NCBI GenBank assembly: GCA_964017185.1
Contig: OZ024877.1
Location: forward strand, 8,224,006 to 8,288,005
DNA from: Rugalucina vietnamica
Lineage: Eukaryota; Mollusca; Bivalvia; Lucinida; Lucinidae
Direction of reading: 5' to 3'
DNA: 64,000 nucleotides
This document shows positions 1-64,000 of the stretch, piece after piece. The notes under the pieces are model-generated. The model was given only the letters and a program-made list of their open reading frames with translations, was not told the DNA's origin and did no database searches. The first letter of the stretch is position 1, and each line of letters begins with the position of its first letter. A program made the position numbers and the translations under genes.

Positions 1-328
1 TTCTTTTGGTATTGAATTAAGATACAAACAAAATTTTTCATCGATTGAATTGATCATTTGCTGCCAGCAAAGTCAAGATTTAAACTTTTCTATTTACATG
101 TATTCCCCATCAAGTTACATTACATAAAATATATAAGACACTGACAGGACATGATTTTGAAACAAAATATTTTGTGTGTATAAGTATTTTGGGGATGTGT
201 CAATGATTCAGATCTATGCAGTTAATGATGCTACTAGCGAATGGGAATAATTTTATATGAATAAAATGAGTTAAAGAAAAAAATTGCTACGTCATTCACG
301 TGAAAAAAGTGTCATAAGAAAAAAAAAA

Positions 329-360
<32 letters not shown>

Positions 361-777
361 AGAAAAACCGGGTACCCAAACAAAAACTGACAACATTCCC
401 TAAATACTCACAAATTTTCCTTTAGTTACTTAGATATAACCGATAAGAGTTGATAATTACTTATAACAACTGACCTTGAACAAAAAGCTATGGTAGTTCT
501 AAAAATGGCAGAAACACAAAGGTGCGTCATGTTAGATGTGCGTCAAAATACATTACTGGGTGGTACCAAACACGTCAACAAGTACAGCAGTCGGTTGGTT
601 ATTTCTTGAAACTATGAGCCCAAAAGTTTTGTTTTTATTTTATGTACGTATGTGTCAATGAATTTATTTGTTTGTTTGCAACTGTGTAATGTGGTTTATC
701 TTCGCAGTCCTGTCAAGCAACCAAAGTGATTGGCACCCTTACTGGTGTAATATTATATCAATTTGACGTTTCACCGG
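1..777. other. No gene seen; low-complexity A tract
   Basis: No open frame or family was recognised. An almost pure A tract occupies about 320-359. The rest is AT-rich, unique-looking sequence. Confidence 0.5.
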
Positions 778-1248
778 CATTACGAAAACACACCCATGCA
801 ATATATAGAGAATCAATCTTACACGAGTGGTCATTTCATATGAAATTTATTAAACGAGCCTTCGGCGAGTTTAATAAATTTCATATGAAATGACCACGAG
901 TGTAAGATTCGTTTTATCATATGACTTTTAAAATAGTATTTTATCGCCTCCAAAGTGGACATATTTTCAATGAAAATTTAAATTGTTGTTACGGACGTCG
1001 TCAATGACGTTACGTATTCCCGCGAAAGTGTTATTACACGTGTGGTCATACGATTTTTATGACATGACGTTATCCACTGGAAAACAGCGACGTCATATGA
1101 TAAACAAAAATTTTAAAGTTTTAAAAAATGAAAATTTTCAGCAGAAAAAAAAAATATTTTTCCTTATTTTTGCTCAAAACACAGATTGTTTTACTATATG
1201 AAAGTGGGGTATATGGGGTATTTATTACACGGACATGTTTTCCTGATG
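778..1248. mobile_element. Composite palindromic MITE, TATACCCC family (C) with inner palindrome
   Basis: The left end (CATTACGAAAAC...) and right end (...ACACGGACATGTTTTCCTGATG) match the termini of family C copies at 13390, 22370 and 27792. The middle differs. It holds a ~90-bp near-perfect palindrome at about 820-911, with arms containing ATTTCATATGAAATTTATTA. After that comes a block with TGACGT and TTACGT motifs that recurs at 60.5 kb. It looks like one family inserted into, or recombined with, another. No protein is encoded. Confidence 0.6.
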
Positions 1249-1384
1249 ATAAACTATTCTGAGCACTACTCTAGAGAGTAAAAGGGTGTAGTTGGACTGA
1301 TTGCCAGTGATTTTGCAATTTACCTACTTTTTTGCCCATTCAGAGCTATTTTCATTAAAAAATCATTACTTGTTCAGTAGCTCG

Positions 1385-1529
1385 TTTCACGAAGCTCACT
1401 TAGGACATATCTTATCTTATGATCAAGACTACTCTTAGGAGTGACTTATGATCTATCTTAACGGTAAGATTTGTCTTATGTTTGAGGTTGTGACTTGCTC
1501 ATAAGATTTATCTTATTTCTAGGTGAAAC
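1385..1529. repeat. Possible small MITE with GTTTCAC ends
   Basis: GTTTCAC at the left and GTGAAAC at the right enclose about 145 bp rich in imperfect inverted TCTTATGA / TCATAAGA motifs. No target duplication was identified and no second copy was seen in the window, so this is tentative. Confidence 0.3.
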
Positions 1530-3229
1530 ACACAAAAAATGTTAATTTCAAGTATGTTAAATCGTAGAATTGATTCAATATTGGTGATATAACCGTGGAT
1601 TTAGCCAAGTAATTAGTATTTTTGCCATAATATGAACCAGGCGATCCGAGATCGAATCCATTATTCTCTCCCTTTTTTCTTTTCTTTTTTTTTTCTCTCT
1701 GTTTCATTATAAATACATTTACTTAGATCTACCAACTGTTTCATTGTAATGCTTTTAGACTGTTTCGTCTGCAAATCGAAACCAAATATCTTTAACACCA
1801 GTGTTTGCCTTATACACTGTATGATAAATCTGATGCATCGGGTGGCCGATCTGGTTCCGCTTTGGGAAAACATAGTCAACTTATGTCTATTTATACTCGC
1901 AATTATGTATACAGTTCATGATGTTTGCAGTTAAAATAAAAAATGGACCCATTGGGGCCCTGAGAATAATAGGTAGACTGCTTGTACCGCTCCAAGCAAA
2001 GCTTATACGCTAGTGACAGGCCATCAGGGAAGTAAATTTAATATTGACAATTTCATTTATGAAAATGTGATGTTTTTTATTTTACTTTTCAGAAGTAAAT
2101 CTTTAATTATAAGGTACAAGTAGGCAATAAATTAAAGTATGCATTTTAGTGCAAATTCGATAAAATTAAAATCAGTGTCATGTAATGCACATTTTACTAG
2201 TGTTATTAAGATGGACATACTTAGCCATCTCAACATTACATCAGCGGCTTTCACAAAGAAGTAATTTTGGTACTGTCGCAGTTTAACTGCGAATGCGCAC
2301 ATTTTGGCTCCAGTTTCTATTGATAGGACGACAAGATACCTGTTGAAGGACGGCATGTTATAATACATGCTGAACATTGTTATTTTTTATGTTCTAACTA
2401 TTTCCTTTTCCTCTTTTAATTTTCCCCACCCCCTAAAGTGAAGGCCATTGAGTTCACCATTTTTCACAACCAATCTACTAGGATATCTTAAACCACATAC
2501 TAAATGCAGCGTCTTTAACTTTGACAATTAAATTTTAAAAATACAGTTCATTTTCCCACCAAATCATTTGAAATTCAATTGTACTATAGCGTTGTCCCGA
2601 CCCACTTGCATCTTAATACAAAATGAATACGGGTTAATACTGAGGAAATGCTGGCTTTAGTCAGAAGCTCCCTTACAAGTACAACTGTCTAGATGACAAG
2701 AGCATTTCGGCTGAGACACAATCATGGTTGCCTTTTGTGTTGCACTTGAGGCAAAAAAGTAACCTCTTTGTATTTTCATTTTTCTTGGTTTATAATAACT
2801 TATGACCTATCAGGTTTATATTCCAGACATAATTCTTTTGGCTCTCGCGTTTTTCAAATTTCACCATAGTGGGTAATGGGAATAGTTAATAAAAGGAGCT
2901 TCAAACCAGTGTTTTAGGCTGCTTAAATAAGATCATATGCAGCCTAGATAAGTCATTATTCCATGCTTCAGTTAATTTAATACAATGCAACATGTGTGGT
3001 TGCATATGAAAAATTGAAGGAAACCTTGACTGCAGCATACATTTTATTTCTAGGGTGTCTCTTAACATGGGGCTACAGACTCTACAGGCCATGCAAAAAT
3101 AAATTTGACCACATCAGCGGTCCTATACAATTTCTTGACAAAACCTTCAGCCATGTTTTACTAGTCCTCAGTCTGAAAAATAATAAGACCATTTCATCCT
3201 TGTTAATAGGAATCTGGCTTTGAATTAAG
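1530..3229. other. No gene recognised
   Basis: Unique-looking AT-rich DNA. A short motif AAGGTACAAGTAGGCA near 2112 recurs near 20980 (reverse), 34390, 34980 and 59310, so a repeat fragment is present. No exon-like structure was convincing. Confidence 0.4.
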
Positions 3230-3400
3230 AAATAGATCAGCTCTAGCAGTGAATTGTTGAGTAATAATTCACTGTTTGGAGGTCAGTTGTAAAGAAGAAC
3301 AAATCACGAGCGCGTAGCGCGAGTGATTTATCTTCTTACAACTGACCAACAAACAGTGAATTATTACTCAACAATTCACGCACTTGAGCTGATCTATTTC
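3230..3400. repeat. Near-perfect palindrome (~170 bp)
   Basis: AAATAGATCAGCTC at the left is mirrored by GAGCTGATCTATTT at the right. The arms stay complementary through CAGTGAATTGTTGAGTAATA and GTCAGTTGTAA to a small GC-rich centre near 3310-3325. It could form a long hairpin. The structure is that of a foldback MITE. Confidence 0.7.
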
Positions 3401-3829
3401 GATTCTAACACACAATAAACGGAATAAATGTTGCTGAAACCGTCGATATCGTTCAGCTTTCCGCCATTGCATTGCAGATATCCCGCCAAATATTTGACTG
3501 TCATGCTGGTATTTACACATACTTATTACGTTTGTTGTGCGCTAAAACGACGTTTCACCGTCTAACGCTGCTTTGTGGGATAGCTGACGTCACAAATGCC
3601 GCAAAGTAACGTCACGCTTATTCGCCCAGTGAAATTGTTGCACAATATAACACGTTTTTTACCATTGGCTATATAGGCGAGGTATGTTAGAACATCCATT
3701 CTTGCATAGAAATCTATGCGCATAGCTGTTTGAAGCCGTTTTCGATTGGTCGAAAGCCGTGTTCAAACAGCAAAACCCATGTTCAAATCATGAAATTCAC
3801 GTGCCGTTTGAACATGGGTTTTGACCGAC

Positions 3830-3911
3830 GTCATTGGTCAATGCGACGTGACGTCATGTGTTTCGTTCTAAACAAAATGGCCGACGTTGAAGAAGCTCCG
3901 CGGGTTTCTGT
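3830..3911 (+). promoter_or_regulatory. Promoter-like CRE/CCAAT patch with candidate short first exon
   Basis: Two TGACGTC-type CRE/ATF motifs and an ATTGG (inverted CCAAT) lie within about 40 bases. They are followed by ATG in good context (AAAATGGCC). Eleven codons then run straight into a GTGAGT splice-donor consensus at about 3911. This is the layout of a promoter with a short coding first exon. No downstream exon was identified, and in-frame splicing to the BTB gene acceptor at 10592 fails. It may instead be a promoter-like module inside a repetitive element, because palindromes flank it. Confidence 0.3.
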
Positions 3912-3980
3912 GAGTTTTTACGTTGTTAATGTTATTTTCAAGAGATTTTAAGTGGATTAGAGAGAAAATGCAAGAATAGC

Positions 3981-4120
3981 GATCAACCATGGTTTGCTTC
4001 AGTGTTCAAACATTCGCTGGATCACTCGGAAGGCGTTTGAACACGCGGCCTGCGGCCTTGTGTTCAAACGCCTTCCTCGTGACCCATCGAATGTTTGAAC
4101 ACTGAAAACCATGGTTGATC
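3981..4120. repeat. Palindrome (~140 bp), GC-rich loop
   Basis: GATCAACCATGG at the left pairs with CCATGGTTGATC at the right. The arms share CAGTGTTCAAACATTCG and GAAGGCGTTTGAACAC and meet at a short GGCCTGCGGCC centre. Related GTTCAAAC / GTTTGAAC motifs occur at 3730-3820, so the whole 3.69-4.12 kb stretch is probably one foldback-type element. Confidence 0.65.
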
Positions 4121-4424
4121 CCTATATTATGAAAATAGGGGCTACGGACTCTACATAAAAATGATGATTTTTAAAAAAAACAAGTACTCTTCACTGTGAG
4201 GATAAATTCAACATCCATTGATTCTAAACTTTCTATTGTCTTAACAATGAAAGACTAGATACCAAAAAAATCATGTTCTAATCATGGGTGTAATTTTTTT
4301 ACCTGCCAACTAAAGACACCATGAAAAATTGAAAAACATAAGAAAAGTACTGTTTCACTTCATGCTCCATATTTTCATGTATTTTAGTCCAAATTCAAAG
4401 CCGTAAAAAGTATATTACAGGGGA

Positions 4425-7400
4425 CATATGTCTCCTTAGTTCTAGATGGTCCGTGAGCCAATACCGTAAATTTTGGGGGTCGGTACCATCTGGCCTGAAC
4501 AAATCCCCTTATGATTTTCCTGTAGGACTATGTTTGTAGACTTGTAAAAAATCGGGGGGACTTGCATTGCTGGTAGCTTTGATGGTGAAACGACACGTTA
4601 TTTACGATACCCCATAATTAAAAAAAAAAACGTCATTTTAACACAAAACACGGTAGGGAGTAGTCTTCTAGCTATCCATATCCCCTTTTCCTCCCCAAGG
4701 GAAATTTCTACACTATTATTCTCTAAAAGTACATTGAAAAAGCTATCAAATCCTGTTTTCTGCCATCTGAAAGTCGAGGCGTTTGCGTTTTACGCTATGT
4801 ATTATTAAATTACTCTAAATATTCAATTTTGCGTCAATAATGGGGGTACACATAGAAAATTGAAAATATCTCAATTGTTTTTTATCCTAGACCATTGAAC
4901 TTGGTCTCATTCTTAAGCTTAAGACATATCCCTTTTATCCTATGATAAGTAATGGAAATTATCATACTTGCATATTCATGAATTTTCATTAAAACATTAA
5001 AATGAAAAAAAAAGTTAAAAATCAATTATCCAATAAAAACTAATTTCAGGCCTGAACTATCATTGTGGCTCCTTGTTATTGTATCAATTATTCTATTTGA
5101 CAAATTTGTTGATGCCATGGGCCTAACTGAAAATCATCTAATTTGCATTTTCATGAATATTAATGAAAATGACGAAAATCAGGATTTACAAAGGGAAAAT
5201 AATTATATTGCCATTTGAAGGGTTTGGTTTGGGTTATAGGATGTAATTTGAACCCTTAGAACAAATGCTCAAGGGTGTCAGTTGGTCAGAGGATCACTTT
5301 AATGCCCATTTGTGTCACCTAAAATCACAGAGTGTTCAATACAACCCCTAATAAGCGCAGTTAGTAAGGTGATACACCTATATAACCACATGTATCTTGG
5401 CTACTGATAGACCTACAAAGCAGAAATAGGTATCAAATGATTGCATTTGCAATGCTATATAACTATGTAATAAGATATAATTATCAAATTGACTTCCTGG
5501 TGTTCGAATATTAATGAAAACTTCATGTATTAGACTAAAATCACAGAAAATGGAGAATACCAGCACAGTTGTTTATATCTCAGCAACCAAAAGCTCTAAA
5601 GAGCTTGAATTGGTATCAAATGATTGCTATGACAATGCTCTATAACCATGTAATAAGATATATAAACAAGCTGGCTATCTTAAGGCTCAAATATTAAAAA
5701 AGAACTTCAGATATTAGAGAAAAATAACAGATAAACGAAGGGGAAAAAATCAACGAAATTCAGATATCTCAGCAACCAAAAACTCCAAAGACTTGAAATT
5801 TATATTAAATTATTGTCATGATAATGTTCTATATTAATGTGAAAAAATACAGAATGATTTTGACCTTCTTGATGTTCAAATATTGATGAGAACTTTCAAT
5901 TTTAGAGACAAATCACAGACCAATGTAGGGGGTATACCTACAGAAACGTTTATAGCTCAGCAGCAAAAAGCCATAGAGAGCTGAAAGTTGTAACAAATGA
6001 TTGCTATGATAACATTCTAAAACGACATAATAAGATACATAAATAGTCAGACTTTTGTGCTGTTCAAATATTGAGGAAACTTTCAATATTAGAGAAAAAT
6101 CACAGAAAATGGAGGGGGTATACCTACAAAAACGTGTATTTCTCAGGAACCAAAAGTCATAAAGAACAGAAATTGGTATCAAATGATTGCTATAACAATA
6201 TTTCATAATTATACAATTAGATATATCAATAAGCTGACTCTCTTGTAGCGCAAATACTTAAGGGAACTTCAGATATAGGAGAAAAATCACTGGCAAACGA
6301 AGGGGGTATACAAATAAAACTGCTGATATCTCAGTGACCAAAAGCTCTAGAGAGCTAAAATTTGAATCAAATGATTGTTAGAATTATGTTCTATAATCAT
6401 CAGATAAGAAACATAATCAATTTGACTTTCTCATTGTTGGAATATAGATGAGAACTTTAAATATTAGATAAAAATCTCAGAAAAATATAGGAGGTATGCC
6501 AACGGAAACGTATATATCTCAGCAACCAAAAGTCCTAGACAGCTGAAATTGGTATCAAATGATTGCTATGACAATATTCTATAATCATGTAAAGTGTATA
6601 TAAATAAAATATCTTTCTTGTTTCTCGAATATTTAAGAGAACTTAAGCTATAGAAGAATAAACATTTGCAAACGAATTGGGTATACAAAGAAAACTGCTG
6701 ATATATCAGTGACCAAAAGCTCTAGAGAGCTAAAATTGGTACCAAATGATTGCAAAAATAATGTTCTATAAACATAAGATAAAAGACATAAATAATTTGA
6801 CTTTCTCATTGTTGGAATATAGATGAAAACTTTTAATATTATATAAAAATCTCAGAAAAATATAGGGGGTATACCAACGGAAACATATATTTCTCAGCAA
6901 CCAAAAGTCCTAGACAGCTGAAATTGGTATCAAATGATTGCTATGACAATATTCTATAACCATGTAAAGGGTATGTAAACAAAATATGTTTTTTCTTTCT
7001 CGAATATTTAAGAGAACGTAAGCTATAGGAGAAAAAACATTGGCAAACGAAGGGGGTATACAAAGAATACTGCTAATATATCAGTAACCAAAAGATCTAG
7101 AGAGCTTAAGTTGGTATCAAATGATTGCTAGAATAACTTTCTTTAATCATGTGATAAAAACATAAATAATTTGACTTTCTCATTGATGAAGTGGTGATGA
7201 GAACTTTAAATATTAGATAAAAATCTCAGAAAAATATAGGGGGTATACCAACGGAAATGTATATATCTCAATAACCAAAAGTTCTAAAGACTGAAAATGC
7301 TATAATATGATTGCTTTGACAATATTCTATAACCATGTAACAAGTATATAAACAAACTGACTTTCTTGTTGCTCAAATATTTAAAAGAACTTAAGATATA

Positions 7401-8920
7401 AGAGAAAAATCACTTGCAAACGAAGGGGGTATACCAATAAAACTGCTAATATCTCATCGACAAAAAGCCCTAGAAAGCTGAAATTGGTATCAAATGATTG
7501 CTAAAATAACGCTTTAAAACCACTTTGTAAGTTACTTAAACAATCTGGCTTTCTTTTTTTTGAATATTGATAAAAACTTTAAATATTAGAGAAAAATCAC
7601 AGAAAAATTGAGGGGCTATACCACCAAAAAACTTAATACGTCAGCAACCAAAAATTATAGAGAGCTTAAATTGGTATCAAATGATTGCTATGGTAATGTT
7701 CTATAATCATAAGATAAGATTTATGAAAAATTAGACTTTCTTAGTGTTTGAATATTAATGAAAACTTAAAATATTAGATAAAAAATCACAGAAAAATATA
7801 GGGGGTATACTAAAGGAAACATATATATGTCAACAACCGAAAGTCTTAGAGAGCTGATACTGGTATCAAATAATTGATATGACAATATTCAATGACCATG
7901 TAAAAGGTATATAGCAAGCTGACTTTTTTTGCTGCTTAAATATTTGAGAAAAATTAAGATATAGGAGAAAAATCACTGTCAAAGAAGGGGGTATATCAAT
8001 AAAACTGCTGATATCTCAGTTACCAAAGGCTCTACAGAGCTGAAATTGCTATAAAATGATTGCTATGACAATATTCTATAACCATGCAACAAGGATATAA
8101 ATAAGCTGACTTTCTTGTTTCTCAAATATTTAAAAGAACTTAAGATATAAGAGAAAATCACTTGCAAACGAAGGGGGTATACCAATAAAACTGCTACTAT
8201 CTCAATGACAAACAGCTCTAGAAAGCTGAAATTGGTATCCAATAATTGCTAAGATAATGTTCTAAAATCACGTGGTAAGACACACAAACAACCTGACTTA
8301 CTTTTTTCGAATATTGATAAAAACTATAAATATTAGAGAAAAATCACAGAAAAAAGTGGAGGGGGTATACCCCCAAAAAATCTTTATAACTCGGCAACCA
8401 AAAGTTATAGAGAGCCAAAATTGGTATCAAATGATTGCTATGGTATTTCTCTATAAACATAGTATAAGATTTATGAAAAAATAGGCTTTCTCAGTGTTAA
8501 ATATTGATGATAACTTAAAATATTAGATAAAAATGACAGAAAAATAGAGGGGGTATACCAATAGAAACGTTTATATCTCAGCAGCCAAAAGTCCTAGAGA
8601 GCTAAAATTGGTATCAAATGATCATTGATATGACAATAATTGATAGCCATGTCATATAATAAGACATATGAACAAGCTGACTATCTTGTTCAAAAAATTG
8701 AAGAAAACTTAAGATATAAGATAAAACACAGACAAATGAAGGGGGTATTCTAGAATAAACTCGAAGATTTTAACCATAAAGCTACCGCCTAGAAAGGTCC
8801 CCCCGATTTGATCTAATTCTATACATGCCAAAATTGTGAAAAAGTGCGGGGGGATCTGTTCAGGTCAGGTGGTACCGACATCTTAAATAGCTCATGGACC
8901 AAGAGCCATATGCAACATAT
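4425..8920. mobile_element. ~4.5-kb inverted-repeat element filled with satellite
   Basis: Sequence at about 4447-4610 reappears in reverse complement at about 8762-8901. Shared features are TGGTCC.TGAGC, GTCGGTACCA, CTGACCTGAACA-type sequence, AATCGGGGGGAC and GGTAGCTTT. The space between is mostly a ~187-bp tandem array. No transposase frame is present, so it is non-autonomous. The termini have drifted, so outer edges are good only to about 20 bases and no target duplication was assigned. Confidence 0.65.
5360..8755. repeat. ~187-bp satellite array, about 18 monomers
   Basis: Each monomer has a core like ATATCTCAGCAACCAAAAG followed by AGAGAGCTGAAATTGGTATC and AAATGATTGCTATGACAAT, then GGGGGTATACC near the next core. 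Cores fall near 5577, 5763, 5951, 6136, 6327, 6516, 6701, 6888, 7076, 7262, 7448, 7638, 7825, 8010, 8198, 8388 and 8574, a spacing of 184-191. Between about 6327 and 7450 two monomer types alternate ('AACGGAAACGTA' and 'AAAACTGCTGATA' upstream of the core), giving a dimer of about 375 bp. Confidence 0.85.
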
Positions 8921-9004
8921 TTCATTAATGAACATTAAAGGAAACATGTTTACAAAACACCCAAAATAAAAGTGCAACATCATAACATGTTAAAAACAGT
9001 GTTT

Positions 9005-10262
9005 TTAGCTCGCCTGCACGAAGTGCATAGAGCTATTGTAGTCACCTCGGTCGTCCCCGTTTACGTTTACGTGTACGTTTACGTGTACGGCCGCGTCACA
9101 CTTTCGGTTAAAGTTTTTTATAAGTCTGTATCTCTTGACCATGTTGATGGATCAAGTTGATACTTTGCATGTTGCTAGATATTGGTCTGAAGTTATACGC
9201 AGTACCATCATGACCCACCCTGGGTGACCTTGAGGTCAAGGTCACGGACTTAGAAATTTTGTGTTTAAGTTTTTGGTTAAAGTTTTTGTAAGTCTATATC
9301 TCTTGACCATATCGATGGATTGAGTTGATACTTTGTATGTTGCTAGATATTGGTCTGAAGTTTTACGCAGTACCATCATGAACCACCCCGGGTGACCTTG
9401 AGGTCAAGGTCACGGACTTAGAAATTTTGTGTTTAAGTTTTTGGTTAAAGTTTTTGTAAGTCTATATCTCTTGACCATATTGATGGATTGAGTTGATACT
9501 TTGTATGTTGCTAGATATTGGTCTGAAATTTTACGCAGTACCATCATGACCCACCCTGGGTGACCTTGAGGTCAAGGTCACGGACTTAGAAATTTTGTGT
9601 TTAAGTTTTTGGTTAAAGTTTTTGTAAGTCTATATCTCTTGACCATATTGATGGATTCAGTTGATACTTTGCATGTTGCTAGATATTGGTCTGAAGTTTT
9701 ATGCAGTACCATCATGACCCACTCTCGGTGACCTTGAGGTCAAGGTCACAGACTTAGAAATTTTGTGTTTAAGATTTTGATTTATGTTTTTGTAAGTCTA
9801 TATCTCTTGAACATGTTGATTGATCGAGTTGATACTTTGCATGTTGGTAGATATTGGTCTGAAGTTTTATGCAGTACCATCATGACCTACCCTGACTTAG
9901 AAATTTTTTTGTTACATTTTTTGGTTAAAGTCTAAATCTCTTGAACATGTTGATGGATAAAGTTGATACTTGCATGTTGATAGATATTGGTCTCAGGTTT
10001 TATGCTGTACATCACAACTCACCTGGATGACCTTGAGGTCAGGGTCACGGACTTGGAAGTTTTGTGTTTAGGTTTTGGTTAATGTTTTTATAAGTCTAAA
10101 TCTCTTGAACAAGATTGATCAAGTTGATACTTTGCATTGGTCTGAAGTTTTATGTTGTACCATCATGACCCACCTGAGTGACCTTGATGGGTCATAGATT
10201 TTAACAGATGTAGTTGCAAAGCACAAGTCAGGCGAGCTACGCTGTCCTGCGACAGCTCTTAT
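9005..10262. mobile_element. Tandem-array element, 168-bp unit (pearl-like)
   Basis: TCTCTTGACC recurs at 9131, 9299, 9467, 9635 and 9803, exactly 168 apart, then more loosely at 9937 and 10101. Each full unit holds TGACCTTGAGGTCAAGGTCA, a palindrome with TCAAGGTCA half-sites. Unique ends carry AGCTCGCCTGCACGAAG at the left and AGGCGAGCTACGCTGTCC at the right. Short ends around a tandem core resemble the bivalve 'pearl' non-autonomous elements; that assignment is inference. Confidence 0.65.
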
Positions 10263-10591
10263 TTTAGCATATAATCTCTCATTGACGCAAATTATTGTAC
10301 ACAATATGGTATCATTATATAACGCCAGAAAGCTTATTACCACAGTGTTATAATAAAATAAAAACAATAGGTATTGGATAATATCACACTGAATTACAGA
10401 TGCATAACATGACCAAGGTAGTAAAGGCAACCCTGATTGTGTCTCAGCCGATTTACAAACCATAGGTTCTGTGTTATTGTCATTTCTTTCCCGCCTGGTA
10501 TCTGGTTTGTGTTTACAAATTCAATAGTATCAAACCAATGATGCTCCTATTCTTACTTAAAGTTACTTTGTATGTTTTATATTTAATGTTA

Positions 10592-10624
10592 CAGATCGTT
10601 TGAACCGAGTAAGCCAAGACCAAG
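10592..10624 (+). promoter_or_regulatory. Candidate 3' splice site and 5' UTR of the BTB gene
   Basis: A T-rich stretch ending in GTTACAG precedes ATCGTTTGAACC 33 bases before the ATG. An upstream non-coding exon is therefore likely, but none was located. A stop codon in this leader shows that coding begins at 10625. Confidence 0.45.
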
Positions 10625-12619
10625 ATGGTGTTCATAGACACGAAGGCTACACACTGTCCAACTGTCATGGTGGCCCTGAACAAACAGCGCCTGGATAACA
10701 CTTTTTGTGAGGTACACATTATTGTTGGAGATCAGACATTGCCAGCTCATAAAAATGTTCTCATAGCTGGTAGCGATTACTTCAAAGCCCACTTCGGTGG
10801 TCACTTCAAAGATGGTAATTCTAATATTGATATATCTTTCGTGACTTTAGACAGCGCAAGTGTTGAACAAGTGCTGAACTTTCTGTACACGGGACAAGTA
10901 GAAATCAATAAGGAGAATGTGGAGTCCCTGTTGAAGATTTCATCATTTTTGTTAATTTCCAAGGTAAGAGAGCACTGTGTTGAATTCATAGAATCTACAA
11001 TCGGTCAAGATACTGTCCTTAGTTACTACTTTCTGGCTACAGACCATATGATTGTAGACTTAGAAAAGAAGCTTAAAATGACAGTACATACAAGGTTTCA
11101 TGACTGGTTGATCTACAACCCAGGGTCGTTACATATATCGCCACAACAGCTTTCGATTCTTATAGAGAATTGTGAGATATTTGAGTTCTGCTCAGATGTG
11201 GCACTTTTAGAATATATCACGGAGTGGTGCGTAACTGGCAGGACGACTGCACATGATACGCTGACTTGTGATGTTCTAGAGTTTCTGTGTAAGAAGAATG
11301 AAGGTAATGCCAACAAGACAGGGGAAGAATTACAAAGTCTAGAGAGACTAAGGGCTACACTTGAGAGTTTGTTTTCTTATTCCAAGGTTTGCCACAAAGT
11401 ACAGAAAGTTGTAGGGAAATACTTTCGTAAATTGTTTCCAGAGAAAATGGTGTATGAATTACGTTCTGTCAAGTCTGCCGTTGAAGATTCTGTGTCTGAT
11501 TTAAAGATAATTAAAACAAATGAATCTGCCCTTGTTGCAATTGTACCGAATCAGCACCTAAAAACCTTTGCAAAAAACTTAAAAGAGACACACATCAATA
11601 TAGACAAAATAGCTGATAAGGAGCCAGTTTTCAATATATTCATCTATATCCCAAGAGTAAGAGAATGGTACTACTTCAGCGAAGGACTATACCGAGACAC
11701 CTTTAAGGACATTGTAGATGAAGAGTATAGGTTTACGTTCTTTGGTATGCGGGATGCATTTTGTTGCGTTGATCCAAATTACGATGCTAATAGCCTGCAC
11801 GTGGTGTACTTAAATAAGATAAAACGTGATGATGCCTTTAGATTTGTAGACTATTCAGATGTGATCGAAGGCTTTGAAACAGAAGAAACATTTTTGCTAG
11901 AACGATATTGCATCATTTCTGACCACGATACGGTCTACCTTATATTAGGCGAGTATTTGGAAGACGATGAGTCATTGCAGTTAAGATGCTATAGGCTCAA
12001 AGAAAACAACACTTGGCAATTTATATTTTGTACTCCTAAGTCATTTGATGCGAAGTTTTATGGAGACATATCCGGGAGAGCATCATCCAAAGGTAATGAG
12101 CTACTGCTGTTGTACAGTCGGGGTAGCAATGCACCGTTTCTTATCTATGTAGCCCAGCTTTCGGAACAAAGATCAAGTGCGAAGGTCATTCAACTACAAG
12201 CAGATATTCCTGTAAGCTGGTATTGGACCATTTTGCGAGATACAGATCGCTTCTATCTTGTGGAAATTGATGGATTGAAATTCGCTTGCAAATACACTTA
12301 CGGCTATAATTCAGGGGTTTTATGTCGAAACAATGGCACAGGGGTAGAACTCAGTTACTCGTCGAATGCAGAGGAAAATGATCCATTGGTTAACTGCCAT
12401 GTATCAACCAGAGACGAAAACTCCGAGTGGGTATTCACCGGACTGGACCACTATGGCAGTTCTTTGAAAGAAATATCTGTAACAAAAGATGGGAATCTGC
12501 AGGCAATAGACCACGTACCACCGCCATTCCGTTGTGCTACAGGATTTTGTGCGTGTGAAATATCACCGGAGTGTCTGTCAAAAGCAAAGTTAATGAAGAA
12601 ATTTGATCCTTTCTTATGA
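10625..12619 (+). CDS. BTB-BACK domain protein (kelch-like family relative), single coding exon
   Basis: A 664-residue open frame. Residues about 15-125 form a BTB/POZ domain: a DNTFCEVHIIVGD strand, then LPAHKNVLIAGSDYFKAHF, the family hallmark where a buried His-Lys and a 'YF' close the core. Residues about 130-235 fit a BACK domain (helical, with WLIYNPGSLHISPQQL). The remaining ~430 residues show no clear kelch repeats; double-glycine and Tyr/Trp pairs are too weak to count blades. BTB-BACK proteins usually dimerise and bind cullin-3 as ubiquitin-ligase adaptors, with the C-terminal part choosing the substrate; that role is inferred from family. The ATG context (CAAGATGG) is good. An intronless body is common in expanded invertebrate BTB families. 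A LINE fragment follows from about 13110. Confidence 0.9.
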   Translation: MVFIDTKATHCPTVMVALNKQRLDNTFCEVHIIVGDQTLPAHKNVLIAGSDYFKAHFGGHFKDGNSNIDISFVTLDSASVEQVLNFLYTGQVEINKENVESLLKISSFLLISKVREHCVEFIESTIGQDTVLSYYFLATDHMIVDLEKKLKMTVHTRFHDWLIYNPGSLHISPQQLSILIENCEIFEFCSDVALLEYITEWCVTGRTTAHDTLTCDVLEFLCKKNEGNANKTGEELQSLERLRATLESLFSYSKVCHKVQKVVGKYFRKLFPEKMVYELRSVKSAVEDSVSDLKIIKTNESALVAIVPNQHLKTFAKNLKETHINIDKIADKEPVFNIFIYIPRVREWYYFSEGLYRDTFKDIVDEEYRFTFFGMRDAFCCVDPNYDANSLHVVYLNKIKRDDAFRFVDYSDVIEGFETEETFLLERYCIISDHDTVYLILGEYLEDDESLQLRCYRLKENNTWQFIFCTPKSFDAKFYGDISGRASSKGNELLLLYSRGSNAPFLIYVAQLSEQRSSAKVIQLQADIPVSWYWTILRDTDRFYLVEIDGLKFACKYTYGYNSGVLCRNNGTGVELSYSSNAEENDPLVNCHVSTRDENSEWVFTGLDHYGSSLKEISVTKDGNLQAIDHVPPPFRCATGFCACEISPECLSKAKLMKKFDPFL

Positions 12620-13109
12620 AAGTGTAGACAAGTGATAAGAAACATGGAGTGAGCTAATATGTATCAGTGGCATAGACTGTAAGGGTCTTTGATAAACAAA
12701 GGACACATCAGATTCCTAGTAAATTTGTATTTTTCAATTATCACAACAGCACAATTCCTCTTAACCTTCGAAGTTCCGAAATTCGAGATGCTTATTTGAG
12801 CTTTGTGTTTGAACAGCTCTGCTTGTGGTGGGCATGATTGGAAACCCTAAGCAGCCAAATCCTGTAACACCACTTACTTCGAATATTAGCAGCAACGATT
12901 CCAACACAGTTTACTTAGCTTTTAATGACCTTCCAATATTCGTTTTCATAGGCCAGTATGCAGTTCCAATCAACTTTCATTAATCAATTTAATCCCCTCG
13001 ATCTATATAAGAATAGAAAATAATCATTAATCTTATTGAATTACGTATGGCTGGATATGATAGTTAGTGAAGAAGCTTAGAAATATTTTAAGTTCCCTTT
13101 GTACGAATC

Positions 13110-13360
13110 TTGCTAAACCCTGTTAGCAACGAAAGATTATGTATGATTTGAAGTGTACTGGAAGATGAATTTCATTTCATTTTAGAATGTCTTCTTTATA
13201 AAGATATAAGAAAAAATACATTAAAAGGTATTATTGACAAAGACCAAATATGGTAAAATTTATTGAATTATTTTTATCTGAAAACTGTAAAATAATAAAG
13301 AATCTGAGTATGTTTATAAATAAAGCATTTAAAATGAGAAAAGATTTTGGTATTATCTAA
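13110..13360 (+). pseudogene. 3' end of a degraded LINE (zinc-knuckle and C-terminus)
   Basis: Reading from about 13120 gives NERLCMI, a stop, then SVLEDEFHFILECLLYKDIR, matching the CxxC...HFxxxC knuckle and tail found at the C-terminus of many invertebrate LINE ORF2 proteins. The second knuckle Cys is replaced by TGA. The frame shifts near 13255, after which KFIELFLSEN and FINKAFKMRK continue the tail to a stop near 13359. AATAAA motifs at 13291 and 13318 lie within it. It is a short 5'-truncated, dead copy close behind the BTB gene. Confidence 0.65.
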
Positions 13361-13389
13361 TGTTTGTAACATGAAATACTTGTTTCAGA

Positions 13390-13670
13390 CATTATGAAAA
13401 CTTGCCTACGCAATATACAGAGATTTTTTTTCACCTGCAAAAATTGAAAATTTCATTGGATTTTTAAAAATATTTTTCTTATTTTTGCTCAAAACATAGA
13501 TTGTGGGTACACGTTAGAACCGCCTCGCCGAGGCGGTTCTAACGAGTACCCACAATCTATGTTTTGGAGCAAAAATAAGAAAAATAGGTATACCCCTGCA
13601 TACCCCAGTTTTGCTATATAAAAGTGGGGTTCAAGGGGGTATACATTACACGGACATGTTTGCCTGATGG
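13390..13670. mobile_element. MITE, family C (TATACCCC), full-length
   Basis: About 281 bp. Imperfect inverted ends (CATTATGAAAAC and GTTTGCCTGATG) surround a central palindrome with GTTAGAACCGCCTCG arms. An asymmetric part carries GTATACCCCTGCATACCCC and AGTGGGGTTCAAGGGGGTAT. Same family as 22370, 27792 and 28481. Confidence 0.75.
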
Positions 13671-13965
13671 ATATCAGACATGTTGTAGCTTTATACATTG
13701 TTCTCGTAAAGTAAAATTTCAGAAGGCGCTTCATATTTCAGTATACATTATATGCCTTAGAGTCTTTTCATGCATGTATTTACTCTTACGGACTAGAGGT
13801 ATAAAAGCAAACTTATCTATGTATGTTGATAATACATGCATTTGTAAAAAAGGCGACGTTCTTCTCTGTTTAGATTGTGCCTGGGTCTCCGACTCCGACT
13901 TGTTCGCTTGTGATTTCATATTAGTAGTATCTACTATACATTGTAGTTACATGTTTTATATAAAT

Positions 13966-14200
13966 GAGCCGCATCGTGAGAAAACCGGATTTTTGCCTAG
14001 GCGAAAACAAAGGCGCAGATCAGCTTCGCGGTAACCGCGAAGCTGATCAGCGCCTTTGTTTTCGCTACTCGGATAGTATAATTCCTCTTCTACTCATAGC
14101 CAAAATTTCAAGTATCTAACCTGCTCCTGTGACTGTACAGACCGATTTGTGTCGCACCTGGTCGGAAACCCCGAAGACCGGTTTTCTCACGATGCGGCTC
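13966..14200 (+). mobile_element. MITE, family A (GAGCC ends), TSD AAAT
   Basis: 235 bp between GAGCCGCATCGTGAGAAAAC and its inverted match GTTTTCTCACGATGCGGCTC. Flanked on both sides by AAAT. The inner hairpin has arms GATCAGCTTCGCGGT / ACCGCGAAGCTGATC with GCGAAAACAAAGGCGC shoulders. About 98% identical by eye to the copy at 25210, so young. Confidence 0.9.
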
Positions 14201-14244
14201 AAATATGTACAAGTAAACAAGGAACACACTTGTATTATTCTAAT

Positions 14245-14710
14245 GTTTGACACATACCAAGAATTCGCACAACCGATACAAAGTGCCTGTCTTTTATGTT
14301 AAGTGAAAAATACATGCATAATTATGTGCAATTGAATAGGCAATATTATTATATCACTCCAGTTTCGGACACATACCAAGAATCGTACAATTGAAACAGC
14401 GTGTCTGTTCACATGAATTTTCATCTGAGTGCTATCTATAATGATGGTTTACATGTAACATACATGTTTATGTTCAACTAAATCAGCAACGTTAGTATTA
14501 TTACTATTCCAGTTTCGAACACATACAAAGAATCGTATAATTGGTACAGCGTGTTTGTGCACATGAATTTTCATCAGAGTACTATCTATAATGGTGGTTT
14601 ACATGTAACATACATGTTTAAGTTCAACTAAATCAGCAACGTTATTATACCATTCCAGTTTCGGACACATACAAAGAATCGTACAACTGGTATTCCTTGT
14701 TTGTTCCCAG
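14245..14710. repeat. Tandem repeat, about 3 units of ~155 bp
   Basis: CCAGTTTCGGACACATAC followed by AAGAATCGTA recurs near 14359, 14512 and 14655, with shared ACATGAATTTTCATC and ACATGTAACATACATGTTTA blocks between. No coding potential was seen. Confidence 0.7.
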
Positions 14711-14722
14711 TTAATATTATAC

Positions 14723-15560
14723 AATTATTGACTTCAATGAGGTAGATATAAGGATTTATCTACCTGAAAAAGTGATATTCACCGAGGCCGTCAGGCCGAG
14801 GTGAATATCACTTTTGAGGGTAGATAAATCCTTTTATCATATATCTACTACAAAATATGTTCTTTTTGCATATGCGATACAGACAAGAGTTACCTTCACG
14901 TATCGCGGCACTGTATCTCGAAAGCCGTATCCGTTCAAAAATTGATAAAACCCATATCACTCCCTTGGGAGAAAAAGCCATATCACCAAATGATTGGCTC
15001 ACATACCCACGTGACCCATATCATCCCTAGGGAGAAAAAGCCGTATCACCAAATGATTGGCTAATAAAATTATATTCGGAGCACTCGGCTCCTATTGTAT
15101 TGAGTTCATTAGGTAGTGTACCGCAGGCATTTTAGATTTCTTTGGATTGTGGTTTTATGTCACAGGCAACAGTATTTTGTCATGTCGAGACGAATTTTCG
15201 ATTTGTGCTAATGTGGAAATAATATGCGCTCTACTGCATACTTTGGCGGTATGTCAAATAAAATAAAATAAAATAAAATAAAATAAAATAAATAAATAAA
15301 ACAAAGAAAGAGAAAAAATTGTCATGAATTAAAATATATGATAAAAAGATTACGATATGACAATTTTCATATCGTACCCACGTATCAACCCTCGAATCCC
15401 GTATCAGCCCTCGACTCTCGCATCAGCCCTCGGGCTTTCGGCCCTCGGGCTGATACGAGAGTCTCGGGCTGATACGGGATTCTCGGGTTGATACGAGGTA
15501 CGATATGAAAATTGTCATATGATAATCTCTATATATCTACCGAAATTGAAGTCAATAACT
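14723..15560. mobile_element. Composite foldback element (~840 bp) with inner palindromes
   Basis: ATTATTGACTTCAAT...GGTAGATATA at the left is inverted at the right end (TATATCTACC...ATTGAAGTCAATAA). Inside are a first hairpin at about 14752-14836 (AAAAGTGATATTCACC / GGTGAATATCACTTTT) and a large one at about 15355-15520. The large one has stepwise arms: GATATGACAATTTTCATATC, GTATCAGCCCTCG and CATCAGCCCTCGGGC. An (AAAAT)n tract lies at 15256-15300. Non-coding. Confidence 0.65.
15256..15300. repeat. (AAAAT)n microsatellite
   Basis: About seven copies of AAAAT grading into AAAT, just before the large hairpin. Confidence 0.9.
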
Positions 15561-16599
15561 GTTTTGTTATATGACTTTTCAACTGTTATAATGTTTATTT
15601 TATATTTTCATTAAAAGAAATAAATAATCAAAATCATAACAGATGTTAAAGAAGGCTAGATAATGAGGAGCAATTGATTATAACTGAAGAATAATTTTGT
15701 TAGTTCTCAATAAAACCTATGTTGTGAGTACTCATAAAAATCACCACGACGAGACAATTTCAATGTGTACTAACAACATAGAATCTTATGAAAAGTAAAC
15801 AAAATTATCCCTTAATTAGCACCAAATACATCTCATTATCTAGTGCTTTGTTTACCTGTAAAAGTTTGTTACTGCAAAGCATGTAGATTTCATGAACTGA
15901 AATGAGTTCAGGCTATTTATAGCTAACTGGAAGGTTTTATACACATACAGCAAATCATGTCAATTTCACCTAGCCCATGCTAATTTCATGGTGATGCTAT
16001 TCTAGGGTACTCAGGAGCGTAATATAGATTTTGGAAGTTAATATAAAAAAGCTGTCAAAATAATTAACCTCGAGGAACTAGTTTGATCTGGTTTTCATCA
16101 GTTTGGTCCTGTTTTAAAGCAAATATTAGGATTTATTAAAACTGAATGAGCCAATCAGGAGACAGGATTTTCTTCAGTCATATAACAATACTTGATACTA
16201 TCTACTACAGGTCGAATGTTTCCCTATACGCATTATGAGCAACGTTAGTATTTCATTACTGTTTCCATATACAGCGCTTGACATTCTATTTCATATATGA
16301 ATAATTTGCACCTCTCCCGGAATATTATGTATGAAATCATATTTTGCTATCCTGCATATTCTGTATATTGTTTTATGTTTATGTGCTCATGGGTCTTATG
16401 GCTTATTGCATGACAATTACTTACTTTACTTACTTTCTGTTATACGTACAAAATTTAATGAAGATTTAAAACAAGCAATAAAGTAATCACATTAATTCTT
16501 TCATAAGTGTTAGTCCTAGAGTCCCCATTGAATTTGAACTGAATATTGAGATATAATCAAGGTTAGCAAAGAACTTATTGGAAACTTTTGACTATTCTT
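15561..16599. other. No gene recognised
   Basis: AT-rich, no convincing exon, no clear repeat beyond short motifs. Confidence 0.4.
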
Positions 16600-17110
16600 G
16601 TGTAAATTCTCATAATTTAAGATCAGCTATCTGGTTTCATTGCCGGTTTATTAGAGTCACTGATGAGGGTTCATTATCCTAAAATTGCGCAATATGGCTT
16701 ATACTATTTCCTTTTGAATTTTTTCACTGCTTCCTAATGATCATTTCATATTTTATTTGTTATTACTGCAGGTTGTATTGTGCCGTGTGGCGGCCCTAAA
16801 AAGTCTCCTCGTACATCATCCATTGTGCAGATTATAGGTTTCTTTCCGTATTTTGAGATCAGTTATCTTATTCAGAGTTATTCAGAAAACATACACGTTT
16901 AGAGGCACATTCTAATAAAATTTTACAATTTGGTCTCGTATAGGAATTTGTCTTTGATTTACAATACTCGAAATTGCATCACAGCTTTCTGGTTTCGTTA
17001 CCGCTTTATTATAGTCACTAATGAAAGTTAATTAACCGAAATCGTGCAATATGGCTCATACTATCTCCTTTTGAATGTTTTCATTGCTTCCGAGGGATAA
17101 TTATATATTT
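16600..17110 (+). repeat. Dispersed repeat, two tandem partial copies
   Basis: Two blocks near 16620-16780 and 16975-17120 share GTTTCATTGCCGGTTTATTAG-like sequence, TCACTGATGAGGGTT, GCGCAATATGGCT and a ...TTTTCACTGCTTCC run. The same sequence occurs in reverse at 36540-37000, beside a Penelope-like coding remnant, and forward at 60060-60210. It is probably a terminal or untranslated part of that retroelement; the link is inference. Confidence 0.55.
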
Positions 17111-17592
17111 TGTTTATAGGAATTGCTTGTGGTATTCGGAGTTAGTGTAAAATAATTCGATTTTGTGCTCATATTTCAGTTTGGAAACAATTTCTTAATG
17201 ACAATTAGTATCATTAAGATACCAATAACGTTTTGCTTGCACTTTTAAGACTTCAGATCCCGGCTTAGGCGTCGCTGCGAGACATTGTGGATATCTAAAT
17301 ATCATGCTGAATTTTGGATATTCATAATAAGGATTTGAGAAAACCAAGATCGAACACATGGGATGCAAATACATAGATGACCTTTGTGCAAAAGTAAGTA
17401 GCTTTATTTCTTTTCAGTGATTGTAACATAACAAACTGATTTAAACATACAAAATTCATATTCAAGCTATAAGTAGTTAATGGAAAAGGAAGAATGTTCA
17501 ATTAAAATACGACGTAATTGAAACACGGGCATGTGAAATTCCGTTTTAACTCGTCTAAAGCTAGAAAAAAAAATGCTTGAATTCTATAATAT
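17111..17592. other. No gene recognised
   Basis: AT-rich sequence without exon-like or repeat structure that could be named. Confidence 0.4.
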
Positions 17593-17830
17593 GAGCCGCC
17601 CCATGGGAAAACCAACAATCTGCATAGGCGAAAACAAAGACGCAGATCAGCTTCGCGGTAACCGCGAAGCTGATCAGCGCCTTTGTTTTCGCTTCTGACT
17701 AGGATAGTACAATTCCTCTTCTACTTAAATCCGAAATTTCAAGCTTCTAGCTCTTTTCTGTGCTTGTAGAGCCCGGTTTGTGTCGGACCTGGTCGAAATC
17801 CAAATTGTTGGTTTTCCCACGAGGCGGCTC
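17593..17830 (+). mobile_element. MITE, family A, TSD ATAT
   Basis: GAGCCGCCCCATGGGAAAAC and GTTTTCCCACGAGGCGGCTC ends, flanked by ATAT on both sides. It carries the family hairpin GATCAGCTTCGCGG and belongs to the CCAACAATCTGC subtype, which differs from the AACCGGATTTTT subtype at 13966. Confidence 0.88.
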
Positions 17831-18029
17831 ATATATTGGGAGTTCACTCCCGCTATTTCTCACTTCCCAAGCGTTTATGTCGCTTTTGGAGTGTTTTGGT
17901 TAAAATGGAACTTCAGATACCCTTGTTTGAATATGTCGTTTTACTGGCTATCAGAGTTATGGATAAAAATAACTTGCTGTCGTTGTTGCTGATGAGGGAG
18001 TCTCTCTCAAACCAACTGGTTGTAGAGAT

Positions 18030-18059
18030 ATAATTCATATATATAATTCATATATATAA

Positions 18060-18134
<75 letters not shown>

Positions 18135-18135
18135 C
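18030..18135. repeat. (AT)n microsatellite
   Basis: Three ATATATAATTC units pass into a long pure AT run that abuts the interrupted repeat P. Confidence 0.95.
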
Positions 18136-18166
18136 TGCCCATTCGGCTTGCGATATGTTTTCATGG

Positions 18167-20875
18167 TATACAAGATACAAGATACAAGATACAAGACTTT
18201 ATTTGACCAATTTTGGGCCCAGCAAGGGCATACAAAGATGTACAGAGAATAAGAGAGGAAATCCAAATCAGAGATGAGATAACACAAACTAAAAACAATC
18301 TAATATAAAACAATGTATTAATCCAAGTGTTCATGCAGATACTGACCAAGTTTGTGAAGTATATCAGAGTTTTCATTAGTCAGAATCCAGAAAAACTTCT
18401 GGAAACTATCCAGCTCCATAAAATTTCTGTTGGAGTCATTAATGATTTGAAAAAAGCTGTTTCTGAACGCATTAAACTTTGAGCATTCCATCAAAAAGTG
18501 CTGCTCATCTTCAATTGCACCTGTAGAACATTTGGTACACAGCCTTTCTGACCTATCCAGCTTGATATACCTCCCAGTCTCAATTTTAAGTCTGTGAGCA
18601 GAAATTCTAAACCTTGTAATACTCCTACGGTAGCTGAAATTTCTTATCTCATTAATATACTTTTCACAACCAAAGTGAGTTTTAAGTTTACAGTATGTAT
18701 CCAGCTTTCCAGAGCAATAATCTTGTCTAGTAGTGTACCACTCATTTAGAAATAGTTTATTAATTGTTTTCTTAAGGATATTTTTAAACTTAAATTTTGA
18801 CTGAGAGCTAGATTCAAGCTTGATATCTAATATACTACACAACTGCTTTATGCTACTGTACCAAGAGCATGCCTTTTTATCTACATCCTTTGAACACTTT
18901 AGGGCATTGTATAACAAGGTGTCCGAAGGCATATTCTCAACCCTGTGCCAAAAAAGCAATACATTTTTCACAATATCTAAATAAAAGGGATGTCTTCCCA
19001 GTTCTGCAAATACAGCAAAATTGGAGCTTTTTCTGTTTACCCCCAGTACAAGTTTACAAAATTTTGTATTCAGTTTATCTGGTTCAATATCTTTATATAT
19101 TTTATCCATAGATACATTATTTCTCAGTCTAGGGCTACTGGGATTTAATGCTCCCCAAATTTCAGAGCCATACAGCAGAATAGGCTTCACCGTGTGATCA
19201 AATACATGGATACTGGTTTTGACTGATGGCTGAAAAGACAAAATATCTTTAACCAATTTAAAGTAAGCCTTTAGAGCCTTGTTATACAAATTTTTTCTTG
19301 CCAAGGAAAAGGAGCCAGAGGCAGAAAACTGAAGTCCCAGATATTTGTAGTCATGTACATTTTCAAATTTAGTGTTTTCAAAGAAAAATTCATCTTTAGA
19401 AGTTGTGCCACTTTTATTAAACACAATAACTTTTGATTTATTAATGTTTACTTGAAGGCACCAATCCGAACAAAATTTTTCCAACTTTTTCAGTTTTTCT
19501 TGAAGCCCTGTCTTGGAAGTTGACAGAATTACCACATCATCAGCATACATAAGACAATTGAGAGTTAAATCTCCTATATTTACTGGATCAATTGTTTCCT
19601 CAAGGTACTTGGGCAAGTCATTTATAAAAATTTTAAACAAGTTTGGACTGAGGTTGTCCCCTTGCCTTACCCCTAAATTTAAATCAATATAATTTGTCAG
19701 ACCTGTCTTAACTTTAATACAAGATCTACTCTTAGAATACATGTTTTTGATAATATTATAAAATTTAGACCCAACACCTATTTTTAAAAGTTTGTATTTA
19801 ATACCTTCATGGATAACAGAGTCGAATGCCTTTTGAAAGTCTATAAAGCAGGTGTACAGGTTACCCCCCTTGATGCTTATATATTTATCTATCAAGCACT
19901 TAAGAATGAACATGTGATCAGAGGTTCTGCTATGCTTTGTAAATCCGATCTGTGTTTTATCAATCAGGGAATACTTTTGAAGGTAATTATCAAGGCGTAC
20001 ATTCAAAACTGAGTTAAATAATTTGCCAATGGCGCCTGTAATAGTTATACCTCTGTAATTTGAAGGGTCCCCTAAATCCCCTCCCTTATGTAGGGGTAGG
20101 ATATATCCATCTGTCCAACAATCAGGGTATGAGCCTGTCAATAAACATGCATTAAAAAGTTTCAGAAGGCAAGGCCCCAGTATGCTTTGACTGGACTTGA
20201 TCATTTCATTGCAAATAAGATCAATGCCTGGTGTTTTGTTATTTTTCAGGCTTGAGACTGCTCTGTGAATTTCTGACAACGTTATTGATTTGTCTAATTC
20301 ACTCTGAAGTGAACCAGTATTGCTCTCGAGATCACTGAGTTGTGCCTGAATAGTTTTAACTCTCTCTAAAAATTTGTCTTTAGTTTTATTCAAAGCTTGA
20401 AAATGTTCCAACCATAATTTAGGTTCCACCTGATCATCTGAGTGTGACATTTTGTCCTCTCTTAGGTCAGACAGCAAACTCCAATATGCCTTAGGGTCAT
20501 TTGTATGAAGGTTGTCAATTTGATCAAGAATTTTTGTTTTAAACTGCCTAGACTTCAGCTTTCTGCTTCTTGCATACTCCTTGTGCAATTTGAAATAATG
20601 GCCTCTTACAACCGGATCATTTGGATAATAAGAATAAACTTTTCCATATGACATAAGCCTTTGTCTGAGTTTTCGTAAGTCTGTATCAAACCACTTCTTT
20701 CGCTTACGTACACCTTTCTTTACTGGAGGTTTACCTCTTTTTATTGAAATATCAGCTGCTTGTAAATATATATCATTTAATGCTCTAGCAGCTAAATTAA
20801 TATCTGCAATGTCAGAATTAACAAATACATGTATCTTATTTTTGATTTCTGGTTCAGCCAAAGAACGTATAAGTA
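18167..20875 (-). mobile_element. Young 5'-truncated non-LTR retrotransposon (LINE)
   Basis: The copy ends at its 3' side with about 150 bases of UTR, an AATAAAG, and four copies of a 7-base tail (TTGTATC on the minus strand, 18167-18195). Its 5' side breaks directly into the host repeat with no endonuclease domain, as expected from incomplete reverse transcription. The uninterrupted 847-codon frame argues for a recent insertion. Confidence 0.85.
18318..20861 (-). CDS. LINE reverse transcriptase (ORF2 C-terminal part)
   Basis: 847 codons, read from a TTG because the element is 5'-truncated; the frame is open a little further upstream into the flanking repeat, so this is not a native start. 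Order: a linker rich in basic residues (~40-120); RT motifs NYRGITITGAIGKLF (~268), FIDFQKAFDS (~339), GVRQGDNLSPNLF (~400) and the catalytic YADDVVIL (~437); the thumb; and a terminal zinc knuckle CTKC...HFLMEC (~772-795). The apurinic endonuclease that normally precedes RT is missing, so this copy could not transpose alone. The clade is uncertain: the YADD box, the C-terminal knuckle and a heptamer tail suggest an I/Jockey-like or related group. It is not the same family as the CR1-like element at 40-63 kb, which has FADD. Confidence 0.88.
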   Translation of the reverse strand: MAEPEIKNKIHVFVNSDIADINLAARALNDIYLQAADISIKRGKPPVKKGVRKRKKWFDTDLRKLRQRLMSYGKVYSYYPNDPVVRGHYFKLHKEYARSRKLKSRQFKTKILDQIDNLHTNDPKAYWSLLSDLREDKMSHSDDQVEPKLWLEHFQALNKTKDKFLERVKTIQAQLSDLESNTGSLQSELDKSITLSEIHRAVSSLKNNKTPGIDLICNEMIKSSQSILGPCLLKLFNACLLTGSYPDCWTDGYILPLHKGGDLGDPSNYRGITITGAIGKLFNSVLNVRLDNYLQKYSLIDKTQIGFTKHSRTSDHMFILKCLIDKYISIKGGNLYTCFIDFQKAFDSVIHEGIKYKLLKIGVGSKFYNIIKNMYSKSRSCIKVKTGLTNYIDLNLGVRQGDNLSPNLFKIFINDLPKYLEETIDPVNIGDLTLNCLMYADDVVILSTSKTGLQEKLKKLEKFCSDWCLQVNINKSKVIVFNKSGTTSKDEFFFENTKFENVHDYKYLGLQFSASGSFSLARKNLYNKALKAYFKLVKDILSFQPSVKTSIHVFDHTVKPILLYGSEIWGALNPSSPRLRNNVSMDKIYKDIEPDKLNTKFCKLVLGVNRKSSNFAVFAELGRHPFYLDIVKNVLLFWHRVENMPSDTLLYNALKCSKDVDKKACSWYSSIKQLCSILDIKLESSSQSKFKFKNILKKTINKLFLNEWYTTRQDYCSGKLDTYCKLKTHFGCEKYINEIRNFSYRRSITRFRISAHRLKIETGRYIKLDRSERLCTKCSTGAIEDEQHFLMECSKFNAFRNSFFQIINDSNRNFMELDSFQKFFWILTNENSDILHKLGQYLHEHLD

Positions 20876-21016
20876 TAAGTACCTGAATGTTAATTTAGTT
20901 TTTTCCCATCTCGGTTTTTGGAGTGGGAATCTTAGTCTGATTGCGCCTTTTCCTGAACTTTGCCTACTTGCACCTTCAATGGGCATTCGATATTCTTACA
21001 AAGTTATGTACGATTT

Positions 21017-21251
21017 GAGCCACTGCATAAGAAAACCAACAAAATGCTTGGGCGAAAACAAGGGCGCAGATCAGCTTCGCGGTAACCGCGAAGCTGATCA
21101 GCGCCTTTGTTTTCGCTACACGGATAGTACAATCACTCTTCTTCTTAAATCCGTAATTTCAAGCTTCTAGCCTGCTTCTGTGACTGCACAGGCTGGTTTG
21201 TATCAGACCTGGTCGGAAACACAAATTGTTGGTTTTGTCACGCACAGGCTC
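21017..21251 (+). mobile_element. MITE, family A, TSD ATTT
   Basis: GAGCCACTGCATAAGAAAAC start, GGTTTTGTCACGCACAGGCTC end, ATTT on both sides, family hairpin intact. The termini are more diverged than the centre. Confidence 0.85.
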
Positions 21252-21525
21252 ATTTTCCTGTTAATAGAGTTTACTAACTGTCTAAAGAATGAAGAAATTC
21301 CGAAACGTGATACATTAATGTAATAATTATTATAATTATGTTGATTTTGATTTTCCAACTTAAGTTATGAAGTAAACTAGTAAGCACCATCGAGTAAGCT
21401 AAATTGAAGCGTTTCAAATGAAAGAAAATTCTTGAGATTATAGAAATGCAGTCTAAAACTGTAGAGTCCGTTTCAAAGTCTGATCCCTATTGGGCCGTAT
21501 ATTGTATCTTGACTGTAGTTTCTGT

Positions 21526-21581
21526 CTAAAATTCTCTGCCATGCATGATGAGCTCCCTTTTCAATTCTGCTAGGTCACCAT
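21526..21581 (-). CDS. EF-hand gene, coding exon 5 (terminal)
   Basis: Acceptor TTTTCTTGTTTGTAG precedes ATGGTGACC. With the carried G it reads DGDLAELKRELIMHGREF and stops at TAG (21528-21526). The 3' UTR lies below 21526; no clear AATAAA was found in the next ~200 bases. Confidence 0.78.
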
Positions 21582-24500
21582 CTACAAACAAGAAAATATC
21601 CGTTACGAAAACAGGCCCATATTGATATACAGATTTATTTTATACTTAGCAGTAAAATTAATGTATATCAAAAATAGATAAAAGTGATATTTTCACTGCA
21701 GAATTGATATTTTCACTAGTGATTGATATCAGCCGATATTTTCACTGTAGAGTTTGGATTACTTCTGACGTTTCCATTTACTTGACGTCATTAAATGTGC
21801 CTCACTTCAGAAATTCAAATAGCTCCGTTATTTACGAACGAAAACATAAAGTGTTGGTATTCATTTTCTTAGTTAGAACGTTAGGAACAATGTGGTACCA
21901 AAATTATTTGTGTTTTCAAAAATTTTTGGTTTTTGCATTTTCATCGCCTGCTTTGTGAATAGGAAAATGCCCGTGTATTGTATAAAATAAAAAGAAAATT
22001 TACTTTTTATCGGTAAATACCAAATACATTTCATCTCGTGACTTGAAAACATCTAAATTTTCACTCGTGCTACGCAGTCGTGAAAATTTTGATGTTTTCA
22101 ACTCACTCGATGAAATATATTTGGTATTCACCTCAAAAAAGTAAATATCCTCTATTTTTTGTTATTTGTGAAAATTGAAAATTTTCAGTTGAAAAAGTAG
22201 TTGAAAAATTTTGGTATTTTTCTAATTTTTGCTCAAAACATAGATTGTGGGTAAATGTATTTTATTGTCAATCTTTCAAAGGGGTTCCTCTACATGTTGT
22301 GCCAATTAATTACAGCCCGTTTCATATGGGACTGTCCATCTTAAGCGTACCTCGAGTATTAAGCCTCTACATCAGGAAAACATGTCCGTGTAATGTATAC
22401 CCCCTTATACCCCACTTTTATATAGCAAAACTGGGGTACGCAGGGGTATACCTATTTTATTTTAATTTTTGTGCCAAAACATAGATTGTGGGTACTCGTT
22501 AGAACCGCCTCAGAGAGGCGATTCTAACGTGTACCCACAATCTATTTTTTGAGCAAAAATAAGAAAAATATATAAAAAAAATCTACTGAAATTTTTCATT
22601 TTTACAACTTAAAAAATCAATGTATATTACATGGCCAAGTTTTCGTAATGTGCGTGATCTGACGACATACGGTAGCCAGAGACTTCGGATATGATGTAGC
22701 GAATCTACACTTTATCTTTTTCTTTTCAAAAATATTGCATTTTCACGTCCTTGCTAAAGTGCCGGTCCCACTGCGCATAAGATCGCTATATGATTCTCTA
22801 AATAATAATTTGGGGGTCATTTCTTGGCCCCGATATGCAAATTAAGAAAACATAAACACGCTGAAAAATAACGTTATTTTACATCGTTGCATACACAGTC
22901 TTATCACAAAACTAATGATTGCACAACGATTGCTTACGATTTAGTGGGACTGGCACTTAATTTCCAATATTAAATCCAGATCTATTGTGCCTTTAGTCTA
23001 TTTTAGCCCATACTGACATCTCGTCACCTTAGCGAAAAACAAAGTGACATTCGGCCATAATCACTTTTTTGCATAAGTGGGTATGTACTATCAAGATACA
23101 TTACCCCTCGAAGAATTACAACTGGATTTTAATCTAAATCCCATGTAAAAATTCTACCTAAAAGTTTAGCGCAAAAACAGTGTAAGTGCACTTACAAGGT
23201 TCTTGTGTTACGAAAATAGGCTCTGAACAGCGCTAAAAAGTGGTAAGTGCAATTTTTGGAGAGAAAAAAAAACAATGTTTGTTTGGGGGTATTTTTGTTT
23301 GGGGGTGTTTTAATGAAGTAAATACTCTTAAATCAACAAAGGAAGGTAAATTGGTTCAGCATTGCACTTTATGTTCTGATAAAAATTCTCAAACCAGAGG
23401 ACCAATGGTCCTGTAAACGCTCACCTGAGATATGCTGCATATACCAATAAACATGTTTGAATATTGTGGTATTTAACTCCAGTGCAGGGGCAAATAAAGC
23501 CCTTGGGCCATTTTCTTTTTTCAGAATCTTCAATATTCTGTCCATTTGCCAATTTCCTGCAGGCTTTTCCCTTGAAATGACATTTTAACAGTTTTCCCAA
23601 TTCAAATGCATAGGCAACCCATGTTGACCTTGCCGTAAACTTGGTCAAGGTCATCACAGGGTCATGATTTATATATACATTGGAGAACTTTAGCCATCGA
23701 TGTTTCATGCCAAGTTTCCTTGAAATCAGTCTATTGGTTTCAGAGAAGAAGATTTTTGAAGGGTTTTTACCATATATGGGCGTGGCGGCCATCTTTGTCA
23801 TGTGACCTAGATTATTTATATACACATTGATTCCCCCATTCTATAGATGCTTCACATAAAATTTGACTTTGATTGGCCAAGCGGTTTCAGAGGAGAAGAC
23901 GTTTGAATATTATGGAAATATACATGTATATTGCCCCAGGGTGGGGGCACATGAGCCACTGGGGTCCAATTTTTTTTCAGAATCATCAATATTCAGTCCT
24001 ACTTCCCATTTCCTGCAAGACTTTCACTTTAAATTACATTTTAAAAAGTTTCCCCATTCAAATGCATTGGCGACCTATGTTGACCTTGCCGTAAAATAGG
24101 TCAAGGTCAACACAGGGTTATGATTTATATATACATTGTAGTGCTTGAGCCATCGATGCTTCATGCCAAGTTTTGTTGAAATCGGTCCACTGGTTCTGGA
24201 GAAGAAGATTTTTGAAGGGTTTTTACCATATATGGGCATGGCGGCCATCTTGGTCATGTGACCTGGATTATTTATATACACATTGGTTCCCCCTTCCCAT
24301 AGATGCTTCATGTAAAATTTGGCTTTGATTGGCCAAGCGGTTTCAGAGAAGAATATGTTTGAATATTATGATAATATACATGTATATTGCCCCGGGGTGG
24401 GGGCGGATGAGCCCCTGGTGCCCAATTTTTTTCAGAATCATTAATATTCAGTCCTACTGCTCATTTTCTGCAAGATTTTTCCTTTAAATGACAATTTAAC

Positions 24501-24956
24501 AATTTTTCCCATTCAAATGCAAAGGCGACCTATGTTGACCTTGCCGTAAAATAGGTCAAGGTCACCGCAAGGTCATGATTTATATATACATTGTAGTACT
24601 TGAGTCATCGATGCTTCATGCCAAGTTTGGTTTAAATCGGTTTAGTGGTTCCGGAGAAGAAGATTTTTGAAGGGTTTTTACCATATATGGGCATGGCGGC
24701 CATCTTGGTCATGTGACCTGGATTATTTATATATACATTTGTTCCCCCTTCCCATAGATGCTTCATGTAAAATTTGGCTTTGATTGGCCAAGCTGTTTCA
24801 GAGAAGAAGATCTTTGAAAATGGTGGACGACGGACGGACGGACGGACGGACGACGGAGCATGGGTATACTATAAGCTCACCTTGTGAGCCTGACGGCTCA
24901 GGTGAGCTAAAAACCTTGGCGCAAAAACAGTGTAAGTGCACTTACAAGTTTTGCGC

Positions 24957-24988
<32 letters not shown>

Positions 24989-27423
24989 GCAGTTACATGT
25001 AGCATTTGGCAGTTACACTGTTTTGCGCTAAGGTGACAATCTGGTGTTTTTATGAAGAATGAAGATCAGGCACAACTAAATGATAAAGTATAAACAATAT
25101 TTACAGAAATTGTTTTTTGGTTGTTTTTCTGTCTACTTTGCATTTTTACGAGCACCCATAAATTGTGCCTAGATATGTGTGATACGGGTGCTTACTACAG
25201 ACTCAATTTGAGCCGCATCGTGAGAAAACCGGATTTTTGCCTAGGCGAAAACAAAGGCGCAGATCAGCTTCGCGGTAACCGCGAAGCTGATCAGCGCCTT
25301 TGTTTTCGCTACTCGGATAGTATAATTCCTCTTCTACTCATAGCCAAAATTTCAAGTATCTAGCCTGCTCCTGTGACTGTATAGACCGATTTGTGTCGCA
25401 CCTGGTCGGAAACCCCGATGACCGTTTTTCTCACGATGCGGCTCATTTGTCTATTACCCGGCTTTGTATACATATGGAACTAATTGCTCACCTGAAGCAA
25501 TCCAAGAGCCACCAAGAAATTCTTCTCTGTCCAAAGTCCCGTCATCTGTATCAGGAGAACATAAATATGAGCCGCCTCGTGGGAAAACCAACAATGTGGC
25601 TTCCGACCAGGTCCGACACAAACCGACCTGAACAGTTACAGAAAAGAGCTAGAATCTTGAAATTTCGGATTTAAGTAGAAGAGGGACTGTACTATCCGAG
25701 TAGCAAAAACAAAGGCGCTGATCAGCTTCGCAGTTACTGCGAAGCTGATCTGCGCCTTTGTTTTCGCCTAGACAGATTGTTGGTTTTCCCCTGTGGCGGC
25801 TCATATATTAATTCTGTTTTGTTTTCGTAGCTTAAACATGCTCTAGTTGATTAGTTGAACCCTATCAAACTCGGAGGAAACCAAATGTCTAATGTTTTGT
25901 ATTTTCACTATTTAAACTGTTCTAGGAAGCAACGAGAAATTGTGTACTATCAGGCAAATCCCTCCTTAATTTCTAGCTTCAGATGAGACAGTTTTTCAAT
26001 CATCTCTTTATTTATTTCTCATTTTGAAGTTTAAACTTATAACCGAATGCATTTTAACTATAGAAATAAATAAACAAATACATTGAACACAAATAAATAG
26101 ATGAATAAATTACCGTTTGTATCAGCAGCCATGAATTCCTTAGCAACATCAAGAAGTCCTTTCAGGTGTTCAGGCAGGATAGCATTCACTCCATCCACAA
26201 ATGCGTCCAGGGTTATTTTGCCATCTTCAAGCACGTAGTCATAGAAAGACTGGGGAAACAAGTAGAGGTGGTTTTCTCTGTCGAATGCATCAACCATCGA
26301 TGGCTAGAAAAGGTAATGTAACGTGATGATAGGGATGGTAGACTGTCTTGGAAACGATTTAGCCGTGTACAGATATACTACTCACAATTTGATAAGCATC
26401 AAAGTATTATTTTCCATACAGCAAGTGTAAAACACTCCGGGGTTGACCCTTTAATGACAATCCTTAAAGAGCAAGAATGACAGCCTCATTTGTTTTTGTT
26501 AGAGAATGTCTCGAAGTTACCGATTTAAAGAAATTTGAAACAAGAAATGTTCTACCGAAACCAATGGAACAGTTCTTCTAAAATTCGAATTTTGACAAAA
26601 AACAGTGGTTCTTCTGAAAACTTGGCCCTCACATGATCATTAAAAGCTAGCTTTTATCCTGCACTGCACACGTCTGTTAGATTGCACTTCAGACTGACTG
26701 TCTTAGACAAATCAATTTTAAGTCGAAGTTTCGTGCTCCTGTGGACTTTTAGAAAAATGCCATTATTTCAGGATTTTTTTAGAAAAAATGCAAAGATGGC
26801 CCAGTCGGCTATGGTAGAACATTTCCTGTTTCAAATTTCTTGTAGCCAGAAACTTCAAGGCATTATCTAAAACAATCAAATGAGCCGCATCGTGAGAAAA
26901 CCGGATTTTTAAATATGCGAAAACAAAGGCGCAGATCAGCTTCGTAGTAACTGCGAAGCTGATCAGCGCCTTTGTTTTCGCTACACGGATAGTACAATTC
27001 CTTCTCTACTTATACCCAAAATTTTAAGATTCTAGCTTCCTTCTGTGTGTGTATAGGCCGGTTTGTGTCGCACCTGGTCGGAAATCCCGAAGATCGGTTT
27101 TCTCGCGACGCGGCTCAAATGTGACCGACATTTTGGTCCTTGGGCATTGTCATTATTTTTGGGTTAAACTCAAGGTGTTTTGCATTGTGTTGTATTCAAA
27201 ATAAATACTTGATGCTTATCAAATTTTGAGTAGTATAAATTACAACCCAAAAGTCAGAATTCCATTTCAATGGAAGGAACAATTATGGATGCTTTTCTTA
27301 TTTCAGAAAATATTAAGACGACTTCACGATTTATTAATCCACCGCGCTCCTTTAGCTCCGTTTCGCGCTCCTTTAGCTACGTCAGGCTCGTTTGTCAGTT
27401 AGGTAATAAGACAAACGAACCTG

Positions 27424-27473
<50 letters not shown>

Positions 27474-28420
27474 TCATGTCCAGTGGCTCTACGAGTAAAA
27501 TCCCATTAATGGCATGTTAGGTAGGATTGGTTATAAGGTCATAACAGAACAGGCGTTTGATTGTCAGGAAGAGCTAAGCATACATGAACTTGCTAGTCAT
27601 GGATCATATCATTTCTTTTTATTGACTTGATTGACTTAGACATCAAAAAATAATGTTGTAACTTACATCAACCAAGTCGAGGCTACGCTTATCACAAATC
27701 CAACGGCTCACTGGTGAACAAACCTCACTCAAAAGTTGACCACCTGCTGCGCCGACTACAGCCCCGCCGACCCCTCCTGTCAAACAAATAACATCACGAA
27801 AACATGTCCGTGCTAAATATACCCCTTTGAACCCCACTTTTGTATAGCAAAACTGGGGTATGCAGGGGTATACCTATTTTTCTTATTTTTGCTCCAAAAC
27901 ATAGATTATGGGTACTCGTTAGAACCGCCTCAGCGAGGCGGTTCTAACGTGTACCCTTAATCCATGTTTTGGGCAAAAATAAGAAAAATATCAGAACTTT
28001 TTTTTATGAAATTTTCAATTTTTACTGTTGAAAAAATCTCTGTATGTTGCATGTGCAAGTTTTCGTAATGGTTATGTAAAAAATAACATGTCCATGCAAT
28101 ATATGGAATTTTAGAGATCTAAAAACTGATATTTTTTTTTTCAGTTGAATCTTTTTAGTAAAACTGGCGTAAAGGGGTATACAATGTTTTGAATTATGAT
28201 CAAATCATTTTTTCTATGAAATTTTTAAACAAGATATCAAACGTTATTTACCGATTGCTGCTCCAGCAGCAGCACCACCGCCTACGGCGACTACTCTACA
28301 ACTGATCGCCACCACTGTGCGGCACCTTTGCTCAGACATCCACCAGCCAGATAGTGGGTTTGCGAGTAACACCACCAGTCCAAGCATAGGGAGGAGGCTT
28401 TGTCGCTGTGATTTGCCCAT
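21526..28420 (-). CDS. Secreted glycine-zipper / EF-hand protein, five coding exons
   Basis: Coding exons (minus): 28420-28252, 27776-27667, 26303-26114, 25545-25492, 21581-21526. All introns start GT and end AG, and the phases (1, 0, 1, 1) match. Product 192 aa. Residues 1-25 look like a signal peptide (basic start, LLPMLGLVVLLANPLSG). A Cys pair (C33, C41) precedes a Gly/Ala-rich segment VGGGAAAGAAIGGVGGAVVG (~46-65), glycine-zipper-like, followed by a second Cys pair (~C78, C86). Residues ~94-160 are helical with a degenerate first EF-hand (LEDGKITLDAF). The second loop, DTNDDGTLDREEF, has every canonical ligand of an EF-hand (D1, N3, D5, G6, L8, E12). The C-terminus is basic-acidic helix ending HGREF. 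Likely extracellular Ca2+ binding; the family was not recognised and function is unknown. MITEs fill every intron. Confidence 0.82.
21999..22146. repeat. Palindrome (~148 bp) in EF-hand gene intron
   Basis: TTTACTTTTTATCGGTAAAT and AATACCAAATACATTTCATC at the left pair with GATGAAATATATTTGGTATT and the AAAAAGTAAA end at the right. The GTGCTACGCAG centre is flanked by AAATTTTCAC / GTGAAAATTT arms. Upstream (21660-21760), repeated GATATTTTCACT motifs may belong to the same element. Confidence 0.65.
22160..22256. mobile_element. Half copy of MITE family C
   Basis: GAAAATTGAAAATTTTCAGT through TTTTTGCTCAAAACATAGAT and TGTGGGTA matches one flank of the family C palindrome, then stops abruptly. 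Confidence 0.55.
22370..22650. mobile_element. MITE, family C, full-length
   Basis: Begins CATCAGGAAAACATGTCCGT and ends GGCCAAGTTTTCGTAATG. 281 bp, with the GTTAGAACCGCCTC palindrome and the GTATACCCC block, in the opposite orientation to 13390. Confidence 0.78.
22757..22959. mobile_element. MITE, family B (GTGCCGGTCCCACT ends)
   Basis: AAGTGCCGGTCCCACT at the left is inverted at the right as AGTGGGACTGGCACTT. About 203 bp. The inner part has TTGGGGGTCATTTCTTGGCC, shared with the copy at 30012. Confidence 0.72.
23166..25023. mobile_element. Composite element with TTAGCGCAAAAACAGTGTAA ends
   Basis: TTAGCGCAAAAACAGTGTAA near 23166 is inverted near 25003-25023 (TTACACTGTTTTGCGCTAA). A third direct copy at about 24913 (GGCGCAAAAACAGTGTAAGT) abuts the nested array element. 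It looks like a short TIR element with internal palindromes (GTGTAAGTGCACTTAC) that received the 1.5-kb array element. Confidence 0.45.
23394..24910 (+). mobile_element. Array element, ~476-bp unit repeated about three times (pearl-like)
   Basis: Starts with hairpin GAGGACCAATGGTCCT and CGCTCACCTGAG; ends AAGCTCACCTTGTGAGCC with GGCTCAGGTGAGCT, a palindromic end, after a (CGGA)n tract. Units share ATGCTTCATGCCAAGTTT, GAGAAGAAGATTTTTGAAGG, CATGGCGGCCATCTTGGTCA and TGACCTTGCCGTAAAATAGG. Related copies: 37628-40133 (reverse) and about 46850-47970. The end hairpins and internal array recall pearl / non-autonomous Helentron structures; this is inference. Confidence 0.65.
25210..25444 (+). mobile_element. 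MITE, family A, TSD ATTT, 3' of EF-hand exon 4
   Basis: Near-identical to 13966-14200. ATTT duplicated on both sides. It ends 47 bases beyond the donor side of the 54-nt exon and is oriented opposite to the copy at 25569. Confidence 0.92.
25492..25545 (-). CDS. EF-hand gene, coding exon 4 (54 nt, Ca2+ loop)
   Basis: Acceptor TCTCCTGATACAG, donor G|GTGAGC. With the carried G it reads DDGTLDREEFLGGSWIAS, completing the EF-hand loop begun in exon 3. Length is a multiple of three, so skipping would keep frame but remove positions 4-12 of the loop. Confidence 0.82.
25569..25802 (-). mobile_element. MITE, family A, inverted copy, TSD ATAT, 5' of EF-hand exon 4
   Basis: Reverse-complement orientation relative to 25210: the asymmetric half (GGTCCGACACAAACCGACCT...) comes first on the plus strand. 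ATAT flanks both ends. Its edge is about 22 bases upstream of the exon 4 acceptor. Confidence 0.9.
26114..26303 (-). CDS. EF-hand gene, coding exon 3
   Basis: Acceptor CTTTTCTAG, donor AAACG|GTAATT. Reads PSMVDAFDRENHLYLFPQSF at its start and KEFMAADTN at its end: 63 codons plus one base. It contains the degenerate first EF-hand and the first residues (D-T-N) of the functional loop. The open frame continues into the intron but is not coding there. Confidence 0.85.
26882..27116 (+). mobile_element. MITE, family A, TSD AAAT
   Basis: GAGCCGCATCGTGAGAAAAC to CGCGACGCGGCTC, AAAT on both sides, in the intron between coding exons 2 and 3 of the EF-hand gene. Confidence 0.9.
27427..27471. repeat. 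(TG)n microsatellite
   Basis: About 22 TG dinucleotides in the same intron. Confidence 0.95.
27667..27776 (-). CDS. EF-hand gene, coding exon 2
   Basis: Acceptor TTATTTGTTTGACAG, donor GAT|GTAAGT. With the carried G: GGVGGAVVGAAGGQLLSEVC, then SPVSRWICDKRSLDLVD. It completes the glycine-rich segment and holds two cysteines. Confidence 0.82.
27792..28070. mobile_element. MITE, family C, in EF-hand intron between coding exons 1 and 2
   Basis: CATCACGAAAACATGTCCGT to GTGCAAGTTTTCGTAATG, 279 bp. It fills over half of a 475-bp intron and stops about 14 bases before the acceptor AG. Confidence 0.8.
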
Positions 28421-28438
28421 CTTATTGTCAGTAAAACT
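28252..28438 (-). CDS. EF-hand gene, coding exon 1 with short leader
   Basis: A candidate acceptor TTTGTGTTGTAG precedes an 18-base leader, then ATG (28420-28418) in AAGATGG context. Reads MGKSQRQSLLPMLGLVVLLA, a signal peptide, then the first cysteines and the start of the glycine-rich segment. Donor ATCG|GTAAAT at 28251. Confidence 0.78.
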
Positions 28439-28480
28439 CTACAACACAAAGGAGTTGACAGGGATAAATGATCATCAACA

Positions 28481-28737
28481 CCAGGAAAACATGTCCATAT
28501 AATACATACCCCCACTTTTATATAGCAAAACTGGGGTATGCAGGGGTATACCTTTTTTCTTGTTTTTTCTCCAAAAACATAGACTGTGGGTACTCGTTGG
28601 AATTGCCTCGGCAAGGCGGTTCTAACGTGTACACACAATCTACGTCTTGAGCAAAAATAATTTTCTACCGTTTTTTTTTTTTTTTTTTTCAATTTTTACA
28701 ACTTAAGAAAAATCTGTATATGGACGTGTATTCGCTA
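28481..28737. mobile_element. MITE, family C, in the 5' UTR intron
   Basis: Starts AGGAAAACATGTCCATATAA. It has the GTATACC block and the diverged palindrome GTTGGAATTGCCTCGG / CAAGGCGGTTCTAAC. The end near 28737 is eroded. Confidence 0.65.
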
Positions 28738-28991
28738 TAAATTTTTTAACAGAAAGTATGTTTCTACGTTTATTTGATACCGTGACTAGTATCCTTGATA
28801 ATAATTACGTTTGTCTCTTATGTTGTTTCAAAATGAAACCGAATTATTGTATTAAATGTTTGCGTACTTGCATACTGTAGTCCTCAATTTTAGGCGACCA
28901 CATGCCAAATAAAAAAAATGTTAAAATATAGATCTAAATTATTGTCGTAAAAACTTTTGGCGTCCGTCATTTTTTATCAGATAACACTAAC

Positions 28992-29035
28992 CTGTTTTCT
29001 TCTTCGATAGTTGTCTGTTTCTACCTTTGCTCATA
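28992..29035 (-). other. Predicted non-coding first exon of the EF-hand gene
   Basis: About 30 bases downstream of a TATATAA box the sequence runs to AAACAG|GTTAGT, a good donor at 28991. It pairs with the acceptor just before the ATG exon. The transcription start is estimated from TATA spacing only. Confidence 0.45.
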
Positions 29036-29063
29036 AGTACAGGGATATTGCGGGTTGGCATGG

Positions 29064-29070
29064 TTATATA
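29064..29070 (-). promoter_or_regulatory. TATA box (TATATAA) of the EF-hand gene
   Basis: GCTATATAACC on the minus strand, correctly placed for a start near 29035 and the candidate 5' UTR exon. Confidence 0.45.
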
Positions 29071-29071
29071 G

Positions 29072-29658
29072 CGTCTTCGATCCGGGTGGGTCCCAGGGCT
29101 TCAGGATGTTTACATGAAATACTAAACTGCAGACATCTGACACTAGGATTTGAAGAAGAGTACACGAATAATGTATTAGTTGTCTCAAAACTGTAACAGT
29201 TCACTTTTTGGCACTTACTGGGCTTATTTAAAACAAAAGTTTAATACAATACAAATCACAATGCAGTACATTGTAGCTTGTCAGATGGCCATACATTGTA
29301 TGCTTGTTCTTTGCGGTTTTATTATCATCATACACCAGGGCCAAAGAAAAAACAACAACAACACTTTCACATGTTCGTCTGCATGTACGTACATGTATTC
29401 ACCAGTGATTTATTTATTTATTTTTTGTTGATTAAAAATCTTTACATTCCTCTTCTTTAATATTGCAAAAGTGGCATCATATTTCAGGACATGTTTGATG
29501 GTTAGATAGTAAAGTTAATGCACACACCAAGGTCTTTTCAACAAAAATATAACTTTTCGCATGCAATTATGGACCATATCACGTTTGCTTCATGGAAACT
29601 TGCATGCTAATCTGCGAAAAGCAAGGTGGTCAGCTGGAAACGTACGTGACAAATAACT
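29072..29658. other. Upstream region, no gene recognised
   Basis: Likely 5' flank of the EF-hand gene. No other exon or repeat could be supported. Confidence 0.4.
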
Positions 29659-29894
29659 GAGCCGCCCCATGGGAAAACTAACAATCTGCCTAGGCGAAAA
29701 CAAAGGCGCAGATCAGCTTCGCAGTAACTGCGAAGCTGATCAGCGCCTTTGTTTTCGCTACTCGGATAGTACAGTTCCTCTTCTATACTTAATTCCGAAA
29801 TTTCAAGCTTCTAGCTCTTTTCTGTGACTGTACAGGTCGGTTTGTGTCGGACCTGGTCGGAAACCACATTGTTGGTTTTCCCACGAGGCGGCAC
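29659..29894 (+). mobile_element. MITE, family A
   Basis: GAGCCGCCCCATGGGAAAAC start, CACGAGGCGGCAC end. The flanks share AAATAAC rather than the usual 4 bases, and the last base of the terminus has changed. Hairpin GATCAGCTTCGCAGT / ACTGCGAAGCTGATC intact. Confidence 0.82.
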
Positions 29895-30011
29895 AAATAA
29901 CAGTTGTTGTTTACTTCAGCCTTCATTAAAAATAAATTTTATTGCCATTGGCAGCTATAGTATTAATCATGTCAACGTTTTTTTGTACTTCGGGCGTTCT
30001 TTCGCCATCTA

Positions 30012-30196
30012 AAGTGCCGGTCCCACTGAATCGTAAGCAATCGTACGATTGTCTAATCATAAGTTTATTGCTAGCAAAATCTATGAAATGTTTTCCTAAG
30101 GGGTTCTGCTTTCTTAATTTGTATATAGGGGTCAAAGAAATGACCCCCGAATTAATAAAGACAATCGTATGACAGTCTTCAGTGGGACCGGTGCCA
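30012..30196. mobile_element. MITE, family B
   Basis: AAGTGCCGGTCCCACT left, AGTGGGACCGGTGCC right, 185 bp, with GGGTCAAAGAAATGACCCCC inside. Its right end meets the truncated foldback copy directly. Confidence 0.72.
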
Positions 30197-30504
30197 ACTT
30201 TGACACGCCTGTAGCACACTCTGAGATTTTCGGCTCAGTGCGCTACAGGCGTGTCAAAGTCGTGTTCGAACCGTGCATATTTCAATGACCAAACCTGGCA
30301 GCGAAAGGAGCTAAATTATTTCTTAACTGCACTGCATTGCCGGATTTTTCACTAGATCAATAATAAAGAAATAAATAATGATTAAATGCTTCGATACATA
30401 CCTTTGTTTACCGGTTTCCAACCGAGAGGGCTAGCTCGGATGTACCGAGGGAACCAAATCCCGCTGACTCTTTTTGGAGCTAGTTCCCCTGTTTACCACC
30501 CGTG
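30197..30504. mobile_element. One-armed copy of the 552-bp foldback element
   Basis: Matches the centre and right arm of 61389-61940 almost base for base, from ACTTTGACACGCCTGTAGC to TTTACCACCCGTG. The left arm is absent. Confidence 0.85.
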
Positions 30505-30687
30505 TATATTGGTGAAAAATTATTGACAGACACTGGAATTGTTACGAGGACTGTAAACATAGCACTCCGCCTGTTTGTTATGAATTGATAACTTGAATAG
30601 TCTTCGATTTGATTTATAAATTGCATGTCTGATCATATGCACATTATATTAACATTTTAGTGTTAATTTTGGGCAAGATTTTGTTAA

Positions 30688-31633
30688 GGATGTTCGCTGC
30701 CAAAGAAAAAGTATTCCAACTTTTTTTCTAACCACTCTTTTTTGATTCCAAAACACAACACATGCCATTTGAAAACAAAATAAATATAGGGTAGTGTGCA
30801 TTTTTTTCAAGCTACATGCCTCTGAATGAGACCTCTGAGCACCATGTTTTAAATTTAGTAAAATTGATTTAATGTTTAATTCATTGAAACATACCTGTCA
30901 TGAACAAAAATACACATAGAATGCTTTCAAATGTCATAATATTTACGTAACGCAGACTATTTTGGACCAAAAGCATAGAAAAATTTGCAACTTGAAGTGG
31001 CTGGCAAAAATTAACGACTCCTTTTCCAACCCTACCCCCATACTTGAAAAGTCGGAAAAACTCAATATTTTGAAATGTGCGAAACCCATATTTGTTGATT
31101 CAAACTTTTTCTTGTATTTTCACACAACATAGAACTTGGTAATATTGTTCGAATAAAAGAAAGAAATATATAGGGTAGTGTGCATATAAGAGAGAACCAA
31201 CAACTTGAAAATCGCCATTTTAAGCCTTTTTTTCGGCTGTTTTGTTTCTTAAAGCCCATTTCATAAAACCACCTAAAATTTTAAAACCAGCACAACAAAG
31301 ACACAAAGACTGACTTAGAAGACCATGTACACATATACTGCAGCTAAAATAAACATCGAACTAGTACAATTAATTTGAAGATGTGTAATATTCAAGTTTA
31401 ATCTACCCTACCCCCTACATTTTACTGACAACTAAAATTTTCTGAAAAGTTGCAGAAAATGGGGTGAAAAAATGAAGTTTCTTAGATTGACAATTTTCAT
31501 GGCTCATTCAATGCATATCATCAATATGTATCCAAATATAAAATATTATGAAAATATCTACAACCGTTTACGATATATTCAACAAAATAAAAACCGGAAG
31601 TTCCGAAATGTCAAATGTTAGCAGCGAACATCC
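30688..31633. mobile_element. TTAA-flanked TIR element (946 bp), non-autonomous
   Basis: GGATGTTCGCTGCCAA at the left and its inverse TTAGCAGCGAACATCC at the right, each bordered by TTAA. No transposase frame. TTAA target use is typical of piggyBac and Kolobok superfamilies; which one is undetermined. The termini differ from the 44196-61316 unit. Confidence 0.75.
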
Positions 31634-31637
31634 TTAA

Positions 31638-32640
31638 ATGACGTTGACCTTTCTAATATGAATGTCAATGTCACTTATAACTGGCATTCAACTGCTGTGA
31701 TGTAATTACCATCGATAATACTAAGTTATTGTAGACCAGATTTACAGGTACAACATATATAAAATAGTATCCAAAATCGTTGTCGTTATGCAACTTTTGG
31801 TAATAATTACCCACAGGCTTTGACCTTTAACTACTGAGCTTGACCTTGAATATGATCAAACGATATGGCAGGAATAATTTTCGAAACTGGGCCAACGCCT
31901 TATAAATGAACATTTTAGTATATATAAAACCCTTGTTAGCATTAAGTGGCTACGGGATCGGTTTTCGTTGCATAAGCAACTCACAAATTGCATGGCAAGC
32001 ATCGAATCTAATAGTTGTATCATTTGACCTTGACCTTAAGCAGAAACAATAAATGTCGCAAGAACTATTTTCATAAATGATAAATGCAATACAACAGTTT
32101 GAGTTATCCCCATATTCATATTGATGTAAATAATGTAAAACTAGCATAAATAAAAACACAATAATTGAACTTTAGTGAGCTGTTTAAAGCATTGAAATTC
32201 GCCCCGGGGTTCCCATAAATCCCTGTTGCTATGGCAACTGTTTATGGTATGAAGGTGCGAATGACTAAAAAATTAAATCCCCAAAATATCAATTGAGCCG
32301 AAGTTTCATTATATACACTGTTTGCTTTTAAATGCACCGACATATAAGCCAAATGTCTGTATTTTTTCTAACAAATTTTGTCATAAATGACCTTGACCTT
32401 TCGAACTGGACTTTCAAGGTCATTTGGGAGTGATATCAAACATTGTCGGAATGTATTTGCCCTTAATGTTACCAGGTTTAAATTACGTGTATGTAAACAC
32501 ATAAAAGCTGCCACATTGGTATTTGCATGCACACCATAATTCCTGAGCCGTAACCTTTGACCTTTGACCTTGACATTGAAAGTTGATAGGAAAAAAATGA
32601 CAGGAAACATTTTTGAAATCTATACATGGTAACGAACATT
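31638..32640. repeat. Degenerate tandem repeat with TGACCTTGACC motifs
   Basis: TTGACCTTGACCTTAAG, TGACCTTGACCTTTCG and TTTGACCTTGACATTG recur at loose ~180-bp spacing with AACATTTTAGTATATA-like blocks between. An old array of the type seen at 9-10 kb. Confidence 0.5.
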
Positions 32641-33281
32641 TTGATATATAACACCCTGATTAACAAAGAAAGTCCACGGGAGAATTTTTCATCACAAAAG
32701 CAACTCTACTAATATGAAAGTAGGAATAGAAGTTACAGAGCCTCATAATTCATAATATGACAGATCTGAACTGTTAAAGCTGCTTTGTATCTGATCTTTG
32801 TTAATTTAATTGATAGTTATTTTGGATTCTTTAATATTTGCTTGCTTTGATTAGATTTTTTAAGGTATTGTTGTTGAATATTGCGTTCTCCTATAACATT
32901 GAAGTTATATAGACATCACTAACGAATGATCACAATTTGTTAGTTTTATGTGTATTTTCATTCAGTTTCAGTTAACCCATATTTGAAGAAAGGATTTTCC
33001 CATCAATATCAACTGGGTGAGTCCACTCTCATTTTAGGGGTGTTAGGGATGATTTTTATTTTTTTATCTCATTTTTCGATGAAATTTCTCTGTTCAAACA
33101 GAATAGCAACTGATGGGACGCCGCGTTCTGCGGCGTCACATCTGGGGCTATGCTGTTTGCCTATGTCCCAAAAGGCGGCCACTCAGTTACCCGAACTTAA
33201 GTCAAGATATGAAAACGTACATAAGGTTCAAACAGCACAAAAATTTGACTCCAAAACATAAATTATGTTATCATGGCCAAA
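32641..33281. other. No gene; end carries a repeat P fragment
   Basis: From about 33160 the sequence (GGCCACTCAGTTACCCGAAC ... AAACAGCACAAAAA) matches the second half of repeat P and leads straight into the 38-bp array. The rest is unassigned. Confidence 0.5.
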
Positions 33282-34090
33282 TAGTTACCCCGCAAAGGCA
33301 GTCTGTTATGATGGCCTGATAGTTACCCCGCATAGGCAGTCTGTTATGATGGCCTGATAGTTACCCCGCATAGGCAGTCTGTTATGATGGCCTGATAGTT
33401 ACCCCGCATAGGCAGTCTGTTATGATGGCCTGATAGTTATCCCGCATAGGCAGTCTGTTATGATGGCCTGATAGTTATCCCGCATAGGCAGTTTGTTATG
33501 ATGGCCTGATAGTTACCCCGCATAGGCAGTCTGTTATGATGGCCTGATAGTTACCCCGCATAGACAGTCTGTTATGATGGCCTGCTAGTTATCCCGCATA
33601 GGCAGTCTGTTATGATGGCCTGATAGTTATCCCGCATAGGCAGTCTGTTATGATGGCCTGATAGTTACCCCGCATAGGCAGTCTGTTATGATGGCCTGAT
33701 AGTTACCCCACATAGGCAGTCTGTTATAATGGTCTAACAGTTATCCCACATAGGCAGGCTGTTATGATGGCCTGATAGTTACCCCGCATAGGCAGTCTGT
33801 TATGATGGCCTGATAGTTACCCCGCATAGGCAGTCTGTTATGATGGCCTGCTAGTTATCCCGCATAGGCAGTCTGTTATGATGGCCTGCTAGTTATCCCG
33901 CATAGGCAGTCTGTTATGATGGCCTGATAGTTATCCCGCATAGGCAGTCTGTTATGATGGCCTGATAGTTATCCCGCATAGGCAGTTTGTTATGATGGCC
34001 TGATAGTTACCCCACATAGGCAGTCTGTTATAATGGTCTAACAGTTATCCCACATAGGCAGGCTGTTATGACGGCCAGACATTTATCCTG
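33282..34090. repeat. 38-bp minisatellite, about 21 copies
   Basis: Unit contains TTACCCCGCATAGGCAGTCT and GTTATGATGGCCTGATAG. Variants (TTATCCCGC, CTAGTT, AACAGTTATCCCACATAGG) recur in blocks, suggesting unequal exchange of multi-unit segments: the variant pair near 33725 repeats near 34030. Confidence 0.95.
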
Positions 34091-34385
34091 CATAGGATGG
34101 TCATTGTTGGTTAGTTAAATTATCCATCATGATGATGGCTGGTTTGGATGGTCACTTAGTTATCCTTAGACATTTTAATTTTAGGGTAGTCCAGCCAGGT
34201 GGGTGGGTTTGCAAGTTTGTTAAGCTTTTTATTTTGTATGAATTGGATTCTCTTTGTTAAGCATTTGAGAGGTACATGTAGGGTATCAAGTAGATAAAGG
34301 GGTAAGTTGATCTATATGGTCACACAGAAGGGTAGGATGGCATGCACATTTTTTTCCAGAAAGACAGACATGCACTAGTCTCTAC

Positions 34386-34745
34386 TTAAACTAAGATAGA
34401 AAGGTACAAGTAGGCAACAATCAGGAAAATGCGCAATCAGAAAGAGATTCCGACTAAAAAAACCGAGGTTGGTAAAAAATAACAGTCAGGTACTTATACC
34501 GTGAAAACATATCGTAAGCCATTTTCCCAATAGGTGGCCATTTAGTTACCAAAACTTAACTAAAATATGAAAACATACATAAGGTGCATACAGCACAAAA
34601 AATTAACATCAAGAATGAAACAATAAGCACCACCACAGAAGTATCACCTTGGAACAGTCGGTAATATAAAATTACTGGCGGGCTTAAACCAATTTTACAG
34701 GTACCAAATCTCACCCTCAGGTGCTGCAGTGGTTCACAACATTTA
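34386..34745. repeat. Repeat P, copy 2
   Basis: From AAGGTACAAGTAGGCAACAA through GGTACTTATACCGTGAAAAC, CCACAGAAGTATCACCTTGG and TTTTACAGGTACC to GCAGTGGTTCACAA. Direct duplicate of 34978-35345, ~590 bp apart. Confidence 0.8.
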
Positions 34746-34977
34746 GCTAGTTGTTCGGTCCTCGTGGTGAATCTCTAACTAGTCAATGAATCATCAATGA
34801 CAAATAAATCATGATAACCACCCTGATGAATCAAAAACGAGGACTCACAAATTGAGTAAGCTGCCCTACGATGGAGATCCCTGGGCGCCAAATAATTACT
34901 TAATCCGAAGCAAAAGAAAAACACCAGTTGAACCCCGGTGGGCCAAACAACAGACAAGAAGCCCCGGCCCCAACCAC

Positions 34978-35345
34978 TTAAAATGAGGTACAAGTAGGCA
35001 ACGATCAGGAAAAGGAGCAATCAGAAAAAGATCCACACTCCAAAAACCGAGGTGGGAAATAACTAAATTAACAATCAGGTACTTATACCATGAAAACACA
35101 TCGTAAGCCGAATGAGCAGCTATTTTCCCAATGTGTTGCCACTCAGTTACCTAAACTTAACTAAAAATATGATAACATACATAAGCCGCAAACAGCACAA
35201 AAAATAAACACCAAGACATAAAACAATAAGAACCACCACAGAAGTATCGCCTTGGAACGATCACTAATATGAAATTACTGGCAGGCTTAAACCGGTTTTA
35301 CAGGTACCTTACCTCACCATCAGCTTCTGCAGTGGTTCACAATAG
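34978..35345. repeat. Repeat P, copy 3 (uninterrupted reference)
   Basis: Same order as copy 2, including GGTACTTATACCATGAAAAC, the site where the LINE at 18-21 kb entered another copy. It runs into the 22-bp array. Confidence 0.8.
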
Positions 35346-35855
35346 CTTCTGTATTGGTTCACAATAGCTTCTGTATTGGTTCACAATAGCTTCTGTATTG
35401 GTTCACAATAGCTTCTGTATTGGTTCACAATAGCTTCTGTATTGGTTCACAATAGCTTCTGTATCGGTTCACAATAGCTTCTGTATTGGTTCACAATAGC
35501 TTCTGCACTGGCTCACAATAGCTTCTGTATTGGTTCACAATAGCTTCTGTATTGGTTCACAATAGCTTCTGCAATGGTTCACAATAGCTTCTGTATAGGT
35601 TCACAATAGCTTCTGTATTGGTTCACAATAGCTTCTGTATTGGTTCACAATAGCTTCTGTATTGGTTCACAATAGCTTCTGCAGTGGTTCACAATAGCTT
35701 CTGCAGTGGTTCACAATAGCTTCTGTATTGGTTCACAATAGCTTCTGTTTTGGTTCACAATAGCTTCTGTATTGATTCACAATAGCTCCTGCAGTGGTTC
35801 ACAATAGCTTCTGCAGTGGTTCACAATAGCTTCTGCAGTGGTTCACAATAGCTTT
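35320..35855. repeat. 22-bp minisatellite, about 24 copies
   Basis: Unit CTTCTGTATTGGTTCACAAT plus AG. A GCAGTGG variant is found at both borders, and TGTATTGG units fill most of the middle. The array grew from the last bases of repeat P. Confidence 0.95.
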
Positions 35856-36162
35856 AAGTGGGGGACCTAGAGTCTGACGCCCGACCTACCGGCATGCAAT
35901 TTAAGAAGGCATCATAGTTATCAATCATGATTTGGTTAAAAACTTAGCATGCAGACTGTCGCATAACACTTAAGTTTTATCCTATACGTCTGTAACGTGT
36001 AATGATTTTTCTGAACTGAAAAGAAAAATCATTCCTTCCTATAAGTTTCCAAAATTTGTAAACCAGTCATCATAAAATTCATGTTCCGAAAGGCCCTCGC
36101 GTAAAAGGATCTTTAGCCTAACATTAAAATTCGAAATCAATTCATAGTGTCTGCGATAAAAT

Positions 36163-36576
36163 TTAGAAAATGTTTTTTCCAAGTTTATGATACCGATAGC
36201 CCTGCTGGAGAAGTTTGGCTGTTAAACATTTACTTCGCGCATTGAAGTCCCCAACATGATTGCAGACACTAGCAAACCTAAAATTATACACCATAAGAAG
36301 CACTGCGAGGAACGTCACCATCCAAAAACGGAAAGTCAAAATCAAAGTCGTCAGGTTTATCATAAAAGAAGAAACAAATCCATTTGCAATGGAAAGATGT
36401 AAGTCTAAAAAGGGGGTTTCGGTATCTGTGGTGTTTGGTTTATTCAACTGTAGTTTAGGGGGATAAATTTGTTTGACCATGCCTTCAAAATAAGGATTGT
36501 CAATGTTCAAACCTAGAAGTCGAATTTTAATAAAATATAAACGTTTTGATCCTTTGGAAGCAGTGAAAACGTTCAA
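36163..36576 (-). pseudogene. Penelope-like retroelement RT remnant
   Basis: TPFLDLHLSIANGFVSS, then in another frame YDKPDDFDF and LDGDVPRSASYGV, then CNHVGDFNARSKCLTAKLLQ and QGYRYHKL. The spacing of FLDL, Y.KP.D and the later F.R...L...LL..GY matches the end of RT in Penelope-like elements as I know them. The frame is broken, so it is dead. The 5' codons come from the adjacent dispersed repeat. Assignment is by motif only. Confidence 0.55.
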
Positions 36577-37000
36577 AGGGAGGTAGTATGGACCATATTG
36601 CGCAATTTCGGTTACTGAACCCTAATCAGTGGCCCTTTATAAACCGGCGAAGATAGCCAGATACTTGTAAATTTCAAAACTTTTCACAATGGATGTCTAA
36701 ATCAAAGACACATGCCTAAACGGGGTCAAATAATAAAACATTGTTTAGAATATGGCACTAAACGAACGATATTGATACTCTGAATATTCTCACCGAAAGA
36801 AATTATATAATCTGCACTATGGATGATGTACGGGGAGACTTTTTAGGGCCGCCACACGGCACAACGCCAGCTGCAGTAATAGCAAATAAAATATAAACGT
36901 TTGATCCTTTGGAAGCAGTGAAAACGTTCAAAGAAGGTAGTATGGACCATTTTGTACAATTTCGGGTATTGAACCCTCATCAGTGGCCCTTTATAATTCG
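36535..37000 (-). repeat. Dispersed repeat, two copies, beside the Penelope-like remnant
   Basis: Two blocks (36535-36660, 36890-37000) share CCTTTGGAAGCAGTGAAAAC, GTAGTATGGACCAT, CAATTTCGG and CAGTGGCCCTTTATAA. They are reverse complements of the 16.6-17.1 kb and 60.06-60.21 kb copies. A GGGCCGCCACACGGCACAA block between them is also shared with 16790-16800. Confidence 0.6.
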
Positions 37001-37627
37001 ACGACCCTTTATAAAAGCCTCGATAACTAACATCAGCTTGATTGTCATGGTTAAGCTCTTCCGAAGCAGTATAAAAATAATCAGTTACGAGAGGGGTATT
37101 GTACCCATCGGGATTCCAACAATTTATATTTGTTTGAATTGATACTTTTAAAACGTCCCAGTCAACAGCTAATGGCCATGTCGGGACGCTGCCTCCATTT
37201 ATGGGACTTTTAAAATTAGGACGTCATGGCCCATAAAGTGCTTCAAATATAAGCACCCAACTAAACCAACAAGGCTTATATGTGTGGATAGTGTAACTTG
37301 AACTTCTTTTCCTGGGCAGGCTCAGACCTGAGCGGTTAACCACTAATCAGATGGCCAGTCAGTAGCGAAAAAGCTTTGCCTGGAGGCACAAGTAACCCAT
37401 CTATTTCTTTTGACCCCAATGGGCGGGGGCCCGTTTTCCCACCCGACCATCCTTAAATTTGTCTGTATAACCGTTGGTTCCTAATCTAATATAAATATTA
37501 TCCAGGAGAAAGGATAAGGCGTCGCATACATTCTGACATGACCAACGTGTATAATATCGACTTTGGTCAGAGGAAGTGAAAAAAGCTTTTCTGTCATTAC
37601 AGGCCGAATAAAGTGAACCATAGTTTT
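37001..37627. other. No gene; short dispersed-repeat motif
   Basis: GTCCCAGTCAACAGCTAATG at about 37158 recurs near 50616 and 56819 and, partly, near 45985 and 47985, marking a dispersed repeat of unknown type. Otherwise unassigned. Confidence 0.4.
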
Positions 37628-40133
37628 TAGCTCACCGGAACCGTTAGGCTCACAAGGTGAGCTTTTAGTGTACCCATGCTCCGCCGTCCGTCGTCGTTGT
37701 TGTCGTTCACACTTTTCAAACATCTTCTTCTCTGAAACCCCTGGGCCAATCAAAGCCAAACTTCATGTGGAGCATCCTTAGGAAGGGGGAACAAAAATAT
37801 ATAAATGTTCGAGGACACATGACCAAGATGGCCGCAATTGCTATAAAAATGATCTTGAAACTTGGCATGTCGCATTTAGGACTCAAGCTCTACAAAAGTT
37901 ATATAAACCATGGCTCTTGGATGACCTTGACCTGTTTTACGGCAAGGTCAACTGAGGTCGCCAATACATTTGAATGGGAAAAAGTAGTAAAATGTAATTA
38001 AGTGTGAGAAAACTTGCTGGGAGTATGCAAATGGACAGAAGATTTATGTTTATGAAAAACAAATTGTCCCCAAGGGGTTGTCTGTCCCTCCCCCGGCACT
38101 ATATACACTGAAAAAAATTATAAGAGGCCACTTTTCAAACTCATTTTTTGTGTCTAAGCCGTGTTCAAAATTTCACGATTTTTTACCTAAAGACGTGTTT
38201 TTCAAGTAAGTCAAGTTCCAAAGTGTTCAGAAATAATTTTCTTTCACTAAACGCATTTTTGGAGGAAAAATGCAAAAATCAATGTTTCTGAATAAAAAAT
38301 TGGATATTGCACAACATTTATTGAAATGAGGTACGGGTGTCATCAAAGGGGCCCTTCCGGCTTGGAAAAACATCAAATATTCGAATTTTCTCTACAGGTA
38401 GACTTTTTACACATTTTTAAAATCGCTGTTTTTGAGATTTTTTGGAAAATTCATAAATGTGCCTTTTAAACATGTTAATCCCTGTTAATTTCACTTGATA
38501 AGGCCTGGAAATGAGAGATGTAATCCGAATTAGCTGTTTTAGACTATTTTCGAGGACAAACAGGTCACGGCGGCCGCACACTTCCGGTTTCAATGCCAAT
38601 TTTTATCGAACAAAATAACGAAATTGGTGGATGATTTTTTTTAATTTTCAAAGTTGATCGGAGTCTAGTATTAGACCTTAATAATCGCTGAAAATTTCAA
38701 TTCCATACTGCTGATAATAATGCAACCAGAGATGAACAAAGTTTGTATGCAAATTGCCTGCAAAAATCTGAATTCCTGTTATTGAAGTTATTGCGTTCTT
38801 GCATGTACAAAACAGAAACGAAGATTCTTATTGCAGCAACACATCTGACTTAATTTTATCTTGCATCATGGCAGTCAGTAGCACTTTCAAATAAATTAAA
38901 ATGTAAAAACACAACGTCATAATATGACATTTAATTTGATGTTAATAAAGTGTGACTTTTTGAAAAGGGGGTACCTTTACTCATGCTTCGTCTGTGTGAG
39001 AAATATCACGCATTTTGGAATGCAGAAACTGACAGAGACACTGTAAGACATTGTTGTTTTCATTTGATCATGAATTTTAATTGATCGTATTTTACTTTCT
39101 GAACCAGAAGCAAAAATATGAGGTGGCCTCTTATAACTTTTTTTCAGTGTACATGTACCTGTATTTGGCCATAATATTCAAACATTTTCTACTATGAAAC
39201 CGCTTGGCCAATCCAAGCTAAACTTCATGTTTAGGAAGGGGGAATGAAAGTTTGAATAAATGGTCAAGGTCACAGACCAAGCTTGCCGCCATGGCTATAA
39301 ATAGCAAAAACCTTTAAAAATCTTCTTCTCCAGAACCAGAAGACCTATGATTTTTAAGCTTGACATGAAGCATCAGGCAATGGAGATCTACAAAATTTGT
39401 ATAAATCATGACCCTGGGATGACCTTGACCTATTTACGGCAAGGTCAACCTAGGTCGTCTATGCATTTGAATGGGGAAAATTGTTAAAATGGGATTTGAA
39501 GGCCAAAACTTGCAGGAAATTGGTAAATTAACTGGAGATTTAATATTATGAAAAGAATTTGGACCCCAGGGGTGGGTCTGCTCCTGCGCTGAGGCATTAT
39601 ACACGTATATAACCATAATATTCAAAGATCTTCTCTTAAACCGCTTGGCCAATAAAAGTCGAATTTTATAAGAACCATCTGTATGAGGGGGGAGGGGAAC
39701 CAATGTGATTATAAAGAAACCAGGACACATGGCCAAGAGGGCCGTCGTGCCAATATATATGGTAAAAAACCCCTGCAAAAATCTTCTTTGCAGGAACTGC
39801 TGAACCTATTGCAACGAAACTTGATATGTAGCGATTAGAGTTTAGAGTACTACAATTTATGTATAAAACATGATCCTGTGATGACCTTGACTGATTTAAC
39901 GGCAAGGTCAACATAGGTCACATATGTAGAAAACTGTTAAAATGACACTGAAGGTAAAAACGTTCAAGAAATGGGCATGTGGACAGAATATTTATGAATT
40001 TGAAAAAGAAATTAACCTCAGGGGTTGTTCTGACCCTGTCTGTATACATGCATATGACATTTATAGTCAAACAAGTTTATTGGTGTATACCTCAGATCTC
40101 AGGTGAGCGTTTACAGGACCATTGGTCCTCTGG
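37628..40133 (-). mobile_element. Array element (as 23394-24910), reverse orientation
   Basis: Starts TTTTTAGCTCACCGGAACCG / GGCTCACAAGGTGAGCTT and ends CTCAGGTGAGCG ... AGGACCATTGGTCCTCTGG, the mirror of the 23.4-24.9 kb ends. Units share GATGACCTTGACC, ACGGCAAGGTCAAC and AAATCTTCTTCTCCAGAACC. Interrupted by the TA-flanked element at 38106-39149. Confidence 0.65.
38106..39149. mobile_element. TA-flanked TIR transposon (1044 bp), Tc1/mariner-type MITE
   Basis: CACTGAAAAAAATTATAAGA plus GGCCAC at the left is inverted at the right with one extra base. Both ends are bordered by TA. No transposase frame. TA target use and the size suggest a non-autonomous Tc1/mariner-superfamily element. Confidence 0.75.
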
Positions 40134-40415
40134 TAAATACATTTGCATACGTACAATGCGCAAATTATAAACGACTGTACTAGACCTGAGGTCGAGTTGA
40201 CTCACGAAACGAGTTGGTACCAGGCCAAATTGACCCGCTTCTATCCTCGACCTGGGTCTTGGTGTGGTTCATATATACGTTACTTAAAGAGCAGTCACAC
40301 AAAAAAGCGCTAAAGGGAAACGCGCCCCGGGATTATGAAAAATCTCAATACACTGAACATTTTGGACGTATATAATTCATTTGCTTCGTAGCATATTAGC
40401 AGTCGCACATTAGCG
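40134..40415. other. No gene recognised
   Basis: Unique-looking flank of the LINE insertion, ending at its target duplication. Confidence 0.4.
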
Positions 40416-40755
40416 TGGGCTGGACGTTTAGTTTAAACATATTTATTGCTCTTATTAAGCATGGGGTTGGGCCACAAGTTTTTCCAACATTAGTTACGGC
40501 CATTCCCCTACAGTGTACATACAAAACGTAGAAAAGCGACATATAATAACTTTAAGAAAGCTTCATCAAGAATATGATAAACGGTGAAGAACGATGAATG
40601 ATAATAATAAACTCAGTATGGTTTTGAGATGAGGAATGATTATGAATGTGGTGTGGATGAAAAACATGATAAGACGGCCTTGGTGGTTTAGCGTTTTTTT
40701 TTTATATTTTTGAAAGCATATTTAGAATCTTGCTTTTAGAGTGTTACCATTGGTT

Positions 40756-41927
40756 TTATGTGCCATCGAAGCGTGATGATGTCCGAATAAAATTGTGGAC
40801 AGCCTCAAAAATAGTTCGATTGTCTTCTTCAGTTAGGTTAGAATTTCCAGACATCAAAAGTTCAACTGATAAAGGATGATATGTCCTCAATTTTTGGAAT
40901 AACTCCATACGCTGGTCATTATACTTATGACATTTAAAAAGGTAATGCTCAGCATTTTCTGGTTCCTGAAGACAACTGCAAAATGAATCAGGGCGCAAGA
41001 AGTTATTAAACAAATCCAGATTTAGATTGCTGCAATTATTGCGCATCCGCGCATGCAGAACAGATAGACGTCTGTTACCAGCTATGTAGTAACTTGGTAC
41101 TTTAAGGTTTATACTGGATATACGCTTTTGTTGGTATTTAAATGACTGAATAGAGTTCGAATCCTTCGGCGTATTGTCGGCTGCGTTCCAAAGACTAATG
41201 GATGAAGAGATGCATGATTTTTTAAAAATTTCTGTACGAGCGAATGGAATTGAATAGTTATGCATATTTCTAAGAGGGTAGTTTGATACATCTCTGACCA
41301 AGGGTGGAATCAGATCAGAAATATAATTTGGCACTTGACCCTGATGGACTTTAAACATGAAATTTAGCTTTTGTTGTTTTCTTCTTTCCGAAAGTGAAAC
41401 CCATCCACATTCTTTATATAAGTTTTCTAAGGAGTCAGATCTGGTCAGCCCAGTAACGATTCTGGCTGCTTCATTTTGAATTTTGTCAAGCATTTCAGCG
41501 TTTTGGACGGAACAACCATCCCAAACTGAGGAGGCGTATTCCAAAGTCGGTAGAAGATAAGAATTTTAAGTGAGAATTTTAATTTACGCATAATACCTAA
41601 TACTTTTGCTGCTGAGCTTTTAACATTATATAAATGGTCTGTCCATTTACCATTGAAGGAAAGGGTAAGTCCTAAATGCTTGTGACTTTCTACAAATTTA
41701 ATAAAGGTATTCTCAAATTTAAGGAGTGGCATATAAATTAGATTCTTTAATGTAAACAAAATCGCTTCTGTTTTTGAGGGATTAAAAGTAACAAGCCATT
41801 GTTTAGCCCACTGAGATAATGATATTAGATCATGATTTATAAGACCTTGAATGTCGTCTAAGCTTGATGCAGAATAGAAAAGAGAGCTATCATCAGCGAA
41901 GAGGCGTGTTAGGCTAAGAAGAGAATC
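40756..41927 (-). pseudogene. CR1-like LINE, RT catalytic box to C-terminus
   Basis: Begins just after the 1.2-kb insertion with DSLLSLTRLFADDSSLFYSA, where FADD is the catalytic box in CR1-type RTs, then QWAKQWLVTFNPSKTEAILF. A frameshift near 41545 moves reading to EYASSVWDGCSVQNAEMLDK and IQNEAARIVTGL. A tail with CSCLQEPENAEHYLFKCHKY, the terminal knuckle, ends at a stop near 40756. Not functional. Confidence 0.85.
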
Positions 41928-43135
41928 CACTCCTACATCCATCGCCAGTTTTCAGAGTTTTTTGCTGTTTTTTCTAATCTTTAAGGTTGTCACAATAAAT
42001 TCTTATAAAGAAGATAATTGCTTTACTGCAGTGAGAAAACAAGATATAGAGCTTGAATCTGGCCACCTGTTTGTTTCAAGAATTAGATGAAATATGCCAT
42101 TAACTTCTATTTTGCTCTTTGTCTCAATATTAGACAATGGACACAGTGTCTGCTCAGACTAAATGAAACTCTGATCTGAGTCTATAAAGATATTAAGGTG
42201 GCATTTTTCCCATATTGAGACTTTCAGTTTTTATGCATGTGCATACTTTCTGCATTTTTACCAAACTATTTTAGGTACCCACATGTTGAGTACCCACTGG
42301 CAATTACTGAGCACACAGAGTGTGAAATTCTTTAATTTATGAATACACATTGTACATACAAATAACTTGAACACCAACAATTCCATGAGAACCCCAAGAC
42401 CACGCCAGTTTCATACGACCAGTTTCAGTCTTGACTCATAATTTAGGACCCAGCTTATTCTGAATACCCACAATTTTGTGTGATTGAATTTTGTGAACAT
42501 TCTTACAGTGAAGACCAACATAACTTGCCCATGCGTTTTGTAACAATACAATACAGTTCTAACATTTTCAATATCCCAAATTATTTATATGCACTTTTGA
42601 ATACCCACTTATTTTGAATACACTCAAATTTGAAGACTCATAAATATTTTGAGTGCCACAACTTTATGTAATAACATCTTGCTAAAATATCTATATCTAC
42701 TAATTGCCACCAATTTTCAGGGCCTACAAATTTGATCATCCACACTTTTGAATACCCACATATTTTGAGTACCAACAAAGTTGAAGACCACAAAATGTAC
42801 CTGCCCATAATTTGAGAAAATAAAGTTTAAAAAGCTTAAAGAAATTTAAAAGTGCTCCCAAATTTTAGATACCCACAATTGTGAGTAACCATATAAATTA
42901 GTACCCACAGACTTAATATATGAAATTTCTTACACAAAATGGTCCAAGCGAAAAGAAAAAAATCTGAAACCTCTAGAAATCTGATATCGTACACCTGGAG
43001 ACTGTTGCTCTTGTTATTTTCACAGTTTACTGATAATGATGATAAAAGCTGAAAGCTACAAGATATTTTCTGAGATTTATTGCCCAATTGTGCCAGCTCC
43101 ATTGGAGCTATATTTTGGCGATAGATGTAGGAGTG
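41928..43135. mobile_element. 1208-bp TIR element, TSD AATC, inserted in the LINE
   Basis: CACTCCTACATCCATCGCCA at the left. The right end is its inverse with one change. AATC lies at 41924-41927 and 43136-43139. Deleting one repeat and the element makes the LINE read ...NDIADSLLSLTRLFADD... in frame. The interior holds a worn array of TTTGAGTACCCACAA-like units and no transposase. CACT ends with a short duplication faintly recall CACTA/EnSpm; unproven. Confidence 0.85.
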
Positions 43136-44195
43136 AATCTGCGATATCGTTCACGTAAATAAGGAATAGCAGCGGGCCTAAGACAGAGCCCTGTGGGACA
43201 CCTGCATTTATAGGTTTCGGACTGGAGATGCATCCTCTAATTATAACCTTTTGTTGCCGTTCCGAAAGATAGTCGGTTAGCCACTTAAGAAATTCTCCAT
43301 CGATGCCATGCTGTTTAAGCTTGAAAATAAGACCTTTATGCCAGACGCTGTCGAACGCCTTTGAGACGTCGCAGAATACCATGCATGAAAATTGTTGATT
43401 ATCAAAACTTTGACAAATGTTATGGTAAATATCAATTAGTTGGAAAACAGTTGAGTGTTGTGGAAGAAATCCAGACTGGTATTTATATAATAGATTGTTG
43501 GTAAGTAAATGATTATACAGATTCTTGAAGGCTATGCGTTCTTGTATTTTGCTTAAATTGCTAAGAAGGGCGATCGGGCGATAATTTGAAGGGGAAGATT
43601 TGTCTCCCTTTTTTTGGAATTGGAACCAAACCGGAAGTTTTCCAGATATCGGGAAATATGCCTTCAGAAAAAGAGCGATTTAACAAAATTGCGAGCGGTT
43701 TAGATATGCTTTTGGAAACTGATTTTAGCATTCGATTACTAATTCCATCTAGACCATTTGCTTTGTTGGGATTTAGTGTTTGTATCAACAATTCTAGTTC
43801 GTTTTCAGTACAAGAGACTTGGCGAAGCGAATTTTGAGATTTACAAAGGAAAGGCGGCAAGGTCGTATTACGATCATCCACATTTGAAATTGAAGAAAAA
43901 TACTCATTCAAGCATTCGGCCTTCTCTTCATCAGAAAAATGAAATTGTTTCTCGCCGGATGGTAGTGTAGAACACAAAGGGGGGATAGCAGAAGATGAAT
44001 TTTCATTTTTAACGAAATGCCTCACAACTTGCCAAAATTTACGTCTATCATTTTTCTGGAAATCTGATATGAATAACTCAAGATTATTATAAAATAATTC
44101 TTTGGCTTGCTTTTTTTGATTATTGACTGTATTTCTAACTTTTTTGAATGATTTCCAATCGGAGGTTTTACCTGATTTTATTGCCTTTGTTTTAA
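43136..44195 (-). pseudogene. CR1-like LINE, linker and N-terminal half of RT
   Basis: Starts at the TTAA junction with KTKAIKSGKTSDWKSFKKVR, then FQKNDRRKFWQVVRHFVKNE and LNPNKANGLDGISNRMLKSV. A one-base slip in an A/G run near 43610 shifts the frame. Reading resumes with NYRPIALLSNLSKIQE, YQSGFLPQHSTVFQL, the motif CDVSKAFDSVWHKGLIFKL and GVPQGSVLGPLLFLIYVNDI, ending at the 1.2-kb insertion. Confidence 0.87.
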
Positions 44196-44512
44196 AGCCA
44201 CAGTATATTTTCAATCAATTTTATATGTGAAAAAAATTTTTTTTGGTCATAAGTTTTGTGCTAAAATGGTGGCTAAACATGAGCATTAAAATTCTCATTT
44301 ACATGCCTTAATTTGGGCCAAAATTAAGGGAAATACCTTAATTTTGCTTCATTTACATTTTTCGATTCTACCCCAAATATTATAAAGAGTTCTAGGCGTG
44401 ACTTAAGGCGGGGTACCGTAGTAGGCTTGCGCACTCACATAGTCTCGCGTCATCAACAAAAATATAAACAACATGTAGCCATGAGCGGTTCGTCAATGCC
44501 TGAATGCGGAAA

Positions 44513-44514
<2 letters not shown>

Positions 44515-44562
<48 letters not shown>
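44515..44562. repeat. Poly-A tract
   Basis: Nearly pure run of about 46 A. The lysine-rich frames it creates are artefacts. Confidence 0.95.
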
Positions 44563-44563
<1 letters not shown>

Positions 44564-45213
44564 TTTAAAATCCAATGGAATATGGAGGAGATGGGAAGCG
44601 GGGAACAGGAGGAATGTTATGCAGGTCCCATGACGAGGCGGCTTCAAAACTTCTGGCCATTAGGTAAGGGTACAGTGTCAGTTCTGCTTTTCAAACATAA
44701 AACTTAATAATAACACTCATGTATATTTTGCATTTCGTTTCACGCATCCTGCTTAAGGAGCCACTGAGATGCCCCATGGATGGGCGTATATATAAATCTG
44801 TAGAATAGCACCTTGTCCCCCATCCAATTTAGATATTGTATAACAGAACTTTGGAAGTGGAGAGACACAATTTTATTACATGTACATGTACTGTAGATCT
44901 ATTTTATTTGAGGTTCGATACGGGTATACTTACGACAAGTATTCGCTTCTCAAAGGGAAGTAACAGTTGAGATTTCGATTATCACAGATCATCACACTTT
45001 TCGATGCCTATAACCAGTAACAACAATGCATTCATATTATACATACCGGGTCATGTTGCATGATTTTATCGTTTTAGGCATTGTTAGTGAGTCAGACACA
45101 GATGCTGCCGAGATCTATTGGGAGGGCTGAGGTAAATTTTTCATTGAGTGATACATTTTCATTTATTTTCAATATGGTGTCCAATCATTTCGAATCTCGA
45201 CAATTTGTTGTTG

Positions 45214-45227
<14 letters not shown>
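44563..45227. other. No gene recognised
   Basis: Inside the TTAA unit; unassigned sequence. Confidence 0.4.

Positions 45228-45284
<57 letters not shown>
45218..45284. repeat. (TTC)n plus poly-T tract
   Basis: TTC repeats run into about 48 T. Confidence 0.95.
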
Positions 45285-45285
<1 letters not shown>

Positions 45286-45471
45286 TTCATTTCGTACCCA
45301 ATTACAACCATTCCCCATCAAAGTAATTTCGTAACCACTTTCATCATTTCCGCCCTAGCTAGCTGGTACTAAATGGTCGGTTCGTAACTAATTTTGTCAT
45401 TTTATACCTAGGTGTTTGGTCATTTAGTGCGTAGGTTAAAACGTGTTTGTTAACTTTGAGTCTCAGAAATA

Positions 45472-45905
45472 ATGGTAATTTCTCGGGGGGGGGGGGGGGT
45501 TACTACCTATATATGACGTAGTGGGGATGTGCCGCCCGAATAGCCCCCTTTTTCAGCCTCGCCAGATATATGAATGGGTGACCTTTTTCGTGTCAAAATA
45601 TGAATGGCCCCATTTTTCCATATTTAGTCTATGAATGACCAAATTTTTCGGACATCCATGTTTAAGAGCACTTTCTTTGCTGACATACGCAGCTCAGAAA
45701 GTCGAAATATTTGTATATAATTGTGTATAGGTCAAAATTTTGTACAATCAAATATATGAATGGGTCACTTTTTTCGAAGGCATGATATATGAATGGGTCC
45801 CTCTTTTCGATTACCAGGTATATGAATGGGGTATGTTTTAAAGTATCGGGCGGCGCGTCCGTACCAAAATTACCTCCGAGTTACCCCCCACCCCCGAGGG
45901 TAATT
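45472..45905. mobile_element. MITE-like element with GGTAATTT...GGGTTAC / GTAACCC-type ends
   Basis: Left GGTAATTTCTCGG with a long G run and GTGCCGCCCGA. Right TCGGGCGGCGCGTCC and CGAGTTACC...CCGAGGGTAATTTT. Inside, ATATGAATGGGTGACCTTTTTC-like phrases repeat four times, with the same ATGAATGG(G/C) core in direct orientation. Confidence 0.55.
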
Positions 45906-46069
45906 TTGAGTGCCAACCTAACTTAAGTTACGGTCATGCTCAACGAGTTAAACAGTTTTGCTTGATGCTTTACGTCACATTCAACAGCTACGGTCATGTC
46001 AGGACGGTGCCTCCAATTGTTTTGACTTCTTCAAAGCATTTGGAAGTCATGATATGCCCTCGTCGGATA

Positions 46070-46070
<1 letters not shown>

Positions 46071-46146
<76 letters not shown>

Positions 46147-46149
46147 CTT
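46071..46149. repeat. (CT)n microsatellite
   Basis: Pure CT run with two GTCTGT interruptions, then T-rich sequence. Confidence 0.95.
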
Positions 46150-46849
46150 TTTATTTTTTTTTTATTATTATTTTTTTTTTTGTTCTAATCCAAAACATGG
46201 CATTTTCTGTATTTTCCTTTTTCTTTCTTAATTTTTGGAGATTTTCTACAAAAACAAGAAAAAGCAGCAAAGCTGCGGGAGTTTAAATACTCTTGTTTCA
46301 TCCAGAGTTTAGGCAAAAACCAACAACGGGTGTCAGAAACATCAGTCCTTTCAGAACAATTTCAGTTACTGTTCAAAGCATGAGCAATCAGATTTGGTAT
46401 GCCATTCACTGATGTGAAGATGTAAATACACATGGAGTTGGCTATATGCCGGATTGTCCTCAAGGTTGCAGACATATGTGATGCGAGAGCACAGGTAAAC
46501 TGTATGCTCACTTTTTGAGCCAGAAGGCTCGGGTGAGCTCAAGTTGGTGTATTATGTTTGGCAATACTTAATATGACAGCTGATTTCCAACCTTTCCCGA
46601 AAGCATGTGGGTTATTTTGCAAAATTTTGACTTTTCTGTTCTTTTTTCCTCAATGGCAAGTGCCCGATGTGATGTTGGGATGCAGATCATAGTGATCACG
46701 ATGATTCTACACTACACAGGCTACATACTTTTCTATACTAAGTTTTACATGAATGTCTCATTACACAAACATCTCTCATTATTTGTCTGTAACTTGCACT
46801 TTGATTAGTTTCTGTCAAAGCACAAAATGATGTGTTAAGAACATTTTAA

Positions 46850-47970
46850 TCAGAGGACCATTGGTCCTAAGAACGCTCACCTGAAGCCTCATCTTAGAGC
46901 ATTGTCTTTTTGAAATGACTTTGACCTAAGTCACCTTGAAATGACTTTGACCAAAGTCACCTTGAATAATCTCATACCTTTATTCACTTCATTAGTTGTC
47001 TGCATCTGTCAAGTATCAGGACTCAGGTCTCGGGCTGCAATAGTTTCAAAAACATTCATTGTTTTCACTTTTTCCCCATTTAAAGGCCAGTTCCCAAAAT
47101 TTACCTTGCTGTAAAATAGGTCATGGTCATCATTGGGTCATCATTTGTACAACCTATGATGGGATAAGGTCCCTGATGCTTCATACCAAGCTTCGTGAAA
47201 ATCTACCCACTGGTTCTGGAGAAGAACATTTTTGAACATTAGTGAGCATGGTGGCCCGGTTGAGCTTTCGACCCAGATTTTGCACACAAAATGTTGTTCC
47301 CTCTAACATGGAGACCTTGGGTCAAGGTCAAGAAATGACCTTGGCCTTAATAAATTACACACCTTCATTGGCTCCATTAGTTGTCTGCATCTAGCAACTT
47401 TCAAGTCTCAGGCTGCTACAGTTTCCAAAATATCCATTGTTTTAGCCTTTTTCCATCTAAAAGCCTTTGTTTCCAAAATTGACCTTGCCGTAAAATATGT
47501 TAAGGTCATCCAAAGATCATCATATGAACAAACTATGATGGGCTTGAGTCCCCAATAGAACATACCAAATTTCGAGTAAATCTGCCCATTGGTTCCGGAG
47601 AAGAAGATTTTTGAAGCGTTTTTACCATATTTGGGTGTGTCATTTGACCAAGATATAGTGAACAAAATATCAATGCCACTACCCGAAAAGGCTCCACATA
47701 AAATATCATCTTTATCGGCCACATGATTTCTGAGAAAAACCATTTTAATATTAATTTAAATGGCATTGGGTCAAGGGAAAAATCCCTTGAACAAACTTTT
47801 GTTCCCCCTACCCATGGAGGCTCCACATAAAATTTCAACTTGATCGGCCATGCGGTTTCAGAGAGGATCTTTGAAAATGTGGACAAATGACCGACGACAG
47901 ATGGACGCCCAATCATGGCTATACTTTAAGCTCACCTCATGATCCTCCTATTGGCTCAGATGAGCTAAAA
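46850..47970 (+). mobile_element. Array element, diverged copy (family of 23394-24910)
   Basis: AGAGGACCATTGGTCCTAAG and CGCTCACCTGAAG open it; AAGCTCACCTCATGATCC / TTGGCTCAGATGAGCT close it. Internal units share TTGACCTTGCCGTAAAATA, GGTTCCGGAGAAGAAGATTT and CGGTTTCAGAGAG. It is older than the 23-kb copy. Confidence 0.6.
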
Positions 47971-48084
47971 TGGGTGCAGAAAGTCCCAGTCAGCAATGTT
48001 TCAGTCATGTCAGGGCGGAGCCACCTCACCCTGGATATTTACCAGTACTCTTGGGAGTTAATGTGTGTTGTTCAATGACAAAAC

Positions 48085-48165
48085 ATGGTACCTAAAGTGT
48101 GGATCTAACCTAGGACCTCTTGATTCAGAGCCCGATGCTCTACCACTAGGCCACCACGCTTCCCT
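48085..48165 (-). repeat. tRNA-derived SINE head
   Basis: Reading minus: GTGGCCTAGTGGTAGAGCAT (A box), then GGCTCTGAATCAAGAGGTCC and GGTTAGATCC (B box, one change from GGTTCGATCC). No complete acceptor stem, so a SINE promoter region rather than a tRNA gene. Confidence 0.6.
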
Positions 48166-48533
48166 TAAGAGAACTTTTTTTTTTACTATGTAGACAGAAC
48201 ATAGCTTTTGACTTTAATTTATAACCTGATCTTCATGAAAGAAATGTGCTGTATGTGGGAATGCCTGTCAGGACCATTTCATTATGAATCGGACACTATC
48301 GTCCAAGCTATAGCACCTGCACAAAATAAAACAGAACATAAATCCTTTTGTTGGTTTAGTTTGGTTGTGGCAGAACATCATTTTTTTCTGTCTCATTCTT
48401 GGACTGTCATGGTCATGAGAAAATCTTTGCTTTGTGGTTAACATTATAAAACCATTTTAATTCTCAATTCAACCGAGCATACAAATATCAGCATTTATAT
48501 ATATACTTATTAGCTATTCTGTTTATTACATTT

Positions 48534-48761
48534 GAGCCACTGCAAGGAAAAACAAACAATCTGCATAGGTGAAAACAAAGGCGCAGATCAGCAACTGCGA
48601 AGCTGATCAGCACCTTTGTTTTCGCTATACAGATAGTACAAAATTCCTCTACTTTCTAAATTCAAAATTTCCAGCCTCTAACCATCTTCTGTGACTGTAA
48701 AGCCTGATTTGTGTTGGACCTGGTCGAAACACAAATTGTTGGTTTTCTCACGAACATGCTC
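48534..48761 (+). mobile_element. MITE, family A, TSD ATTT (older)
   Basis: GAGCCACTGCAAGG start, CACGAACATGCTC end, ATTT on both sides. Part of the inner hairpin is deleted (GATCAGCAACTGCGAAGCTG). Confidence 0.8.
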
Positions 48762-48905
48762 ATTTAGCAGCTAGGACAACTGGCTGGCTTTGATGATTTA
48801 GATCTGAAACTGAAAGTCCCACAGACTTTGGCTAGTCCAATATTTATGAAGAAGAAAAATTTAAACTTGTCTGAGCTGTGATTGTTATGGTGTCCTGCTT
48901 CATTT

Positions 48906-49124
48906 GAGCCGTATCATGAGAAAACTGGATTTTGCCTATGCAAAAACAAAGGTGCTGATCAGCTTAGCAGTTACTGTTACTGTTTTCGCTACTCAGATAG
49001 TATAATTCCTTTTCTACTTATAGCCAAAATTTGAAGCATATAGCCTGCTTCTGTGACTGTACAGGCTAATTTGTGTCGCACCTGGTCGGAAACACCGAAG
49101 ACCGGTTTTCTCGCACCGCGGCCC
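48906..49124 (+). mobile_element. MITE, family A, TSD ATTT (older)
   Basis: GAGCCGTATCATGAGAAAAC to CTCGCACCGCGGCCC, ATTT on both sides. One hairpin arm is largely lost. Confidence 0.78.
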
Positions 49125-49493
49125 ATTTATACAGTTGATAAAGTTTTTAACGATTTATCATCAGAGAACAATAAGCCATCTTGAAGCTTTCTGGTTTGTG
49201 GAGTTAGTCATGGATTATCACATCCCCTGCCTCTGAACATGGTCATGCTGAAAGATAATAGAAATAATGCATAAGAAAGTGTTTGAGATGAAAGCTGTGT
49301 GACATTTTTATATAAATCAATCTTCAAACACAATTTTCATCAGCATCATAAGCTATTTTTTGCTCATTTATGCAGAAACATACTACAGTCTCAGTCTGAT
49401 CTGTTTCACAAATAATTTCACACAGTGGCTGTAATTTCACAACATAATCTTCATAAGTTATAACATTTCAGGGATATGCAGTCTGGTTTATAT

Positions 49494-49728
49494 GAGCCAC
49501 GTCATGAGAAAACCAGATTTTTGCCTATGCAAAAGCAAAGGCGCAGATCAGCTTTGCAATAACTGCGAAGCTGATCAGTCCCTTTGTTTTCCCTACAGGG
49601 ATAGTACTGTTCCTCTTATTTCTAAATCCAAAATTTCCAACCTCTAGCCATCTTCTGTGACTGCACAGGTTGGTTTGTGTCAGACCTGGTTGGAAACCCC
49701 AAAGACCCGTTTTCTCGCGTCGCAGCTC
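49494..49728 (+). mobile_element. MITE, family A, TSD ATAT (older)
   Basis: GAGCCACGTCATGAGAAAAC to CTCGCGTCGCAGCTC, ATAT on both sides, diverged hairpin. Confidence 0.82.
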
Positions 49729-50148
49729 ATATTATTCTTTGTCGCAAATCTCGAAGGCAAAGCTCATGTGTAAGCAGCCACTGTCATGATAAAATTGTGT
49801 ATTTTGCAAATGCAGAAAACACTGTATCAATGCAATATCAACAACACAGTATCTGCATAGAGCTATGATCAGTAGTACATCACATTTCTACAGTTATCCC
49901 CTTGCCACTGAGTTTCACAACTATTAAAATATTAATTTTTACTGTTTATTCCCAATAAAGATAAAACCACTTCAAAAATGGTAAATTAATTATAAATACC
50001 AAAGAAAGTGTCTGTTATCAAAATGTGCATGTGTGGTTCTTGGTTTGGAAAATGTAAGTTTGACAAATGACTGGTTAACACTCTAGCAGCCCATCTATTT
50101 ATCAAATTCTCACAGCCTGAGGGTGACAAACTTAACAATTTTAGTTTC

Positions 50149-50326
50149 TTTATTAAACTACTATAAAAAGTATTTAGAATCAGAAGTATACAAAAGATAC
50201 ATACATACCTAAAATACTGCTCACTGAATCACAAAAAGTCATGAGCTAGCTGTTCTGAGTACCGCATCAGCCAGGTTCTGCCCCTCTGCATCTTTCAACC
50301 AACCCTCCCAACCATTGGCTATTATA
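50149..50326 (-). CDS. Probable terminal exon of an unidentified gene (possible BH2-like motif)
   Basis: Acceptor GTCTTTATTTCAG precedes 50326. In phase 1 the exon reads IIANGWEGWLKDAEGQNLAD, then AVLRTASS and TGA at 50241-50239. AATAAA (minus strand) lies at 50154-50149, 85 bases after the stop: the make-up of a last exon. NGWEGWL followed by a short amphipathic helix resembles the BH2 region of Bcl-2-family proteins (N/RGW(D/E)GF), but 28 residues are too few to be sure and no membrane tail follows. Earlier exons were not located. It lies inside the TTAA unit, so it is either cargo or evidence that the unit contains host DNA. Confidence 0.45.
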
Positions 50327-50975
50327 CTGAAATAAAGACAGGAAACCTTTTTAAAAAGAGCCATATCATTAGAAAACATTTTATGCATTCTAAAATCGAG
50401 ACTTAGATAAGCTGCAGCAGCACGATAAACACAGCTACATGATCAATAAACAAAAAGATAGTACATTTCCACTGCTAACTCAATCCTATACTTCAGGCAT
50501 CTACCCAGTGCCTGTGGTTTTGTCTATCTATCTATCTCTGTATACTGCCACAGGCCCTCGCGGACATTCTAGGCAGGTGGCAGGTTTTCTTTGCATGTTA
50601 TAATGTTGCTTAAAATCCCAGTCAACAGCAAAGCTCATGTCAGAATGCATACATGTGACATCTTTTATGTATTTGTTTGGCATGTGGAGGAAAAAACCAA
50701 AGATACTTCGGAGAGAGAATGGGAACACAAACTGCTGTCCATACACCAGCTTTCAGAAACTGTGTTTTTCAAAATCTCACTTTTCTGAATCACCTCAAGA
50801 AAAATATCACCATAACATCCTTTTGTAACCTGTCTCGAAAAGTGCCGCAAAAAAAAAAAAAAGAAAAAAAAAAAGAAAAAAAAAAAATGAAAATCTGTCA
50901 ACTTATGAAAAAACTATGCCACAAATTTATTTTACTTTTTCACATGGTCATAGTGAGATTTTGAAAAACATAGTT

Positions 50976-52260
50976 TCTGGAGGATGGTGTATGGAGCGTA
51001 AAGACACCATCTAGCCTGTGGCTAGTCTTGCAAGAAAACCGATCGGTGATTCCTCTGTATGATATACACTGAATACAGCAGAGCCCTGGTATCCCAGTCT
51101 AGCAGATGGTGTATTTAGAAAAGACACAGAACATAGTTTCTGGAAGATGGTGTATGGACAGTAAAGACACCATCCAGCCAGTGGCTGGTTGAGCTGCCTG
51201 CAGCAGCTAGTGTATTTATAAAAAAAAACAAAATATAATTTCTGAAGGATGGTGTATGGACAGTAAAAAGACACCGACCGACCCCTGGTATCCCAGTCTA
51301 GCAGATGGTGTATTTAGAAAAGACACAGAACATAGTTTCTGGAAAATGGTGTATGGACAGTAAAGACACCATCCAGCCTGTGTCTGGTTGAGCTGCCTAC
51401 AGCAGCTAGTGTATTTATAAAAAACACAAAATATAATTTCTGGAGGATGGTGTATGGACAGTAAAGACACCTACTGACCAGCCTGTGGCTGGTCGAGCTG
51501 CCTACGGCAGCTGGTGTATTTAGAAAAAAACACAAAACATAGTTTCTGGAGAAAGGTGTTTGGACAGTGAAGCCACTGACCAGTCTGTGGCTGCTCAAAA
51601 TGTATGCCGCAGCTAGTGCATTTAGAAATTTTCAAAAGACACAAAACATAGTTTCTGGAGTAAGGTGTATGGACAGTGAAACCAGTGAAAATGTATGCGG
51701 CAGCTAGTGTTAATTAGAAATTTTCAAAAGACACAAAAATTAGTTTCTAGAGGATGGTGTTTGGGCAGTTGAAAGACACCGACCAGCCTGTGGCACACAC
51801 AGGCTGGTCGAGCTGCTTGCACGATAAAACTTGTGATTCAATGCATGCGCGGATATAGAAAATTTTCTCAGAGGGGGTCCAAAGTCCCAGAAGTGGTCTG
51901 ACGGAAAATTCCAACATGGCAAAAGTTAATAATCTGGCAATTCCAGGGGAGGGGGGACCCCCTGTCCCCCCCTCTGGATCTGCCCTTGCACTGACTGACC
52001 AGTGTATTTAGAAGAGCTGGTGTATTTAGAAGAGACACATAAAATAGTTTCTGGAGGATGGTGTATGGACAGTAAAGACACCAACCAGCCTGTGGCTGGT
52101 CGAGCTGCCTACGGCAGCTAGTGCAGGCAGCTAGTGTTTAAAAAGTTCAGAAATTTTCAAAAGACACAAAACATAGTTTCTGGAGGATGGTGTTACATAA
52201 TAGACAGTAAAGACACAGACCACCCACAGGCTGGTGCTGCCGGCTGGTCAAGCTGCCCTG
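50976..52260. repeat. Tandem array, ~105-bp unit around CTGCCTACGGCAG
   Basis: Units read CATAGTTTCTGGAGGATGGT, GTATGGACAGTAAAGACACC, CAGCCTGTGGCTGGTC, GAGCTGCCTACGGCAGCTGG, TGTATTTAGAAAAGACAC. Each unit holds two short hairpins (CAGCCTGTGGCTG and GCTGCCTACGGCAGC). A GGATCC-type MITE interrupts at about 51835-51995. Confidence 0.8.
51835..51995 (+). mobile_element. MITE, GGAT(C/A)CAGAAAATTTTC family, copy 1
   Basis: ATGCGCGGATATAGAAAATT at the left, then TCCAACATGGCAAAAGTTAA, CAATTCCAGGGGAGGGGGGA and a GGATCTGCCC end. Same family as 55368-55548 in the other orientation. Confidence 0.6.
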
Positions 52261-52659
52261 CTTGATAAAACTTGTGAATCACTGACTTGCAGTCTAATTG
52301 TTTGTGTATCGTCTACTAAGTCTGTTCAGCGTTTTACGTTCGTTTGAGCTTCTGCACAATTATTCACTTTCCCAATATCTTTCATTGTCAGGCTAAGTCA
52401 CTTTCTGTTTGACTAAAATCCGGACTTCAATGCATTTCCTCGGACAACTATCAAATTTAAAGCTCCATACAGAAAGCTTTGCAAAAAGATTCTTGATTTG
52501 TGGGTTCCTGCTGCCGCATGTCAGGCTTGAATTTTTAGAACTTTGTTGTCGCTATTAGGAGACCCGGAAATGCTCTGGTACTCAGTTTTGCGCAAATCTT
52601 GAGATTGAATCGATTAACTGGCGAAAGAAACAACAACTGACTTCTGGCAGTTAACACTC

Positions 52660-54390
52660 TTCCATAGACAGTGACAGGCCATCAGTCTCAGCAACCGAAT
52701 GACACTTTTATGTAGACAGTGAGGACATCCGTCTCAGGAACTGAAAACTGCTTTCCAGCAGTTTAAGAGTAAGCCATGCATCTAAGGAACCGAAAACTGC
52801 GTAACCAGCAGTTAAGACACTTTGACAGACAGTGAGGCCATCCATCTCGGGGACGGAAAACTGCCAGTAGGCAGTTAAGAAACTTGGATAGACTTTTTCT
52901 AGTGTTGGGTATCGGTCGCGAAAATCACTATCGATTTTCGGAGCACATTAGTCGATTGATTATCGATTGTACAATCGAAATGTATGTTCCCCTTACATTA
53001 ACCAGTGAAGTGATTAAAAATGCTCAGTATTTGACAATGTAGTGACAAGTCACTGCATCATGTCCCTTCTCTGTATTTAAATTGAACATAGCCAATATAT
53101 TAAGGCCACATTTTCTACAAATGATAAAGTGACCATGTGATAGAATATTGCTGTAGCACATAGCATAGAAAAAACCTAACTATAAACAGTGAAGATTGTC
53201 AAGTGATGCTTTAATAAGTGAATATTAACAATGCATTCAAGTCTAAATGAAGGCAGACATAAGGAGGCATTATTGTAACAAATGAATTGAATTTGTAACA
53301 ACATTTTATGTTAGTAAATGTTTTTACTATACACTCGTATTTAATTTCGATTAATCGATAGTGGAAAATTCCAATCGATAGCTACCGATAGAAGCTAGAT
53401 TCCGATAGTTATCGATTATTTCGATTAAATGGCACAACATTACTGAAAAGTGCCTACCTGCAGTTAAGACACTTTGATAGACAGTCAGGCTATCTGTCTC
53501 AGCAACCGACACTTTGATAGGCATTGACGCCAACTGTCTCAGTGAAGCCACCCATCTGAGGAACCGAAAACTGCCTATGGCAGTTAAGACGCTTTGATAG
53601 AGAGTGATGCCATCCATCTCAGAAACCGAAAACTTTAAGACACTTTGATAGACAGTGACGCCCACTGTATCAGTGAAGCCACCCATCTCAGGAACCGAAA
53701 ACTGCCTACAGCAGTTAAGACACTTTGATAGGCAGTGATGCCATCCATCTCAGAAACCAAAAGCTGCCTACGGCAGTTAAGACACTTTGATAGGCAGTGA
53801 CGCCAACTGTCTCAGTGAAGCCACCCATCTCAGGAACCGAAAACTGCCTACGGCAGTTAAGACACTTTGATAGAGAGTGATGCCATCCATCTCAGAAACC
53901 GAAAACTGCCTATGGCAGTTAAGACACTTTGATAGACAGTGACGCCAACTGTCTCAGTGAAGCCACCCATCTAAGGAACTGAAAACTGCCTACGGCAGTT
54001 AAGACACTTTGATAGGCAGTGATGCCATCGATCTCAGAAACCGAAAACTGCCTACGGCAGTGAAGACACTTTGATAGGCAGTGACGCCAACTGTCTCAGT
54101 GAAGCCACACATCTCAGGAACAGGAAACTGCCTACGGCAGTTAAGACACTTTGATAGAGAGTGATGCCATCCATCTCAGAATCCGAAAAAAACTGCCTAC
54201 GGCAGTGAAGACACTTTGATAGACAGTGACGCCAACTGTCTCAGTGAAGCCACCCATCTCAGGAACCGAAAACTGCCTACGGCAGTTAAGACACTTTGAT
54301 AGGCAGTGATGCCATCCATCTCAGAAACCGAAAACTACCTACGGCAGTTAAGACACTTTGATAGACAGTGACGCCAACCAAAATAGGAAC
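52660..54390. repeat. Tandem array, ~85-bp half-units around CTGCCTACGGCAG
   Basis: GAAAACTGCCTACGGCAGTT, AAGACACTTTGATAGACAGT, then either GACGCCAACTGTCTCAGTGA or GATGCCATCCATCTCAGAAA, alternating to make a ~170-bp dimer. Shares its 13-base palindrome with the 51-52 kb array. Confidence 0.85.
52902..53441. mobile_element. Insertion within the array, ATCGATA-rich inverted ends
   Basis: AGTGTTGGGTATCGGTCG with ATCGATTTTCG at the left. The right carries AATCGATAGTGG, ATCGATAGCTACCGAT and AACATTACTG, roughly inverted. The sequence has no match to the array on either side. No target duplication could be fixed; superfamily unknown. Confidence 0.5.
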
Positions 54391-54429
54391 ACAAAACTTT
54401 GGTCGTGCTGGCTGTGGCAGCTAGTGAAT

Positions 54430-55104
54430 GTAGAAAATGTGTTAAATGAAGAGTAAAACTTGTTTGTGTTAAACTTACACCTGTACGTTCACTTTCGAAT
54501 CACGACTTCCTCCTGAATTTGTTTCACGTTAAAAGTTAAATTCCTGATTTTACAACTTGTTTGTACGTCAGTTATCACTTTAAAGTCTCCGGCATCTGTA
54601 ATTACAACTGTCCAACAGCGAGCGACTCCAAATAGCTCTTGAAATCGCGAGAAACGTTCATCATTTGCTGCATTGCGTTAGATTTTCAATAATTATAGAA
54701 CCTTGCCGTTGCTACGGAGACCCGGAAACGGTATGGTACCCGCGTTTCGCATAACGTGAGATTCGATAAGCTGGTGAAAAAAAAAATATGATGGATCCAT
54801 TCCAAAACAGTATGGCCACCCAGTTCGGTCGATTCCGTATTTTATTTAGCAAATCATTTATTGAAAATGTATACATAAATATTTTGAAAAACATATTTTT
54901 CTGCAATTCATTTTATTTGATCATTTTTTTAAAACACCTTCGGTGTTTTTTTACGAACGCCTACGGCGTTCGTATTTGTTCGGCATGTGGCGGAAACAGC
55001 CGAAGACACTTCGGAAGGACAATGTGTTTACATACTAAAGACACCTCGACCGGCCAGCCTACGGCTGGCCGGTCGAAGCTGACTTCGGCAGCTGGTGTCT
55101 TTAG

Positions 55105-55105
<1 letters not shown>
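54430..55105. repeat. Second copy of the array-spacer module, with GC palindromes
   Basis: GGAGACCCGGAAACGGTATG and nearby sequence at 54700-54780 match 52545-52625. GCATGTGGCGGAAACAGCCG and AAGACACTTCGG at 54983 match 50683. Perfect palindromes ACGAACGCCTACGGCGTTCG(T) and GGCCAGCCTACGGCTGGCC follow. A poly-A tract of about 37 closes the block. Confidence 0.6.
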
Positions 55106-55143
<38 letters not shown>

Positions 55144-55367
55144 AGGTTTCGAAATATTGCTGGTGATCCTAAATCAATTGGTGATTGTTTGTTTGAGGCG
55201 GGGGTCTCGTCCCGACATGACTGGAGAACATACCGGCGACCGCAGGACTGGATGCCTTGTTGAAGAACACACTGCACGGCGGAAGTAGTTATCGTAGTTA
55301 TCTTGCTGCAGATCTGTCCTCTACCACTAATGTTGCTCGTTTGCACAAGATTACCTCATTGAAATTA

Positions 55368-55548
55368 TACATGGGCGGATCCAGAGTGGGGGGGGGGGGG
55401 GGGGGGGGAGGCAGGGGATCCGGACCCCCCCCCCCCCCCCCTGGAATTGCCAGATTATTAATTTTTGCCATGTTGAAATTTTCCGTCAGACCCGTTCTGG
55501 GAATTTGGACACTCCCCCCCCCCTGAGAAAATTTTCTGGATCCGTGCA
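55368..55548 (-). mobile_element. MITE, GGATCCAG family, copy 2
   Basis: On the minus strand, TGCACGGATCCAGAAAATTT, then CAACATGGCAAAAATTAATA and CTGGCAATTCCAG to GGATCCGCCCAT. Long G and C runs inside produce spurious proline/glycine frames. Confidence 0.65.
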
Positions 55549-56035
55549 TGTTATAGTTGTATTATATTATTCTTTTAGGCAAAGACGTACGGTGCTAACT
55601 TACACAGTAGAAGATGGTTTAATGCTCGGAGGTGTTCTAACTGTCCCGGATTATCTACGGTTAACTAGGACGAATCGTGGCGGACCGGGATAGAACCATA
55701 GCGCCACCGTGAACATGCATGGCAAGCTTGGACATTTCGGTGCAGAATTGGGCGACATCGGGATAAACCGTTCGAGCATGATAAACCGGAATGATCCATC
55801 ATAAACTGGGGGTAATTAAGACGACACCGTGCTATTCGACACAAGCTGGGTCTTCACCGGGACTGCTTCGTGGTGAACCGGGCATTTAAAAGTTTGCCCA
55901 CCGTGAAGCCCGTTTTGGGCCCGGTCGTAACATCGGGGTTTACCGAAGTACCACCGGGATCCACTAGCCTGCATAGTGACGACACTGTGTCAGAACACAG
56001 CAAAAACGTGGCCCCACCGGGTCCATCTTCATATC
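55549..56035. other. CpG-rich stretch, repeated CCGGGAT / CACCGTG words
   Basis: Markedly more GC-rich than its surroundings. GGACCGGGATAGAACC, ATCGGGATAAACCG and CACCGTGAAGCCCG phrases recur irregularly. No convincing frame. It may be a decayed short tandem array. Confidence 0.4.
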
Positions 56036-57325
56036 AGTGAAATAAATGAAGATATATATCAAAACTATACTGTGCAAAATAAATTTAGCAATTTTTGATG
56101 TTTTATAAATTTTTGATCATCTTAGAGCAATTTTGGACATTTCTTTCATTTAAATGACAAGAATAGGGTCTTAGGCACATTATAGGATGAATTTAAAAAC
56201 GCCATTATCTAAAGAGGTTTTTGGAGCAACCAAGAAATATAGAAAGGGTGTGAAGGCAAAATTCTAAACCAATGAACACAATGCAACAGCTGACTTTTGT
56301 TTAGTCCATTAGACACATCCTTATCAACGTTGTTGATTATGTGACAAATGAGATTGGTCATTTTCGGTACAAACTTTTCCAGCCGAAAAAAACGACGTCA
56401 ACGTGTCGTCAATTGGTCGACGGGTTACTTGGTTTCCATTGATTTTCAGAAAAACGAAACAAGACAGACAAAGCACAATGTAGCCAATACAGTGGCGAGT
56501 AACACTTGAAAGTTTCAGGGCGTTTCAGTTTTAACGCATCATGCTAGTGAGATAACGCTGACGTTAAACTCATTATTTTAGCTCATGTTATGAAGCCAAG
56601 ATAGGGCATTTTGTTTAATATATTGGTATGCACCAGGGCCCAGAATTACAATCTTCCAACCCGCACACCAATAGGAAAGTTAAACGCTAATAGCGATATG
56701 CTGAAACCCAGGGATACTAGTTTTGGGTAGAAAAGTCGGAAGACCAAATGGAATGATGCGGACAGTAGATTATGTTACAGTCATGTGCATTCAGTTGGTT
56801 TGATGATCTGGTTTTTACGTCCCAGTCAACAGCTATGATCGCACGAGGACGAGATCTTGGTTTAATGTCTCGTCCGAAGAACTATAGAAGCTCGAGGTGG
56901 AACACATGGCTATGTTTTGCCTGGCAAAACTACACCTAGATCCATGTAAAGGTCTATCTATGATACACGAATAATATGATTTGATATGTTTATAAAATGT
57001 TATGCCTGAATCCATTATATCATAGCAAATATGGCCCGACGAGTCATAATGCTACTGACAGGTATCAGTGACGTGCGCATGTCAATTTCGATATTTATTC
57101 CGTCTTTGATCTGTCTGTAGTCATTGTTGAGCTACTTGTGTGTAATACTGTTTCTAGCCTTTCCTTGCACGTGGGAATAAAGAGATTTTGAATTGACTTT
57201 GTACGCTGAGACCAAGGACGTCTGCTCCAGCTGCGTACGTACGACGTATCTATGGCGGTCCTGTGGCGTATGTGTGACTAGTCACATGTGTGGCCGTCTT
57301 TACAGAATGATGGACCACAATGCTG
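56036..57325. other. No gene recognised
   Basis: Unique-looking. GGGAATAAAGAGATTTTGAA near 57172 resembles the 3' end of a polyadenylated transcript or SINE on the plus strand, but no body could be attached to it. Confidence 0.35.
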
Positions 57326-58232
57326 AGGGGGGGGGGGGGCAGGACCCTTTTCTGTGACGTGTGGTTGGCCCTTTTTAAAGTCTGTGATTTGTGAAAAATT
57401 TAACTCTGTGATTTGTGACAGAGGTATTATCTGTGATGAGTGAAACACAAATTTAAATCCCTGTGATCTGTGATTGAAAATTTTCAAGTCTGTGAATTGT
57501 GATCATCATCATTCCTTGTGATTGTAAAACCAATGGTCTAAAAGTACATTAAAATCGCATACATGGACCTCCAGAAATATAAAATTTTCTTGGGGGAGGT
57601 CCCCCGAACCCCCCTTTAAACAATAAGAATACCCCATCTCATACCCTTAGCAACTTGGCTCTCATGATCACTCATGAATTTTTTTAACATTTTGTGACCG
57701 CCAGGTCTGATGACTAACAGAAATAAAGCTACGTATAGAATTATCATTTTCATTTTGAAGTTTAAGTCTGATATACTGACCAACACCAGAATAAACTAGT
57801 GATGCATATCATATTTAAGTTAACATGGATGTTTTTGTTATACTTTTTACTAAGTTTTTAGGCAGTTAGTAAAATGATTCCATTTTCCTCTGTACCACTG
57901 TGACTGAAAAAGTCTCTACCATACATGTAACATGATGTAACTAAGGCTAAGGTATTCTTATTTTACAAGTAACTATGCCATAATGAGTTAAAATGAGACC
58001 TTTCTTTGATACGAATAGTTAATTTTTAGTAGCTGAGAAGTTATAGGCTGTAAATCAGTCAATACAGTGCAAAAACATTGGCCAAATTGCTAAATTTTCT
58101 GTGATTACAAATATTCATTGTCTGTGATTTGTGAAAGCATCATTTGAAAACTCTGTGATTTGTGATTTTGTGTTTTAAATCTCTGTGATCTGTGACCAGA
58201 CCCCCATCCTGCCCCCCCCCCCCCCCCCCCCA
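57326..58232. repeat. Element bounded by poly-G and poly-C with CTGTGATTTGTGA words
   Basis: AATGCTGAGGGG... GCAGGACCC at the left and its approximate inverse TCCTGCCCCC...CAATGCTAC at the right. Both flanks carry direct CTGTGATTTGTGA / CTGTGATCTGTGA repeats, about 6 on the left and 4 on the right. Confidence 0.5.
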
Positions 58233-58337
58233 ATGCTACCTTTGTATTGAGGCTTTGATCGTTTTGCATTTTGGTCGCTTAGAAATCGATTGAATTTCAA
58301 AAATAAATCTTATTTTAAGTGCTTATTTTATGGTAAA

Positions 58338-58579
58338 GAGCTGCAGCAAAAGAAAAAACAACAACAATCTGCATATGCGAAAGCAAAAGCGCAGATCAGC
58401 TGTCCAGTAAATGCATAGCTGATCAGCACCTTTGTTTTCGCTACACTGAAAGTGCTATCCCTCTTCTTCTAAAGTCCAAAATTTCAAGCTTCTCTGAGCC
58501 TTCTTCTGTGGTTGTACAGGCCAGCTTGTGTCAAAGCTGGTCGAAATCATAGATTGTTGGGTTTCTCATGCGAAGGGCC
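58338..58579 (+). mobile_element. MITE, family A, degraded copy
   Basis: GCATATGCGAAAGCAAAAGC, GATCAGC...GCTGATCAGCACC and CTGGTCGAAATCATAGATTG align with the family. The terminal GAGCC/GGCTC have decayed and no target duplication remains. Confidence 0.65.
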
Positions 58580-58789
58580 ATATGTATAAATTGCTTATAA
58601 AATTAGTAAAATGCAGTTTGATGACACAAGAGCACAAACATATCTACACCGTTTTTACGTGACATATTACATAATCGTTACGTACACGTGGCGTATTAGG
58701 TGTACCTGCTGCGTTGCATTCTTGTGATTGACGTATGCACGTGGCGTTTCGGAACTGCGGCGTTATGGTACGTACCCGTTAAAATTGTT

Positions 58790-58960
58790 ACGTAGCACCT
58801 CAGTCTGTCAGTTGTGAAGAATGCGAGCTACTCTTTAACTGTTTACACGCTTAGTTCCGGTTGTTTCCGGGTCGACGTGGCTCATACTCCACAGACCACT
58901 TTATTCTCGTTTTCAGTAACCCGGGCATTGAGAATTTTGCGGTAAACGTAAGTTTTCTCT
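58790..58960 (+). promoter_or_regulatory. CpG-rich promoter-like patch with splice donor
   Basis: TTCCGG occurs twice (ETS-type core), with CpG-dense sequence before it, then AAAC|GTAAGT at about 58947. This could be a TATA-less promoter and non-coding first exon on the plus strand. No later exon was found. Confidence 0.25.
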
Positions 58961-59469
58961 GATTTTATTGCAACGCCATCCCGTATGAAGGCTGACCACA
59001 AAACACAACATTACTTATGGGAGAAAATATGACGTTGAGGTCATGTCATGATGTTGGCATAAAAATGAATGTGCCAACGTTCGGGTAGGTATTTTCAGTG
59101 AACAATGTTGCATGTGCAGAAATGAAGATCAGGGGAATTAATCTGCTATAAGAAGCTTGACCTTCGGATTTCCAATACCGGCGGGAGTTAGCTAGCTTAA
59201 TACCTGTTTTGACATCCAAGATAAAATCTATCGCCTAGGTAATATGCCCTTAGGCTTTGTTTGAATGCGCCGAGTTTGTCTAAATTGTTATGGTTTAGAT
59301 CTACCTGTAGAAAGGTACAAGTAGGAGATTTGTTCCGTTTTCTGAGTTTTGTTTTGAAATATGACTTTTGGATATCTTCATTGACAAATATATTTTATAT
59401 TCTATTTTGAAACGAATCAACTTTAGGTTCAACAGTTCAACATCATGGTTTTGATCTCGTAAACTTTTT

Positions 59470-59475
<6 letters not shown>

Positions 59476-59516
<41 letters not shown>
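59476..59516. repeat. Poly-A tract
   Basis: Pure A run of about 40. Confidence 0.95.
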
Positions 59517-59517
<1 letters not shown>

Positions 59518-60059
59518 CGCTTCTGCACAGACTGATCATCGATCTCTTAAACTTTCTATTTGAACGGAGTCATGTACATGCAACTCATGTATCAAAACGA
59601 CTTCGTTAACCTAACCACAGACGGAATAGTAAGTAGACGGAGTTTTTTTTTTTTTTTTTTTTTTTAATTCAGTTTACGTCCCTTTTTCAAGATTATTTCA
59701 GCTCATATGAGACGGGCCAATCAGTAGGTGGGCGAAAACGGGAGTACCCCGAGAGAAACGGGGCTCGAACCCACACCAGACAGCGGTGAGAGTTATTGTT
59801 TGTGCAGAATAAGAAGAGAAGTGATTGGTTTGTATATCAAAATAAAAAATAAATCTCGAAATAGTTTGATGTTGACCACGGATCCAATAAAATGAATATG
59901 ATTTTGAGACAAGAATAATATTCCTGTTTTGATTACCGTCTCGACATGTTGGGAACATTGTTATTTAGGACGTAACGAAACAGTAACTGACCGCTTTGAT
60001 TGCGTGGAGTATAATCAGCTTTTAACTAAATTTCATAGTAGCCATATGCATTCTTTCAA

Positions 60060-60210
60060 ATTTAGTTGCCGGTTTATAAGGGTCACTGAATGACTGATCA
60101 GGGTTTATTACCCGAAATTGCACAACATGGCTCACACTTCCTCCCCTTGAATTTTACTTTGTATTCACTGCTTCCAAATGATGTAAATATTATATTTTAT
60201 CTTACATATG
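60060..60210 (+). repeat. Dispersed repeat copy (as 16.6-17.1 and 36.5-37.0 kb)
   Basis: GTTGCCGGTTTATAAGGGTC, GATCAGGGTTTATTACCCGA, AATTGCACAACATGGCTCAC and TATTCACTGCTTCCAAATGA in the same order as the 16.6-kb copy. Confidence 0.6.
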
Positions 60211-60489
60211 TTTCATCGCTTTCGTGCATTCTGATCAATATCACACATTCGCTGCGGTCTCAGCAGTCTTAAAGAAATCTGCAGTATTTCTTATGTCCGG
60301 TCAAAATAATTGATATATAAGCTCAGCCGAAAGGAGAGAAAAAATAAATATATACAAAGTGATTTGCCGCTCGGACAGATTCTCCATATTTCCTTTCCCG
60401 GGAAAGGGGATACCTAGGCTGATCCGAGTGACAGTTCCCCGTATGGGGACAAAAAGCAATTTTGCCGGACAGTGGCTGTTTCACCACAT

Positions 60490-60772
60490 CAATACGGACG
60501 GCATCAATGACGTTACGTATTCCCGCAAGAGTGTTATTACATGCGATTTTTGTGGTCATACGACTTTTATAACATGACGTTATCCACTGGAAAACAGTCG
60601 GACGTCATAATCATATGATAAAATGCACTTCGAAGGCGACGAAATCCTATTTTAAAAGTCATATGATAAAACGAATCTTGCACTCGTGTTCATTTCATAT
60701 GAAATTTATTAAAGCTCGATTAATAAATTTCATATGAAATGACCACTCGTATAAGATCCTCTATATAGAGAA
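60490..60772. mobile_element. Palindromic MITE with TGACGTTACGTATTCCCGC block
   Basis: The block at 60494-60600 matches 990-1090. A palindrome at about 60667-60763 (CACTCGTGTTCATTTCATAT / ATATGAAATGACCACTCGT) matches 820-911. The parts are arranged differently in the two copies. Confidence 0.6.
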
Positions 60773-61316
60773 TGCAGAGTTGCAACAGAACGCGACGGTT
60801 TCTTGAACGGTCTTTCATGTACACGGCAGTCTGCGCCGATCGTTATCTTTCTTAATTTCCCCCTATGTAGCCTCTCCGTAAATAAAATCGATTATGTATG
60901 ACAAAAAACCAATTTGTTTAGGGCACACACTTTTGCCTTTCAAGCCATGGGGCAAGTAGCCATGAACTAGATTTGTCAATGCACATGATCATACTTTCAA
61001 ATATTTTATTTGACAGTAATCATAAAGTTAAATTACACAATTCCGTAATCATGTTTGGTCGTAAATAGAGTTTAGCACGTGTTTCTGTTTACTTCCGGTA
61101 TTCCAGAACTTTGCGCATAAAATTCGAGTGTGAAGGTGGGCAAAAGTATATATTTATCACTGTCACTCATTTAAGTCAAATTTTAATTAGTCTTTAATTG
61201 GCTTATCTGTAATGCATTTGGGAAGTTTTCGACAGATCCTTGTTCGGCAAACGAAGCACTAGAACATATAAAAAAATATCAAAATTGAAAAAATTAATTG
61301 AAAATATACTGTGGCT
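60773..61316. other. No gene recognised; right end of the TTAA unit
   Basis: AT-rich. The last 27 bases are the inverted terminus. Confidence 0.45.
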
Positions 61317-61388
61317 TTAAGCCTATCTCTCTTACGTGTTGTTCTCCTTATTTCTGAATTGTACCAGGGTTTATCATCTGGCCTTACA
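61317..61388 (-). pseudogene. CR1-like LINE, short segment between two insertions
   Basis: Minus strand: VRPDDKPWYNSEIRRTTRKR and DRL, the linker after the endonuclease, bounded by the foldback insertion on one side and TTAA on the other. Confidence 0.85.
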
Positions 61389-61940
61389 CACGGGTGGTAA
61401 ACAGGGGAACTAGCTCCGAAAAGAGTCAGCGGGATTTGGTTCCCTCGGCACATCCGAGCTAGCCCTCTCGGTTGGAAACTGGTAAACAAAGGTATGTCTC
61501 GAAGCATTTAATCATTATTTATTTCTTTATTAATGATCTAGTGAAAAATCCAGCAATGTAGTGCAGTTTAGAAATAATTTAGCACCTTTCGCTGCTAGGT
61601 TTGGTCATTGAAATATGCGCGGTTCGAACACAACTTTGACACGCCTGTAGCACACTCTGAGATTTTCGGCTCAGTGCGCTACAGGCGTGTCAAAGTCGTG
61701 TTCGAACCGTGCATATTTCAATGACCAAACCTGGCAGCGAAAGGAGCTAAATTATTTTCTAACTGCACTGCATTGCCGGATTTTTCACTAGATCAATAAT
61801 AAAGAAATAAATAATGATTAAATGCTTCGATACATACCTTTGTTTACCGGTTTCCAACCGAGAGGGCTAGCTCGGATGTACCGAGGGAACCAAATCCCGC
61901 TGACTCTTTTTGGAGCTAGTTCCCCTGTTTACCACCCGTG
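61389..61940. mobile_element. 552-bp near-perfect foldback element, TSD TTACA
   Basis: CACGGGTGGTAAACAGGGGA at the left mirrors the right end. The arms are about 265 bases each, nearly identical, and meet at CACTCTGAGATTTTCGGCTC. TTACA lies at 61384-61388 and 61941-61945. Removing element plus one repeat lets the LINE read KRVTVRPDDKPWY. Very young by arm similarity. Confidence 0.92.
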
Positions 61941-61945
61941 TTACA

Positions 61946-62970
61946 GTAACGCGTTTAGAAGGAATACAGGATTTAACCATTTCAATAAAAATATCGTTAA
62001 AAAGACAACTTGCTTCGTTAACAGAGCCGTGAGACAGGCAGGACCAGTCAAATTCGTTAATTTTCGCATTTAGGGAGTTATAATCGGCCTGGTTGTAAAG
62101 CCAAATAGTACGCTTAAATGGGCTTTTGGGTTCATATTGAAAGAGTAGAGTAATGAAAGTTGCCGAATGATCGCTAATATGATTAGGTACAGGAAATGTA
62201 CAGGCATCTAGAAAACTTAAGTCCTCGTTTATGACAATAGGGTCAAGAAGAGCATTCAGCCTTGTTGGTTCGTTAACTACATTCATCAAGGAATTAAATA
62301 GCATTATGTCTTTTAGACATTGAAAATCGGGGTTATAAAGATCTTCATTTAGGTCACCAAGAACAATAATATTGCTACAGATTTCCTGAATTAAAAAATA
62401 TAGCATCGGACGTGCGAGGACTATAAAAGACGCATGGTTTGTCCGATCTTTCCTGTACGGTGAGTCAAAATTTTCAAGCATAAGACTATCCGTTGACACT
62501 CCAATGTCTAAATGTGTTTCTGTCAGGCAAATAATATCAAAATCAAGGAATTGCTCTTTAATGTAATCCAACTTGTTTCTTACGCTTCTTATATTGCTAT
62601 GTAAAATCGAAAGTGAACCTTGGTGTAAAGTAGCAGGACCTGGGTTAGTTTCGATATCACCTGATTGCAATATTAGTAATATTAAAATCAACATGAATTG
62701 CGAATTAAGCAGATACTCTTTCATGTAGCTAGAGGTCAGAATACAAAATTTATCGCACAGTTCTAAAAAAGTTGCAAGATTGAATGAGAAATTGAGAAAA
62801 CAGAATCGGAATGTACATTTTCTACAGCATATATAAGTATTACTGTTGAACAGACCTATACAAGCACGCCACTGGTCTAGGCTGTTACCCATTTGGTAAC
62901 AATTTAACAACAACAAACATAAGTGCTTGTACAAGGGCTGTTGAGCAATAATACCATTTAGATGAACCAT
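61946..62970 (-). pseudogene. CR1-like LINE, 2A-like peptide and apurinic endonuclease
   Basis: ATG at 62970. An N-terminal ~100 residues, hydrophobic and Cys-rich, precede GDIETNPGP, matching the DxExNPGP signature of 2A ribosome-skipping peptides. Then LSILHSNIRSVRNKLDYIKE, CLTETHLD, a break, ILGDLNEDLYNPD and NHISDHSATFITL, the conserved endonuclease boxes. About 70 residues between YRKDRTNH and the GDLN box are missing compared with the family, so the enzyme is inactive. It ends at SKRVTV by the foldback insertion. Confidence 0.87.
62635..62665 (-). other. 2A-like sequence
   Basis: Encodes GDIETNPGP at residues ~103-111 of the LINE ORF. The final Pro would start the downstream product. 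2A-like peptides at the N-terminus of LINE ORFs are known from trypanosome, sea urchin and some mollusc elements. Confidence 0.8.
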
Positions 62971-63241
62971 TCAGACCGTCTATGAAAGAAAGTGAAAACG
63001 AAATGAAAACAATGAAAATGTGCATGGAATTATGTAGAATGTATATGAACAATTATACAATGTCAGACAATATTTGTTGTCAGTAAATTGTGAAAAAAAA
63101 AACACTCATTATATACAAAACCAATGTGCAACTCTCAGTAGAAATGCATCTCTCGCCCAGGCAGTGTAATCATATTTGTAATTCATAATCATTTGCACTT
63201 CTGTCCAGTTATTAAACGCATAATATATATGGGCTGGACGT

Positions 63242-63900
63242 ATAGAATCTCAACCCGCTGTAAATTTCGGAGTACGTTCGTGTTACGCCCCAAACACGTT
63301 AAGCATGCACTACAGTCGCGTATCAAACTTTTAACGCGCGTCTCACACAGGCTTGTGGCACGTCAAAGAAACGGTCAACATGCGTCCAAACCAATATCTC
63401 GTAAAATCGGAACGCGTATGTAGCGTAAAATGACGTGCCTGAAACGTACATCAAACGCGTTCAAAGCTTATTCAACGCGCCTGTAACGCGTGTTGAACTT
63501 ATTCGCGCCGAGCTTCTAGAAAATCGTAATGTAGGGTTTACACTATGTTGCCGGCGGTCACGGCAGCCACGTTTCAGGCAACCGTGCTCAAAACAGGATA
63601 AACGTGAGGCAACGCAGGTGAACGGGATAGGCAAACGTAGCACGCCGTGATAACCGTGGACACCGTGGCCAATTTTTGACAGTTTAAAAATCTGCCACGG
63701 CAGTCACGGCGGAAATGAGAAACGTAATGGGTCGTGATAAAACGGGCTGAACGTAACACACCGTGACAGTACGTCACAGGACGTAGCGAAACCTGGAGGC
63801 GATCCGTAGTGCAACGGGAAGCTAGTGAATAGTCCGGCAATCTACGGATCTTCCACGTTCAGCTGCGTGAAGTTTAAAGATATAAAATATTGGAGCAGTC
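63242..63900. other. CpG-rich, irregularly repeated words; no gene assigned
   Basis: AACGCG(C/T), CCGTGATAAC, CACGGCAG and CGTAAC words recur in an otherwise AT-rich window. Open frames here overlap on both strands without family resemblance. Confidence 0.4.
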
Positions 63901-63949
63901 ACTATAGTGAACAATAGAGACCATACGCTGCACAATGCCACTGAAGGTC

Positions 63950-63990
63950 CCGAACTTTCGGGTTCGAGCCCCGCTCTGGCCACATGAGAC
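63950..63990 (+). repeat. tRNA-like B box, possible SINE fragment
   Basis: TTTCGGGTTCGAGCCCCG has a perfect B box and T-stem-like pairing. No matching acceptor stem or A box was found upstream, so it is not called as a tRNA gene. A similar GGTTCGAGCCCCG occurs on the minus strand near 59762. Confidence 0.35.
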
Positions 63991-64000
63991 AAGCCAAGTT

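Follow-up and report, generated by a model that had tools for sequence, protein, structure and literature searches.

The 17-kb unit described here is, with a probability of roughly 0.93, a copy of a non-coding TTAA family of about 6 kb that landed in a LINE and was enlarged by inserts. It lies within the window, i.e., the whole stretch of 64,000 nucleotides that we analysed. The unit is mostly ordinary, yet it shows how copies of this family swell to giant size. A single genome reveals how perfect marks of a giant transposon arise, namely by non-autonomous copies of about 6 kb gathering other mobile elements. For genome scans this is a caution: where a duplicated target, inverted termini, and an interrupted target occur together, the outer insertion is proven, but the movement of the whole span in one piece is not. 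The features are as follows.

40759..44191, minus strand: LINE, reverse-transcriptase side (RVT_1, E 2e-26), itself interrupted at 41928-43135
44192..44195, no strand: left TTAA target duplication (from the sequence and 15 unbroken LINE sites)
44196..44222, plus strand: left terminal inverted repeat, AGCCACAGTATATTTTCAATCAATTTT
44196..46255, plus strand: family core, left part (alignment to nine siblings)
46256..55104, no strand: dispersed element of 8.85 kb, structurally Helentron-like, nested in the poly-A tract of the core
52895..53441, no strand: internal stretch of the nested element (about 0.55 kb), absent from its second copy L029
55105..57324, plus strand: family core, middle part, about 0.3 kb shorter than the siblings at 55228-55252
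57325..58231, no strand: MITE-like element of 0.9 kb, nested in the core and ending in G/C runs (AATGCT at 57319-57324 and 58232-58237)
58232..59087, plus strand: family core, right-middle part (sibling alignment)
59088..60610, minus strand: stretch inverted relative to the siblings, with 1.4 kb (59088-60492) not found in them and about 0.12 kb of core
60611..61316, plus strand: family core, right part, including the right terminus (sibling alignment)
61290-61316, within the right core part (plus strand): right terminal inverted repeat
61317..61320, no strand: right TTAA target duplication
61321..62970, minus strand: LINE, endonuclease side (Exo_endo_phos, E 4.4e-06), split by a palindromic element at 61388-61941

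The outer boundaries are sharp. Between the TTAA copies lie 17,121 bp, bounded by 27-bp inverted termini that differ at one position and stand directly inside the TTAA. The consensus of TTAA plus terminus (AGCCACAGTATATTTTCAATyAATTTT after the TTAA) is found at 44192 on the plus strand, and its inverted copy ends at 61320. When the TTAA and the first 20 bases of the terminus are searched with up to 3 mismatches, the window gives two matches and 100 dinucleotide-preserving shuffles give none; by composition, 3e-5 exact inverted 24-mer pairs are expected per 64 kb. The paired termini reported in the first-pass annotation are thus borne out by their positions and by the shuffle test. Apart from the 31-bp inverted terminus (TTAA included), the left and right 1.1 kb of the unit have nothing in common. 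The exact 21-base terminus has no match in a viral or a prokaryotic contig collection, which is little surprise, given the eukaryotic look of the window. Neither Rfam (at the gathering threshold) nor a tRNA scan gave any match in the window.

Removing the unit in silico leaves a single TTAA, through which the LINE frame continues as ...PWYNSEIRRTTRKRDRLKTKAIKSGKTSDWKSF... A search of the same genome with the joined 263-base site returned 42 rows (40 of 50 candidates scored). Among the matches listed, 15 cover bases 1-263 unbroken at 95–99% identity, and two further rows (20-263 and 1-231) cross the join too. The window's own LINE halves are listed individually (bases 68-263 and 1-72), with overlap confined to the join, and in one LINE copy (L041) the single TTAA was confirmed letter by letter. 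Because these 15 copies run unbroken through the joined site, the unit is a precise insertion into the LINE with duplication of the TTAA, and its flanks are, as first proposed, adjoining halves of one in-frame LINE. The host LINE is young.

The unit belongs to a family whose ends read TTAA-AG(C/T)CACAGTA or TTAA-AGTGTCAGTA. Nine other whole copies of the same subfamily, two of them diverged, measure 6.15–8.17 kb and have both ends with TTAA on both sides; the duplication is present in all nine pairs, the search pattern itself having contained TTAA. A sister subfamily yielded 31 right ends, of which 23 could be paired, 15 of these pairs measuring 5.16–6.13 kb. The duplication is also present in all four sister copies read at both ends (L027, L028, L038, and L040), their right ends having been located by similarity. 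One of the sister pairs spans 14.9 kb and another 41.7 kb, which counts against a normal length of about 6 kb, but most elements sharing this pair of distinct ends measure 5–8 kb, and they are spread over many chromosomes. The idea of a giant non-autonomous element therefore finds no support. At about 6 kb, the non-coding family is large for one that lacks a transposase; it is also fairly recent.

That the unit entered the LINE by TTAA-directed transposition was rightly recognized from the start. As for the enzyme, a transposase acting in trans would have performed the insertion. The ends inside the TTAA read 5'-AG...CT-3' in the window copy and in the family copies; such RR...YY termini are what PMC9587614 gives as the distinction of Kolobok from piggyBac. 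Judged from the ends alone, a Kolobok-type enzyme would fit better than a piggyBac-type one. The Kolobok elements of Xenopus, including T2-MITE, likewise have a TTAA duplication, ends starting with AG, and short inverted termini according to PMC6004289. The full-length ones encode a transposase, whereas none was found in the present family, and the terminal sequence differs; compared with MITEs such as T2-MITE, the non-coding family is far longer at about 6 kb. TTAA elements had been expected to span usually a few kilobases, which does not always apply, since full-length Xenopus Kolobok elements reach 6.8–13.9 kb in Table 5 rows of PMC6004289. KolobokP of bivalves and other animals, as described in PMC9587614, shares the TTAA, the RR...YY ends, and the short inverted termini. 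In contrast to KolobokP, the unit has no long terminal direct repeats, and neither a transposase nor a His-Me nuclease was found in it; with no direct repeat between the unit's two ends, we rejected the KolobokP architecture. The TTAA target duplication and large size also recall piggyBac and its giant derivative Teratorn (PMC6431247), but the unit's ends are RR...YY, and neither a piggyBac transposase nor viral genes occur among the ORFs scanned (19 for transposase).

None of five ORFs in the unit matches a transposase in Pfam, which agrees, for the ORFs covered, with the reported lack of a transposase in the interior, and the same is true of the 19 family ORFs scanned (9 + 10, of about 110 aa or more). 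Pfam is not known to include a Kolobok model, and this negative says little about a Kolobok DDD/E transposase.

Compared with its siblings, the window copy consists of a core of about 6 kb and about 11.2 kb of extra DNA that is absent from them at the same points. The left part of the core aligns to the nine siblings at about 85–98%, L010 and L019 being the most diverged and only partly alignable. The site of the 8.85-kb insert is uninterrupted in seven of the nine siblings (the other two are not alignable there), and that of the 0.9-kb MITE-like element, which is flanked by the 6-bp duplication AATGCT, in all eight compared. It is the inserts, not the core, that contain the unit's tandem arrays and most of its MITE-like repeats. 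Such swelling is not confined to the window: of other oversize copies, L039 has about 4 kb of inserted DNA and L040 about 1.3 kb. A terminal exon had been reported without a location; the candidate (about 55.56–55.69 kb) is core common to the siblings and its ORF has no Pfam match, which leaves a host exon unsupported.

The 8.85-kb element is dispersed in its own right, with a second copy with the same ends (L029); at least 41 other rows match its left end and at least 39 its right end. The stretch missing from L029 may have been inserted into the window's nested element or lost from that copy. Non-autonomous elements of the Helentron/Helitron2 type, as outlined in PMC4067079, offer a structural comparison: the insertion lies in an A/T run with no evident target duplication, a strong palindrome stands close to one end, the opposite end has a small hairpin nearby, and tandem repeats are carried inside (here at 51.1-52.2 and 53.5-54.4 kb). 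The sites are poly-A in the window and mixed elsewhere, with mostly A before the end. Only one of the two palindromes is strong (z = -11.8 against shuffles); the small hairpin does not exceed shuffled sequence in stability (z = -1.05), and sub-terminal inverted repeats are not defined.

The history that we favor begins with a copy of the ~6-kb family inserting into a TTAA of the young LINE and duplicating it. As the comparison with the siblings shows, its core is enlarged by the Helentron-like element, the MITE-like element, and the 1.4 kb in the inverted stretch, which is why the unit measures 17.1 kb today. Most of the swelling after the landing would be the simplest order, not a demonstrated one. 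The proposal of a small element bloated by later insertions thus stands as regards the bloating, which is seen in the genome; yet the element measures about 6 kb even before any bloating, and some inserts may have preceded the landing.

Alternatively, an already enlarged element of 15–17 kb may have entered the LINE as one unit, with the 8.85-kb insert and perhaps others aboard. We consider this unlikely, with arguments on both sides. Copies L013 and L014 both carry the 0.9-kb element at the same place (different from that in the window) and are 99.6% identical over 7.06 kb in almost unrelated flanks; this insert-bearing copy has apparently moved, and therefore such copies can move. Private substitutions amount to 1.11% in the core (38/3427), 0.76% in the insert (15/1978), and 0.50% in the LINE (7/1388), i.e., the divergence of the insert is not lower than that of the LINE (p = 0.40) and that of the core is higher (p = 0.048; with five comparison copies, core 23/2157, p = 0.09). 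These counts do not show the inserts to be younger than the landing and lean slightly the other way, but private divergence may also come from an unsampled source copy. Against the one-piece jump, none of the 41 other places listed for the 8.85-kb insert falls within any of the 32 family spans listed, and no second copy with the insert in this position came up among these matches. If the one-piece jump were true, non-coding TTAA elements here would remain mobile while carrying entire elements of other transposon families.

An assembly artefact joining separate loci across repeats has a very slim chance. The unit is rich in repeats and homopolymer runs and was judged from the assembly, but the LINE halves fit exactly at one TTAA and match the 15 unbroken copies, the nested parts begin and end where other copies do, and the unit sits in a 62.7-Mb contig. 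A composite unit, in which a pair of compatible transposon termini captured host DNA, would suit the large size and the lack of a transposase. It is, however, the least probable reading and was rejected, as family core accounts for about 6 kb of the interior and has the same pair of ends in nine siblings, and most of the rest is the dispersed element and the MITE-like element, repeats with their own boundaries, the only exception being the 1.4 kb at 59088-60492.

Outside the unit, the window also holds an ORF with a BTB domain at 10613.

The 17.1-kb unit at 44196-61316 inserted precisely into a young minus-strand LINE, duplicating the target. Its left end consists of TTAA (44192-44195) followed by AGCCACAGTATATTTTCAATCAATTTT, and its right end of the inverse of AGCCACAGTATATTTTCAATCAATTTT, with one difference, running to 61316 and followed by TTAA (61317-61320). 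Both ends, and nothing else in the window, match the terminus (none in 100 shuffles). The flanks are the two sides of one LINE:

Right of the unit, minus strand: LINE endonuclease side (Exo_endo_phos, E 4.4e-06)
Left of the unit, minus strand: LINE reverse transcriptase side (RVT_1, E 2e-26)

When these halves are rejoined via a single TTAA, the frame continues. Searching the species' own genome with the joined 263-base site produced 42 rows (best 40 of 50 candidates scored), and among the matches listed 15 span the whole site at 95-99% identity; the window's own halves are separate rows that overlap at the join only. The in-frame join and the 15 unbroken sites confirm what the first-pass annotation had proposed, namely a TTAA-flanked unit with inverted termini that splits one LINE.

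A search of the genome assembly (G000; 1.09 Gb, 47 contigs) with TTAA joined to the outermost 20 bases of the terminus, allowing at most 3 mismatches, yielded 83 + 76 matches versus 15 + 16 for a backward control. From the first 100 terminus places listed, nine facing-end pairs besides that of the window copy were fetched whole (siblings L009-L015, L018, and L019; 6,150-8,168 bp counting one TTAA), and three more loci (L016, L017, L020) have a single end only. TTAA stands at both sides in 9/9 pairs, a figure partly selected, as TTAA is within the search pattern. Over the terminal 0.86 kb, identity to the window copy is 96.7-98.0% for seven siblings, 92.9% for L010, and 81.0% for L019. A sister subfamily has a one-mismatch terminus variant and ends ~93% identical to those of the window copy; its right terminus, found by similarity, differs from that of the window subfamily. 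A right-end search (best 40 of 1041 candidates scored) returned nine window-subfamily ends, including the window's own, and 31 sister ends, of which 23 pair with a listed left end. Fifteen of these 23 pairs measure 5.16-6.13 kb; the others measure 6.5-14.9 kb, plus one 41.7-kb span. Long sister pairs lie at C3:7040293-7082025 (41.7 kb) and C6:51805202-51820111 (14.9 kb) of G000.

Comparison with the siblings resolves the window copy as follows:

44196-46255, 55105-57324, 58232-59087, 60611-61316: core segments
46256-55104: addition 1, large insert of 8,849 bp, in a poly-A tract of the core
57325-58231: addition 2, nested element of 907 bp, AATGCT at either side
59088-60610: addition 3, inverted stretch, including ~1.4 kb extra

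The additions total ~11.2 kb and leave 5.95 kb. The site of the first is uninterrupted in seven of nine siblings (L009, L011-L015, L018), L010 and L019 being unalignable there, and that of the second is read through by all eight siblings printed, with small changes in three. The 907-bp element also occurs in L013 and L014, inverted and at a different place. The third addition is inverted relative to the siblings: once it is turned round, the left-hand match grows from 188 to 304-306 bases in 5/5 copies compared. Moreover, the window copy lacks ~0.3 kb, at 55228-55252, that is present in most siblings. A giant element or mobilised host DNA, as first suggested, is thus not needed, since core plus three additions accounts for the copy; the sibling lengths and uninterrupted sites bear out the main alternative of the first-pass annotation, a small element bloated by insertions. 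Large size alone has precedent: transposition falls once the cargo exceeds 6 kb, constructs have moved 100-200 kb, and Teratorn measures 41-182 kb (PMC6431247). Size, recent activity, and clear nesting give the family modest interest.

The large insert is itself a dispersed repeat, and the tandem arrays at 51-54 kb are part of it. A second copy (L029) shares both of its ends, with main blocks at 95-98% identity and some stretches in one copy only; eight further copies start at the same base or 1-2 bases off. Including the window, a left-end search gave 42 rows at 84-98% identity, some partial (best 40 of 332 candidates scored), and a right-end search 40 rows, the other 39 at 97-99% (best 40 of 247 candidates scored); 12 of these 39 have a listed left-end partner, 7.0-26.9 kb away. 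The insert resembles Helentrons, as described in PMC4067079: it sits in an A/T run, shows no obvious duplication of its site, and has a palindrome close to each end, of which one is strong and the other no better than shuffles. Among the matches listed, none of 41 other left-end places lies inside any of the 32 family spans listed. Three left ends in the same orientation are exactly 5,936 bases apart (C1:49882602, 49888538, and 49894474 of G000), a tandem array that may stem from rolling-circle movement.

Swelling is common in the family. Relative to the 6-kb sister copy L027, L039 (9.97 kb) has ~4 kb and L040 (7.35 kb) ~1.3 kb more, and the shortest sibling, L012, lacks stretches of 0.2-2.2 kb that are present in L009, L010, L013, L014, L015, and L019. 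L013 (C9:13114068-13121131 of G000) and L014 (C9:13126948-13134015) face opposite ways, separated by 5.8 kb. They share 99.6% identity over 7.06 kb (3 mismatches, 10 gap openings), with the nested 0.9-kb element at the identical place. Their 1-kb flanks have only short stretches in common (115 bases at 85%, 37 at 86%). The pair likely reflects recent local transposition of a copy carrying its insert, which is far more probable than an inverted duplication ending sharply at TTAA.

Private substitutions, found in the window only versus comparison copies, bound the time since insertion from above without settling the order of insertions. The LINE has 7/1388 (5/1046, 2/275, 0/67; three copies), the large insert 15/1978 against five copies (17/2009 against four), and the core 38/3427 against three (23/2157 against five). 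Core versus LINE gives p = 0.048 (p = 0.09 with five core copies), and the large insert p = 0.40 versus the LINE and p = 0.25 versus the core.

ORFs of at least 110 aa were collected from the window copy and its nine siblings, and a Pfam scan covered 19 family ORFs (five window and four sister, then ten sibling; none from loci L038 or L040). No transposase matched among these 19, in line with the earlier view, for the five window ORFs, that the interior holds none; unrelated families gave a few weak hits, all under curated cut-offs. The L039 insert has long ORFs that, judged by eye, are LINE-like.

TTAA duplication is common to Kolobok and piggyBac. Kolobok is distinguished by 5'-RR...YY-3' ends (PMC9587614), and AG ends are shared by ten full-length Kolobok elements of Xenopus, which measure 6.8-13.9 kb among the rows listed (PMC6004289). 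Because its AG...CT ends fit both the RR...YY pattern and the Xenopus AG ends, we provisionally file the family as one that would work like a non-autonomous Kolobok. KolobokP was excluded, as the family copy has no terminal direct repeats.

The interrupted LINE is not intact, with two inserts besides the unit and a frame change near 43.6 kb. A palindromic element at 61388-61941 matches its reverse complement at 93% identity and has TAC at either side; half of it recurs at 30195-30505 (99.4% identity). The second insert, 41928-43135, has ends CACTCCTACATC and a GATT duplication. LINEs are known to bear 2A-type motifs; here, the LINE protein contains SGDIETNPGP (62635-62664, minus strand), similar to a self-cleaving peptide of that type. 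Judging by its repeat motifs, the window may come from a bivalve mollusc. Outside the unit there are further tandem arrays:

5419-8748: ~187 bp period
9102-9894: ~168 bp period
33266-34096: ~38 bp period
35314-35854: ~22 bp period

An ORF at 10613-12616 (plus strand, 668 aa) with a BTB domain is perhaps a host gene; a protein search gave six relatives including itself, none named.
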